Shown in pieces: positions 1 to 64,000 of a DNA stretch of 64,000 bases. The DNA is from Ceratodon purpureus. Its lineage: Eukaryota > Streptophyta > Bryopsida > Pseudoditrichales > Ditrichaceae. Within the stretch, counting starts at the first letter, position 1, and each line of letters opens with the position of its first letter. The notes beneath the pieces are model-generated. The model was not told the DNA's origin and ran no database searches. It saw only the letters and a program-made list of their open reading frames with translations. The translations under genes were made by a program, and so were the position numbers. The stretch covers positions 28,541,037-28,605,036 of the forward strand of contig CM026426.1 of assembly GCA_014871385.1 (NCBI GenBank), given 5' to 3'.

Positions 1-2166
1 GGATGATAGTGCAAATAATGAGGATAGTGTAGGAGTACATGTTCCAGTTCATGGTGGTGGAGGACGGCCTCCAAGGAGGAGGAAGTTTATGCCGGCATGG
101 CGTCAGAGAAGGCCCTGGTTGATGCACATTGCTCCCCCTAGACAGAAGCCCTATATGAAGTGTGCAACATGTACAACAGCTGGTCAAAACTTACGATGGG
201 GGACCAGAGGAGAAGGTTCTGAATCATTGCAACTTTCAGCTGTGAAGGAGCACGAAGGATCAACCCTTCATGCTCATGCCATGCTCAGATGGAGACCATG
301 AGAAATAACCCTGAGGCAGTTGCTATGGCTAGACATGTGGTAAATGCCATTGATGCAGAGAGTGCCAGAATTGTATGATGTATGAAGATTTTATACCATT
401 TGGTAGTTAATGATAGAGCTATCAACCAGCATGAGGGTATGTGTCAGATAATTAGACACCTCAGGGCTCTAGACATGCCTGTCAATGATGAGTACAATGC
501 TTACACTAGTAGACAATCTGCACATGATTTTTTGTGGACCATTTCACAGCATTTGAGGGATGTTGATCTTTAGGAGTTAGAGATTCACCGGTGATCTCTC
601 TTCTTGTAGATAAATCAACCGATTGTAGCCTAGAGCAGCATTTGATTGTGTATGTGTGTAGTGTACCTCGTGGTGGCTTCGGCCCTCCACGTATGCAGTA
701 TGTTGGTTTGTCTGGTGTTCCACGAGCCACAAGAGAGATATTCTACAGGAATGTGGTGGATTTATTGGAGGAGTTCTAGTGGCCTCTGGAGAAATTAGTG
801 GCTTTAGCTACTGATAGAGAAGCTTCTATGACTAGAGTGAGACAAGGACTAGCAGGCAGACTTCGAGCAGATGTATCAACACTTATTAATGTGCATTGCA
901 TTGCATATAGGTGAGTCTTTAATTTTAAGATTTTTTTTTATGACTTTCATTATTTTCTAGAATGTAATGTAATCACTAATTAATTCATGTGTTTGTTTAG
1001 AGATGCATTGGCAGCCATTGATGCAGCTGAGGCATCACCGGAGCTGCGGGTTTTGGATGATTTCTCCAACTTTGCATACACGTGGGTGGGCAAGTCATCA
1101 TTACGGCGGACACAACTTAATCAGCTAATGGTGGAGTTTGCGATAGATCCATTGGTTGTTCTCCACATATATACATGGAGTTCAATGGTTATCCCGTGGA
1201 CAAGTGATGCAACGGATATTGGATTGCATGCCCTCATTTCTGGAGCTTTTCCGTGAAGAAGAAGAAATGTGGTATCGTAAACTTACATCCTTTCAGTATC
1301 AATTTCTTCTACGGTTACTTGTGGATATTCTTACTAAGTTTAATAAACTCAATAAGCTATTTCAGAGTGACCATGTGGATATTACTCAAATTCGAGGTCA
1401 TTTAAACATTTGTATCAATATATTGAGCAGACGTTTTCTAGCAGCTAGAGGTGCAGCATTTGGAAGAGGTTCAAAGGCATTGTGGCCATTTTTGGAGACC
1501 TGTGCAACTTCTATGGAGATGGAGTATCCAGTTGCAGATGGTGGCATGAGAACTTATCCAATGCATTTGGAGAGTGTTACTGGGAGAGCTGGCACTATTG
1601 AGGAGTGCAGACTTATTGGGGCACAGTATGTGCAGAGGGTGGTGGATGCATTGAATAACATATTTCCAGACTTAGGCATCTTCAATGCATGCAAGCTCTT
1701 CAGCCCCAATCTCTATCCTGCAGATGATGAGGAGAGGACTCGTATTACTGAGGAATGGTTGGAGATATTATTTGTGAAGTTCCAAAGTTTTGAAGCAGAA
1801 AAAGATCGGTGTCGAGGTGAGTGCTTAGAGATGGTAGAGACCATGAGAGAGATGATTCCAAATAAGTCTTTATTTGAAGCATGGGAGTTTGCAGGTACAA
1901 CTCTAGAGTGGTCCATCAATTGGCCTGGTCTGAGTAACTTGTGGAGGAGAATTATGGTGATTTCTGTGAGCACGGCAATATGTGAGAGGGGTTTTTCCAA
2001 ACAGAACCTGATCAAGAGCCATCTCCGTACTAGCTTGAAGTTGGAGACTTTGGATGCTTTGATGCGCATTTCATATGCAAACATTCCAGTTGAAAACATC
2101 AATTGGAATACAGTGATGCTTGTTTGGAAAAACATGGAGGATAGGAGAATTCATCCACATGTTTGA
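1..2166 (+). pseudogene. Decayed hAT transposase (ZNF862-like), left arm of the inverted repeat, 5' truncated by the window
   Basis: The coding parts, in order, are a TTF-type zinc-finger stretch (89-298; MKCATC then CTTAG, W, GT and a late H-x3-H), then LLVDKSTDCS (about 597-630), the WLSRGQVM block (about 1183-1205) and the C-terminal hAT dimerisation region (STAICERGFSKQN, about 1970-2010). This order is typical of ZNF862-like hAT transposases, which cut and paste DNA in the nucleus. A 90-bp GT-AG intron at 911-1000 joins AYR to DALAAI. The gene is broken by a frameshift near 290, an in-frame TGA near 376, a frameshift near 573, a TAG at 777 and another shift near 1150. The last open block is 1156-2166 (336 aa). 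The same lesions occur in the right arm, so decay came before the duplication. Family assignment is confident; loss of function is inferred from the breaks. Confidence 0.88.
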
Positions 2167-2357
2167 ATGGTAAGTTCTTTATTTTTTTGTAAGAATTGAA
2201 CATGTTTATATAAACTTAATTTTAATACAATTGCATAGATTACCTTCAATTTAAATCTCTAACATTGTGCTTAAAAGGTTCTAAATATTGTGGTTGATGA
2301 ATTAATGTGTGCAGGTGAATCAAGCTCTTGAAGATTGGTATTTTGATTAGGTATTAG

Positions 2358-2757
2358 CATTAGGAGAAAAATGAGCTCAAAATAAGGCCGTGTAAGCCTG
2401 CCCTTTCTAGGTGAACTCCCTACTTTGGGCACCTCTGCCGCTGGCAGCGGATGCCAAAGTTGTTGCCCGCACAGAACTGCGTGGCGCACTCACAACAAAG
2501 GTCCTCGGAATATTAGGTGAGACATGAATGCCTCAGCTCAGGCTTTGGTCCCAAGTGGGCAGGTTGTGTCAGCTCGACACTGTAGATGTGCCCTCCACAC
2601 GCCTCGCTCGGAGGTTATTGGTTCGAGCCCCCGTGGCGGTTGCTGGCACCACAGTGGCACAGCCAGTGCCATGTCAAAAAGTACGCGGGCAGCGCCCGTT
2701 TTTTTCTCTCACGTGCCGCTTACACGGCCTTTTTGTGACCTGATTTTTCTTCTAATG
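2358..2757. mobile_element. 400-bp TIR element with tRNA-like B box (copy 1)
   Basis: The ends are CATTAGGAGAAAAAT and, reversed, CATTAGAAGAAAAAT. The inverted termini run about 40 bp and include GGCCGTGTAAGC. The interior has GGTTCGAGCCC near 2630, a good match to the Pol III B box, and a weak A-box-like TGGTCCCAAGTGG about 75 bp before it. The right arm of the inverted repeat is the empty site: GGTATTAG joins directly to TGATTT (3892-3904). The net difference is exactly 400 bp with no target-site duplication beyond one possible G. There is no coding capacity; the short ORFs here are not genes. It may be a MITE, or a hybrid of SINE and TIR element. Confidence 0.82.
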
Positions 2758-2869
2758 TGATTTGACTCCATTATATTCACATTCACATGTCATATATGAC
2801 ATGATGTAATTGATATTTGCATCAGTCATTTTTTTGTGAAAAATGGTCCAAATCTTTTTTAATTTTTAG

Positions 2870-3785
2870 GAAATCATGTTGAGGACCTTGTGAAAAATCC
2901 CTGGACATATTGGGGATCTTGTGAATAATCACCACTAATCAACAGCCTTGTATTCATGGCAAACTCTTCAACTGAAAAGCAGCTGTAATTAGGGTAGCAC
3001 GTGCTATATAATATTTTGCAAAGTCTCACAAGAACCATTGGCGTCTGGCAGTGTGGGCTGGCATAAGTTGCATAAGAGCATTCCCAATTGGGCGCCATAC
3101 AGCCACATTAACGCAATATGCCGAGCCGCTATGAAAAAAGAGACCCCAATAGTCTCTCCATTGTCCACGCTACCCTAGCGCGACCCCGCCATACAGCCCC
3201 TGTCACGTCAAATTTTCTCCATATGCCGGGAGATAAATTAGACACGCTAAATAGTGAATTTTAGTGCCATGATAAATACGCTAGTGATTTTTCCATATAT
3301 TACACTTTTTGTGATCTATGAATAATTAGTAATTTGTGCCATTCAACAAGATTTGCAAAATGGGTCAATAATGATTCTAATATGGTAGAATTTTGTTGCA
3401 TTTTTAAATTAACGCTCTTGGATCATGGTATATTTTAGTAGGAAATTTTTATTTTGTAGTATTCGAGCTAAATTTTATCTGTTTCAAAAACCACTTAACA
3501 CTTCAGATTCTACATTGGTCTCTAGTTTGAGATGGTATGCACAAAGTGTTGATAGGCCATTAAATTATGAAAACATCTGTAAAAATATTGTTGATTTTGC
3601 ATGGATATTTGGACACTAGCAAGAAATATAGGAAAGAGGTGGTTTTAGGAGGACAACTTAGGAAAGTGCGTCGCTGGGAGTGCGCGTAGACTGTCAGTTT
3701 GGATTTCTAAACCTAGTAGTGGCACGGATGTAAACCGACATTCATGAAGGATTGAATGACATGTCAAATTCACTTTGGACGGGTT
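2870..3785. other. Single-copy spacer of the inverted repeat, no gene
   Basis: I see no credible coding region. The stretch 3070-3215 repeats GCCATACAGCC twice and looks like part of an unidentified noncoding element. GGACGGGTT at 3776-3784 sits exactly at the repeat break and matches the subterminal motif of the hAT end at 6990-7140, so the hAT 3' end may lie in this spacer. I could not find a matching terminus. Confidence 0.5.
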
Positions 3786-4088
3786 CTAAAAATTAAAAAA
3801 GATTTGGACCATTTTTCACAAAAAAATGAATGATGCAAATATCAATTACATCATGTCATATATGACATGTGAATGTGAATATAATGGAGTCAAATCACTA
3901 ATACCTAATCAAAATACCAATCTTCAAGAGCTTGATTCACCTGCACACATTAATTCATCAACCACAATATTTAGAACCTTTTAAGCACAATGTTAGAGAT
4001 TTAAATTGAAGGTAATCTATGCAATTGTATTAAAATTAAGTTTATATAAACATGTTCAATTCTTACAAAAAAATAAAGAACTTACCAT

Positions 4089-6502
4089 TCAAACATGTGG
4101 ATGAATTCTCCTATCCTCCATGTTTTTCCAAACAAGCATCACTGTATTCCAATTGATGTTTTCAACTGGAATGTTTGCATATGAAATGCGCATCAAAGCA
4201 TCCAAAGTCTCCAACTTCAAGCTAGTACGGAGATGGCTCTTGATCAGGTTCTGTTTGGAAAAACCCCTCTCACATATTGCCGTGCTCACAGAAATCACCA
4301 TAATTCTCCTCCACAAGTTACTCAGACCAGGCCAATTGATGGACCACTCTAGAGTTGTACCTGCAAACTCCCATGCTTCAAATAAAGACTTATTTGGAAT
4401 CATCTCTCTCATGGTCTCTACCATCTCTAAGCACTCACCTCGACACCGATCTTTTTCTGCTTCAAAACTTTGGAACTTCACAAATAATATCTCCAACCAT
4501 TCCTCAGTAATACGAGTCCTCTCCTCATCATCTGCAGGATAGAGATTGGGGCTGAAGAGCTTGCATGCATTGAAGATGCCTAAGTCTGGAAATATGTTAT
4601 TCAATGCATCCACCACCCTCTGCACATACTGTGCCCCAATAAGTCTGCACTCCTCAATAGTGCCAGCTCTCCCAGTAACACTCTCCAAATGCATTGGATA
4701 AGTTCTCATGCCACCATCTGCAACTGGATACTCCATCTCCATAGAAGTTGCACAGGTCTCCAAAAATGGCCACAATGCCTTTGAACCTCTTCCAAATGCT
4801 GCACCTCTAGCTGCTAGAAAACGTCTGCTCAATATATTGATACAAATGTTTAAATGACCTCGAATTTGAGTAATATCCACATGGTCACTCTGAAATAGCT
4901 TATTGAGTTTATTAAACTTAGTAAGAATATCCACAAGTAACCGTAGAAGAAATTGATACTGAAAGGATGTAAGTTTACGATACCACATTTCTTCTTCTTC
5001 ACGGAAAAGCTCCAGAAATGAGGGCATGCAATCCAATATCCGTTGCATCACTTGTCCACGGGATAACCATTGAACTCCATGTATATATGTGGAGAACAAC
5101 CAATGGATCTATCGCAAACTCCACCATTAGCTGATTAAGTTGTGTCCGCCGTAATGATGACTTGCCCACCCACGTGTATGCAAAGTTGGAGAAATCATCC
5201 AAAACCCGCAGCTCCGGTGATGCCTCAGCTGCATCAATGGCTGCCAATGCATCTCTAAACAAACACATGAATTAATTAGTGATTACATTACATTCTAGAA
5301 AATAATGAAAGTCATAAAAAAAAATCTTAAAATTAAAGACTCACCTATATGCAATGCAATGCACATTAATAAGTGTTGATACATCTGCTCGAAGTCTGCC
5401 TGCTAGTCCTTGTCTCACTCTAGTCATAGAAGCTTCTCTATCAGTAGCTAAAGCCACTAATTTCTCCAGAGGCCACTAGAACTCCTCCAATAAATCCACC
5501 ACATTCCTGTAGAATATCTCTCTTGTGGCTCGTGGAACACCAGACAAACCAACATACTGCATACGTGGAGGGCCGAAGCCACCACGAGGTACACTACACA
5601 CATACACAATCAAATGCTGCTCTAGGCTACAATCGGTTGATTTATCTACAAGAAGAGAGATCACCGGTGAATCTCTAACTCCTAAAGATCAACATCCCTC
5701 AAATGCTGTGAAATGGTCCACAAAAAATCATGTGCAGATTGTCTACTAGTGTAAGCATTGTACTCATCATTGACAGGCATGTCTAGAGCCCTGAGGTGTC
5801 TAATTATCTGACACATACCCTCATGCTGGTTGATAGCTCTATCATTAACTACCAAATGGTATAAAATCTTCATACATCATACAATTCTGGCACTCTCTGC
5901 ATCAATGGCATTTACCACATGTCTAGCCATAGCAACTGCCTCAGGGTTATTTCTCATGGTCTCCATCTGAGCATGGCATGAGCATGAAGGGTTGATCCTT
6001 CGTGCTCCTTCACAGCTGAAAGTTGCAATGATTCAGAACCTTCTCCTCTGGTCCCCCATCGTAAGTTTTGACCAGCTGTTGTACATGTTGCACACTTCAT
6101 ATAGGGCTTCTGTCTAGGGGGAGCAATGTGCATCAACCAGGGCCTTCTCTGACGCCATGCCGGCATAAACTTCCTCCTCCTTGGAGGCCGTCCTCCACCA
6201 CCATGAACTGGAACATGTACTCCTACACTATCCTCATTATTTGCACTATCATCCAAATCATTGTCCTCCCCCATCTCAGTGTCCTCCTCAATGTGATCAT
6301 GATCTTCAACGCCACCATGCTCTACCTCAACATTTGGAATACCACGTGGAGAACCCCTAACAGAGGATTCTGACAACTCAGGCACTTCATTCCTTCCATC
6401 ACTCAAAGTTTGAGAAGAAGAAGATGCCCTAAACATATGGAGAATGCTTTGATGCCGGGCATCTCTCCTCTGTCTGGGTACTCCAGACACTGGCAAAGAC
6501 AT
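4089..6502 (-). pseudogene. Decayed hAT transposase (ZNF862-like), right arm of the inverted repeat, with complete N-terminus
   Basis: This is the mirror copy of the gene at 1-2166; the 336-aa C-terminal block (4089-5099) is residue-for-residue identical. It keeps the N-terminus missing from the left copy. The start at 6502 opens a 182-aa block with a basic, serine-rich leader, an acidic linker (EDTEMGEDNDLDD) and the zinc-finger region. The intron is mirrored at 5255-5344. The same stops and frameshifts are present, so it cannot give a full-length transposase as read. Upstream, the DNA runs into hAT-like subterminal repeats and a CAGGGCTG terminus at 7166. Confidence 0.88.
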
Positions 6503-6819
6503 GACTGCAATGCAAATTCAAAATACATCAATCACCACTCACATGAAATACAAAAACCCTAAATGTGTAACTTGCCCTAAATCTAGACTCTATGTTAATT
6601 CTTCTACACATTACTTGTATAACACTTGAAAGAAGATGAAATAATAAAATGTTAACAAACGTACCTCTCAAAAAAACAATTGAAGAAGTCTCCCCTCCAC
6701 TGGAAACCGCAGCACTTGAAAAATAATGCGCAGCCTGCTCTCTGTCTCCCCGCAGCAGCCAGCCTGCTCTGTGCTCGCTGAGTTACTGCTCTGCTCCATG
6801 TGCCACAGTGGCTCTAGAC

Positions 6820-7166
6820 TAGGGCCGGGCTCAATGGCCAGGCCGGATTGGGCCTTGGGGCCGGGCTGGGTCGGGCTTTTGGGCCGGGCTAGGCCAGGGC
6901 TGCGGCTCTGTAATGAGAGCCCTTAACTTTTTAAATTATTTTTTTTAAAAAAAATTTGGTTTTTTTTTATAAAAGAATTTACAAATACTACGGGACGGGT
7001 CCTATTTTTTTCAACCGGTTTTGGGACGGGTTGTTTTTTTTTAACCTTTCCATGGATGGGTTGATTTTGAGATTACCGGTTTTGGGACGGGTTCCATTTT
7101 GTTTTGCCTTTCAATTCAAGGTTTTTGGACATGGACGGGTTGGGACTTTGTGAAAAATCAGCCCTG
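6820..7166 (-). mobile_element. hAT 5' terminal and subterminal region
   Basis: On the minus strand the element would start with CAGGGCTG at 7166. The inner DNA carries repeats of ACCCGTCC and AAACCGG (7000-7140 on the plus strand as GGACGGGTT and ACCGGTTTT), followed by GGGCCGGGCT repeats (6820-6900). Short subterminal repeats next to a CAGGG-type terminus are normal for hAT elements, and the transposase N-terminus at 6502 points the right way. A target duplication cannot be tested because the partner end is not identified. Confidence 0.55.
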
Positions 7167-7570
7167 GTAGCAGTGGTCGGGGCTAAGAGTTCCCGCCATA
7201 ATCAGAGAAGGGGAACCGAATGAACGAGAAGCGCCTGAGCTTTGTTCTCGGCGCTTTGAAGAGAGAATTCGACTGGGTGTTCTGAGACTACTGCATTTGG
7301 TTTCGGGGTCAGCTCTGGTTTAGCGTCGCTTGCATTTTCCGATCGCCACCCATACATTCCAGGTGAGTTCCAGATCCCTCTGCTGACTTATTCTAGGGTT
7401 CTTGAATTCAGTGCGTGGGGTTGAAGTCTGCGCAGTATGGAGGTCAGCTTCTCCTGTTTTCCCCGCGCTATTACCCACGTTTGCGTTGTAGTTGCTGCTA
7501 AAGGAGAGATTGTTGTACATATTCTCCCGAGACTTGCGTTAATCTCTTATGTGTCTTTAATTCATATGCA

Positions 7571-7853
7571 GGTTTTCATGCAGGCTGCATTCTGGGAGGG
7601 GGGGGTGGCGGAGCAAGGAGCATCGCCCGGGGAGATAGGATTCAGTAAAGGGGAGACGGTGTGCCTTGTCTTCATGGACAACCTTCGGAAGTGGGCAGGA
7701 GAAACGAAGGTAGAATGGGAAATGAAGTCCGAGCAGATCGTTGCATACGGCAAAATCGGGTGCACATGCAAATTTTTTCGCAAGTACTTAAAAGATCTAG
7801 CTGTGACAGAGTTGAAGTTTGACTACGAACTGGAGAACATGAGCTGGGCGTGA
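7571..7853 (+). CDS. Hypothetical protein, C-terminal exon
   Basis: An open stretch begins after a plausible acceptor (TATGCAG, then CATGCAG 12 bases on) and runs to TGA at 7853. The product has normal composition, with SKGETVCLVFMDNLRKWAG, EWEMKSEQIVAYG and a C-terminal ELENMSWA. A GTGAGT donor at about 7362 and a 21-codon ORF starting ATGAACGAGAAGCGC at about 7219 could be upstream exons. I do not recognise the family. It lies just outside the hAT terminus and upstream of a CACTA relic, so it could be a host gene fragment or a fragment captured by a transposon. Confidence 0.4.
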
Positions 7854-7859
7854 ATCTCG

Positions 7860-8390
7860 AGCAGGGGTTAAGCAAGCAAGTGTCTAATTGTATTTCCTGA
7901 AATCTGTGTCCGTTTTATATTTATAAGCGCCTCTAGGAACAGTATCACATAGAGACTAATTCTAAATTATCTTGGGAACACTGTGTCCCACATTGAATGT
8001 TGCGACGCCTTGAACCCAAAAATGTCTGAGTATCAATCGGCTTGTCAATGCAGGGGTTTTGGGTACTAGGTAATACAGGACTTGTTACTATCATAGCAAG
8101 AATTGGAGGAGGTGCGTACCCGTGCAGGCAACCCTACTCATAGAGTGGGAACTTTGTATCGTTGTACCGTGCTGGTCTTTTTTTACGGTAGAATTTAGGG
8201 GATTTAAATGGAGCAACGGGAATTCGCAGGGTTATGACATGGCCATACAGTTCATCATATTTGGCATTTGAACAAAATTTCAGGTTCTCCTGCACTTGTA
8301 ACTCTCTGATGAGTTAGCACCTGTTTATGTGATAGAGTAATTCTAGAAGTCGAAGGTAGTCATTGAAGGGAGAGAACAAAATCGAGAAGG
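7860..8390. other. No gene seen
   Basis: Noncoding DNA between the hypothetical exon and the first CACTA block. I see no repeats or RNA features that I can support. Confidence 0.4.
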
Positions 8391-9289
8391 ATGTGCCAAC
8401 GGCGACTGTGTGCCGCGTTCCATGTAGAACAAAGCATCGCACAAAGAATGGGATTACCAGAATATCCGTGCGTGTGCACCCGGTGTCGCGGTGGTCGATT
8501 GAGGAAGGTGGAGACCGTGAGCAGGCACCACCGCAGGTTTCGGGAGGGACACTCATTTGCCACACCCGATATTGGTGAGACAAAATTCTGCCGCTCAGTA
8601 TTATGCTTCTGGTAGTCTATGACATGATTGTGATTACTTTCGTACATGGTCGGACATAGAGGCATTCTTCCGTTTGTATCTGTTGGTCTCCCGGTAGAAG
8701 GTGTCTTCCAAACTAAATTTTGGGCGTCGTGTCTGTCCATTGCCGCGTCTGTTGAATTCCAGTAGTATAAACTGGGGATGTGTATAATGCGACAAGAGGT
8801 CTTTGGATATCATAAACAAAATACGATATTCAAAATCAACGATGAAGCTTTTTCCCCCCTGTGAATGCAAGAATTTGTAAATGAGCTGTACCTGACTGTA
8901 CAGACTACGCTCTGAGAAGTCGTGGGCTTAGTAGTCGGTGAATGTAAATGTTTGCCTTCTAAATGTGCAGGAACTACATGTGAGGAATCTCGTGGATGTT
9001 ATGCATGTCAAGAAGAACGTGGTGGAGAATCTACTCCAAACTCTCTTTAGGGAGAAAGATGGACCGCAAGTGAGATTGGACCTCCAACGACGTGGTATCA
9101 GACCACATCTTTGGCTCTAAAGAGTACGTGGATAGAATTGTGCTTTTATGCCAAGAGCTCCCTATGTCCCCAGTAAGGAACAACGTTCTATTTTTTTTTA
9201 GAGACTTTGAAGGGGAGAGCACAATGAAGTGGACCACAAAGTGCGATATGTGATCACTAAGAAGTGAATATGAAGTGTGCTGTTTTTTA

Positions 9290-9930
9290 AAGCTCAAAGC
9301 TGATTTTGAGCATTTTAGTCACTTTCTTACACGCATCTTCATAAAAAGAACGTCCTCAATTGAAACTCAATTTGACCACTAGTTCTAAATCATGAAAATG
9401 AACTTTTCCAAAGTGTTAATTTCTTCATTTGGTGCCCTCTATTATCTTTAGAGGATGTTTTTTTCAGTTTTAAAAACAATGTCTAGCGAAAAAAAACCCT
9501 CAAAAAGTTTCGCGGAAAACTAGGTCTCGAACATGTCCTTGCGGTACTTCTCGTCCGCCCAAACTTTCATTTGAAGTGGTCATTGTCATTTCTACAACCG
9601 CAATTCACAAACGGAGGGCACCGTGGAATTAAAAGTGATTTCCGACAACATTTGACAGATGTTCTTATCACTTTTTCAAATGACCGCATTCACTTTGTAG
9701 GACTTTAAGGTTCTCGCACGGCATTGTAGAAGACGCGAATTCGTACCATATTCTCCAATACTTTAGATAATCAAGTCTATTTTCTATACCCAAACTTCTT
9801 TCCATCATACCAACAACCGAGATGCTACTTTTTTTAGTCTTTGCGATAGGGCTGAAATTGGCAATGAGCTAAGCACTTTTGTGGTACACTTTATTGTGCT
9901 TCCCCCTTTGAAGAAGTTAAAACTTCCCTC
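9290..9930. other. Insertion inside the CACTA relic, noncoding
   Basis: In CACTA transposases the MPRAPYV block and the GLKSHDFH block lie about 30 residues apart. Here about 650 bp separates them. The inserted DNA has no ORF of note and no clear terminal repeats. It is probably a noncoding repeat of unknown type or a retained intron. Confidence 0.5.
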
Positions 9931-10649
9931 TCATTTCTCTGGTTCATTGCATGCGAAAATCACTACGGGCAAACTTACTGGTCTTAAGTCCCACGACTTC
10001 CATATCATCCTTCACGACTTATGCCACTATGCATGAGAAATGCTGGTTGTGAGCAGATGATGGTTGTGGTGATCCATGTGGGCCGACTTTTCAAGAAAAT
10101 CTGCTCCAAGAAAGTTGACATGGCTGAACGTGAGGCTCTTTTCGAGGAGTGTGCCAAGACTCTATCTGTGCTCGAGAAGCAACTCCCACCTTCATTCTTT
10201 GATATTATGATCCACTTTGTCTTCACTTGGTAGAGGAGTTGTTTATTTGCGGTCCCGTACACGTACGGTGGATGTATCCTTTCGAATGTTACTATAAGAC
10301 ATTGAAATGATATGTCAAAAATCATGCCAAACCGGAGGGTTGCATGGCCAAACGGTACATGGTGGAAGAGGCCTATGGTTTCGCTTCGGAATATTTGGGA
10401 GATGGACAGTCCAATGTGAAACGCGTCTGAGATTCTGAGGAGGGCCCTAGTAATGAACGACGTCGTTCTAGAAGGGAGAGGGAAAGACAGAATACTTGAC
10501 CAAGCTCTTCTAACTGATTTTCATGATTTCGTCATTGATAATGCCGACATTGTTGGGCCTTACCGGGAGTACATTTTACTAAGCCCTAACTGTACTTTGA
10601 TTTTTGTAAGAACCAGTTTTTATTTTGCTGATTTGGAGTAGTGGTGAGT

Positions 10650-11050
10650 CTACATTGAAGAGTGCAAGTTTATTCAAACATGGTATTTATTTGATCATAT
10701 CCGAATTGATGACACCACTGTCAGGATCTGATAGCTTGGTTGTATTTTGGATATATATGCAAAAGCGTCCTTCTCCTTTATGGTGTTTGTCATATGTGGC
10801 CTCTCCTTTTCTTTCCCACTGTTTTCTCAATGTGAAATGTTAAGGGCATTTTTTGTCGATGTAGTGAATCTACTGTTCTTTTTCATTGGGCAGCTATGTG
10901 CACTTTGATTTATAGGTTGCAGATGGCCTTCACAATATTTTTTTTGTTGTTGCTTTGACATGCGAATGCCACGGATCAGAGCCGATTCAGTTTTTAATCC
11001 TCCAATTTTTACTTTTCACCGTTGGCTTTGTTAAAATCTGCAGCATCTAT
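10650..11050. other. No gene seen (within the CACTA relic)
   Basis: AT-rich DNA between the HDFVIDN block and the DUF4216 region of the CACTA relic. The position fits an intron or the intergenic space between two CACTA genes. A pyrimidine-rich stretch and TCTGCAG at about 11037 would serve as a splice acceptor. Confidence 0.35.
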
Positions 11051-11919
11051 TAGCCGTTGGTGGAAGAGAGAGTTCGGGACCGCCAGAGGTGGAGGTCACG
11101 ACATCATCGACGTAAAGGTCACTGGGCTCCGAACTTCCTACCCGGGTTAGCGGAGATGCCCCTTTTCAAGGCGAAGATACTGTCGGAGAAAAATGATGGA
11201 GTGATTGTTGATCCTATAGTTGAAGCAGTGTCCTGCTTTACTTCTCCAGTTGCACAGCGCTAGCGGAGCATGAATGGTTACGGCTACCATTACCAACTCA
11301 GATCAAGCGAAACACACTTGAAGACCTGCGACTCCGGTATCGCGGCCACGTTTCTTCCTGAATGCCATTTCGGTTTGAGAGAACAGAACCCAGTGGTAGC
11401 CACTATAGAGTATGTTGGACATCTCGAGGAAATTATCGAGCTCAATTACAATGTCTTCTGCCAAGTGATATTGATCAGCACGTGGGTTAAGGCAAACTTC
11501 CGAGGAACAAATGCTACCGTGAAGAAAGACCAGTGGGGTTTCACGATAGCTAACTTCGATCGTATGGTTCCTTTTGGGCGGGAATCCTTTGCATTTCCCT
11601 CCCAAGTAGAACAGGTTTTTTTCTCCAACTGTCTTGGATTGCCTGGATGGAAAGTCATGACTCGTACTGAGCCTCGTAGGAAGAGGGTAATGGCGAATTA
11701 AGAAAACGAGGACACTGGACTCTTGTTCCATCATAGAAGAAATAACGAGTACTCTGATCTACAATCCCCGAAATCAATTTTTGAAGACCCTATTCTAGCT
11801 CTCGAAGCTGGTAGAATGATAAGACTATCTGAAATTGACAATGCAGGGATTCTGGATCAGCATTCAATCTTCGATGCAGATCGGAAGAATTTTCAGAAGA
11901 AGACTGGAAAGAGATGAAG

Positions 11920-13600
11920 TTTCCTTAAGGTAGTAATACCATAAACCGATAGAATAAGGAGTTTTGAGCAATTTGAACTATCATTTTTGCAGGGAATTAT
12001 TGCAAGTACATAGACAAATTGAAAATAGAATGATGAAAGCTGTTTTCATAATTTTTTGATGAAAATACAATTTCCTAGAAATATTTTAGCTGAAAAGTTT
12101 GTCCACCCCATTTCTTGTGTTGTAGACTTCATAAAGTCTGCTGCTGGCATAGGCACTATTCCAAAAGCAGCTCTACCCAAAACCAATATAAGATCTCAAT
12201 GCTTGTCAGGTGCATCAACGCTTCTCAAGGCTTGTCAAGGTATATATTAACTGTACAAAAATTATAGATCATGATTCCTATTGGTGAGATTTCAGCTCAG
12301 GGCTATGACATAGGTTATGGGGGGTATTGGTTTGTGGTATTACTACCTGAAAGCATCCGGAACCAGTACTGCATTTTGGTATCTCATGACCACCGCAAGT
12401 GATTCATATAGTATGTTCTCTGGAATATGATTCTCATGTGCCTGACAATTCTTCTATGCATTTATTGTTTAAGGATATGGCTCCCTCTTAGGTGTTAAAT
12501 TCGTTGCGTTGTTAGATTCTTTTTTAATTCGTGACACCGGGTCCCTCAGTCTCCTTTGTGAACCATGATGCGTAGGCACTTCACTACTAGGAAACACGGG
12601 TTTTTTCCAGTGCTTGGGGCCGTCATTTTCCATTCAAACTTCACTCGTAGTATGGAAATCCCCTTGCCGTGGTTTGGACCGAAAATGTAGACCTCTCCTG
12701 GAGGTTGGCGCCAAAAACCCTCTGCAGTGCTTGTCGTCTTCCCCTTAAATCCCCTCTCAGTTTACCACTCCAACGGGAGTATGTGTACTCACCGGTTCTC
12801 GGAGGTTTTATAGGTAGCTTCGGAAGAGTAATGTTTCACCATCGCTGCGTTGGCCTACCGGGAAGTTCTATTTTTGAACGTTTTGCGCAGGGATGTTACA
12901 TGGGGCTGGGGGTCGGGAGAGGTGGGTGAGGGTGGGCGTTGGAGGTTAGCCATGTTGGGTCTGCTCCCCAGCCTCGCTCATCGCAACTGAGGTACGCGTC
13001 TAACCCCATCAGCTTCTTCCAGGTACCTCACGCCTCCCACCCACGCTCTCGCTTCCACCCGAATGTCTAATTAGGGTCGCTGCTGGGACGAGTCTCAGGC
13101 TCTGGGTTCATGATTTAGCACCTCAGGAGTTGGGTTCATTGTGTGAGAGGAGCAGTGCCCGAGAGTTTGACCTAGTTTCGTCGTTTAGGGTTTGTGATGG
13201 TGTTGTTTGGTTCCTGTTTGCGATGCAGATAGCGGTTCTAGTGTGGGGTGATCTTGTGAAGACCGGTTCTGATGTAGTACCAATCCGCGTCATAAGGAGC
13301 ACATCATTAGGATTGGTAAGTCGTTCTGCTCTTTGTTGTGTGTGTGGTGTTGGGGTGTTGGGAGTATTTTACCGCTGCATTGTTCTGGATCAGAGGCTCC
13401 TTCGTGGGTGGGGTTTCAGGTATCGGAGTGGGCGCTTTCAAGGAGATTTACGTAAGAGCAATGGAGTGAGGCCGTCCCACTTTGCCTAGAGCGTTGCCTT
13501 CAGTAGTTGGAGGTCCTCGACATTGTGGAGAAGGATCCCAAGGGATAAGACTCGCATGCTCAGTCATTGGGTTTGTTAAGGAAGTGGGTGTTATTAAGAT
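11920..13600. other. No supportable gene; one CACTA-like terminus
   Basis: CACTACTAGGAAACACGGG at 12582 resembles a CACTA 5' terminus facing right. The ORF at 13130-13489 is open but its composition (VCGVGVLGVF and similar) does not look like a protein, and no family is recognised. The DNA from 12660 to 13500 is GC-richer than its surroundings and could be a captured gene fragment. Confidence 0.35.
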
Positions 13601-13604
13601 TAGT

Positions 13605-14004
13605 CATTAGGAGAAAAATGAGCTCAAAATAAGGCCGTATAAGCCTGCCCTTTCTAGGTGAATTCCCTACTTTGGACACCTCTGCCGCTGGCAGCGGATG
13701 CCAGAGTTGCTGCCCGCACAGAACTGCGTGGCGCACTCACAACAAAGGTCCTCGGAATATTAGGTGAGACATGAATGCCTCGGCTCGGGCTTTGGTCCCA
13801 AGTGGGCAGGTTGTGTCAGCCCGACACTGTAGATGTGCCCTCCACACGCCTCCCTCGGAGGTCATTGGTTCGAGCCCCCGTGGCGGTTGCTGGCACCACG
13901 GTGGCACCTCACATGCCATGTCAAAAAGTACGCGGGCAGCGCCCGTTTTTTTCTCTCACGTGCGGCTTACACGGCCTTTTTGTGACCTGATTTTTCTCCT
14001 AATG
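13605..14004. mobile_element. 400-bp TIR element with tRNA-like B box (copy 2)
   Basis: Nearly identical to the element at 2358-2757 and exactly the same length. The termini are CATTAGGAGAAAAAT and, reversed, the same 15 bases. The B-box-like GGTTCGAGCCC is at about 13868. TTAG lies at 13600-13603 on the left, one base off the element, and at 14005-14008 on the right, which may be a target duplication. The ORFs inside are shared noncoding sequence and not genes. Confidence 0.82.
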
Positions 14005-14009
14005 TTAGA

Positions 14010-16685
14010 GATTGTGCTCTTTGTCGTTCCTGAGTACCATGTCTAGATGGTATGCTTCTCTGACCACCCTTCATCAAAGCATTCATTTGACTGCATCAAT
14101 TTCAGATCTGTTAATTGCTAGTTTGCATTTTAGTGTTAGTACGCAGTTTAGTCTGTTTGGCTGGAAGGTGAGCATCAAGTTTCTTGCTTGGTATTTGGGG
14201 TCTGCCCCTTCAGTGGATGCCACTTTATTAGCTTGGGCGAGTTTGTTCCATTCAACAGCTGTGTACATTGGTCTCGCTTCTAGATCTGCGATATTGTCTG
14301 TTAAGGGAGTTGATCACTTCCCGGTTGATGATGGTCTCCGCTTACAGAAGTCGTTTGTATGTTGAGTTCGAGATCCTGACATACATCTCAACTTGGCTCA
14401 GGAAAACATCAACAGTGTATCAAAAATCACTCCTCATGCGAAGGCAGCGCAAGGCGGATCCCACAAGGTGTTTAGACGGCAATTCATCGAAATAGCATCC
14501 TGTAATGATGACTTAAGTTTGGAACTAGCCTTTAGAAGGCTAGTAGTGAGCGAGTTTGTCAAAGGCATTTAGGGTCGACTTCTGAGGTTCTTTTAGGGCA
14601 ACAAGAGGATCCTGTTACTTTTTATGTAGCCATCTGGTTTACTCTTTTTTGTAGCCCTGATATTGTAGATTTCCCACATTATTGAGCTGCATAAATAATA
14701 AATTGACATCCTTCGCAATTAATTTAACGGCGAATTTCCAATTAAATCGATGGCTGGTGTCTGGCATATCCTGTGGAGGGAAGTGAGTGCATCGGACGGC
14801 CTTCTGTCAAAACATCGGACGGCCTTCCGTCAGAACATCGGACGGTCTGAATACAATCCTCGGGGATATGATGAACTGAATCCGACGGCCTGAAATGGAG
14901 TTTCAATCTCAAGACCGCGGGCAGCATGGCGGGCCGGTCAGGCACCGTGGTGAAAAAACCATCTGCCCGGTATCAGCATCCGAAAAAGTAAATCCAACAG
15001 TAAACGTAAGTGTCGGAAGAGTCTGCTGTCGCTTGCGGTCCAGTTACACGGGGTGGGCCACCAGGCCCAAAGTCTCCAGCGCCCTGGAGACGTCATTTTC
15101 TACCGCTTTCTGAGTGAAAATCCTACCTGGAGAAAGCCCTGTTTCCTTGTAGTGCTTCATGAAAGATTAGTGCGGAACCAACCTTGAAATTTGGGTGCCA
15201 TGTTCCATGTTCGTGCAGCCCCCGTGTTTACTTCCATACCTTACGTCTTCATGGTGGTTACGTCTTCATAGAGGCTCGTCCTGTTTTCTTCTCGATGTAT
15301 CGGCTATCATCTGGGGAGGGAGATTGCAAGCACTGGTTAGAAGTTAATGTATTGCGTAGGGCGATAGTCTTCGGAGTTTTTCATGCTCTGCTCCTCCTTT
15401 ACATGGTATTTAGTCCAAAGTACTGTACTTTTCCAGGTAGAAGTGATTGACGCATGCAGTTTGTGAAAGCATTAGCCAGTCTCTTCAGTTTTTGTGATAG
15501 AAGTTTCTCTAGACTCACCACTGCGGTGTAATCTTATATTGTGTACTATACCTCCCTTTTACGGAGCTATGAAATAAATGGAAATAAGAAAAGAGAAAAA
15601 AATTGAGGATAAATTGTCATTCTCTGTCAATGCAATCTCCTCGTACAGTCTCAATATAACACTCGCACAGACCCCCGCAACTCCCCCCCTTCTTCCGTCC
15701 CACACACCCGGGATCGTCTGTGACTCTGGGAATGCGGTGCGATCACAATATTAGCCGGAACAGTTTTCAGTTGTTTATTTGTTGATTTTCAGAGCGTTTT
15801 CTAGTAGTGTAATCAAAAGAGTGGGTGATGTCTCATCCCAGGACCTATATAATTTAATGTTAGCCGACAGAGGGATGATTGTGCACACGGGGACACCTCG
15901 AATGGATGTCCTGCTTAAGCAAGCCTATGGAGGCGTCATTGTGTGTCTAGGGCGAGACGTACTCACTTCTCATTTGAGGATGAAGAATTCTTCAGGGAGA
16001 ACATATTAGATGTCTACTTGAATTAGCCCCACTGTAGCCCACGACCTTCGAAGAGCAATTTAATTTAAGAACGTGTTGAGAAGACGACAATGATCCAATA
16101 TATGATTGTTAGAGCTGCTGAGCCGTTTGAAGGAAACTAGACGTCAACCAGTAAGTACTGTTGAGGCTGAAAAATTCAGGAATGTCGTTGACATGTGTTT
16201 GTGCAGTAGAAGCACTATTGGAGAAGCACCTTAATTCACTAGTTTAAGCAATATGTCCTATATTTATCAATTCAATAATCCTTTAACAAATATTTGAATC
16301 CTCAAAAAGAGATTTCAAGGGGAACGCAAAAAATTCCACCATAAATTTGGCAACTCAGAAATTTATAAAAAATCTCATAGTGCAAGGTACTGAGTCACCC
16401 ATTTCTAACTTAGTATTTCCTATAAGCAATAACAGTGGTCCTCAACTTTGCTCATCATCAAAGCGAAGCCGTATTCCTTGATTGTGAAAGTTCTGGGCAA
16501 GGTGACGACTACGATCGTGACCGATAAATAAATTAGTCCTTCAAATGATGAATGACAATTTGCTGCTTCAGATTCTGGATGATGGGGGGATCAAACAGAG
16601 GGGTGCTGTTTTTGGTGACTATGGTGATTTACGATGCGCCTACCATACATTCAGGAGAAGGGACTAGTTTATTGTGGATTTCTCC
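14010..16685. other. Gene-poor stretch
   Basis: No ORF here has a recognisable domain. 14545-14553 reads CTAGTAGTG, a possible CACTA 3' terminus, but its flank does not match the candidate 5' end at 12582. A small tandem repeat lies at 14790-14858. Short ORFs at 14012, 14268, 15184, 15779 and 16552 have compositions like random sequence. Confidence 0.4.
14790..14858. repeat. Short tandem repeat, 23-bp unit, 3 copies
   Basis: The motif CATCGGACGGCCTTC starts at 14790 and 14813, and in diverged form (CATCGGACGGTCTGA) at 14836, so the period is 23 bp. A looser relative, CCGACGGCCTGA, follows near 14882. Confidence 0.75.
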
Positions 16686-16689
16686 TAAT

Positions 16690-17480
16690 TACTTTGGGGA
16701 GTATGATGTCATCATTGACACTATATGTTCTTTTTATATTATACACCTATATTACTATTTGAAAGAATATTCTCTTTGTAGGAATATTCTATTTGATAGA
16801 CAATCAAATTATAACATGTGCCTTATTGTTTTTCATTTTTTTATTTATTTTATTTATTTTTCCTTCTAAATACTTTGGGGACTATGATGTCATCATTAAC
16901 ACTATATTTTCTTCTTGTATTATCCACCTATATTACTAAATAACAAAGTATATAATTTCTTAACGAATCTAATTATCACATGTGTTTTTTTTTTTTTTTT
17001 CCTTTTCTGTTTATTTCTTTGGAGAGTATGATGTCATCCTTGACACTATATATTCTTCATGTATTACCCATCTACATTACTATTTGTAGGAAAATTCTAT
17101 TTGATAGCCAATCTAATTATCACATGTGTTTTTTATTTTTTATTTTTTTATAATCCTTCTAAGTACTTTGGGGACTATGATGTCATCATTAACACTGTAT
17201 TTTCTTCTTGTATTATCCACCTATATTACTAAATAACAAAGTATATTATTTCTTAACCAATCTAATTATCACATATGCCTTTTTTTTAATACTTGGAAAT
17301 TTGATGACAGCCTCGACATAATTTAGTCTTTTCGTATTACCCTCTTATATTTCTAAATAAAATAATATTTTGTTTCTTGGCCAATCAAATTATTACATAT
17401 ATACCGAGTTTTTCTACACATTTGGGATTATGATGTCATCCTTGACATATATATCCTCGTCCAAATGTTTCCTGCCATGT
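16690..17480. repeat. Dimeric minisatellite with a TGATGTCATC core
   Basis: Six units share a start like TACTTTGGGGA, then TATGATGTCATC, a CACTATAT block, CACCTATATTACT and CACATGTG followed by T-runs. Units begin near 16690, 16871, 17014, 17164, 17290 and 17415. Units 1 and 3 resemble each other (a GGAATATTCTATTTGATAG-like block) and units 2 and 4 resemble each other (GGGGACTATGATGTCATCA with ATTAACACT). This gives an ABAB higher-order pattern of about 290-325 bp. Units 5 and 6 are more decayed. The array ends just before the left edge of the palindrome domain. Confidence 0.78.
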
Positions 17481-17508
17481 CATCTCTCTATTTTAAGGAT
17501 ATTTTGGT

Positions 17509-17517
17509 ATATTGATA
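17509..17517. repeat. 9-bp direct repeat, possible target-site duplication (left)
   Basis: ATATTGATA, repeated in the same orientation at 33367-33375, just outside the inverted repeat on the other side of the domain. AT-rich DNA makes a chance match possible. Confidence 0.4.
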
Positions 17518-17527
17518 TAATACAATC

Positions 17528-17563
17528 TTTTTATAAGGGGTATTTAAGTAATTATGGACAAAA
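17528..17563 (+). repeat. Imperfect inverted repeat, left copy
   Basis: About 31 of 36 positions match the reverse complement of 33315-33350, with one gap. Shared pieces are TTTTATAA, GTAATT and TGGACAAAA. Motifs like GGGTATTTNGGTAATT recur in plant intergenic DNA, which weakens the case for a true TIR. Confidence 0.45.
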
Positions 17564-17772
17564 CGCTCAATTATGGACTACTTTGCATCATCAGTAGACG
17601 TCCAATTCATGTGTTATCCCTCAAATTTAAAGACAAAGATGTCAAATATTTATGAAAAAATGCATTCCGTTTACAAGGGATAAAATCATTTGAGTGAATT
17701 TATTATAATGTTGAATAGAGGACATCCCAGTCCCACTGTCATGGCCGAATCTCTCGGCGAGTGGCTGACTGA

Positions 17773-17830
17773 GAACCCTAAACCCTAGAAACCCTAAACC
17801 CTAGAAACCCTAAACCCTAGAAACCCTATC
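17773..17830 (-). repeat. Interstitial telomere-like repeat
   Basis: Three and a half tandem copies of AACCCTAAACCCTAGA. This is a degenerate plant-type telomere repeat (CCCTAAA strand) about 250 bp inside the left edge of the candidate element. Similar telo-box motifs occur in plant 5' regions, so a telomeric origin is not implied. Confidence 0.85.
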
Positions 17831-18126
17831 CTTAGAAATCTATCTGTTCTAATAAAAGGAAATACTTGCTCTGCAAAATGTGGATCTGTGAAGTGAAGCG
17901 GGTGAAGGGAAGATCGTCGGCGTCCCGCTGAGTGGACACGACTGCCAGGCATCTCACATTGGGGTGTCCGTCTGTGAGGACTCCGGAGTCGTCGTTTAGA
18001 ATGAACAGTATTCACGGTCACAACGAATGGAAGTCCTTTGTAGTCGGCTGGCCGCCGACTAGGAGAGCCAACCTCTTCCTCACTCAACCGACCTCTGGAA
18101 TCTGAAATACATATAAAGATGATGAG

Positions 18127-18420
18127 GAAATAAGTCCTAGTCCTAGTGATAAAAATGATGAGTAAGCTAGTCCTAGTCGGCTATCAGCCGAGTAGGAGAG
18201 TAGGGGCTACTAGTCCTAATGATGAGTAAATAAGTCCTAGTCCTAATGATGCAAATGATGAGTAAGCTAGTCCTAGTCGGCTACCAGCCGAGTAGGAGAG
18301 TAGGGGCTACTAGTCCTAATGATGAGTAAATAAGTCCTAGTCCTAATAATGCAAATGATGAGTAGGCTAGTCCTAGTCGGCTACCAGCCGAGTAGGGGAG
18401 TAGGGGCTACTAGACTAGGT
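18127..18420. repeat. 100-bp tandem repeat, 3 units, each with one palindrome
   Basis: Palindrome variants GTCGGCTATCAGCCGAG (18176) and GTCGGCTACCAGCCGAG (18276, 18376) are spaced exactly 100 bp apart. The rest of the unit is built from AGTCCTAGTCCTAATGATG and GTAGGGGCTACTAGTCC. Units are nearly identical, so the array is young. A separate full palindrome, GTCGGCTGGCCGCCGAC, lies at 18043. Confidence 0.9.
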
Positions 18421-18510
18421 TGACGTTGGCAATTAGTCGTCGAGAAAACCCTAGAGAAGTGGATTACTAGAACGTTTACCAGTTTACTAGACGAACTCGT
18501 CGGCTGTCCA

Positions 18511-18570
18511 CTGTAGAAGAAGGTCGCATACTGTAGAAGCAGGTCGCATACTGTAGAAGTTTGTCGCATA
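18511..18570. repeat. 20-bp tandem repeat, 3 units
   Basis: CTGTAGAAGAAGGTCGCATA at 18511, with variants at 18531 and 18551. It lies directly upstream of the ORF that starts at 18591, presumably in its 5' UTR. Confidence 0.85.
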
Positions 18571-18590
18571 TTGTCCAATATTTTGTCGTT

Positions 18591-19112
18591 ATGGTGAGGC
18601 GTGGTAGCAATGTGAGACCACTGGGTTATCAGGAGTCACCGGCTGACCTCGAGGAGCTCCGGCCATGGTATAGGGCGGTGGTCGCCCGTTCTCGCAACAC
18701 CGCCATTCCAGGTTTCAAGTACATCACACGCCTTCTGCAGCCAGGTGCGCAGTGGTTTTGGAGTATTGCTCACAGCATTGAGTTGTTGGAGATCGCTGAC
18801 GCTTCCGGCATCGCCTTCCCACTGACATTCGAGGAGCCCGAGGAGTCTGAGGAGTCCGAGAGTGTTGGCAGCGTTCACTTCAGCCACACAGGGGAGGTGT
18901 CAACGCAGACCATGTCAACGGCAGGGTGGCTCCGCATTGTTGGCAAAGCATACGACAACTTGGAGGGTGCTGGAAGTCGGTGCTCTGGCCAAGATCAGTG
19001 GTGCGGAGGGAACGCAAGCCCGCAGTCCACGTATTCGTCGTTTGGATCCGTGCATCCATCCGTCGATACTGGGTGTAGTGCTGTCCGAGCCAAGTCTACT
19101 GCGAAGGACTGA
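18591..19112 (+). CDS. Hypothetical protein in the left part of the palindrome element
   Basis: The start at 18591 is the second Met of a longer open frame and gives MVRRGSNVRPLGYQE, 173 aa. The first about 85 residues look like real protein (ELRPWYRAVVARSRN, LLQPGAQWFWSIAHS), followed by an acidic stretch (FEEPEESEESES). After about residue 120 the composition becomes random-like, while the +1 frame (to 19170) ends with a short hydrophobic tail. A frameshift or an unrecognised intron near 18960 is possible. No family is recognised. It is the only plus-strand gene on the left side of the element, and the codon use is GC-richer than in the flanks. Confidence 0.4.
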   Translation: MVRRGSNVRPLGYQESPADLEELRPWYRAVVARSRNTAIPGFKYITRLLQPGAQWFWSIAHSIELLEIADASGIAFPLTFEEPEESEESESVGSVHFSHTGEVSTQTMSTAGWLRIVGKAYDNLEGAGSRCSGQDQWCGGNASPQSTYSSFGSVHPSVDTGCSAVRAKSTAKD

Positions 19113-19169
19113 TCGCTTCATGGCGTTGGCGACCATATGCAGCTTTTTTGGTTTTTTGGCTTTAGGGTG

Positions 19170-19763
19170 AATTACTGTGTGTTAGAACTGTCCAGCTCGT
19201 TTTCAATAGAGCTGCTTCACACACTCGGATAGTTGTAGAATTCATGGTTAGTATTTGTTACTGAGGCTTTAGGAGTAGTGGCATCTCTGATGTATACACA
19301 ATACAAAGTAACATGTAAAGGGCGGAACACTACCGTTGTACTCCGATAAGAATATAATGAAATGGATAAATATTTTTTCCCAGTTTCTCAAAGCGCATAG
19401 TGGTTCTACCAATGTTGTGGAAAGCGTCGGCGGGCAGCCGACTAGAGTAACAGTGTCCACCGTAAAAATCAAAGGCCATACAATATAGACCAGCCTCACA
19501 AAGTCACCGTTCATGATGCTTATCTAACATGGTTAGAGGCATCGGCGGACAGCCGACGACCACCGAAGAAGGAAAAGTAAGGCATCAGAACAACAAATAG
19601 AAGACAAAGCGTAATACATGACTAGTATTGGGTCTACGGTAGAATACAATTCTTATTCGAAGGAATCACAGTGTTTACAATATTCAACTATAACGTTTAC
19701 AGAGGAAACCATCACTAGCTACATCTTCTACAGCTAAGATCACAATCGTCGGCGGGCAGCCGA
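19170..19763. other. 3' intergenic region with three palindromes
   Basis: No gene seen. It holds palindromes at 19426-19442, 19541-19557 and 19748-19764. The last one touches the stop codon of the minus-strand DUF7869 gene. Confidence 0.6.
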
Positions 19764-22700
19764 CTAGTCTTCCTCCTCGTCATTCCAGTTCATCGAGATT
19801 CCATGCGATTCGAAGTTTGCCATGGCAGCAATCACAACATCTTCGGGTATTAGATGGGACTTTGGGGGCCCCTCATGCGTAGTTTTCTTGGTCCTATGAG
19901 TGTATACAACGGATTTACACTCCACCCACTCCGCAAGAGTCAACTCCCTTTCCCACCGTCTTGTCCAGCACTCTCTCGCAACCTTCTTCTTACCTTCCTT
20001 CTTGCCCTTCATCGGAGTCCACCATTCAACCTTGAACTTACCGTAATTAGGACCAGGCTCTGTTATAACAGGCTCTATCGCCCTACCCATCCAAATGGGT
20101 AGGTGGTCTTCCTTACACGGACGACAGAAAACCCAATCGCCACGTAAAACGTCACGATATGGGTTAAACACAGACTTCGGCCTAGAGTTTTTCGGACCAC
20201 AGAAAGGATAGGGCTCCACCTCATCCTCGTCACCGGGACGAATATCCGGATCCGGTATATATTCGTCCTGTGCATCGAATGTGGTGACGTGGTCCCGCTT
20301 CCAGTCTGAGATAGGCCAGAATCCTTCCTGTAAGGTGGCGGAATTGGGGGGCAGTGGCTCGTTGACCTCCTTTAAAATTCGCTCCCAATACAGTACATAT
20401 GGTAACATGTCTTGTGCGTATTTCTTATCCCGAGCCATGCCAGTTCTCCAGTACTCAATGTACTTAGATAATCCACTTTTAATGACATTTCTCTTCTCTG
20501 AACACTCCGCTGCCCTTGCCACCTCTTTATCCGCGTTCTCCTTGCCCTCATCGACTTCAACACTACCCCATAAGTGCTTATGAGGAACCGGTTTGGGATC
20601 ACCGACGGGCAAACGTGGTTTACCCTCTTTGTCTGCCCTCCACATTTTCACGGGTTTGCCAGGTGGAAGCCATGACGGATCAGTTGCACGCTTCTTGTAC
20701 CTCATTACGGGCCACCCCGCATCCTCCCCATCCTCCACCACATAGAACTTAAAAAGATGCATTTCACTGTGACCTTCTATCGCATTACCTCCGTCGTGAT
20801 GAAAATCAGCAACATAACTTTTGAAGTCTGCCACTTCCTGAACAAACTCTGGAATAAAGGCAACTGTCTTCTGAGAATCCATGAATGCCTTCATAAGGTC
20901 TGCAAGGCAGTATGTGTTCTTTCGCTTAATGAGTTTCGATAGGTGACTGAAGTGGGCGTCGATGTCCTCATGTGTGTGTCCCACAATCAGGAAACCAACT
21001 GTAACTTCCTTGAATATTGGCCTCGCCGTCAGCAACGAGCAGAATGCTAGAAGAAACCGGTTCTTGTTGTCCTTCGCAGAATTGTCAAGCTGGAGATACA
21101 ACTTCTTCGGCAAAGGAACAGCAGGCCTACCAGGCAGAGGTGGAGTGAGTGGCTCATCTCTAGAAGGTGGAATTGAGGGGATGCAACGTGACGATCCATG
21201 CATTAGCGCTGCAAAGAATTCATTCTGTGGCGGTGCCTCGAAGAGTGCTTTTGACTCCCGGACAGGTAGTCTCTCCAAGGCACGGAATACCCTGCACAAC
21301 GAGGAGATTGTGAAATTTGGGTCTCCTGGCCACAGGGCAGTTGCATAGTGTGCGTAGGCGCCATCTCCGTGACCGTGAGTCAGCATTCCAGTACAGGAAA
21401 TCGGAATTTGACCAAGCCTTGCCGTAGCCTTCGTGATACGTTGCATGCGGGGGATCGCTGTTTTCGATGTGTCCATCTTATCATGTATGATGCATAGGAA
21501 CTCAGTAGGACTCTGTATAGATTGGGTTGTCCATCCGTAATAAATGTTGCGACAAGCTCGCTGATAGTTCAAATGCCTCGTCCTATCCTCTGTCAAGCTC
21601 TGCCACTCGTCCGACCCTCTTGGATACTTGGCAATGAGTTCAACGAGGAAGTCACACTCAGTGCACTTGGAGAAATTACTTCCTACGGCCTTGACCTCAA
21701 CGTTGCGGAAGTACTCCTTCCTCATGCGACTAACGGAGGACTGCGAAATCAGCTTCGCGTTGCACTGCTCATTGACCTGAATAGCACAGAGTGAGGTCGA
21801 TCAGTTGGGAAGTTCGTCATCCAGTCGGCGGGCAGCCGACGATAGTAATCACTACAATTCAATAAACTATCCAAAGTGAAAGAAGATGAGGAGGAACTTA
21901 CGGCGTTGGCCATTTCGCGCAGGTGGTTCCAGTTCATCGCAGACGGGAGTACTTTGAGCGCGGCCACTCTCTTCTTGCCAATCATCCGAAACTCATTGGG
22001 CATTTGGTCGGCATTCTCATTAACGATAGTGGTCAACGTCGCGCGGGCCTGGATTGTGTGAATCTGGGGACGATGTACTCCGGAATTTCCGTGACTCCCA
22101 CTGACACGACTACTTCGGGCCGCAGCCTTGTAGCTGTAGTACGCGGATTTCGATACTCCGTGAATGATATACCACGCCACTTCACATACGTCAACGTTCG
22201 CAAGAGTAACATAGAGCTTCCGCTTGCCGGGTACAGTATGTAAGTGCCCTTGCACAGCGAAGGACATCTCTCGCCTCGCCTGGAATGTTGTTGCGTAAAA
22301 TTTACGCCGAATACTCACAGTATCTTCCCATCTAAAAGTCTGGCAACATCGGTCCTTGCAACAGCGCTTTGAGCTCACTAAGCGGCATTCAGCAGGGACA
22401 ACCATTCGACGAAGCTTAGTGGAAGAGACGTCATCTTTTTCACGGACTTTCCTCCGCACCGATCGATAGGCATTCTTCGGGACACCATCCAGACCATCGT
22501 CCATGTCGGCGTCTACTAAATTCTTGGAGCAGTAAGTAATTATATCAGAGAGAAGGTGACCCCCTTCTAACCGAGTGTGAGTCAGACGCCATCTGAGAGT
22601 TGTCATCTGCAGATGATCGTCTTCAGAGACGAAGAGAACCCCAACCTCTGTATCCCCTAGGACTTCATCATCACATGCCTCGTCCGGTAAACATACTTGA

Positions 22701-23674
22701 ATCATTGCTCTACCACGGATTGATAGATCATCATTAAGAAGTTCGACATACCGATTTCTCCAGAGGTGGCGATCAGGATAAGAAGCATCTGGAGTGGAAG
22801 AAGTACCCGAGGTCCCGGAATCCGGACCCCAACAATGATCATCTGTTTCTACGTCGGATTCCCCTTGTTTAGACACATCGTCGTCACTGCTGATATTCAT
22901 TGGAGACCTAGTCCCCAGATCCTGCTCAGACGGAGCGGAGTTGCTTTCATCAATTTCCTCATCTTCGTTCCCCAAGTGAGGCTCCGTCGGCGGGCAGCCG
23001 ACGGGACATGTGCCAGCCAACGCGCCGTTCACAAGTGGACAGACCTTGTATCCACTCCAAAGTACCAATCGCCCCACAGCACACCCGATCGTTAACACAT
23101 CCGGTAACTCGCAGAAAGCAGGTGCTTCAGAGAATTCTGGATTGACGGACGACACTCTCACTATTAGAAAGAAGCTGTGAGGAATCAAGAACCCCTCCCA
23201 CGTTCCTTTAGGAGAGCACTCCATAATGACTCCAGCGGCTACACAGCGCTTTGAGCCTCCGGATTCCTCGAGGAGCGCAACTTCCATATGCTCTGCGAGG
23301 TCCAGGAATTCTTGAACGGGCTTGACATCTTCTTCAACATCCGTCGGCGGGCAGCCGACGGCGTTGATGTCATCGTCTTCCACCTCTCCGAAAGGCCTGA
23401 GGTCGGCCGCCTCCCACAATATCATTTGTCCTAAGCAGTTGCTCAAGGACTTCGCACCCTCATCCGGAAATGGTATATTCATTTCCATGCTGTCTGAAAC
23501 CTCAATCAGTTTTACCACCACCACTATAGGATCAAATTCTACAACACGTTGGATCACTGCCCTGCCTGCATAATAGAGCCCAGAATGAGTAAGGGCCACG
23601 ACAACGCCCTTTTTAACCTTCCACCGCCCTGATCGGCCATTCCTTAGAAACGTCTGGATCGGCTCTACTTCCAT
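19764..23674 (-). CDS. DUF7869-family protein, DDE transposase-like
   Basis: Two exons, 21902-23674 and 19764-21776, joined by a 125-bp GT-AG intron (donor GTAAGT at 21901, acceptor ATTCAG at 21777). The join is in phase (REMANA then VNEQCN), giving about 1261 aa. The start was chosen at MEVEPIQTF; a Met 30 codons upstream would translate a palindrome in a different frame from all others. An acidic, disordered N-terminal third is followed by a cysteine cluster (KRCCKDRCCQTF, about 436), HGNSGVHRP (about 530), then the DUF7869 core: HDKMDTSKT (about 690), LQLDNSAKDNKN (about 820) and GHTHEDIDAHF (about 860). These acidic residues fit a DDE/RNase-H-like site, which is inference. Two palindromes are coded in the linker as VGCPPT. 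It is divergent from the ParB-like gene and is probably the element's recombinase. Confidence 0.8.
21777..21901 (-). other. Intron of the DUF7869 gene containing a palindrome
   Basis: Donor GTAAGTTCC and acceptor GCTATTCAG on the minus strand. The palindrome at 21824-21840 starts 61 bases after the donor. Confidence 0.85.
22986..23359. repeat. Two palindromes inside DUF7869 coding sequence
   Basis: Copies at 22986-23002 and 23343-23359, both GTCGGCGGGCAGCCGAC on the plus strand. Both are read in the gene as VGCPPT (CPVGCPPTE, NAVGCPPTD). They sit in low-complexity, charged linkers rather than in conserved blocks. Confidence 0.9.
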
Positions 23675-24683
23675 TGGATAAAAGATGAAGACCTCGTCGG
23701 CGGACAGCCGACAGGGTCGACAGGAAGTGTCCCCGCCGACGGAGTGAAATGTATCCGCCGACAACGAAGACGACTCGGCGGGCAGCCGACGCGGATCCTA
23801 CGACTCGGAGTGTGCACAGAAATAGCATCCGCCGACGATGACGGACACGTCCGCCGACAGAAATTGCAGGGGACCTGAGTTGAGAAGCAGTATGATGTCC
23901 CTAACCTGTCCAATCAGAGACTCCTCTCAACCGTCCAATCAGAAACGATAGACGAAGACAACAGAAACGGCAACAGAAGGTGCGGGACAGTTAAGCACAT
24001 GCGGGAATAATAACGGTCCTCTCAGGAAACGTGTGCGTCAGGAGCACTCTCAGAGGGAATCGAAAGTGCAATGACAGAAATAGAATGAAGTATGCGCATT
24101 TGACGGGGGGTTAGTTATGAATTCCCAGGAGTACAAATTGGCGCCAGAATCGAATTCAATTTTGCGCGCCATGGACAGATCAAGATCCCATCATGGCGGC
24201 GAGATGCCCCCGCCGTCACAGAACAATGTTGGTTCATTATTACGAATTTGAACGTGGCGATTGGAGCAGCTGTCATATCACATGCCCAGGCCATCATGAC
24301 TGGGTGACGGATTGAAAAAAAGTCAAAAGACGTCCCATCATCATCCTACGTGGCGTGATGGGACGGATGTTAGGGATGACCATCCATGCATGGATGGTAT
24401 GTACATAGCCATACGTCATGACCCATCGGGCGTGACGATTCAGTCTCGGGAGGTGGGGGTCTGCAGGGTATACACCCGCCACTCCCGACATTTCCTCCTC
24501 ATTTCCAGCCTTCTCTTTTTCAGCTCTCTTTTGTCCTCTTCTCAGCGCTCCGCAGAGGTCGCGTCGGCTGCTAGGTTTTTCTGCGTCGGCTGCTAGGGTT
24601 GAGGGCGTCGGCTCCTTCACCTGCGCGCGTCGGCTGCTGTTTGAAGGTCATCCACCGACGGTGAAAGGCCATCCGCCGAGGAC
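23675..24683. promoter_or_regulatory. Divergent intergenic region between the DUF7869 and ParB-like genes
   Basis: About 1 kb shared by two divergent genes, so it should hold both promoters. Full palindromes lie at 23696-23712 and 23774-23790. Half-sites of the CCGCCGAC type lie near 23744, 23754, 23829 and 23850, and of the CGTCGGCTGCT type at 24560-24640. They cluster in what would be the two 5' UTRs. 23860-24560 itself has no palindrome and no supportable gene. No clear TATA box was identified. Confidence 0.55.
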
Positions 24684-27600
24684 ATGGCAGCCTCCGAGAG
24701 TGGGTAAGTTGTCCAGTCGGCTGTCCGCCGACGCTCCCCTTCTTGAGTCCTTCAAGTTTCCAATTTCTCGCCTGGGTTTGTCCCTCCCGTCGGCTGTCCG
24801 CAGACGCCACCCCTGCTTTTGTCCTTCGTGTTTCTGTTTTCTCGCATGAGTTTGTCCCTCCCGTCGGCTGTCCGCCGAGGCCGTGACCCCTTCTTTTGCC
24901 CTTCATGTTTTGTGTTCTGGCGCATGGGGTTGTTCCTCCCGTCGGCTGTCCGCCGACGCCGTGATCCCTTCTTTTGCCCTTCATGTTTTGTGATCTGGCG
25001 CATGGGGTTGTTCCTCCCGTCGGCTGTCCGCCGACGCCGTGACCCCTTCTTTTGCCCTTCATGTTTTGTGTTCTGGCGCATGGGGTTGTTCCTCCCGTCG
25101 GCTGACCGCCGACGCCACCCCTTTCTGAGTCCTTCATTATTCTATTTTCTCATATGGGTTATTCCCCCCGTCGGCTGTCCGCCGATGGAGTGAGAATCTG
25201 ATGGTCTAATCTTGTGATTCTAATTTTGCAGGGCGAAGGTCGACTCCACCGCAAAACCAAATGGGTTACGGTGGCTCTGTGACAAGGTTGTTGATCCTGA
25301 AGTAGAAATACTCGCACGGGGCTTGAAACCGAGGGTGACATTCCTCGCTGATTCGAAGATAACGGAGTGGGGCATCACCTGGCGTGACACTCCCATGTCG
25401 CTGGGCTTCGTGACCAAAATAGGTCAGAAGCAAATGGCAGGTGGACCAAGATTTGAGATTATTGGTGCCAGGGAATGCGAGGATAACGACAACGTGTTCT
25501 TGGTGTTTGCATCGGTTCCTGTCGCGGAGGGCACACCAGTGGACTGCTTCGCGGTTGTAATTCCGGTTGAGAAGTGCATGGACGGCTTGTGCTCTAAAGA
25601 AGTACAGGATGCGGCTACTTGGGGCAGGGGCGAGAACATAGCTGTTGAACAGATACTCGACGTGATTGATACGCTCGGGGACAAAGTGATGGAAGAGAAG
25701 ACGAAGAACTTGGTTAAGCCTGCAGCAAAGAAAAGAGGCGGCCGCAAGTCTGCTGTAGAAGCGGGCACTGGTACAGTCACCCCCGAGACCGGAGAGACAC
25801 AGACGACAGGGGAGTCATCGAGAAGGAAGAAGGGAAAGGCAGCGGCTGCTGAGGGCGAGGGTGGGAAGAAGAAAGGTGGGAAGAAGGAAGAGAAGAAGCG
25901 GACCGTGGCGGAAGCTCTCATGCTCGCAAACAATCTCACTTCCAAAACAAAGGACACCGACGTCCTTGCCATGTACCAGACGTTGGAGGAGGGACTTGGG
26001 CACTGCTTCCCCAACGGGCAACGTGCCCTTCCTTGTCAGATTCCATATAACAGGATACACATAGCTCCCGACGAATTCAAGTATAGAGCGATATTCAGGA
26101 AGAGGCAGGATCAGATAAGTCTTTTCTACAAAGGACTTGGAGCAATCCGGAAGAAGCCCGAGCTGTACTGCCTTCCTATGAGTGGTGACCCCAGAGTAAA
26201 GGATCCAGTGACGGGCGAGATTAAGCTTAAAGGCTTGGAAGGACTTCTTCGACCTTGGATGGCCCTTAATTTCAAGTATTCACTTACACTGGATGACGGC
26301 CAAACTAAGCTGGTACCTTGGTATGAAGATGAGGGCATCCACTGGTACATAATTGGGGGCCAGCACACGTTTGAGGCTTGTCGAGAACTGGGAGAGAAGG
26401 AACCACTGGACTCTCCTATGCGGCAGTATTACCTTAACCACGACATCATTCCTGTATATGCTGATAACAAGGATACCCTCATTAAGGTCTCTAACGCATT
26501 AAACATCGAGGTGAAGGATAAAGTCGCCGAAGTAAGTTTCAGGTCCCAGCTGGCGAAGATGCGCGCCAAATGGATTGAGCGGGGGAGGATCGACAAGAAA
26601 GATGACTACAGCGCATGGAAGGTAATTCACATCTTCCTCTTTTCCTGTTGTTTCCATGTAGTTGAAAGTCGTCGGCGGACCGCCGACGCTCAAGTGGTTC
26701 TCCGTATTGCAGAAGTGGGATTTATTTATCAATGTCATTTTCTTCTTCCTTGCAGGAGTTCTGCAAGGAGTACCTCAGTCCGATTCTCGGAAAGTCCCCT
26801 ACGTCCCAAACCTTCAAGGTGCCCTTAGTCTTCGTGTCTGACGAAACATACAACGAGTGGCAACTGGTGTTCGACGCCTGGGAGGAGGGGAGGATCATCG
26901 GGGAGGACGGTCTGAAACCAGGATTTCCCCCAAAGCCAGCCCGCCGGGACATAACATTCAACGACATGCAGTACGTGATCGGTCTTCGGGACCACGAATG
27001 CAAGAGGCTGGCCAAGGAAATTCTGGACCTTAAAGTGTACGTCAAGGTCACTGGGAAAGAGGTGGTTCAACGGGATGGAACATCAGTGGAGAATTGGTGT
27101 AAGCGTGTGAAATTCGAGTATATTGTCCGGAACGAGCTCATGTGTATTTACAGGGGCTTTGCACTGAAGAAACCAGGGACTGGGAAGCATATTGAGTGGA
27201 GCATGGATGACTGGAATTCCCTTGAAGTCGAGAAGGGGTTCAATGATACAATGATTAGTAATATTCGGGCTGACTTGGAAGATAGTCCTGAGGGGAAGGA
27301 GTGGCTTAAGGGACGGAATCATCCGCTCACGCCGTCGCAAGGGCCAACACCAGAATTCTTCAAAGACATTGTGCAAAAGTATTGGAAGTCGGATGTGGAC
27401 CAGTCTTCGCAGTCGTCTGTACAGTTCGATGTTCGGATTGCAGAGGACCTGGGTGAAGTGTGCACAGCTCTTGACGTTCGCGGAGCATTCTCCTTCAACA
27501 AGGCGCAGTATGAGATGTTCGTGGTCTTTGGCTACGATCTAGCGGGAAAGGAGATGCCTAACATGCGACAACAACACATTATAACTGTCGCTGAGAGGAT

Positions 27601-29409
27601 TCACCGTGAGGTGGAGGAGGAGGTCATTCAGGTGGATGGGGAGGTAGATACAATTAAGGTGAATAAGCTTGTCACCCCATCCTTGTGGCTACTCGATGCT
27701 GAGTGTAATCACACTCTTCAAGGCGTGTCAAGGCTGACGAGTAATTCGTGGACGGTTCATACTATGCAGTACTTCCCTGATAGTTCCGCCGGGTTTCAAA
27801 GGAGTTCTCTCATTGACTCTAGACCCAAGGTTCATGTGTCCGTTATGTATCCAAGAACAACGCCCGGGGATGCATGGAATACCTTCTCGGACTTCACTGG
27901 TTTGAAACGTCCGCTTCCTCCCTATGTGGACAAAGGAGAAGATCATCTTGGGGAGGATTGGTCAAATGGACACTGCCACGCTAGTTTCTCTTTCCTCCAA
28001 TCTCTTCTGGAGAAAGCGATGCAGATTGAGGACGTTCGGGTGATCAATTGCTGGGGAGGGGGGAACGTCACGGCCCTCGCTCTGGTAAGTTACTGCAGTC
28101 TCTTCTGGTGCCTTCGCTTTTTGCTCACCGATCGTCGGCGGGCAGCCGAAGCTCATCGCATACTTCGTGTTTCTCGGGTACAATATTTCCTGAACCGTTT
28201 TGTCTTGTTCTTCTGCAGAAAAACCATTTGACTGTAATTGAGATCGTGCGTACCGAGGAAGAGAGATACGAAGCGCACTGTCGGGTTCGGAATATGACGT
28301 TCATTCCGGGCGTTTATAACGTGCCCGTCGAAGATCCAGTTCGGACCACGCAGTCTGGGGCCGGGCCGTCTGTCCCCGCCTCTGCTAGAGGCAGGACTGG
28401 CTCTCTCACGGCTGCCGACTTGGGTGTGAATGCGGAGGAGGCCCATTTGGTCGGGAAGGGTGGATGTATGGGTTCGGGGAAGACTGCGGGGGTTCCCTCA
28501 CAGATTTTTCAGGACTCCGACGACGATGTCGACGAGGACCCACCAGATGTACCCGACCCAGACGTTGAAGATGAAGCTGGAGATGCTGAGGAACAGCCAA
28601 GAAACGAGGACGACCAAGCTGAGGCTCGCATTCCAACTGGAGATGCAGAGGTAGAGGAGCGAGACACGGAGGACTTAGACTATGAACCAGAACCCGACGT
28701 ATTTCCACTCGAAGAATCGAATCCTCGTTACGTGAACCCACCGATGTCGCAAGTTCTAGGGGAGCAAGGAACTGACTCCCTCAGCTTCGGTATTATTTCT
28801 CCTACATTTCAAGAGCAGGAGACTCCTCTTGCCGAGCCAGAACGTGATTTAGACCAGGCGGGGCATCCAAAGAAGATGCAGGTTCCTCTAGCATCGAGGC
28901 CTGACGATGAAGTGGTTCTCCGTGTCCAGAAGACAACCCAGGAGCCTGTAGTGAGCATTGAAGGGCATGTTCCTCCTGCTGCCGTCGGCGGGCAGCCGAC
29001 GGCAGACGAGCAAACCTCATCTAACCCCTCTGCCAAGACCAAGTTGACAGGGAAGTCAATCGCATTCGTCACTCAAGGTGTGAAGGGCGCAACTCGGATG
29101 ATTGGCCCGGATGAGAACCCTCTGGTGAAGACACGATCAATGAAGAGAAGTAAGACCGATGGTACTGCGCAGGATTCCTCTCTTGTGGGTAACTTATCCC
29201 GTGATTCCTTAGGGGTTCAGGAAGGGGAGGAGTCCTCTGGGAAGGGCAAACGGAAGGCTGCTTCGAAGAAGACTTCCTCCAAGAAGGGCACATCTGGGGA
29301 TCTGCTCATGAGTCCCAGGAATGTGGACGCTCCAGAGGACGTTCTGTCACCTCCGCGGGCATCCAAACGGGAGCCTAGGCCGAAGAAGCACAAAGGTGGA
29401 GGTCAGTGA
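24684..29409 (+). CDS. ParB/DGQHR-like protein, multi-exon
   Basis: Exons 24684-24703, 25232-26621, 26756-28084 and 28219-29409. All joins are GT-AG and in phase: the first exon encodes MAASES plus two bases, and later joins give AWK/EFCKE and TALAL/KNHL. About 1309 aa if it ends at the TGA at 29409. A folded N-terminal domain (about 1-165) leads to a Lys/Ala/Glu-rich linker (about 170-228). A ParB/sulfiredoxin-like core follows, with WYIIGGQHTFEA (GGQHT about 382-386) and IPVYADNKDTLIKVSNALN (about 415-435). GGQHT stands where ParB has GERR and DndB-type proteins have DGQHR. A long second domain, then an acidic, disordered tail with one palindrome coded as VGGQPT (28984) and lysine-rich ends (KRKAASKKTSSKK). 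Presumed nuclear DNA-binding protein; the ParB-like call is inference from motifs. Confidence 0.75.
24704..25231 (+). other. First intron of the ParB-like gene, made of a palindrome array
   Basis: Donor GTAAGTTG at 24704 and acceptor TTTTGCAG ending at 25231. The intron is 528 bp and consists almost wholly of tandem units of 73-78 bp. Palindromes begin at 24716, 24789, 24863, 24941, 25019, 25097 and 25170. The unit body includes CCCTTCTTTTGCCCTTCATG and GGCGCATGGGGTTGTTCC. The central three units are near identical. Antisense ORFs reading VGGQPTGG repeats are shadows of this array. Confidence 0.9.
26622..26755 (+). other. 134-bp intron of the ParB-like gene with a palindrome at offset 49
   Basis: Donor GTAATTCAC, acceptor TTCCTTGCAG. 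The palindrome GTCGGCGGACCGCCGAC is at 26671-26687, followed by GCTCA. Confidence 0.88.
28085..28218 (+). other. 134-bp intron of the ParB-like gene with a palindrome at offset 49
   Basis: Donor GTAAGTTAC, acceptor TTCTTCTGCAG. The palindrome GTCGGCGGGCAGCCGAA is at 28134-28150, followed by GCTCA. Length and palindrome offset equal those of the intron at 26622-26755, although the remaining sequence differs. Confidence 0.88.
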
Positions 29410-29641
29410 ATCAGGCGGTGGCCCAGTCCATCTTTTAAATGCGTGCATTGATAATTTAGTGTAGTGATCGGGCGCTAGGATTGTGTTAGATGTTTGTACT
29501 GCCAAATATGAATAAATTTTCGGTAAATGCCAAGTTGTACGCTTTCCCTTTTTTCAAATAATGTTGCTTGCAAGTCGGCTGTCCGCCGACCGTCATCCTA
29601 ACCGTCACGTTTGTCCTCTGCTTCGTTTTCTGTCACTCCAG
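29402..29641 (+). other. Candidate alternative intron linking the ParB-like and HAD exons
   Basis: Donor GAG/GTCAGTGA at 29402 removes the TGA stop. Acceptor CACTCCAG ends at 29641. The join gives KGGE then SADKEVHGK in phase. The skipped DNA holds a palindrome (29574-29590) and a poly(A)-signal-like AATAAA at 29512. Retention would end the protein at 29409; splicing would fuse it to the HAD exon. Confidence 0.6.
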
Positions 29642-30411
29642 AGTCCGCGGACAAGGAAGTCCATGGAAAACTTCACGAAGATAGACCCAGTGCAGTTCTG
29701 GAGCAGGGACCTCCACCTCTGAATCCACTTCACATAGCCCCGGAACAGGCTGGTACTCAGGTACACGATCCAGTGCTGAAGTACTTTCTTGTTCTGGATA
29801 TTAACGGCCTGCTATTAGTCCAGACGAAGCAGGGCACTAGGTGGAATACTAAACTTAGACCGGGTTTAGAGAAGTTCCTAGAGTTCTGCCTGGACAATTT
29901 CGAGGTGGTCTTCTGGAGCTGCGTTCAGGAAAAGAGGTTCGAGATTCTGTCGACAATGTTGCAGCAGCGCTGTCCTCGTCTAGATGCCGAAGTGCGCTAC
30001 AAGTTCGACCAGAGTTTCTGCGAGACTTGCGTACATAAGGCTAGTAGGGAGTTTTATTTGAAGAGACTCCAGACCCTCTTTGACCTCGATGACGGGCTGA
30101 AGGGGACGGGGGCGTCTTCAATTAACACTCTCTTGGTTGATGATTCCCCTTATAAGAATGTCGCAAACACTCCTTGGAACGCTGTGCACCCTACACCATA
30201 TACCTTCGAGTCGAAGGAGTCGGAAAATAAGAGGAATTATCTCGTTGGAGAATTGATTTCTTGGCTTACCAGTTTGAAAGAATCTAAACTCCCCGTGCCC
30301 GAGTACTGCCAGAAACACTCCGAATTCGGTCAGCGTCATCTGTTTCCGTGGGATGAAGCTTATAGTCTCTTCTCTCCACACATTGATTGCCCTAAACGAA
30401 AGAGAACATAG
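29642..30411 (+). CDS. FCP1/NIF-type HAD exon 1 (probable pseudophosphatase)
   Basis: 257 aa in one open block with no usable upstream ATG, so it is probably a 3' exon of the ParB-like gene. HAD motifs: I = FLVLDINGLLL (nucleophile Asp kept, the +2 Asp replaced by Asn), II = VVFWSC, a central basic YLKRL, and III/IV = NTLLVDDSPYKNV. The +2 Asp acts as general acid/base in FCP1 phosphatases, so weak or no phosphatase activity is inferred. The tail ends in basic PKRKRT, a possible nuclear signal. A poly(A)-signal-like AATAAA follows at 30499 and a palindrome at 30452. Two more diverged HAD units follow downstream. Confidence 0.78.
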
Positions 30412-30451
30412 TAGATGTAGAAACTGTTTTAGAGAGCATGCACATGATTCA

Positions 30452-30468
30452 GTCGGCTGCCCGCCGAT
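30452..30468. repeat. Palindrome between HAD exons 1 and 2
   Basis: GTCGGCTGCCCGCCGAT, 41 bases after the HAD1 stop codon. Confidence 0.9.
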
Positions 30469-30725
30469 GGGATCTTCATGTATTTAGACTTTTTCAGTAA
30501 ATAAAGTTTTCCTCCTTTTAAATATATGAGAACGGAACTCAGTGTCGAGACTGTGTATTCTGTCGTGGGTGTCTTATTGTGTCTCCATTTGTACACTACA
30601 GCAAGTATGAATTGTGAGCATGCGATTGATCACCGGAATTTTCTTGGAATTTGTCCTTCATTTTTCAGGAGTCACTGGAGGATGACGCTGAAATTAAAGT
30701 GCACTAGGGACCTTCCCTTCTTAGT

Positions 30726-31766
30726 ATGCTCTTGGAGGAGTACCCAACATCTCCTGATGGTGATGCTCTCAGAGAAGAGTCTCCGGGAGCGGAAGCCGAG
30801 AATGTCAGTGATGGGGAGGACGAGTACGACTATCCAGTCGGCGGGCCGCCGACGCTGTCTGCTGCACATAGCTCTGGCCAGTGTGCGATGGCTTCCACCT
30901 CGTTCGTCGAGACCAACGTCGCGATCCCGCGCACCGGTTCCCCGCGCGATGATTCCGTCAGTGTCAGCACTGATATTATTGCGCGTAATATTGAGGTACC
31001 TCTCCAACGATACTACCTTGTCCTTGACATTAAGGGATTGCTCATCGCGGAGCACCACGGCTATATCGGTGATGACCAGAAGACAAAAATTCATATCCGG
31101 GCTAGACCAGGACTTCTTTCATTTCTAGAGTTCTGCACGGCGAATTTCGAGGTAGTCTTTTGGTCCACGGTTTCTGAGAAGAATCTCGATCGTCACTTCC
31201 AGAAGCTGTTAGCCATTCATCCTTTGCTCAGGAGCAATTACAGACGCCTTCCAGGATTCTGGTGTGATATCTCAACAAGGACTAATCCGAATGGGAAACG
31301 GGAGTACTTGTTGAAGCGTCTGGATAGACTTTTCTGCGACACTAGGCTACTGGCTCGATCAGGTGCCACTGTCCAGAATACCCTACTGGTAGACGACCGC
31401 CCTTATAGGAATGTACTTAATCATCCATTTAGCGCTGTCCATCCTAATTCTTTTTTCTGGGACTCTGCAGAGTGCAAAGAACCTCGATCCACCCCCAATC
31501 CCTATTTAACTAGGGTAGTTACACCATTCCTTGCAGGACTTAAGCAGTCTGGATTGGATGTCCAGGAGTATTGTAGGAGGAATTCTAGCGTGGGGAAGCC
31601 ACGTCTTTTTCCAGAATCTCGCGAATACCAGAAGTATAGGGAGGTTATTCCTTCTCATGCATGCGGGTTTGACGTCCCGGGTAATCCTGGATCTTGGTTT
31701 GTGAATTTACCTTGTCCTCCGGAGGCCCCTGGTAGTTCCATCATCGGCGGGCAGCCGACTGATTAG
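30726..31766 (+). CDS. FCP1/NIF-type HAD protein 2 (probable pseudophosphatase)
   Basis: 346 aa, paralogous to the preceding HAD exon. HAD motifs: YLVLDIKGLLIA (Asp kept, +2 position Lys), VVFWSTV, YLLKRLDRLF and NTLLVDDRPYRNV. The N-terminal part is acidic and disordered and codes a palindrome as VGGPPT (30837-30853). The last residues, IIGGQPTD, are coded by another palindrome (31743-31759) directly before the stop. The chosen start follows a strong acceptor-like tract (CCTTCCCTTCTTAG). An alternative exon start at 30669 (ESLEDDAEIKVH) stays in the same frame but meets a TAG at 30705, so a nonsense mutation is another reading. Confidence 0.72.
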   Translation: MLLEEYPTSPDGDALREESPGAEAENVSDGEDEYDYPVGGPPTLSAAHSSGQCAMASTSFVETNVAIPRTGSPRDDSVSVSTDIIARNIEVPLQRYYLVLDIKGLLIAEHHGYIGDDQKTKIHIRARPGLLSFLEFCTANFEVVFWSTVSEKNLDRHFQKLLAIHPLLRSNYRRLPGFWCDISTRTNPNGKREYLLKRLDRLFCDTRLLARSGATVQNTLLVDDRPYRNVLNHPFSAVHPNSFFWDSAECKEPRSTPNPYLTRVVTPFLAGLKQSGLDVQEYCRRNSSVGKPRLFPESREYQKYREVIPSHACGFDVPGNPGSWFVNLPCPPEAPGSSIIGGQPTD

Positions 31767-32075
31767 AGCCTACATCAGCGGCGCCACTAGTTTTAAAAAT
31801 CACATATGATACTCTGCACTCTTTAGTTTAATACGCTAAGACTGTTCCCTTTCTGAACTTCCCTGCACCACACATTTGTTTCCAGTGCTGCAATTCGGTA
31901 CTTCTTTTTGTAGATGCATGCATGACATTTCACTTGCTGCACATTTACCTTTGAGGTTTCTTCAATGCATCGTTTTGTCGGCGGGTCGCCGACGACTTTG
32001 AATGTAGTCCATTTCTTTCATATACTTCGTCCTGTTCCTTGATTTCCTTCACTGATTGCATTTCATATTCTTCAG
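31767..32075. other. Spacer or intron between HAD units 2 and 3
   Basis: Holds one palindrome at 31977-31993 (GTCGGCGGGTCGCCGAC) and ends at a good splice acceptor, CATATTCTTCAG. No gene seen. Confidence 0.55.
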
Positions 32076-32753
32076 GGTTCCTCGTTTTATTTCAAATGCC
32101 TTCACGGTCCACCTCATCATGTCAAGAAATGTATTGTCCTATGCGTCAATGGCCTTCTCTGCTATGTGGATCCCAGGATAGAGGCTTTGCCATGGGATAC
32201 GCATCGGAATGTAGTGAAGCGCCCAGGTTTGAAGAAGCTTTTCGACATGCTTTTCTTGCATTTCCATGTTGGTCTGTGGTCGAAGATGCCCTTGGGAGAA
32301 CTGAAGCCTTTACTCACACATATTCAACCGGCCGGTGTAATGGAGAGGCTGTCCTTCGTGTATAGCAGAAGTGACCTTATCGACCGGGAGAATTTCCCCT
32401 GGAGTTATAAGACGTTAGGTCAAGTTTGCTCCAAGGTACAGTCTAGAAACGTCTGCAAACTAGATCAGGTGCTATTTGTGGATGTTGACCCGAGGTCATT
32501 GAGGAGGACACCAAACTGTATGTGCTACATTCCTTGGCCTTTTCAGGGTCATCTAAACTTTCCGAACGATGACGGCGTTATACCTAACATTGCTACAGAT
32601 ATCCTTCCTCTGGTTTATCCCTTGCACAAGTTCGGATCTGTACCGGAGTATATGGCGCAGGCGTGTAGGCCGGGGCAAGTGCACTGGGCAATTGAAGCTG
32701 CGAGAAAGTTTGGACGTGCACGAGTGGACTGGACTGAAGTTTGCTGGGACTGA
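32076..32753 (+). CDS. FCP1/NIF-type HAD exon 3, catalytically dead
   Basis: Open from the acceptor at 32075 to TGA at 32753, 225 aa, with no convincing start, so probably a spliced exon or a relic. It aligns with the two upstream HAD units: KKCIVLCVNGLLCYV (the nucleophile Asp is Cys), HVGLWSKM, then QVLFVDVDPRSL and FGSVPEYMAQAC near the C-terminus, where the others have VPEYC or VQEYC. Loss of the first Asp removes HAD catalysis. With units 1 and 2 it forms a tandem series of increasing divergence. Confidence 0.65.
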   Translation, partial: GSSFYFKCLHGPPHHVKKCIVLCVNGLLCYVDPRIEALPWDTHRNVVKRPGLKKLFDMLFLHFHVGLWSKMPLGELKPLLTHIQPAGVMERLSFVYSRSDLIDRENFPWSYKTLGQVCSKVQSRNVCKLDQVLFVDVDPRSLRRTPNCMCYIPWPFQGHLNFPNDDGVIPNIATDILPLVYPLHKFGSVPEYMAQACRPGQVHWAIEAARKFGRARVDWTEVCWD

Positions 32754-33300
32754 GTTAGGCGGACTTTTTCGCCTCCAATTTGCACTTCTTCCCTCCTCCT
32801 GACCAACAGAACACCTTCCATCGGCTGCCCGCCGACTTGGTCGACCCGTTTGTGCGGCCTTCAAATATATGATTTACTCATTCACCTTACGGCTATGCTT
32901 TCAGGGAAATAGTTTTCAGAGTAGGTTATAATGTGATAGGATTTACGTGAACTTGGTACATAGTGCTGGGTGTAGACTTAATGTTGTAGGACTTCAGGAC
33001 TCAAAGTGCTACGGGACTAGTTAGTTTAGCGTGTTCTATTATCGGCGGGTCGCCGACTCTGTATTGTACATTTCATTACTTGAATCAACATGATATTCTT
33101 TAAAGTATTCATTGTAACTCTTATTCTGCATTATATGTCGCAATCTTCGGGTTCATATATCCATCACTGGCAAATTCCGCCCATGACATCTCGATGTCTA
33201 GTTTTGCATTCCATATTCTGTGGTATTCATGTACAATGACACTGTTCATCTGTGGTCTCCATCCATCGGCGGTCCGCTGAGTTTGCATTGGTCATTTTTG
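32754..33300. other. 3' region of the element with three palindromes
   Basis: Palindromes at 32820-32836, 33041-33057 and a decayed one at 33264-33280. No gene seen. This is the last DNA before the AT-rich flank. Confidence 0.6.
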
Positions 33301-33314
33301 AATTCTGGACTTTT

Positions 33315-33350
33315 TTTTGTCCAGAATTACCTAAATATCCCTTTTATAAA
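33315..33350 (-). repeat. Imperfect inverted repeat, right copy
   Basis: Partner of 17528-17563. Its inner part also forms a local hairpin, GAATTCTGGAC against GTCCAGAATT (33300-33328). Confidence 0.45.
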
Positions 33351-33366
33351 ACACCGTGAGAAAATA

Positions 33367-33375
33367 ATATTGATA
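33367..33375. repeat. 9-bp direct repeat, possible target-site duplication (right)
   Basis: Same nine bases as 17509-17517, lying 16 bp outside the right inverted-repeat copy (the left one lies about 10 bp outside). Confidence 0.4.
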
Positions 33376-33379
33376 AGTT

Positions 33380-36300
33380 CCTCTGCGTGCGTCGCGCTAG
33401 AAAAACATATAAAAATGAATGTTTATACTTGAAGAGGGACGTTTAAGTGTAATGGAGAAGAGCTGGTTCTCGGTCTACCTAAAAACAAATAGATGTGGCA
33501 TCTTCCAAATACTCAATGTCTGCCTCAAAGATAAAATGAATTCCATTTGTAGTACGTGGGCCTTGTACTGGAGATATGAATCTACTAGATTTTTTAAGTA
33601 CATATTAGAAGTATGTGTGTTTAAAAGAATAAAAAGACTTAAAGATATTTATGTTATTAAGTATATATTAACCTACATATAACATATGTATGTATAAACA
33701 TACACATAACATATCCATGTATAAACATACATATTTAATGTAAATAGTAATAAATAGTAATAAATATAACAAACTATTTAGACTTATGTTGGGTCTGAAT
33801 TTCTTGATGAAAGTAATTTCATATACGTGTTGTAGAACTTCAATGCTTGCTACCAAAGATAAAATCCATAGAGAATGTTTAAAAACAAAATAAAATGAAT
33901 TTCCTTTAAGGTTTTTTTGCTAAATTAGTAAGAATATGCTAAATTGCCGAATAATAACATTTAACAACAAAACTATTGCATAAACGTAGTTAACACTCTT
34001 TAAAATCCAGATTGTCATTAGTTCTTTATACTATATAAGTGCATAATTTATAACTTCATATAGAGCCAAAATGTAACGCAACAATACTATGGAGTATTGT
34101 ATTATACATTATATAGGGTATTGCTTTAACCGACTATATTGCTCTAAATCAAATATAAGTATAGGAATAATTAGTAGACTTAATTGTTCTTTCACACTTG
34201 AAATGGTTGAATTAATGTTTTATATAAATTCGGGAACTATAATTTATATTTTAAAGAGAAGGACGTTTCATCAACGTCCTTTATTATTTCAAGTACCGTA
34301 ATAAAAACCAAAAAATGTTTTCCATTTTTGAAATGAAAATGAATTTGCACTAAAAATCCTCACTCTTATGTTGTACTTGTGCGCTACATCAGCGTCTAAA
34401 TTAACACGTCGCACCTTTTCCTTATGATGCATCTAAATTCCGCGGTTTCATCTTCGCATTCTAAATGGAGTTATCATTTATTATATAGGACGGAGTTCTG
34501 GGATACCACAATAGAGCCACTAATATAATGATTTCTGTTGATACACTTACCCCTAAATGTTGAAGCAACCAAGAAGTGGGTAACGTCTGTCTTTCGAGTT
34601 CCATATTTATCACCCAAATGACAGATTTTTTTTTTCCCTTTCAAGGCGTATCGACCTGAAAGGACTCTCTCATTCCATTAATGAACTCTTTAATTAACGA
34701 TATCATTAAAAGTGATGCCTCTTTGTAAACCAAAACATCAATATCATGTACTAGATTTTTTTTCTCTTAATTAGAGACAGTTGGAACACAGTAGTGACTA
34801 TTTGGATGATCATAATTGTAGTTGATCATATTCAAATATGTGTGTATATACTAAAGTTATTTCTGAACTGCTTAATAAAATTATTTCTCATATCCCGACA
34901 AAATAGCCCGGAGGATGACCAACACTTGTAATGTGGTTGGAAACATCATAAAATGAACTAAAATAGTGGTACGAGGGCCTTGTATTGCATAAACACACTT
35001 TGCAATTTTTTCCAATGGAAGAATGAATTAATCAAGGGTGCAATTCATCAGTGAAAAAAATTACATGTGGAATATAATGCACAGACGACATCTTCATGGT
35101 TTATTACACTCTACAAGGTTTTGGGGCATCCCCATTTATTCAAGGAATCTGTAGGGTCTCATGACATCTTCAGGGTTTGGAAATTGGGAGCAGCATGCAA
35201 AATCCTTAGGGTTGAAGAGCATCTTCAGGGTTTAGGGGAACAGCTTTGTCGCTAACAGTGATACTCCTTTGGTCCATCTTCTATAGGGAGGGCTAAGTAC
35301 GGCAATTGCCACGTACTTGGAGTCCCTAGTCTGCCGCTATGTAAAGAGAGCCCAGCAAGGAAGTTTCACGCAACTTTTGACTTTGTCGACATGATCCCTG
35401 TAGCCGCCTACAAGTCTTCAACTCTGTCAGCTTAGACCTTTGCATTTGCTTCTCGCTCCCTTACCTACAGCACGCGCGCAAAGTACATGCATGTGGAGTT
35501 TACATCTAGAGAGTTTAACGGACATGCTTGAGAGGTGCGTTTGCGAGGCTCCTTGTCCCTGCATTTGACTGTGCGTCCCCTCGCATGTTACCTTTTGTAG
35601 TTGTTGCGTGTTGATGCTCCATTTGGTGCACATGTGAATGTTGTAGCCCTAAACATTAGAGTTACCGTATCATTCTCTCGTTGTTGACATTGTTTAGACG
35701 GCGTTTGTGGAGCTTCCCAATATAGCGTGCTTATTGTTTGTCATAGTCATTTACCAGCATGATGCATCGTGAGGGCACTGCAAATGCACTTTTTGGTCCA
35801 TCGGGTGTGCCCTGCAACGTGACTACAAATTAACTACTGTTGGATGGCATTTGCAGTCTAAATAAGTCTTGGTTCTGCTCTATAGGGGACAACGCAGTCA
35901 AGCAACCTTGAGTCGGAAGGAGAGAGGGAAGCGGCGAGCGCCGAGCTCATCTTCATCCGACAGCAAGAACGACTCGTTCCAAGCCGTCGCGCCGAGGCAA
36001 GAGACGCAGATGCTTGCAGATGATATTTTCTCGAACCATCTCAATGGAGGGGATCACTATTTATAAAAATTAAAGGGATAGGTGCGAACATGGGGTATTT
36101 TATGGGGGGCTACTACTTAGTCTCCACTATATTTTTAAGGGGCTATTATTATATAATTCTCTATAATATGTGTTTAAAGTGGGGGCTATGGGTAAGTATA
36201 AGTTTCTAGTTAGTTGATTTATGGCACCCTATATTACTTACAATAAGTATGTGGATTTTTTTTTCAAGCATTTCTAACACTGTGCTCTTACTACAAGAAC

Positions 36301-36900
36301 TTCTAACACTATACTTTAACTACAAAAACGAAGTCATAGACAAAAATAATATCACATGGTTACTGGAATCACTACAACAGTGGAGCAAAGTTTGGGTCTA
36401 ATGATTCATACAAGAATTGCAACTGAAAAGCAACAAACAGAATTGAGGAACATGAGAAAAAACAAGTTGAAAGCACACTCAAGAGGCGGGTTTAGTATCG
36501 ACAAAGACAAGAACAGGCAGTGATTTATCAATTTCTCCAACAAGCGACAGAATTTACAAGACTCCACACAAATAAAGCCTTTCATTGATTGATCCCGAGC
36601 CTTAAGGTTTAAAAACAAAATTAACCCCCGCTACAGATTCAAAACTACAATGTGCTGAAGTTTGATAAGCAGAATAATACGGTTTATGAAAAAACAAGTC
36701 TTCATAAACACACAAGAAACTACGTTCTAATTATAGTCCTAGCGTATTTCCTCCTAGCAGCTGCGTCGTAGATGAATCTGCAACATGAACAACAGTCCCG
36801 TGTTAGGAATTTGGCACTTACAGGTTTATTTAAAAACATAAAGGAAAAAAAATACTGCTACAATCACCTCTAGGAAGCAGCAAGACGGATTAAGCAGCAA
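33380..36900. other. AT-rich intergenic DNA
   Basis: No supportable gene. A two-copy AT-rich repeat (CATATAACATATGTATGTAT-like) lies near 33675-33735. The short ORFs are what AT-rich DNA gives by chance. Confidence 0.5.
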
Positions 36901-38900
36901 CGGAGTACGAGTAATGACTTAGAGTGATAACAAATAAATGAAAACGAAGAGGAATGGAAGAGGGGTACCTTCACACGCTCTTAGCACGCTGTGCCAAAGT
37001 GACCCAAATGCTGTCAACGAGCCCTTGTCCACTGCCCAAGATCTCCTTCACTACGACCATCCACCCGCTCCTCAGGAACGTGAGCAAGGAACACAACTCG
37101 AAGTTTGACAAATCATCCAATGCCGCCGTCCTCAACCTGATTGGCAGGGATTTCGTGATACTCCAAGACTTAGAGAAGATGTTGACGAGCGCCTGTCAAC
37201 GTGCAACCTGTCTATGCTCGCCTACGGATCTGCTGCTGCACAAGAAAACTCCAACATATGGTCAATTAGTACGTGCAACGCCACCATCTTGAAGCGGCCC
37301 TTCTTTGATTTACAGAACTCCGCTGCCCACTGCAGGTCCAATATGGTGAAGGAGAATGGACAGCAAGGTACGGAGAGAAGAGGAGGTTGAAGGCGCGGAC
37401 ATAGTTGAGGGGTTGCGAGCATTAATGCAAAACAAGAGAAGATGCAGAAAACAAAAGTGGAGGATGAGCCCCTTACCTTGAATTTATAAAGGTTTTGTAG
37501 GTGGAACGGCTGGAGAAGACGACTGCGACTAGTCAGTCAGCCGTCGGGAATCTGACAGGCTTCTCACCTTCCTTGAGTACTAATGATGCTGATTAGAGCC
37601 CTCCATTTCACGTCACACCTGTAGGGGTAAGATGCTGATTAGAGTGAATTAGCCTCTAATCATACCATGGAGACCGGGCATGGTCATTATTAAAGAACCA
37701 CAAAAGAAAGTGACCCCATAGATCTGGAAATGATATCTAGAGAGTTGACGTCCAACTATCACACTTTGAGCTCACATTTGAACTCATTTAATCACAGAAT
37801 CCTAAAACGGTGGGATTTGATAAGTTTATGACAAACCAAGAACTAGGAACGAAACATGCCTCCACTTAAATACGAAACCTGAATTTGAACACAACAAGGT
37901 GTGATACGATAAGAAATGCACTTGTCCACAAAATTACGCCTTAAGCTAAATAGAACAATTTGAGATTGACTTGACTGAGAAACGAGAGCTTAAATTAAAC
38001 AACAAATTGCAAGTACAATTGCAACATACGATGGTTCTCACGGTTCACGTACCTGCTGAGCTGAGAGTAATCCAGTGTAAACAAAGATGTTGTATTCAAA
38101 CGAGACCCGTGCTGAGCTTCACACACATCACTCATGCTATGAATTCATCTAAAACGATCCTATAGTTTTCTTCTAAACTTTAAATGTTAGTTCTATTATT
38201 GAATGACAAGGCAACAGTAGAAATAACGCTGTCTAGGTCTATCCACTGTGTGTTAGTTGCATCATATTTGAATTTATTCCTCCTGGTGTTCTTAAACCAA
38301 TTTAGCAAGATTTCAATGGTAGGGCCTGATCTTACCTTCTTACCGGCTAATGTTTGATTCAGAAGATGAATATGATACCGACAGAGGCCCCACTTAGTCT
38401 TGACCTTCCTACGGATTTTTTGGACATGACCTAGCCACCAATTCCCCAATTCCTTTTTCTCTTCTGAGTAGCCTTAACGGCTAATCCCACATCCAAGTCA
38501 CTAGACTGGACAAATAGAACCCCACAGTCACTCCCAAGCCCTAGGAGACACGTATGCTAGAGTTAGCATCAGATTATTAATCTTTGGCATTGTTGAAGTA
38601 CAGGGAATTTCTAATTCTAGTGAGACGGTCTTTTGAGAGGAAGGGGTTTCCGTTCAATATAGACACCAATGTGGACTTAAAAATGGTTCATTCCATGTAC
38701 TCCACATCAGGCAAAATGGGAGCATTGATACGCTGAGATTTGGGCCTGTTCTCAGGGAAATGTTCCAGGGGATCGAGCATGTCTGATATGGCGTCTCTCC
38801 ATTCGTTTTCAGCAATGACAGTAAAATCTAAGCCATCCTCAAACATCTGGTCCTCCACAATGATCCCCTCCTCGAGCTGATCATGAACTGATCCACTATC
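36900..38900. other. Weakly coding or noncoding, nothing recognised
   Basis: Some open stretches on both strands at 36954-37440 have plausible composition (on the minus strand CPFSFTILDLQWAAEFCKSK) but no family is recognised and frames are short. The rest is noncoding. Confidence 0.35.
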
Positions 38901-41900
38901 GACCTATTCTACTTCCATCATTGTCTAACGTAAGACCTCAACATCACCATCTTCGCCTGGGGTAGGCTTTTTAGGTACGACATATGACCAGTGCCTCCGA
39001 CCTTCAAACTCCAGCAGCCAAGGTTGCTGGAACCAGCTCTTGTTTTGTGCATAACTAGAGGGGGCCATGTTCAGACCATGCAACATGCTCTGTGCCGCCT
39101 TTAGACCTTCTTTCAAGGCGACCACAAAAACAACGTCTGAACAAAGGGCACTATAGTTGGAGAGATCAGCACGTACTTCCTCGGGTTAGAGCAGATGAAG
39201 TTCACTCCAAACATTGCGCTGTTTGTTGTGTGCTCTATCAAACTGCAAGCCATTCTGTTTCTACTCAATGGCTGCCAACTTGTTGACAGTATTAGCGCAC
39301 CCAACTTGTTCGTGAAAATCATATGCTCGTTCCATCCCCTGCATCCCCCCTACCTTACTAAAAAAATTTGCATGAGTTAGAACCAGTGAGGTGGAACGGA
39401 ATGGGCAGATGAGAACAGGCATCTTTAAAAAATTTAACCAAAAGCACTACAAAATGACATGAGATTTGCACATCTAAAAAGCACTGATTCGAGACAAAGC
39501 ACTCTTGGACTGTGAGCAACTTGGGGTTACCCCCTACAGAATGGTCCTTGTATTTAAACCAAAGCTTCCATATGCGGACGAAATACGAAACCTTACCGGC
39601 CAAGACAACCTGCTCTTGCAGTGTCAAAGACATAGACAAGAAAATGTCCATGTAATCTGCACAAATTTGCAGGTACATCTCCGTTCATAGAGTCTTCTCC
39701 TGATCGGCATCTCGACAAGTCCTCAAATCTCGTAGACAATTGCTAGCCTTGGCGGCACATATACGCTGAGCACTACTCCAGTTCTAACGATCTCTGCGCT
39801 GGACATCCTCTTTCCTAAGTCCGTTCTGATCTGGGGTGAACCTCTGGTAGACTTGACCCAAGTGGTCTAGAAAACAGACATTAGCCCCCAATTGCAGAGT
39901 TTTCACGGCATTGACCAAGGGGTTAATTAATTTTTTTCCATTATAAATAAAATCTTGGTCATGCAAGCCCCTTACTTTGTTTGCCGCTAACCACTCTGCA
40001 ATTTGGCCCCAACGGAATCTCGTACCTCATACCTACCCTACTGGAGTAGTCTTGCAGCATTACTTGCCGTCTTCTAGAATCTCCATCAGATGCATGTCCC
40101 ACGATGGGTCCAAATGCCTCTGCACATGACTCTTTCCACAATCTATCTATACAATCCCATTGTTTTCAAACCCATCCCGAGTCAAAACATTTACACGTAC
40201 ATGACACAACTAAGATCAGTCTAGGTAATGACGAGTGTAAGGGATTCACCATTATAACATGAGCGAAACTTCCCTTTCTATTGAGACAAAATGAATCAAC
40301 AACTAACTCGTAGCCTCTTGTATCCTCCCCTACCATTGTTCTAAATGCAGACACACAACAATGACCATCATCTGGCCAACAGAATCCTACCACACGGTCT
40401 GTCCTTGTCTACGAAATCCGCGTCTTCACCTTGGTTTTGTCTTTAGCTAAAATGACCGGAACAAGTCCTGAGATTCCGTGAGCCTCTTTTGCCTCCCTGG
40501 AAATGTTAGCAACTTCAGCAAAAATTGAAAGGTGTTCCCCTGCAGTGAAGTGAACCCCCTGCTTATTTTCGCATTTTGTACTAGAGTAGGATGGTCCCAC
40601 AAAATTCAGTGCAAAAAGATCACACATACGTCTGCCACCATAGATCTTCATAGCTTGGGCAAAACATTTCAAGTTCTGCAAGAATCTGTGACCTTGTTTC
40701 ACCCGATTTAGGTTGGTAGCAACGTCTCTAAGGAAGTCCCAGAGCGCTTGTTTTCCACCAAAGGCATTAGTTCTGTGGGCAGCCAAGATGTTGTTACAAA
40801 ACAACAGTACATCTTTCCGATTAAAATTTTCCACAACACTAAGTTCCAAACCACATTGAGACATTTTGAGGTGAGCCACCTTGGACTTCATCTGCCAATG
40901 CAGCAACCATTCTTCTCTAAAACGCCTTGCTAGTACTCGACTGTGACTCCCTTATTCATGCGGTGACAAGTAGTCTATCCGACAGTCCCCCCTAGTATCC
41001 CTTGATCTCCGCTTCACCAATGCCCGCCCTTCTCTAATAACCCTCAACATGAAATCAGTTTCATTTACAATGCTAGCACAACTAGAGCAAGTGAAATTAA
41101 CAAACGGCTCACGAGAATTAGATAGCCGGATACACAACACATGTTTGAAGCATCCATGGACAATGAAACTCAAACTTCTATAGCTAAACTAACATAACGT
41201 AGTTGCTTCAGCCGCCCAACAAGACCCCGGCTTCGGATCATTTAACATAGACTTCACCATATACACCTTACTCCCATACGACACAACATTCTTTTAATAC
41301 CCCAACAAAGCAACGATAGTATATCGCACTTCTTACATGGCAGATCAGTGCTGATTGACCGCGAGGACTGAGAAGAGGGCGCCCTAAACCAACCGTGTAG
41401 ATCAGGTTGATTCCCAATTATGGCCCTGACTCTCGAGGAGGGTCTGCCTCATTTGCCACTTTGAATGCGAGAGTTGGATACGCTTTTTGAAGAATCTGTC
41501 TTAGCCTCCAAGCATCTTGTATGTGTGAATCCGTCGAGATGGTTCTCCAAATTCACCCTCAGGTTCTTCTTGGGAGGGCATAGGAGCAACAGCTCCCCAT
41601 CGATCTTACAACACAACTTGTACCAGAAGCTCTTCTATTCGGTAAGCCCAACGTCCTCGACCACTACAAACGGCGGATCGACCTCTGATACTTCATCATT
41701 AACTGACTTCAGGATGCTGAGGCCTTCTTCGACCAGTTTCTTGTGATCTGCAGCAGTATAGATTACCGGCTTCCCTTTCTTTCCTTCCTTCGGATGACTG
41801 TTGTATTGAGCCTTCTTTCTCAAACACCATTGTTTGATGTGTAGGGTGGAGTGAAGATGAGATTTTTTAAAGTTGGCAAATAAATTTGCAACAACAGATT

Positions 41901-42021
41901 TAGAATGGTCTCCTGTAGCTCTACCGAATTGCTTATTGCATTCACAGCAACGGATCTTGACAACTTCGACACCATTGAGGTCATATGTTTTTAGGTACCA
42001 CTCGTGGTCAGCCATGTCCAT
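38900..42021 (-). pseudogene. Decayed multi-block gene, probably transposon-derived, family not named
   Basis: Minus-strand blocks in order: 41635-42021 (128 aa, zinc-finger-like: HEWYLKTYDL, IRCCECNKQFG, then a late H-x-H), 40409-40906 (165 aa: GGKQALWDFLRDVA, VPVILAKDKTKVKTR), 40166-40393 (VGFCWPDDGHCC, FAHVIMVNPLHSS), 39784-40141 (HASDGDSRRRQVMLQDY, GLHDQDFIYNGKKLINPL), 39358-39678 (LQICADYMDIFLSMSL, VQISCHFVVLLVKFF) and about 39210-38925 (VVALKEGLKAAQSMLHGLN, APSSYAQNKSWFQQPW). The blocks are separated by frameshifts and stops. The zinc-finger start and acidic motifs suggest a transposase-like protein, and multi-copy plant families of this style exist, but I cannot name the superfamily. 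Confidence 0.6.
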
Positions 42022-43573
42022 ATTCTCAAGGTCTGTTTTTCATCTTCAGCACTGCCCCATTGTATTTCTCCATAACCTCATCGGATAACATGGTCGAAGC
42101 TAGATGATTCGGTACATCAGCCCCTGCCTCAAGCTCCACTGCAATGGCATCTTCAGGCCCAAAACCATCATCGCACTCTAATTCTTTAGTCTATTGATTA
42201 GGAAATTCTCGACTTGGCTGCTGTTCAATTTTTTTGCTCGCATTCTCCTCCACGACAACCAGTCAATGTCGCTTAAACGCACCCCCATTCTGCCCGCCCT
42301 CCATCGGAATCATGTAGATGCGCTCTGTAACAGGGTTCATCATCTTGAATTATTACCGAATTCGACATTGATCTTCTAAATCCCAAAACTCAAATGACCA
42401 GTCCAAACACTCCAGAGTCTCCAACTTCTGCCAAAGGTCGTGATAAGTATCACCAACCTGGCAAACAATTGGACTGACCAATTCCGGCCTGGAGTTCTTG
42501 TCAGCCACAAAGTAGAGCTTCACTTTATAGTTAGAACCCATAACTCATAACATAAACAACACAAACGCTATCTAAAGAATGATCAATAAGAAATGTAAAC
42601 CCTTGACCGATCTTGAAGCTCAGGCCCGCCAGGTTTTCAATGAATTCCAAACCCTGCAACCTGGAAACCATCGACCTTAAACCGAGGTTAGCAAGGGAAA
42701 GCAATCCCGAAATAACCTTCACACGCAGCCGGTACAAAGATCTCACGACATAGCAGCAAAAAGAAAACCTAATCTAAACCCATGAATCTCAAAACAACTT
42801 CAAAAGCAAGTCATCGATTTCATCTGAATCACATGTACACAGCTTACACGCAAGCCCCATATCTACCTCTATCGAAGCACCAACATCGCACCCAAAACCC
42901 ACATTAAGCATCCACATTCATAATGGCTTCGCAAAAAGGGTACACAGCAAGAAACTCCATGATCAAAACAACATCGCCGACGAGAGTGGAACCCCAGGGA
43001 ACAAGAAACTCTAACGTCGCTAAAAGGGACACCTAAACCCGACCTATTCAAAGCCCAGCCATTGATTTCTAGTCTGATCTACGGTCCATGTTATTGTATC
43101 TTGCACTTACGGGTTAGGTAGAAGTGGCGGGTGATAATTTGTTTCAAGAAGTTGATTGAATTGGATCCTATCCTTTCATGCTGAAGTCGGAATGTTCCAA
43201 CCTCATGATACCAAGACTTGGGCATATTTTTTTATAAAAGTAGGGGGTATATTATAATTAACTAAACTAAAATATGACCTCATTACTTGCACCCTATTTT
43301 ACTTATAATGCCCCATAACACTTTCTATGCTCTCTAAGGTATAAGTAAAAAAATCTTATTTTCATTTGGAACGAATTTAAGGCACACTATATTTGTTCTC
43401 ACCTATATATCTTCTTTTTACGCCCAGTGACCCCCCCCACGAGCCATCTCACCATCTGGCGAGAGGAATTTGACCTCAGCCAGCTGCTGTAGACCATCAC
43501 CCTAGACTTGATGAAGCGTGAACCGTTTCTTCTTGGCGCGGACACGGCTAAATACAGGGTTGAGTTCTTTTAG
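42022..43573. other. No gene seen
   Basis: Short ORFs only. GCACCCTATTTTACTTATAAT near 43298 resembles GCACCCTATATTACTTACAAT near 36224, a loose direct repeat that might flank the relic between them. Confidence 0.35.
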
Positions 43574-45311
43574 TTGGCGGGCGGATTGTGCGGGGGTGGG
43601 ATACCATTTGAGAGCTTGCTAAAAGATGACCATGACGTGCCAGTGGATGACCTGCTCGCGACGTACCCATTCAAAAAGGCTGGGAATAGGCATTCAATGA
43701 GACTCATAACCGACCGTAATGCCGCACCGGACGCCCTACATATGTACCAGAGGGTCTACGGTGGCATACAAATTGACAATGCAGAGTTTGCAACTGCATT
43801 CATTCGCGGCCTCATTTTCTTTAACCAACGCGAGACTAAGGTCAAATCGGCGCAGCATGCAGTCGAACTGGCGAAGCGGCGAATGCGCAATCCTGAGCAG
43901 AATCCGCAAAAGCTTACCCCATCGTGCTTGCGGGAGCAAATACAAGAGATGATAAACCGATTCGAGCACTACCTGCGGCAAGTGTATGCTGCGCATGATA
44001 CCGCAGTAAGGCAAAGATTCCCTTGAAATCGGCTGTGGCACCCATGTGCAGGGGGGCTCAACCTGAGGCGACGCCATTGCCGGCCTCCGCGAAAAGGGAG
44101 GCCCAAAATAGGGCGCCATCAGACCAGACAAACATTTCGTCTCCCAACGCCTAATCTGTGCCTCAGCAACGGAGTGGCCGACCAACTCCCCCTCCACGAC
44201 TTGAGAATGCTTCAGCAGCAACGCCGTGCCCGGATCTTAAACCACTGCAAGCCTTGAAGGATAAGAGGAAGAAGATCGAGAAGAAGCTATTCAATGGAAT
44301 AGGTTATCTCCAGGATGCAGAGGGCGAGCTAGCAAGGAAGACCGACCTGGAAGAGTACAAGGACTTAAACTGGGACGCCATGGTTGCCCTCTCCAATGCG
44401 AAGAAGGGAATCTCGCCACAGTGATAGAAGAAGACTTACGCTCGAAGACATCACATACGAATGAAATTGCGCAGACTTTCCGCGAGATCGATCAACAAGT
44501 GGTCAACCTGCAGGAGCGAATCCCTCTCCTACAGAGATTCAACCACTAGTAGAAATACGGTCCTTAAGGACTCGTCCGTAATGACATAAATGGTCCAAAA
44601 TGACTCAAATTAAGTGAAAATGAGTCATTTTGGACCATTCAAGTCATTACGGACAAGTCCTTAAGGACCATATTTCTACTAGTTAACAGAGAGCTGATGA
44701 CGAGGTTGGCAAAGTTAGTGCTTGTGATTGATAGTAGCTCTATCTGACCACGGCAACTCTTCATCCATCTATTTGCAGTGCTACAACAAAAAGTGAAACT
44801 TGAACCTGATGTACCATGCGTGCTGTGTGGACGATTTTGGGTTGAGAAGACGCTTGTTAGTCTACCTTGCGGTTGCTTGCTGCACTATGTCTACATGTTC
44901 AAGGTGGCACTAGGCAAGGATCCCAGGTGCCCCTTCTACAATCATGTGCTTGGTGGTCTATGGTATGGCCAATGGAGGTTCCCCACCGACACAAACGACA
45001 TGCGTAAGCAGATTGCCGTCTCCATGTCGGGGGTAGAGGCAACAGGATGGATGAAGCCCTTGAACGCTGCTGCAGCAAAGGCCATAGTGAAGGAGGTGCT
45101 GGAGACCCTTGTTCTTGAAGAGGCAAAGTTATTTGTCACGGTGCAGCACTCATCGGATGATTTAGAGTTGGACTGTGTTGGTGTCGACTCCTCGAAGGGT
45201 GCCCTGACCGACGCATCTGTTGCTGCAGTCCACTCTAACGCAGAAGTAAATGACTCAGAAATCTCTACTATAGTAGCGGAGGCTTCTCTGGAGGTTTCAA
45301 TCTTGCCGTAG
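43574..45311 (+). pseudogene. Coiled-coil/RING-like protein gene, broken; paralogue of the 45971-47519 gene
   Basis: Blocks: 43574-44026 (150 aa: NRHSMRLITDRNAAPDALHM, FATAFIRGLIFFNQRE, NPQKLTPSCLREQIQEM), 44158-44424 (coiled coil around LKDKRKKIEKKLFNG), a shifted continuation to 44543 (FREIDQQVVNLQERI), then after a MITE the rest to about 44755, and 44778-45311 (177 aa) after an acceptor TTTGCAG. The last block has a RING-like pattern CVLC, LPCGCLLH, KDPRCP; the final Cys of a CPxC pair is missing. The gene is broken by frameshifts and by the 141-bp MITE at 44544-44684. Family unknown to me. The paralogue lies tail-to-tail on the other strand. Confidence 0.55.
44544..44684. mobile_element. 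141-bp CACTA-type MITE
   Basis: The termini are CACTAGTAGAAATACGG and, reversed, AACTAGTAGAAATATGG. The inverted arms extend over about 60 bp, including GGTCCTTAAGGACT, GTCCGTAATGAC and ATGGTCCAAAATGACTCA, so the transcript would fold into a near-complete hairpin. It is flanked by a 3-bp duplication AAC (44541-44543 and 44685-44687). A CACTAGTAGAAA terminus with a 3-bp duplication is the CACTA signature. It sits in the coiled-coil region of the host pseudogene. Confidence 0.92.
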
Positions 45312-45970
45312 GACCTTCTACATGGTCCATGGATATGTGTCAACCTGAATGTGCGCTGGTATTCCTACTTCAGTTCTTTTGAACATTTTCTTTTCTACGT
45401 TTTTCACGGACCTGAGTCATCGTTTTGCTGCGGGCCCAATGTGATGACCATGGTGGACTTTAATGGAGTAAAGTCGTTGGACTTAAATTTTATGGTTTTT
45501 CATGCTTTTTATGGTCCGCTTCAGTCGATTTTACACCCTCGTAGTGACACCGTCATTACTTTTGTTAATAAATACCAGCATGGAATATGAATTAAGAACT
45601 AGCTAGTAACATATTGTATGGGCCCAGTCATCCCTATTCACAAAAACGCAAGTTTCTTGCTTATTTAACAAGCACATACATCTTTGTGAATCAAGTCTTC
45701 TTGAATTTAGCCAGTAATGTAAAAATAGTACATTCTCCATATGCCGCTGGAATGTAATTAAAATCCTGAATTCTACCTATCCAACTACAGTGGAGTTTAC
45801 TACGCTGGCAACTAAATTCGTGGACGCAACGTATGTAACTAAATTCTTAAAGGCTATAGAACTGGGCTTGCTACTCTAATATGATGTTGTCTCTCCCTCC
45901 AGCCCTGCGTCCGCAATGTCCTCCACTCTTGACCTTGCTAGTTGCCGATCTCGACCCTGCTAGTTCCTTC
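45312..45970. other. Convergent 3' regions of the paralogous pair
   Basis: No gene seen between the two stop codons. Possible poly(A)-signal-like AATAAA lies near 45568. Confidence 0.45.
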
Positions 45971-47519
45971 TTAGGTCAATTCGCCCCCTCCGCATGACTC
46001 CTTCCTTACCTTATAGAGTGGCCACTTGCTAAACAAATGACCTAGGTTTCCCCGAGCAAAAGCTGCTGCTGCCACTTCATGCTCCGTTGCAAATCCCCAT
46101 TGTCCCCTCCACCCAACCTCCGAGAGGACACAGCAACCTGGGCAGAAGGGATCCTTTGATAACACGGTTGCAAACATGCATCTGGGATGCAATAAGCAAC
46201 TGCACGGGAGGTTTGCAAAAGCCATTTCTACACAGTACACACCACCCCCGACACATGAAGAGTTTGTTTCTAGGGGCAACATCCCGGTCGACGCCGTCGG
46301 GAACATATCGAAGACTGTCTGCAGCCTCACGTAGCTAGACTCCACTTTCATGGTGTCAATCTCGTCGACAACGTCTTCGACTGGTTTCTTCACAATTGAG
46401 ATCTCCGTCCTGGCGATAGAAATAAATTCTCTAGTGGAGGCAATTCTGTGCTGCAACGCTGTCAGCACTGTGGAGATCTCCGCTGCAGCAATGGATATTG
46501 TACGTGCGCGAGCGTCCAAGCGAGCCTTCTCCTCCGCTGTAACACCCATTGATTTACGGAATTCGCAAATGTTGGCCTACTCATCCTACAGGCTCCTCTC
46601 CTCGGCCCCTTTTTCAATCCATTCGGCCTCATACTGAGCCAGATCCTCCTGGGCACCAAGCAAGCTACTCTCCACCTCTTGAAGTCTAACCCGCAGTAGG
46701 GTATGGCCATCTTTAGCAGCCTTCATTTTCCTCTCCCACTCTATCGTAGACGGTATTGCTTCACCACTGGGGCATGGGATAGTACGCGTGCACTGTAGGT
46801 GCTCAATCGCTAGTAGCAATGCAGAGGGTCGCCTTGTGGCACCAACCGGAGTTGCGTCTCTCCTTCTCCCATGTGACGCCCGTGCTGCATGAAGCGCCTC
46901 TCCCAAAATATGGATAAGCTTCTGAATCTGCTCGCGGAAGCAAGGTGGAGTAAGCTTTTGTGGGTTTCTTCTTGGATTTTTGGCGCGCGTTCTTGCCAAG
47001 CTTCTGGCGTGTGCGGCACACTTTACATTCTTGGAGCGCTGATAGTACAGCGCTAGTCCGTGAATGAAGCAAGTCGCAAATTTGCCATTATCTGGCTGTG
47101 TTCCAGCTGATACATGTGGAGCGCAAGCCGCGCTGCCTACGATCTGTAATTAGCTTAAGCGGGTGATGATTTTCCTTATTGTTGGGTGGAAACATGGCCG
47201 CCACATTTGGGATTGGAAACAAGGCATTGTCTTTCAATTGCTTGAACGTGAAGCCATTCTCGCAAAGGGCACCTGTGGTCCTAAAGAATTCCAAGGTGTA
47301 CCTTGCCGAGCTACCCCCTAAAACAAATGGGCAGCTTTGCACAAGCTCTTCCCTCACTGCCGCCGGGACTCTGTTAGAGTCGAAGGGCGCATGCTGAACC
47401 GAGACATGGTTGGACAAAACCTCACCATCTGTCACCGTCTCGCTATTTCCCTTGCCATTTGACTGAGAGGTGTAGTTGCCGTCAAAGAAGTGGACGGCAG
47501 CACCTCCGAACCCCTTCAT
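45971..47519 (-). pseudogene. Coiled-coil/RING-like protein gene, broken; paralogue of the 43574-45311 gene
   Basis: Minus-strand blocks: 47088-47519 (143 aa: HHPLKLITDRRQRGLRSTC), a shifted stretch near 47000-47090 reading FATCFIHGLALYYQR, 46586-46999 (NPQKLTPPCFREQIQKL, then a coiled coil around LRVRLQEVESSLLGAQEDL) and 45971-46549 (192 aa: RLDARARTISIAAAEIS, then CVGGGVYC, NLPCSCLLH, KDPFCPGC). It matches the plus-strand paralogue block by block and retains the CPGC pair. Frameshifts lie between blocks. The two genes are tail-to-tail and clearly diverged, so this is an old inverted duplication. Confidence 0.55.
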
Positions 47520-47529
47520 GTTCTAGTAT

Positions 47530-49330
47530 TACCGTCGCCACTCACAGCAAAAAACAACCATTAGAATGTACTCTGGAGCTGCAAAGGAAACACTAAAGCC
47601 TGAGAGAAATGGTCCGATACTTGCGGCACTACCTTGTAAAGAATACGTCCCGGCACTGTCACTTTCAAATCCGCTACGCAGGGACTTCAGTAAACACCTC
47701 CTTGCACACTCTAAATTTAGGGTTCACATGCGCTCCCACCCCACTCTTACCCCAATCGTGCAACTTTGTAAGGTTGCCGGATGTACTGAACTCAGTGTAG
47801 TAGACCGTGGTTGGATTGCGCCACTCTGCTAATAGAGGATACTCTACCCACTCTCTTGACATTTGCAATGGTATTCACTCTGCTCCATCTCCAGTGGAAC
47901 GCCTTTGTCAAATGATGGCACTATTGATGATACAGGCACTACTACTTGAAGGAACATTCTTTGTGAACACTTTCATACTCTGAAACCTTAATATGATCAT
48001 TGTACAATACCAACCAGTAAGCCTAAGTTCATTTCAGCTCTTCAAAGAATAGAATCAAATAATTATTTCTTTCCAAAACATCAAAATTAATATGGCAGAA
48101 TGTAGTAAAGCAATTGAAATCTGAAAAATTAGTTCATTTCACAGCAATTTCACTAAATATTTTAAAAACGTATAATTTATGCTCAAATTGAACATTTCTT
48201 AACTATAAACTTCAAACATGCATATTTAGTAATTATGATCGCAATAGTGAAGAATTTTTTGGAGACCGTAAGTAATATAAGTAACAATTTTTTTGGGACT
48301 GTAAGTAACATAAGTAACCATAAGTAACCATAAGTAACAAAGTCTATATTTGATGTTGCTTAGTTTTAAGAGTATAAAATGAAGGTGCTTATTCAAATAA
48401 GTTTGGACATTATAGAAACATTTATCATCCAAAATTTGATCATGTGTATAGTTACTTTTGTACGGTACCATTTGTCAAAGTTTGGCTAAGAAGTCTTCAA
48501 TATTTCAATTTGTAGCGGCAGCTCTTTGAAAATTTGAATGATTGTAAACTTGACGGTGGGTGATTTGTAGTCAAAAATGCTAATACCATAGAATGATGGA
48601 AGAATAGGTGTTTGAAATTCGAAGCTCATATCTACAAATTAAAGACAATTAGATACTGAATGGTCAAATTCAAGTTGGTTCATTGCTTATAGAGCCTTGA
48701 TTCTCCCCCACTTGTAATTTTATATTTTATAGCTTTTATTTATTGCCTACTCAAAAGAAAAAATATATAGTTCAAAACGATCCGCGACAAAACTAATACC
48801 ATGACTTAATTCAATTTTCTCAAAACTAGCTGTACTATTTTTTTTCTCTCCTACTCTGCAGACATGTATTCAAATAATGTATGTGAGGGGGGCATGGGCA
48901 ACGTACTAATGCATAAAATAGTGAATGACGTAAATAATATGAAGTGCTTGTATTAGCCTTGTTACGGATGCACCTATACAAAATGGTTAACATTTTGTTC
49001 TACTTATTACATAAACACATCCTCGCGATAGAAACAATGTATCATACATCGCTTTGCAAGTACATAAATAGAATACGTGTCAATTCCATGTAGAGTTGGC
49101 ATTTTGAAAATTTTGCACGGATAACTTATGGATTCATATTACCGTCAATGTAACCAGTATAGTTATACATTCTAAATTTTGAGCAAGCCGGATTTTTAAA
49201 GTAGAGTGCCTCAGCGTGTAATGAAGAGTGCGGGATTAACTCCATGGATCAAAACTCGAGCCCAAAACCTTTCGATTACAACTGAAGAATTCAACTTCGA
49301 TACACGTAGTTTATACATAGATTTTTGGGG
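47530..49330. other. AT-rich intergenic DNA
   Basis: No supportable gene. 48300-48340 has a short tandem run of AAGTAACCAT-like units. Confidence 0.5.
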
Positions 49331-49337
49331 AGGGTAA

Positions 49338-52300
49338 TCAACACCTTGCGTCGATAGACGTAGCTGATATAGTAAAGCTAACTAATGTCCGTGACATGGT
49401 CATCTGGGTACTGACTGCTTTGTGACTCCGATTCCAACCCTGAACTTGCTTCAGCAAAGTGGCCATTGTTAGATATGGTTGTTGAATTTGGCGTATCACT
49501 TGTTTCCTCAGCATGCAGCACACTGTTGTGTCCCGAGTGCACAATACTGCATTGGTCAGGACTACTTTTCTCTTCGACCGCACTGCTCTTAATAATCCAT
49601 CTTCTTCTGTCGCACTAGCCCACTGCGCCAAGACGCCAAGGCTGCTTGAGCATTGTAATCGTGCCATGTCTCGCGGCGCCTCTTCGCCCATCCGATAGCC
49701 TATTCATCAATTGCGGGCGCGTTTGCTTCAGCAAGCTCTTGGTTTGCTCTGACTGTATATCGGTACTTGATGCATCGATACCACCATTGGTATTGTTGTA
49801 CGATAATGCTATGTTGTTTCTCTATACCTGTGTGCTAGCTGTGACTCTGAGTTGCCGCCTTCGCTCGGTGATGCAACTTTTCCATACCTTGATAGCTCCA
49901 CACTGACAAGCAACCATATTTCTCAACAAACCATGGACCATGCTTGACCAGAACATGCTGCATCACAATGAACCTTGGATATGTCAATCCTATATCAGTA
50001 TATACGACTACAACTTCCCGATACCCAAAACAGCGACAACTGCACTAAGGTTCACGACCTTGGATAGGGAACACGGTCATATCCACTAACACTCTCCAAA
50101 ACATGCTTTGAGTATTCTAGTAGCCACGCTAATAATACTGTGGAATGGTTCTCGAGACTTACAATGTAATGTGTTACATGAGTCTCTGCGAAGGCAGAGA
50201 CAAAAGCCTTACCATATGCGTCCATCTTCGCACGACAACAAGCTCTCTGTTCATCCGTTAGCACTACAACAGTGAGGTAGGGTTGGAGATCCTCCATGGT
50301 CTTCCAAACACGCCAGCCCTTAGCTTGCTCCCCCCTGCTTCTTGGTTGTTTCCCTCAGCATTGCAGACCTCTTTCCACACCCTGTTGTAAGTAGACCACC
50401 GACTCGGTCGGAATAGTTTTGCAGCAACAGACCCACCAATGCTTGGCTTCATCACCACGTTTCCACTTTTCCAAGTTTTTTTTATCCTGCTTGAGCTGGA
50501 AATTACACCCATCAACCCCAACGGCAGAGAAAGATCTCTCAATGGCAGCAGTTGCTTCTATTTTTCTCCATCCGTCCTTCATATTCCAGATGAACATGAA
50601 GTGAAGATGCAGTATCTTCTCTACTATTCGGTTCAGGGCATGGAGTTTGCAAATATGCGTCTTCTCCAACGGAATTGGAAGGATGGGCTTCCACCTAGGA
50701 TGCATGCTGATGTTGTAGGGCTCAAAGTGAATCTGCGGGGCGAACAAACCACCTTTCTATCTCTCCTTGCCTCTCACTGCAAAAACTTGATCTGCTTCGG
50801 CACTGCTATAAGCCTTCAAAGTTTTCCATACTTGCTCGCACTAGATACAGTTCATCGTGCAAGTCGGGTGGTGTTGTGTTGTAGGCCATTCATGCATTTA
50901 ATTGTCTTCATGTCCGCGCTCATGTGCCACTCCACCGCAAAGCTCCTGACACCAGGCACTTCCAACTCACTCCTGGTACTCTGTTTGTCTATGACCTCTG
51001 GGAACTTCGTCTTGCTGAAAGCCCAGCTGTGCACGTTGTATGTCTATTTCTCTACCTAAAAGCAACCGATCGGCTAGATTTCTTGCTCCGATTGAACCAA
51101 AAAGTACTTGGCATCATTCTTCTGAGTTTTGGGATCAAGCGCCCGCTTCATGAGGGTGAGACTTATTCATTTGAGCTTCTTGCCTTCCACCACCTCAGCC
51201 TTGTCTAGCTTAAGCACGAACAACAACGGGCCCCCGCAGCACTCTGGAAATCATATAGGCAAGCACATTGCATTTGAATAGGTACTGTTGCTTCTAGATG
51301 AAGACCATGAAGAACATTGGCTAAAGCATTGTAATAACAAAACGTATTGAAGCACACCTTTCACTGTCATCTTGTAAAACAACACTATTGAGCGCTGGAC
51401 AGCTTCCAGATCAACAAACAGATTATTTTTGCAATCCAGAATCGCCTCCCTTGCAGCTTTGACTATTTTATTCCCTACGCACGCCTCTGGTATTGTGCGG
51501 GAACCTTCAATCCAGTAGTACTCCCCAAGAATTGCGGCAACTTTGCATTCATCTCTTTCCGCAAGGTGGACAACCGGTTAGGAGCTGGGAGGATGCTTGT
51601 TTCTACACTCGGATATAGGAGGCCTACCGGATTCTTAACTATTTTGTAAACTACATTATACCCCCTCATGGTCACTCCAGACCCATCGAGTGCCCACAAC
51701 ATGCTATCCGCTCCTATGCTTGCACTAATCTTTTTGATGATAGATTTCTATTCTGTAGACTTTGCGACACCCATTCTAGGTTGCTCCAGCAATGGGCTAG
51801 CCCGTGCAGATCTGAGGATGCTAGCAAGGCCTACAGTTGTTTGCACCTGACTCTCAGAATCCCCAGCAAGTCTCTTCTTTCCCCCTCGTGCCTTGTTTCG
51901 ACGTTGGACTGCAACAATTAGCGATGGCTGCAACATCCTTCTCAGAAGGTTGACCTTCTACTTCATGTGTCCAATTCCTCCGACAAGGTCATGGGAACTT
52001 TTCATTTTCCACCATGAATACGTCGACGGACGCCCCGGGGTATCAAAACCATTGCGCGCGTTCTTGCATCTATCTTCAGGTATTTTGCTTCACATCGCTG
52101 CAGCTCTACTGCTAGAGAGTCGACCTTCTGCTGATGTTCAGTAATCTCAGCCTGCATGCTCTCTTCACATCGTCTTAGCAATGACTGCAACTCAGCACAC
52201 TTGGCCTCCAGCGCCTCTACGTTGCTCTTCAATTCACGCCGGTCCTTTGCGTGACAACGTGCAGCCCCCGCTAAATCGTCAACTTCACACCCAGTCAATG

Positions 52301-52621
52301 ACAAAGAAGCCGCAAGTGCTGAAGCTCGACCTTGTAAAGTGCCACCCGTGACTGCAACGACAGGACAATGCTTTCCATCACCGTCGGTACATGTGCAGCT
52401 CCTAAACGCATCGTGTAACCCAACATGCATCCTTCACCGTCGCCTAGAAATTCAAGGTATTCCTTGGTGCTGGGGAATGCTCGAGGCCGCTCTGTTGCTA
52501 GATCAACTGGATACAGCCGCCCATCAACTCTAAGATAGATGTTGGTGTGTCCGGCGGCTCTCATCACGGGAAAACTGCTACAGGATGCTTGCGCCTCTAA
52601 AGGTGTCCCTCTACAAATCAA
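49338..52621 (-). pseudogene. Decayed multi-block gene, probably transposon-derived, family not named
   Basis: Minus-strand blocks: 52295-52621 (NIYLRVDGRLYPVDLATERP), 52002-52430 (coiled coil: LESLL-type heptads around VEALEAKCAELQSLLRRCEE), 51748-51936 (basic, VAVQRRNKARGGKKR), 51475-51702 (MLWALDGSGVTMRGYNVVYK), a stretch near 50950 (FAVEWHMSADMKTIKCMNG), 50355-50747 (EPYNISMHPRWKPILPIPLE, KLHALNRIVEKILHLHF), 50052-50297, and about 49800-49960 (HVLVKHGPWFVEKYG, EKLHHRAKAATQSHS). Frames change repeatedly. The layout suggests a multi-copy mobile protein family of plants. The clustered His and Cys could bind metal, but the superfamily is not identified. Confidence 0.55.
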
Positions 52622-52629
52622 GGGAGCAT

Positions 52630-53977
52630 ACTTTCAGTCAAGCTGAACTTGAGGCACATAGTAGTTCATAGTGTTTGTCACGTCTCTCAAGGCCATCGCT
52701 AAGCTCCACTCACACACCGCGGCAACACACTATTGCTTACTGAAGCACAGTGTCAACCGAATGCAGGCTGGAAGCACGCGCCATCCCGCGTATTGTGTCC
52801 AGCATAACAAGGCCTCCTACCAAAAAGCCATGAGTTGGCAAATTTCCACCTTAGTCTCGCGCCACCATGAGCCTTCGAGAATGAATAAAAAATTCACACC
52901 TCCACTTGAACCGTGCTTCAAGATCCATCATGAGTCCAACAACCCCTGCCAGTTTTCACAAGCTCTTCTTGGTAGCATCCGCCACGCTCGCCGGCCACAT
53001 AAGCCCAGTGTCCCACTTACTGTACCAGGGCCCTTCCGACGACATTGACTACCATAAGCTGCCCGCACTAATAACTGAGTTCCTGGTACCCCGCCCAAAG
53101 GAAAAATGCACAGCCGGGTTCCTGCCCGACAGCTTCTTAGAAGGCCTCTTATAGAGCCCAAATGTTCTCTAATGCAACAATACTATTTGAGAGAACCATA
53201 GATTACATCTCTTGACCTATTTGCCTCTTATAAACAACTCCAAGCTCTCAAAACAATGACATCTTTGCCTAAAAAAATCAAAGCTTTGACTTTAATTGCA
53301 GCCTCACTCTTGGCATGATGCGGTAAGCTTAGTTGTTGTGCAGTGTGCTGCGTTGGGCTCTACTTGGTTGCGCTACCCTGTGCTGCGATGCGTAGTCCTG
53401 GGCAGCACTCCGAGGCACTGCACCATATTGCACTACATTCTATTGCACTATGCTGCAGTGCCATATGCACAATTACAATACCAGCCACATTACAACAATT
53501 AAGGATCCGAATAAAATACATAAAGTCAAGCTTACCTCATTGCATTGGAGTCGTAGTGCCATTGGATCCAAGGTAGATGGTGTGTATCACATCAAAGCTA
53601 CCTCAAGCTTGTAATGCAACATTCAATTTTGATCTACGAGGGCAAATCAAACAATCCTTTAAAGGAAGTCTTCTATCTTCTGCAGTACAATATCTTGACG
53701 TCAGCCTTAAAATCCCATAAGAGCAACCATGTTTAAGCAGGAAGTATAGGTTGACTCCCTTGTTTTTTCAAAAATTGTCTGCATGAGATATACGCATCAA
53801 ATACATAGAGGAAATTGTGATGAACTGAAGAATAGTTTATATTCAAAATAAAATTACATATCACAACAAAGACGGTTACTAACATCGTCTATTTATTGTG
53901 TGCATTACCGCTATACTGTATGTACTACAAATTATATAAGTACGGAGTCCCCCCTGTAAGCCTCTATTCTTGACTTG
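52630..53977. other. No gene seen; cryptic TGCTGC/GCACTGC-rich stretch
   Basis: 53335-53470 is enriched in short TGCTGCG, GCACTGC and TTGCACTA words, a cryptic simple repeat that creates ORFs on both strands. No family is recognised. Confidence 0.45.
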
Positions 53978-54442
53978 CATTACGTGCAAAATAGGGTCAC
54001 AAAAAGGCCCTCTAAGGCAGCCGGGGTTAGGTAAATTGGCTGCCCAAAGGCCCCTCTGCTGCTGGCAGGAAATGCCAGAATTGTTGCCCGCATAGTTGAG
54101 AGGGGTGCTAGGTGGCCCTGATTTGGCTAAGGGGGAATGGTTGAATATTTAAGCTATACTAAAGTGTCGGCCCTTTCATTAATACGACGCCGAATATCCT
54201 TAATGACACAAGCACTCCGGCTTGGGAGGTGTGCCCAACGGAGAGGAGTGCTGTCAGCGTGCTACTGTAGCAACACCCAACACACGTTGGAGCCGAAGGT
54301 CATTGGTTCAACCCCCCGCTCCGGCGTTGCTATCACTACGGTGGCACCTCCGGTGCCCCGTCAAAAGTGCTCGGGCACCTTGTTTTTTTATCTCACGTGC
54401 AATTTTGTAAGGCCTTTTTGTGACCTGAATTTTCACCTAATG
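53978..54442. mobile_element. TIR element with tRNA-like B box (copy 3, diverged)
   Basis: The termini are CATTACGTGCAAAATAGG and, reversed, CATTAGGTGAAAATTCAG, both leading into GTCACAAAAAGGCC; about 27 of 32 bases match. Interior blocks shared with the 400-bp copies include GTTGCCCGCA, ATTGGTTC followed by a C-run (B-box position, here GGTTCAACCCC), CGGTGGCACCTC and CTCACGTGC. At 465 bp it is longer and clearly older. No target duplication is visible. Confidence 0.75.
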
Positions 54443-54699
54443 ACAAATGCTCGTTGACGGTGACGTGTCTAAGACATACTGTCAATTTGCATCACTGGAC
54501 TATCAAGAAGAGGCTACAACTTTTGCCTAAGTCTGTCACTAAAGCTAGTCTTAGGAAGAAAGTTGCGGCAGCAACTGAATGATGGACATTGGGTGTCCAT
54601 TGACTTCTTTGACTTCGATCTAGTATTTGTAGATCCTAACCTCAGCACCTGCAAGGCAAATTATGGGGGAAAGGTAATGGTTGGGAGTATGTGGGGTTA

Positions 54700-54840
54700 G
54701 GTTGGATCAAGCTAAAATGAATGAGTGCATAGGTTTGGATTGAATCGAGCTCAAATGAACAAAGGCTACATCAGCAACTTTAGACACAAAAGAAAGAGAT
54801 GTGATGATCAAACATTCTAGCTTGGCACGAGCTAAACTAC
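54700..54840. repeat. TAGCT palindromes 3' of the decayed HAD gene
   Basis: One palindrome, TCTAGCTTGGCACGAGCTAA, starts at about 54816, and two half-sites (GGATCAAGCTAAAA near 54704, GAATCGAGCTCAAA near 54742) lie upstream of it. Confidence 0.7.
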
Positions 54841-55129
54841 GGGGCATCCTGGGAGGTAAGTACGGATGCAAACAACGACCAACAGATAACCCATTAGATA
54901 AAGAGAAACAAATCAATAGAGAGCTACATGCCAAGGACATAAAAATTGACCTTCGCCCGAGGAGGTGATGGAATATCCTCCATAGTGTTATAAAGGGAAC
55001 GCTTTGTAGGAATACAACCATGTTGTTTTGGAGATAAAATTTGAATCATAGTATGTGGCCAAATAGGTGAAGGTGATTTTAGACTCTTGTGACTTGAGGA
55101 AAGGGTGACGGGGCTGTCCACAACTCCTT

Positions 55130-56338
55130 CATCAACAGCCATAGTTGATCAGTCCATCGTGGACTGTGCTCTTGCAACCGATTGCAACAAAAGCCCTCTA
55201 CTTCACGGCAAAGGACCGTAGTCATAAGCATCACTGAAAGAATCCAAGGAAGCTCAACATGCATACTCTTGCAAAGATAATAAGAGAATTTTAAACAAAA
55301 ATCCTTAATGATCCAATAATGCACATCCATACAAACAAGACAAACAGAACACAAAAGAATAAAAAGAAAGGCTAGATCATATTACAATATTGGCATACAT
55401 TTATCAATGTTTAACTATATTTGAAAGACTAGTAATTATTGATTACTTCACATAAGTGTCACTTATGGCCTAGAGCCGACAAGAGGAAGAAGGCTCATCT
55501 TATTTATCCCTATTTTTTATAGCCAGGTAAATCTCAATGTAGTGACTATACGTGGAACAGTCGTCATAACACATTTTCCGCCCAAAAGGATGAGCTAACC
55601 AATATCTTCTAAGTGACCCAAAGAAGTTGTAAAGGACTAAAAGACATGGCAAAAGTTCTGAGAGTAACACCAGATCACGTCTAGCATTGACCTCTTAATA
55701 AGTTCAGATAGGTAGTAATAGGGCATTTTCAATCATATTAAGACAGTGCTTAATCGGACTATTGTCATTAAAACGAGTGTTGGCGATTGTATAGAGGCCA
55801 TCAAAATTACTAAAGAGACGATCTAAAATAGGTAAGAGAAAGATGTCCTTTTAAATTCCGGGCTCCTTATGAATATCAAACGACGTCGCAAATCTACGTC
55901 TGTGGAAACTCTCTGATAGTCTTCTTGTCCTAGGATCATTAGCAGCGTGATAGTGCGTATTGGACCAAACAGGTAATTGTTGATCTTCATTGTCGTTGAT
56001 GTCCACATCGAACTCCAAAGAATGATTGTGGCAAACGTTGACAACTGACCTAGGAATTATGCGCAATTGTGCCTCTTTCAAACGAGCTTTGGACCCACAA
56101 GAGTTGGCTTAGACGCTTAGTACAGAGTAAGGTCATTGTTTACGAAAGCCTCTCCATTCCACGAAGGAGTAGTGGAGCAAAGGATCCCATTGAGGTCGAC
56201 AATAACGTTCAACCTACCTCTTTGAGAACGCATCAGGACAGGACTTATTTCTTCACTAAATTTCACGTCACATTCAAATGCCTTTTGCATCTGGACAGAA
56301 AATATCAATGACGCCAAGACATTACTATGTTTTACCAA
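55130..56338 (-). pseudogene. Decayed FCP1/NIF-type HAD domain (homologue of 29642-30411)
   Basis: 56117-56338 ends with LNVIVDLNGILCST, the HAD motif I with the same D-x-N substitution as the intact exon (LVLDINGLLL). Near 56010 one frame reads ATIILWSSM, the motif II position. Near 55720-55790 another reads NTRFNDNSPIKHCLNM, matching NTLLVDDSPYKNVANT. Near 55150-55200 VEGFCCNRLQEHS may match VPEYCQKHSEF. The order and spacing fit, but frames change several times, so the gene is dead. Confidence 0.58.
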
Positions 56339-56747
56339 GACAAATGCTTATAAATGATAAAAGCAACACATTTATAGTATAAGTCAGGATCCCACAAAAC
56401 TATACATGCGGATATAATGATGGATAAAATTCCTCGACATCGACGCCACGTTCTCCTACTACATCATGTTTTTCAACAAGGCCCATTGACATTAGTGACT
56501 GCTGATGTTTGTTGTTGGGAACAACATCTACGCTTTGTTCTAGGACAAGGCACATTGATTTGTGACAACTAAATCCAAATCCTACATACATGCTCATCGG
56601 ATAGTGGATTCATGACAACATCATCCATAAGCGGAAGATCGTACCCTTCGTCATGTAACTATTGACCTGGGCAATGCAAGTCAACTATAGAAGCATCAGA
56701 CATCAAACAAGTTCGACGAGGTAACAAAATTGGAAAAATGATTGAAC

Positions 56748-56772
56748 AATTTAGCTCGAGTCCAGCTAAAAA
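56748..56772. repeat. TAGCT palindrome between the ParB-like and HAD blocks
   Basis: TTTAGCTCGAGTCCAGCTAA at the core. Its place corresponds to the intron that carries a palindrome between the ParB-like and HAD exons of the intact element. Confidence 0.85.
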
Positions 56773-57063
56773 TATCATTTGTATTAATTACAAGTGTTTG
56801 GTGCAAAAATGCACATTTATATGAATTACGCCGTTATTAGCACCTCAACTAAAAATGCCAAGTTCTAGAAAAATAAGTCTTAGAGGGACCTGAAGATGTC
56901 TTGGGACCATCTCCTTGAGTCTGAGTGCAAACGGGAGAATTGGGTAGGCTCGGACTACAACCAAGCATGTGAACATTGGGAGAATGATGCCTGGGCTTAG
57001 GCACCAATGTGGAATCATCTGTACTAACAAGACATCAGCTGCAGTGCTAGAGGAATCAATCAG

Positions 57064-57387
57064 TTATCGAACATGCGTCATAGGGATCCAATGTGCTCCT
57101 AGAAGAATGCTCAGATGAACTGCAGCTGGAGGAATGAATTTTGGAAACATATTAGCCACGATGCTCTCCAAATTGGCGCTCATATTGAATTTTGCAAACA
57201 TATCATGAGTCTGGGCCTTCACTGTGGCGGCAAAACTTTTGTGTTGAGGTACCAACCTCTCCTCCAATTGCTTCTCTTGAGCGAGAGCCTCCTGAAGTCT
57301 GAGGAGAATTTTGAGTTCTTTGTATTGGCGCTGACTCTGCCTAATGGAGAAGTGCGCTCTGATGTTGTATCGACTCTCAATTAACAA
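57064..57387 (-). pseudogene. Coiled-coil fragment within the second element
   Basis: Open frame of 107 aa with heptad-like LLRLQEALAQEKQLEERL. It lies between the ParB-like block and the HAD block and between palindromes at 57402 and 56748. I do not see a counterpart in the 24.7-29.4 kb gene. It could be an exon private to this copy. Confidence 0.35.
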
Positions 57388-57401
57388 ACCACTGAGGTGA
57401 C

Positions 57402-57512
57402 ATTTTAGCTTGACTCAAGCGAAAGTGCTACTTTACAACATAAGTGAAAACTAGTCAAGAAAACATAATGACATCAAAACCTTTGCAATTTAGCTTGAGT
57501 TGAGCTAAAAAG
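57402..57512. repeat. Two TAGCT palindromes, 85 bp apart
   Basis: TTTTAGCTTGACTCAAGCGA (57402-57425) and TTTAGCTTGAGTTGAGCTAA (57487-57512). They lie between coding blocks, as intronic palindromes do in the intact element. Confidence 0.85.
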
Positions 57513-57809
57513 TGATTTCTTGGGTGAGAGAACTCACGTTGTAGGTATTTTTGCTCGCTAGTCTACTCGCGGTGGACCTTGACTTTTTCGCGCCCGCAGC
57601 GGCATGCCTCGGATGCGGCCTATCATGTTTCTCTTAGACTACTCTTGCGGCAAGAATGTTGGTTGCCGAAGTTGTTTTGAACAAGGAGAGGTGGTTCACT
57701 TGATTGTTTAATGCCGAGATCTTCCAAAGCTTGTCCATGTCGTTCGTCCAAACAACAAATGCGTTTCACTTCCTAAAGTCGTTGCATATTTCATCTATTG
57801 CATTTTCGT

Positions 57810-58840
57810 CATCAGTGATTTCAAGGCTGCAACATTGTGTTGCTCGTTGATGATCCAAAATTCTCAATTTTTCATTTCAGACTCATCTTTAGGTTTCTGA
57901 TCCAGATGTGGCATCATATAGAGAGTTTGCTTATGAGATCTTTCTCATCTCCTCCATGCCTCGTTTTTCAAATGCCCAAATTGTCCACTTAACTGGTGCA
58001 CTCTTCAACTTCATCACATCAACCTCAATTTTTCTGGATTGCGCATCTTGGCCAAAGATAATACGTCGTGGCAGTCATAAAAGAATCTTTGATATATTGC
58101 GTTTGCGTTGTCAAATGCCTATCTGACCTTTTGATCCTTCGAGAGTGCAACAATGGCATATTTGAGGCTGGTTGCAAGATCCATCCTAGACATGAATTTG
58201 CTCTTTATGATGACAACCTTGTCAATCTTCTTTGTCATCGCTTTCTTCTTGGCAGGAGAGATGGGTGGAGGAGTTGTAGATGCAGCTCGGCTTGGTGGTG
58301 TTGGGCGCATAGCGATTGCTTTGGCTTTACCACGTCCAGAAGCTTGACTTGCAATCTGACTCCCCGTCCGCGTGACTCCATATACATCCCCAAGTGCACG
58401 AGTTGGCAATATGTTGGCCTTATTGATATTTGCTTGGACTAAAATGTTGTTCAAGACATTCTATAGCTTAATGGATAAGGTCTTTGCCTTGAGAGATGCC
58501 CTTGCTTTGTCACCTATTTATGCTCCAATACCTCTGTAGTAATCGTATTTTTGATGTCGTCAAAATGCAATGGTTCAAGGCTCTTGACTAAGTCTAAAAC
58601 ATTAATGGGGTCTACACTTGTGTCTATAGTTATAGCAAAGTTGTATGGATTCTCCCCAGTCGAAGAGGATAACAATTTGAGGACGATTGCGTTCTTGTGG
58701 TCAAATTTTGTTATTCTTGTCTCAAAGTTTATAACTTGAGGTTTATCGTCTATGCCCACCAAAGTTGATGCAAATGTCACAATGGAAGTAGCCGGAACCC
58801 AGATCAAGGTCCATGATTTGTGCATCGTTTGATCAACCAT
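57810..58840 (-). pseudogene. Decayed ParB/DGQHR-like gene (homologue of 24684-29409)
   Basis: 58514-58840 reads INFETRITKFDHKNA, NPYNFAITIDTS and FDDIKNTITTEVLEHK. This parallels FEIIGARECEDNDN, CFAVVIPVE and ILDVIDTLGDKVMEEK of the intact gene in order and spacing. 58119-58454 is a Lys/Ala/Pro-rich linker (PPPISPAKKKAMTKK) ending in MDLATSLKYAIVAL. Near 57817-57860 the frame reads FWIINEQHNVAALKSL, matching HWYIIGGQHTFEACRE at W, II, QH and A. Further on it has NDMDKLWKISALNN, matching NKDTLIKVSNALN. Frames are broken. Homology is judged by eye from these motifs only. Confidence 0.6.
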
Positions 58841-59059
58841 GGCCCAACACTCAAATAACTTTGAGAATCCCCATCATCGTCTTCCTCTGTTATGTTTGGA
58901 ATAAGCTTGAAGAAATGGCTCAAGGCCATTGTGACTTGGCTTTGATCATCATTGCACATAGTCAACCAATGTTGTTAGATAAATATGCTTGATTGGATTG
59001 TAAGGAGACTGATGCAATTGTTCAGGTGTATTGCAAAAGTTCTTCTAATTAGCTTTATA

Positions 59060-59408
59060 GTTTAGGCCGAATCAATCTAAACTAGGGGAAAAACTTCCTC
59101 TGTACTGCAAATTTTATCTTAGGTACAGGTTATATGCATGGTATAGAGTAAGTTCTGTCATCAGTTTAGGTCAACTTGAGCTAAACTGCTAGACTAATAT
59201 GGTTTACGAGTATTAATCCTCCTATAATTTAGCTCGAGTCGAGCTAAACTATAGAGCGTATATGACTGCGAGTAAATAGATTTTATCACATTAAAATATT
59301 TTTAACATCTTTTTGCTAAAGAAAGTGCTACAGTTTAGCTCAACTCGAGCTAAATTGTTCCAAGGTAGATGGCTTCCTCAAGGAGTTTAGCTCGACTCGA
59401 GGTGTATT
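59060..59408. repeat. Cluster of five TAGCT palindromes 5' of the decayed ParB-like gene
   Basis: Copies at 59060-59084 (decayed), 59163-59187, 59226-59250 (perfect, TTTAGCTCGAGTCGAGCTAA core), 59332-59356 and 59384-59408 (right end decayed). The position upstream of the coding start parallels the palindrome-rich 5' region and first intron of the intact element. Confidence 0.88.
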
Positions 59409-59409
59409 G

Positions 59410-62400
59410 CAAGGTTTGTAGACGGATTAGTTGACCTTATGAATACATTTCCGTATTGCGTCAAATATAGTACTTCTTAGCCATTTGTAGTTTATTTGAA
59501 GTTCTTCGTCAACGATATACACTTCACATGTGAATTCCCTGTAAGAAAGAACCAATACATAGAATGAAAGAATAGATTGGGTTTCATAGGTAATGAACAA
59601 CATCAAAGACTATAGGTGCCCTTCAAATTTGGGCCTAAAACCATTGTCAAATAAGTCTACAATTTCAAAAATAGGTTTCTGGCACTAATTACTACGGAAC
59701 ACGACTATGATCAAAGGAATGACATCAACGGGAAGTTTTGAGTAGAAATCAACATTATTAGAAATTCAAGGAATATTTGAAATATTAATTAAGAAGCATC
59801 ATAAACTAGCAATCTTTACAAAAATTAGAAAAACATCACACACATTGTGACCTAATTATATAACGGAATGCACAAAAGAAATCTTCTCATTCAACAAAAC
59901 AGATAAACACGATTGAATTCTACTTCTTCAATATTGTCCCTCTAAAGCTGAAGCAATTCAGTACAATTTGTTGTTCATATGAACAACAAATTGTATATCT
60001 ATTCACGTCAACGTTCCTCCATTGATAGCAAGTCCGGAATTATCACACACAAATTATCATACTCTTTCAATACTCTGCGAGTTCTGATTTTTCATTCTTT
60101 ACATTAGTTACTTTAAAAGCATCATTGCAAGCCCTAGCAATGAACAATTTAAAACCGAAACCAGACAATAAAAGAGCCTTACTTACACTATTACTAGTGA
60201 AATTCAAAGCTCGATAAAATCTTTGTCGACCTCCAAATCTTTGAAACATTGTTGCAACTACTGTCTCGAATCCCGACCAACAAGAGACTCAATCGCACAA
60301 ACAAACCCTCCGCAAGACGTTGTTGTGAGAGAATTCGTAAAACTCTAAATCCACACTTTCATTGAGCAGCTACCATAGTCCAGAAATCTTGACCTTGCAA
60401 CACTCACTATACTTCCGAAGCTACAAGAAAAGCCTCCCTACAAGAGTGGCAGTCCCTCCACAACATGTACAGTTCATACAAAGCAATAACAACGCAAACC
60501 CTAATTAGAAGAAAACTCTTAACTTATTCTCTCTCAGACCCCCGGGGCTGAAGTAGAGGAAATTACAATCTCCTTTAAACCCACAAAGATCACTCCTACA
60601 TACTATCCTCCTACACCTTCAAACTCCCAAAACCATCCATCTAGGCAAGACTTCCCACAAGTTTGGAATATATTGCAAAGGAGAAAAGGAAGAGACACGA
60701 GGGTTTGACGTGGTGCAGGTTGTTCGCACGCAAGTCCTCGGTCCTTCGCGAATCCCTAAGTTCGCGTGTCGATGTGCAAGAAGAACCGTCCTTGCATAGA
60801 TCGGGCTTTTAAGAAATAGAAAATGGGCATGTAACTTCTTCATTTAATTTATGATTTTTAAAAATTTATGATGGTATAAGTATTAAAAATTGCTATTGTT
60901 TTAAAAATAACTCAAAATTGCTAATATCTAAATTAAATGTGAAAAGTTTAAAAATATGCAAATATTTAATCTTTGAATAAGAAAAATATTTGATCATATA
61001 AAAACAATGGAAATATTTAATTGTATTAAACATACACAAATATTTAAATAGGACACTTTACGAATTAAATAATTGGCATGTGAATTATCCGAAACTCAAA
61101 AAGTTTTAGATTCAAGCAACAAACACTTATTTTAGCTACACCATAGATTCGAGATGAAGTCACTAATGTCAACATAAATGTTTTAATTGTTAACAAGCAC
61201 ATTCAAATTCATAAATTTCAAGAGATACAATAATGTTCATCTTAACAAAGTATCTAAGAATCCAAATAAAATTAAGAACATATATCATTGGGATTTCACT
61301 TAATTTAGGTAATTTGAATTTTATTTGAAATGTACATTATAGCAAAAAATCATACTTTGCCCTCAAAAGTTATTGTTCCATCCCATCCTATTTGTTTGGT
61401 CTATATTTACCTTTCCAATATAGATTATCAAATTTGCAAATACATTTAAAATTATTCAATAACCTTCTACCATAACCAATATTTTTAAAATAATGTAAAT
61501 ATATAAGTTTTTTGTAATCAAATATTCAATCTTATAAAAACAATCCAAATTATTCGTCTTATATTAACAATGCCCATATTTGATTGTATTAAAATAATGC
61601 AAATATTTCATATTTAAAACAATAATGCAATTCCTGAACCTACTATTCAAATTCTATAATTAAATATAACTTCTATTGGTGTTCTTCTATAATTTGAAAT
61701 GTACATTAAAGTAATGAAATCTACTCTTAATTCAAGAATTATTTATCTAACCAATATACTTGATTAGGTCTACATTTAAAATATGCAAATACCTTTCACA
61801 CAAGATAAAAAGAATTTAATCCTAAAACATATAAAACTATAAAGTAGAAGTAAACCTTCATAAGTGTAAGTAACATTTTGAATATAACATTGCCTAATTA
61901 ATGTATTTTAATAGGTAATCTCAATAATAAATTAATGTCTATCAACTTCTCCGAGGCTTAAGTGCAAATTTATCTTGTAATATATAATCTTCAAAAAAGT
62001 AATTTATTAAAAATGAAAGCACTACCTTTTGTATCATTTCTCTATATAATAAACTTGTATACATGTGCAATTCCTAATGAAATAAATATTATTATGTCAT
62101 GGGTTGAATATACGCCTAACTCAGCAAATAACCTCTTCTATGTGATGAAATTTAAGTATAAATGGAAAATTATATATTAAAGAATTTCTAATTGATTTTT
62201 TTTCATATGTTTAAAAAAATTCTACCACGTAATTTTTAATTTGTATTCAAATGAAGTAGTTTCAAAATTACTATCTAATTAAACATTCATTCTTGTGCAT
62301 ATTAAAACCAAAAAACCTCTATTTCATCCTATTTAGATTTACATTAGCACACACCTTAAGCTAGTGGACCATTCACCCCGTTCACACTAACGATACAATC

Positions 62401-63360
62401 GAGGAAAGTGGTTCACTGCCCCAGATGTATATTAACATGGGCAATGGTAATTCCCTATAAGTTACACAAGACCAGGTTTATCAAACCTTATGATATTAAC
62501 TTTGCTAAATATAAATAGTTAACAATCTATATTTAGAAAGATATGGGGAACATAGAACTAACTAAATTATATCAAATGAAGTTGCGACAAAAACACTATA
62601 CATGATGAACATAAAATGCTAGTACATAATGATTCAACATATTTAAAACAATTTCTTCTATTTGATATTAGAAATAAATATATCACCAAATATATACATG
62701 ATTGAACCCTAAACCCCAAACCTTGAACCCTATACCCTGATCTCCGAGACATGGACGATAAGTTCCACGTTAAAAGAGAACTTTTAATCTGGCCTGTTGA
62801 CATGTCCGACCCCACCCAAATAAAAAAAATAAAAAACCGAAGATCATGTTTCAGCATTGGGTAAGAATTGCTGAAGTTTTGGAAAAGGAGATTTTCCCGC
62901 GCATTCCTATACCACAGAATGTTGATGGGAGTTTTGTTTGGCTTCATTCCCGCCTAATTTTGAAAATGAAAGCTCTACTTAAACACTCACAGGTTTGAGA
63001 ATGACTTCTGGAATTGTCGTTGCTCAAAGTCTTTTCTCTTCTCTTTTGCTCCTTGCGCTAGAGGTAGCATCAATAGCTCTTTTGGAGCTCAAGGTTTTCA
63101 ATGCAGAAGCTATATTGCGCCACCTCTCGAATATGTCTTTCTTGAATTTATTGTGAGATGATCAGTGGTGACTGCATATAGTTCTACTCTCTTGCGATAA
63201 TAGTGTAATCTCGGTGTATGAATAGACGTCCCAACATGTGCTTGTAAACACTTCAAGCACATCACACAGACAGGCATTGCCGTCTTCCCTCTTCGAGAAC
63301 ATGGTTGCAGCGAGGACGCCCACGAACATCCCTATAATACCGCGCTTTTTTTGCGGAATA
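59410..63360. other. AT-rich DNA, no supportable gene
   Basis: No recognisable protein. 60620-60790 is GC-richer but unassigned. A decayed telomere-like stretch (ACCCTAAACCCCAAACC) lies at 62704-62738. If the second element reaches 63.7 kb, this would be its decayed DUF7869 side, but I see no motif of that family. Confidence 0.5.
62704..62738 (-). repeat. Degenerate telomere-like stretch
   Basis: GAACCCTAAACCCCAAACC and a further GAACCCTATACCC. Short and imperfect, so low weight. Confidence 0.45.
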
Positions 63361-63362
63361 CA

Positions 63363-63679
63363 AGTTAGCTCAGGTCAAGCTAAACTACTCTACATTCATA
63401 AAGTGCAGTTAAGCTCAAGTCAAGCTAAACTAAACTGATTTCAATGGAATTAGTTTAGCTCGACTTGAGCTAAACTAATCTGCATTCATGAGATGTAATA
63501 TAGCTTGAGTCAAGCTAAATTGCTTTGCATTCAATGGAATCAGTTTAGCTTGACTCAAGCTAAACTGCGTATAGGATAAGATTGAGGATTCTATTCTGAG
63601 AAATTAAAAGACTATAATCACGTCATTGTCTCAACGTAATGTTAGGATATCTACAATTTAGCTCAGTTCAAGCTAAGCT
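63363..63679. repeat. 45-bp tandem array of TAGCT palindromes
   Basis: Palindromes begin at 63363, 63407, 63452, 63498, 63542 and 63655. The first five are spaced 44-46 bp apart. Spacers are related too (GCATTCA or TTTCAATGGAATTAG). The centre alternates between CTCGACTTGAG, CTTGACTCAAG and CTTGAGTCAAG while the TAGCT/AGCTA arms are kept. Confidence 0.9.
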
Positions 63680-64000
63680 ACTATCTAGTGGACATGATTA
63701 GTTCATAACTCTCCACTTTAGTCCTATGACCTTCCAGGTCTATTGTATTCAATACTGCAATGTATACTTACATTTGTCTAATTTATATATGTCAACTACT
63801 ATGGATCACTCCTTATTACAAGGTGCCGGTTGAAGCACCAATCAACCCAGAACTTACCAACTTTCTCGTGGTCCCCTCAAGGTTATAGCAAAACAAGATC
63901 AAAATGATTCACAGTGCCAACAATATCCCATTCGTCGAGGGTTTGATCTGTAACCCTAGGTCCAGCATGGTTGTTGACTATGTCGGTCCCCTAGGTGATT
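63680..64000. other. No gene seen
   Basis: The window ends in unassigned DNA. No ORF or repeat that I can support. Confidence 0.4.

Follow-up and report, generated by a model that had tools for sequence, protein, structure and literature searches.

Why should a nuclear locus of the moss Ceratodon purpureus carry some 30 copies of one short palindrome, GTCGGC-N5-GCCGAC (motif 1), within about 15 kb? We addressed this question in a window of 64,000 nucleotides (the whole stretch of DNA that was analysed, from contig CM026426.1), which a preliminary description had presented as a locus with a private palindrome. The palindrome is indeed private, but not to a single locus: it belongs to a multi-copy transposon family, with 2858 exact sites in the genome compared with 3 for the reversed control.

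The palindrome-bearing element and its copies

The region is a 15,809-bp element (17535..33343) and is a cut-and-paste (class II) DNA transposon of a superfamily that we leave unnamed; in the text available, a Repbase overview (PMC4455052) lists no TSD (target-site duplication) length per superfamily. It is bounded by terminal inverted repeats, AAGGGGTATTTAAGTAATTATGGAC... on the + strand at the left end (17535..17563) and ...GTCCAGAATTACCTAAATATCCCTT on the - strand at the right end (33315..33343), which, after reverse complementation, agree at 31 of the 36 bases compared, a stretch that includes 7 bases of flank. The boundaries come from 17 paired element copies, all of which have AAGGGG at the left end and 16 of which have a target-site duplication (TSD) of constant length, 4 bp; the exception is L017/L074, and one of the 16, within a poly-T run, carries no information. 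CACTA/En-Spm transposons have CACTA termini and a 3-bp TSD, and membership of that group was ruled out by the AAGGG termini and 4-bp TSD seen here.

The element is large and recently mobile, and the window holds one of many near-identical copies in the genome, with its DUF7869 exon 98–100% identical in at least 65 of them. The first 50 genome sites of the palindrome all lie on contig C1, and among these listed sites the motif is confined to three clusters (49 sites) apart from 1 orphan. Each cluster contains one copy of DUF7869 and one of a companion gene, so the genome scan that had been proposed to look for a gene association found one wherever the clusters could be read. Among the matches listed, a companion copy lies within 9 kb of DUF7869 in 52 of 65 copies, in divergent orientation in all 52. 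Searching viral contigs with the DUF7869 alignment and part of a companion exon returned no relatives, and among the titles and abstract starts listed in an open-licence literature search none named these elements.

The window copy carries a DUF7869 gene, the divergent companion gene and three ORFs resembling NIF (NLI-interacting-factor-like phosphatase) that are probably cargo. The DUF7869 product matches PF25273 (E = 3e-43), for which the Pfam entry gives no function. Its candidate acidic motifs IHDKMD, QLDNxxxDNKN and VGHTH, which are conserved in A1, make it a putative DDE-type transposase, and its setting in an element with terminal inverted repeats and TSDs suggests the same role. Neither DUF7869 nor, at E 0.001, NIF ORFs 1 and 2 had a match in the PDB, and no paper on DUF7869 was found in the open-licence literature.

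Form and placement of the sites

In the window, motif 1 has 16 exact sites, spanning 18043 to 31993, compared with 0 in 100 dinucleotide shuffles. Allowing one mismatch gave 29 sites, all within 17535–33343, and allowing two gave 31, where 0.79 would be expected; every one of the 31 falls within the element, with none at this threshold in the rest of the window. The copy number of about 30 and the confinement reported in the preliminary description therefore both stand, with 29 of its 30 positions recovered at the coordinate given, with 0 or 1 mismatch, and the other, 33264, present as a weak copy with 3 mismatches. Two palindromes with 2 mismatches each, at 17753 and 17916, were missing from its list. 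Half-sites are less exclusive than the full palindrome: GTCGGC occurs 33 times inside the element and once outside it in the window, and GCCGAC 26 times inside and 6 times outside.

From the left, a palindrome near the element's end (18043..18059) is followed by a 100-bp tandem array (18119..18413) with sites at 18176, 18276 and 18376, a TAYCA core and G as last base, and by sites 19426, 19541 and 19748 (19426..19764) in the 3′ flank of the DUF7869 gene. That gene lies on the - strand. Its exon 2 (19767..21776), encoding the putative transposase core, has no palindrome; its inferred intron (21777..21901), with GT and AG at its ends, has one at 21824–21840; and exon 1, with an inferred start (21902..23674), has two in frame within acidic linkers (22986 and 23343) and shows N-terminal homology to the 966-aa DUF7869 family at 22771–21899. 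Two palindromes (23696 and 23774; 23696..23790) lie upstream of the start codon.

On the + strand, the inferred exon 1 of the companion gene (24684..24703), with its ATG, precedes an inferred intron 1 (24704..25231) in which a 73–78-bp tandem array holds seven palindromes (24716–25186). Exon 2 (25232..26621), which contains the box YIIGGQHTFEACREL and is found in at least 92 genome copies, and exon 3 (26756..28084) are free of palindromes; the inferred introns 2 (26622..26755) and 3 (28085..28218) have one each, at 26671 and 28134, and exon 4 (28219..29409), encoding an acidic/basic tail, has one in frame at 28984 (VGGQPT). The three NIF ORFs follow on the same strand (29602..30411, PF03031 E = 7e-13; 30708..31766, E = 6e-10; 32043..32753, E = 4.6e-06). 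One palindrome lies between the companion gene and ORF 1 (29574..29590), one between ORFs 1 and 2 (30452..30468), two in frame within ORF 2 (30837 and 31743) and one between ORFs 2 and 3 (31977..31993), with 32820, 33041 and the weak copy 33264 near the right end (32820..33280).

Under these gene models, whose exons and introns were predicted from sequence for both DUF7869 and the companion, 10 of the 29 sites fall in introns, 14 outside genes and 5 in coding sequence. With arrays counted once, none of the 21 sites falls in the three conserved exons (P = 0.0006), and a palindrome is present in each of the four modelled introns (P = 0.004), the regions in both comparisons having been picked after the sites were seen.

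The palindrome had been characterized as having conserved arms and a variable loop. The loop does vary, but with less freedom than was reported, G occupying its second position in 26 of the 29 sites and C its fourth in 27. Next to the centre, the base is symmetric in 24 of 29 sites, and position ±2 is mostly asymmetric, being paired in 7 of 29.

In one half of the element there are hints of site conservation among copies; in the other half there are none. Across 29 copies of the DUF7869 half, the noncoding sites had 2 substitutions in 1961 bases, compared with 157 in 20265 bases of the remaining noncoding sequence; recounted as variable positions this gave p = 0.075, and of 553 further 17-bp windows of noncoding DNA, 38% had stayed as unchanged as a site. 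Comparing the right half of the window element with one C1 copy revealed no site conservation (2/119 versus 35/1462, p = 1).

Related families and the companion protein

Other DUF7869 families carry a different palindrome. Motif 2, TTAGCTCA-NNN-TGAGCTAA, has 1146 genome sites compared with 0 for its control and is found in the 966-, 980- and 942-aa families, with 47 of the 50 sites listed no more than 12 kb from a listed DUF7869 match. In the 966-aa family its placement is comparable to that of motif 1, with arrays 5′ and 3′ of DUF7869 and upstream of the companion, and a single copy, at L095:1037, separating the ORFs of the companion's exons. Motifs 1 and 2 are mutually exclusive between families: at up to 2 mismatches, motif 1 is absent from 7 motif-2 loci and motif 2 from the window element. 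Motif 3, TTTAGCTCGA-S-TCGAGCTAAA, a degenerate pattern with 2720 sites (0 for its control), is tied less firmly to a 955-aa DUF7869 family; one cluster begins 1.1 kb from a DUF7869 match 61% identical to the 966-aa one, and among the matches listed 1 of 3 clusters adjoins a DUF7869 match. All three motifs are dyads about one central base, and in motif 2 the base beside the centre is symmetric in 25 of 32 sites. Partial loci of the 661-aa and 879-aa families, about 2.5 kb each and chosen by position, such that a dyad may have been missed, contained no repeated one.

The companion had been labelled ParB-like. Searches of Pfam, NCBIfam, PHROGs, PADLOC and the PDB gave that label no support; it persists as a lead from a short GQH box that resembles the ParB/Srx motif by eye, and a ParB identity is unproven. 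Profile and PDB searches matched the companion to no DNA-binding family, and phage searches gave no ParB support. Plasmid records yielded 26 matches at E ≤ 10 (25 Klebsiella, one ParB/Srx protein at E = 2), and among the 10 of 26 listed the Klebsiella proteins were DUF6685 or unnamed (E 0.2–0.6). Aligning the companion with that ParB/Srx plasmid protein by hhalign gave a probability of 0.5 of 100, compared with 0.5 and 0.2 for two controls, and a single-sequence AlphaFold model of the companion had a mean pLDDT of 35 and was unusable. Between families, companion homology is weak (22%, E = 7e-4, in one 1.9-kb locus, with composition correction off and a basic linker included).

What the palindromes may do

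The best explanation of the whole, to which we give an even chance, is that the palindromes are binding sites for a dimer of an element protein and provide self-recognition and protection from silencing. Each palindrome would be a double-stranded site with two half-sites around one central base, with the companion or else the N-terminal part of the transposase as its reader. With clusters close to the promoters and the first intron, and single sites in spacers, in coding linkers that tolerate them and in each of the modelled introns, the protein could coat the whole element, and this coating would let it recognize the element as self. The likeliest purpose would be sequence-specific protection from host silencing together with activation of the element's genes, and the sites may also serve assembly for transposition. 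In related families the site is a different one, presumably with a changed reader protein as well, which would prevent cross-talk; that their palindromes differ in sequence but keep one geometry suggests that an element-made protein reads them as a 'self' tag. Here both the binding and the anti-silencing are inferences.

The analogue that appears closest is the set of VANC motifs of Arabidopsis VANDAL elements. In the available text of two reports (PMC5735166, PMC10398659), each VANDAL family has a different short motif, dense in that family and rare in other TEs, which occurs as tandem repeats in introns and upstream regions and differs between related families; VANC protects VANDAL elements from silencing and activates their genes, and its motif, YAGTATTAY, lacks palindromic symmetry and lies mostly in noncoding sequence. 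The moss motif is likewise dense in its own family and, among the sites listed, rare elsewhere; it is present in tandem repeats, modelled introns and upstream regions, and mainly noncoding (24 of 29 sites). Unlike the VANC motif, each moss motif is a dyad centred on a single base, and coding sequence holds 5 of the 29 motif-1 sites; the putative transposase here is DUF7869 and not the Mutator-like VANA, and neither VANA nor VANC was found in the element, in which only DUF7869 and NIF scored above Pfam cut-offs. In bacterial ParB/parS, a short palindrome is present at a few sites near the gene for its reader protein. The moss element resembles this system in its repeated short palindrome near a candidate reader gene with a GQH box, and differs in having about 30 sites, in being a eukaryotic transposon and in having a companion that lacks profile or fold support.

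CACTA/En-Spm, hAT and similar transposons carry many copies of a short motif of their own near their ends, and the palindromes might be only transposase-binding repeats of this kind that assemble the transposition complex. We consider this unlikely, though both cases have many copies of a transposon-specific motif, the motif here tracks the DUF7869 family, and arrays lie near DUF7869 in both families and, in the window element, also toward the left end. Unlike subterminal repeats, however, the palindromes are spread through the whole 15.8 kb, with sites in mid-element as much as 7.6 kb away from the closer end and in introns and coding linkers. Such single sites in coding linkers, along with those in late introns and 3′ spacers, are also left unexplained if an element protein acts as a transcriptional autoregulator of its own genes with no anti-silencing role, a reading that we judge improbable even with the densest array in the companion's first intron and arrays upstream of both genes in the 966-aa family.

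The preliminary description called the motif a hairpin, and RNA hairpins might act in transcripts in processing, export or siRNA avoidance; the motif RNA folds well, at -9.4 to -10.3 kcal/mol for 17 nt, and the gene models place many of its copies in transcribed regions. A hairpin is possible but disfavoured, because the conserved symmetry extends to the bases flanking a single central base and the conserved G and C there cannot pair in a hairpin; with 10 of 29 copies in modelled introns and 14 outside modelled genes, a role in transcripts is very improbable. Finally, the palindrome might be a very small mobile insert that has multiplied within the transposon, with Rickettsia and REP-type palindromic elements as precedents; this would suit the large number of copies that differ in their flanks and the in-frame position of some of them within genes. 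We find it hardly credible: copies are nearly absent elsewhere (1 orphan among the first 50 sites listed), and the 966-aa family has a palindrome of another sequence that shares the geometry and is similarly placed, an outcome not expected of a hitch-hiking insert.

Returning to a self-recognition tag bound by an element protein, a broader proposal seems to us possible if somewhat doubtful: DUF7869 transposons may be a superfamily of large plant elements, each evolving its own private palindrome, centred on one base, together with a reader to match, with the tag spread element-wide, even into coding linkers, to mark self against silencing. This would be the VANC principle invented independently with a different transposase, reader and palindromic code and, if true, plants would have evolved sequence-specific transposon self-tagging on two or more occasions, using different machinery. 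Related families in this one genome carry two, and probably three, tags, and the gene pair is common to two of these families, so that swaps could directly test how a DNA-binding protein co-evolves with its site. The uncharacterized domain DUF7869 thereby gains a functional context, as a candidate transposase.

A palindrome confined, within the window, to one DNA transposon

The palindrome GTCGGC-N5-GCCGAC (motif 1) occurs exactly 16 times in the window against 0 in shuffled sequences, and 31 times with up to two mismatches against 0.79 in shuffles. All 31 matches lie within 17535–33343, bearing out the preliminary description of a repeated palindrome confined to a single domain; 29 of its 30 coordinates hold a copy with 0 or 1 mismatch, and the copy near 33264 has 3. 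The half-site GTCGGC was found 33 times inside this domain and once outside in the window, and GCCGAC 26 times inside and 6 times outside.

The domain ends in inverted repeats (31 of 36 bases matching), and an identical 4-bp duplication, not fixed in sequence, flanks 16 of the 17 copies with both ends, the window's included, with one of the 16 in a poly-T run and uninformative; the pair of loci L017/L074 lacks it. Thus, the domain is a multi-copy DNA transposon of 15,809 bp, otherwise ordinary in mobility. Searching the genome (362 Mb in 151 contigs, one of 110 Mb) with the left end gave at least 41 matches from the 40 candidates scored out of 305, all but one at 97–100% identity, starting between query base 1, the window's own copy, and base 36, which is window position 17535 and the start of 16 matches. 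The right end gave at least 40 matches at 97–100% identity (40 of 250 candidates scored). The exon of the element's DUF7869 gene had at least 65 matches at 98–100% identity among those scored, 56 of the 65 free of stops, and that of its large companion gene at least 92 at 93–100% among those listed; the companion exon (25232–26621) is thus the more variable among listed copies. The observed/expected CpG ratio is 0.86 in the element and 0.61 and 0.69 in its flanks, compatible with low methylation or youth. A 144-bp tandem array (16840–17287) lies directly outside the left end, and telomere-like AAACCCTAG repeats (17774–17828) lie 240 bp inward of it; a degenerate stretch resembling these repeats is present in a locus of a related family (L085:694–749).

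Genes of the element and placement of the sites

The DUF7869 gene lies on the minus strand (PF25273, E = 3e-43). Its IHDKMD, QLDNxxxDNKN and VGHTH motifs are conserved in a related family encoding a 966-aa DUF7869 protein, and could represent a DDE triad. The companion, divergent on the plus strand, showed no domain above any cut-off. It had been called ParB-like, a label that found no support in Pfam, NCBIfam, PHROGs, PADLOC or PDB beyond a by-eye resemblance of its GQH box, YIIGGQHTFEACREL, to ParB/Srx; a single-sequence structure model was unusable. Three plus-strand ORFs 3′ of the companion (29602–32753) have NIF phosphatase domains (E = 7e-13, 6e-10 and 5e-6). The phosphatase motif, DxDx(T/V), is degenerate in them (DING, DIKG and CVNG), and the three ORFs may therefore lack phosphatase activity.

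With introns inferred from GT/AG signals, the 29 sites with at most one mismatch comprise 5 coding, 14 in spacers, UTRs or the left flank, and 10 spread over four introns, 7 of which form one array. With arrays counted once, three conserved exons making up 30% of the element hold 0 of 21 sites (P = 0.0006), and each modelled intron has a site (P = 0.004, random placement), in tests that assume independent placement and the inferred gene models and concern regions picked after the sites were seen.

Across 29 copies of the DUF7869 half, noncoding sites had 2 substitutions in 1,961 bases, other noncoding sequence 157 in 20,265, coding sequence 310 in 98,361 and the single coding site 1 in 493. 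Counted by variable positions, noncoding conservation in this half was not significant (2/68 versus 69/710, p = 0.075); of 553 further 17-bp stretches of noncoding sequence, 38% likewise had at most one substitution. The right half, compared between the window and one further copy, showed no contrast at sites (2/119 versus 35/1,462, p = 1). The copies are too young to settle site conservation firmly.

Motif 1 and its counterparts in related families

Genome-wide, motif 1 has 2,858 exact sites, versus 3 for a backwards control. Of the first 50 listed, 49 fall in three clusters on contig C1, each with a DUF7869 and a companion copy, and one is an orphan; among the listed sites the motif thus goes with both genes, an association that the preliminary description had proposed to check. 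A listed companion copy lies within 9 kb of 52 of the 65 listed DUF7869 copies, divergent in all 52, with 5.6 kb the largest distance listed among them.

The DUF7869 profile had at least 150 matches in the same genome (150 of 1,396 candidates scored), representing many other families. One member of the 966-aa family (L085, L094 and L095; C6:70478700–70494400) encodes a DUF7869 protein 37% identical to that of the element (33% over 669 aa in a second alignment) and a divergent companion containing the box FMIINGQHSIVASQEL. The two companions share 22% identity over 269 aa, basic linker and one stop included (E = 7e-4 against a single 1.9-kb locus, composition correction off). Motif 1 is absent from these three loci, which carry motif 2, TTAGCTCAC-N-GTGAGCTAA, in tandem arrays of 26-bp period 5′ of DUF7869, 54-bp period 3′ of it and 41-bp period upstream of the companion ORF, with a single site separating the exon ORFs of the companion (L095:1037). 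The window element has motif 1 in comparable places: an array in companion intron 1, copies around DUF7869 and a copy in companion intron 2. Three 966-aa-family DUF7869 domains at C6:84406883–84412580, spaced exactly 2,312 bp apart, are probably a tandem duplication within one element copy.

Motif 2 is also present in partial loci of the 980- and 942-aa families, and has 1,146 exact genomic sites versus 0 for the control. Among the 50 sites listed, 47 have a listed DUF7869 match no more than 12 kb off, two are separated from one by about 32 kb, and the last is an orphan. Motif 3, TTTAGCTCGA-S-TCGAGCTAAA, first seen as a variant of this form at the right of the window, has 2,720 sites as a degenerate pattern versus 0 for the control. 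One of three listed clusters (C1:301920–312972) has a DUF7869 match, of the 955-aa kind, 1.1 kb from its start; the others (C1:18421488–18433540 and from C2:623063) adjoin none among the matches listed. A single site in the list is an orphan. The window itself has nine TTTAGCTC-type palindromes of the motif 2/3 kind (up to three mismatches) at 56750–63677, where tblastn found no DUF7869 homology; this segment probably belongs with the other DUF7869 families, either as a remnant or as a non-autonomous relative. No repeated dyad was found in about 2.5 kb each of the 661- and 879-aa families.

Each of the three motifs is a dyad centred on a single base. Between motifs 2 and 3 the differences fall mostly at the inner positions, and the associated DUF7869 proteins (966- and 955-aa kinds) share 61% identity; motif 1 is unrelated to both, and its DUF7869 is 37% identical to that of the 966-aa family. 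Such a pattern would be expected if each site evolved together with the protein that reads it, though the families are few and the 661- and 879-aa ones showed no dyad in the stretches covered.

Candidate function of the palindrome

Copies run all along the 15.8 kb, introns and coding linkers included, a spread not accounted for by simple transposase sites of the subterminal type. The 29 copies that deviate from motif 1 at no more than one position share the core TCGGC-K-G-N-C-M-GCCGA. Its central base varies, with a G on one side in 26 copies and a C on the other in 27, and positions ±2 are mostly asymmetric (paired in 7). The conserved G and C extend the symmetry to positions that could not pair within a hairpin loop, and so speak for a dimer site on double-stranded DNA rather than a hairpin. 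The most economical reading of the sequence is that an element-encoded dimer would bind the palindrome as a family-specific site.

The nearest described system is that of the VANDAL elements, in which, as passages of PMC5735166 and PMC10398659 describe, the VANC motif is short, is dense in one family, forms tandem repeats in introns and upstream regions, differs between related families, and is read by the element protein VANC, which induces loss of DNA methylation. The element resembles VANDALs in anatomy, but neither a Mutator transposase nor VANC was found in it, and it is therefore not a VANDAL member; binding and demethylation as by VANC would be predictions from that likeness. What is unusual, and testable, is a family-specific palindrome distributed over a whole element and replaced in related families by others of equal geometry.
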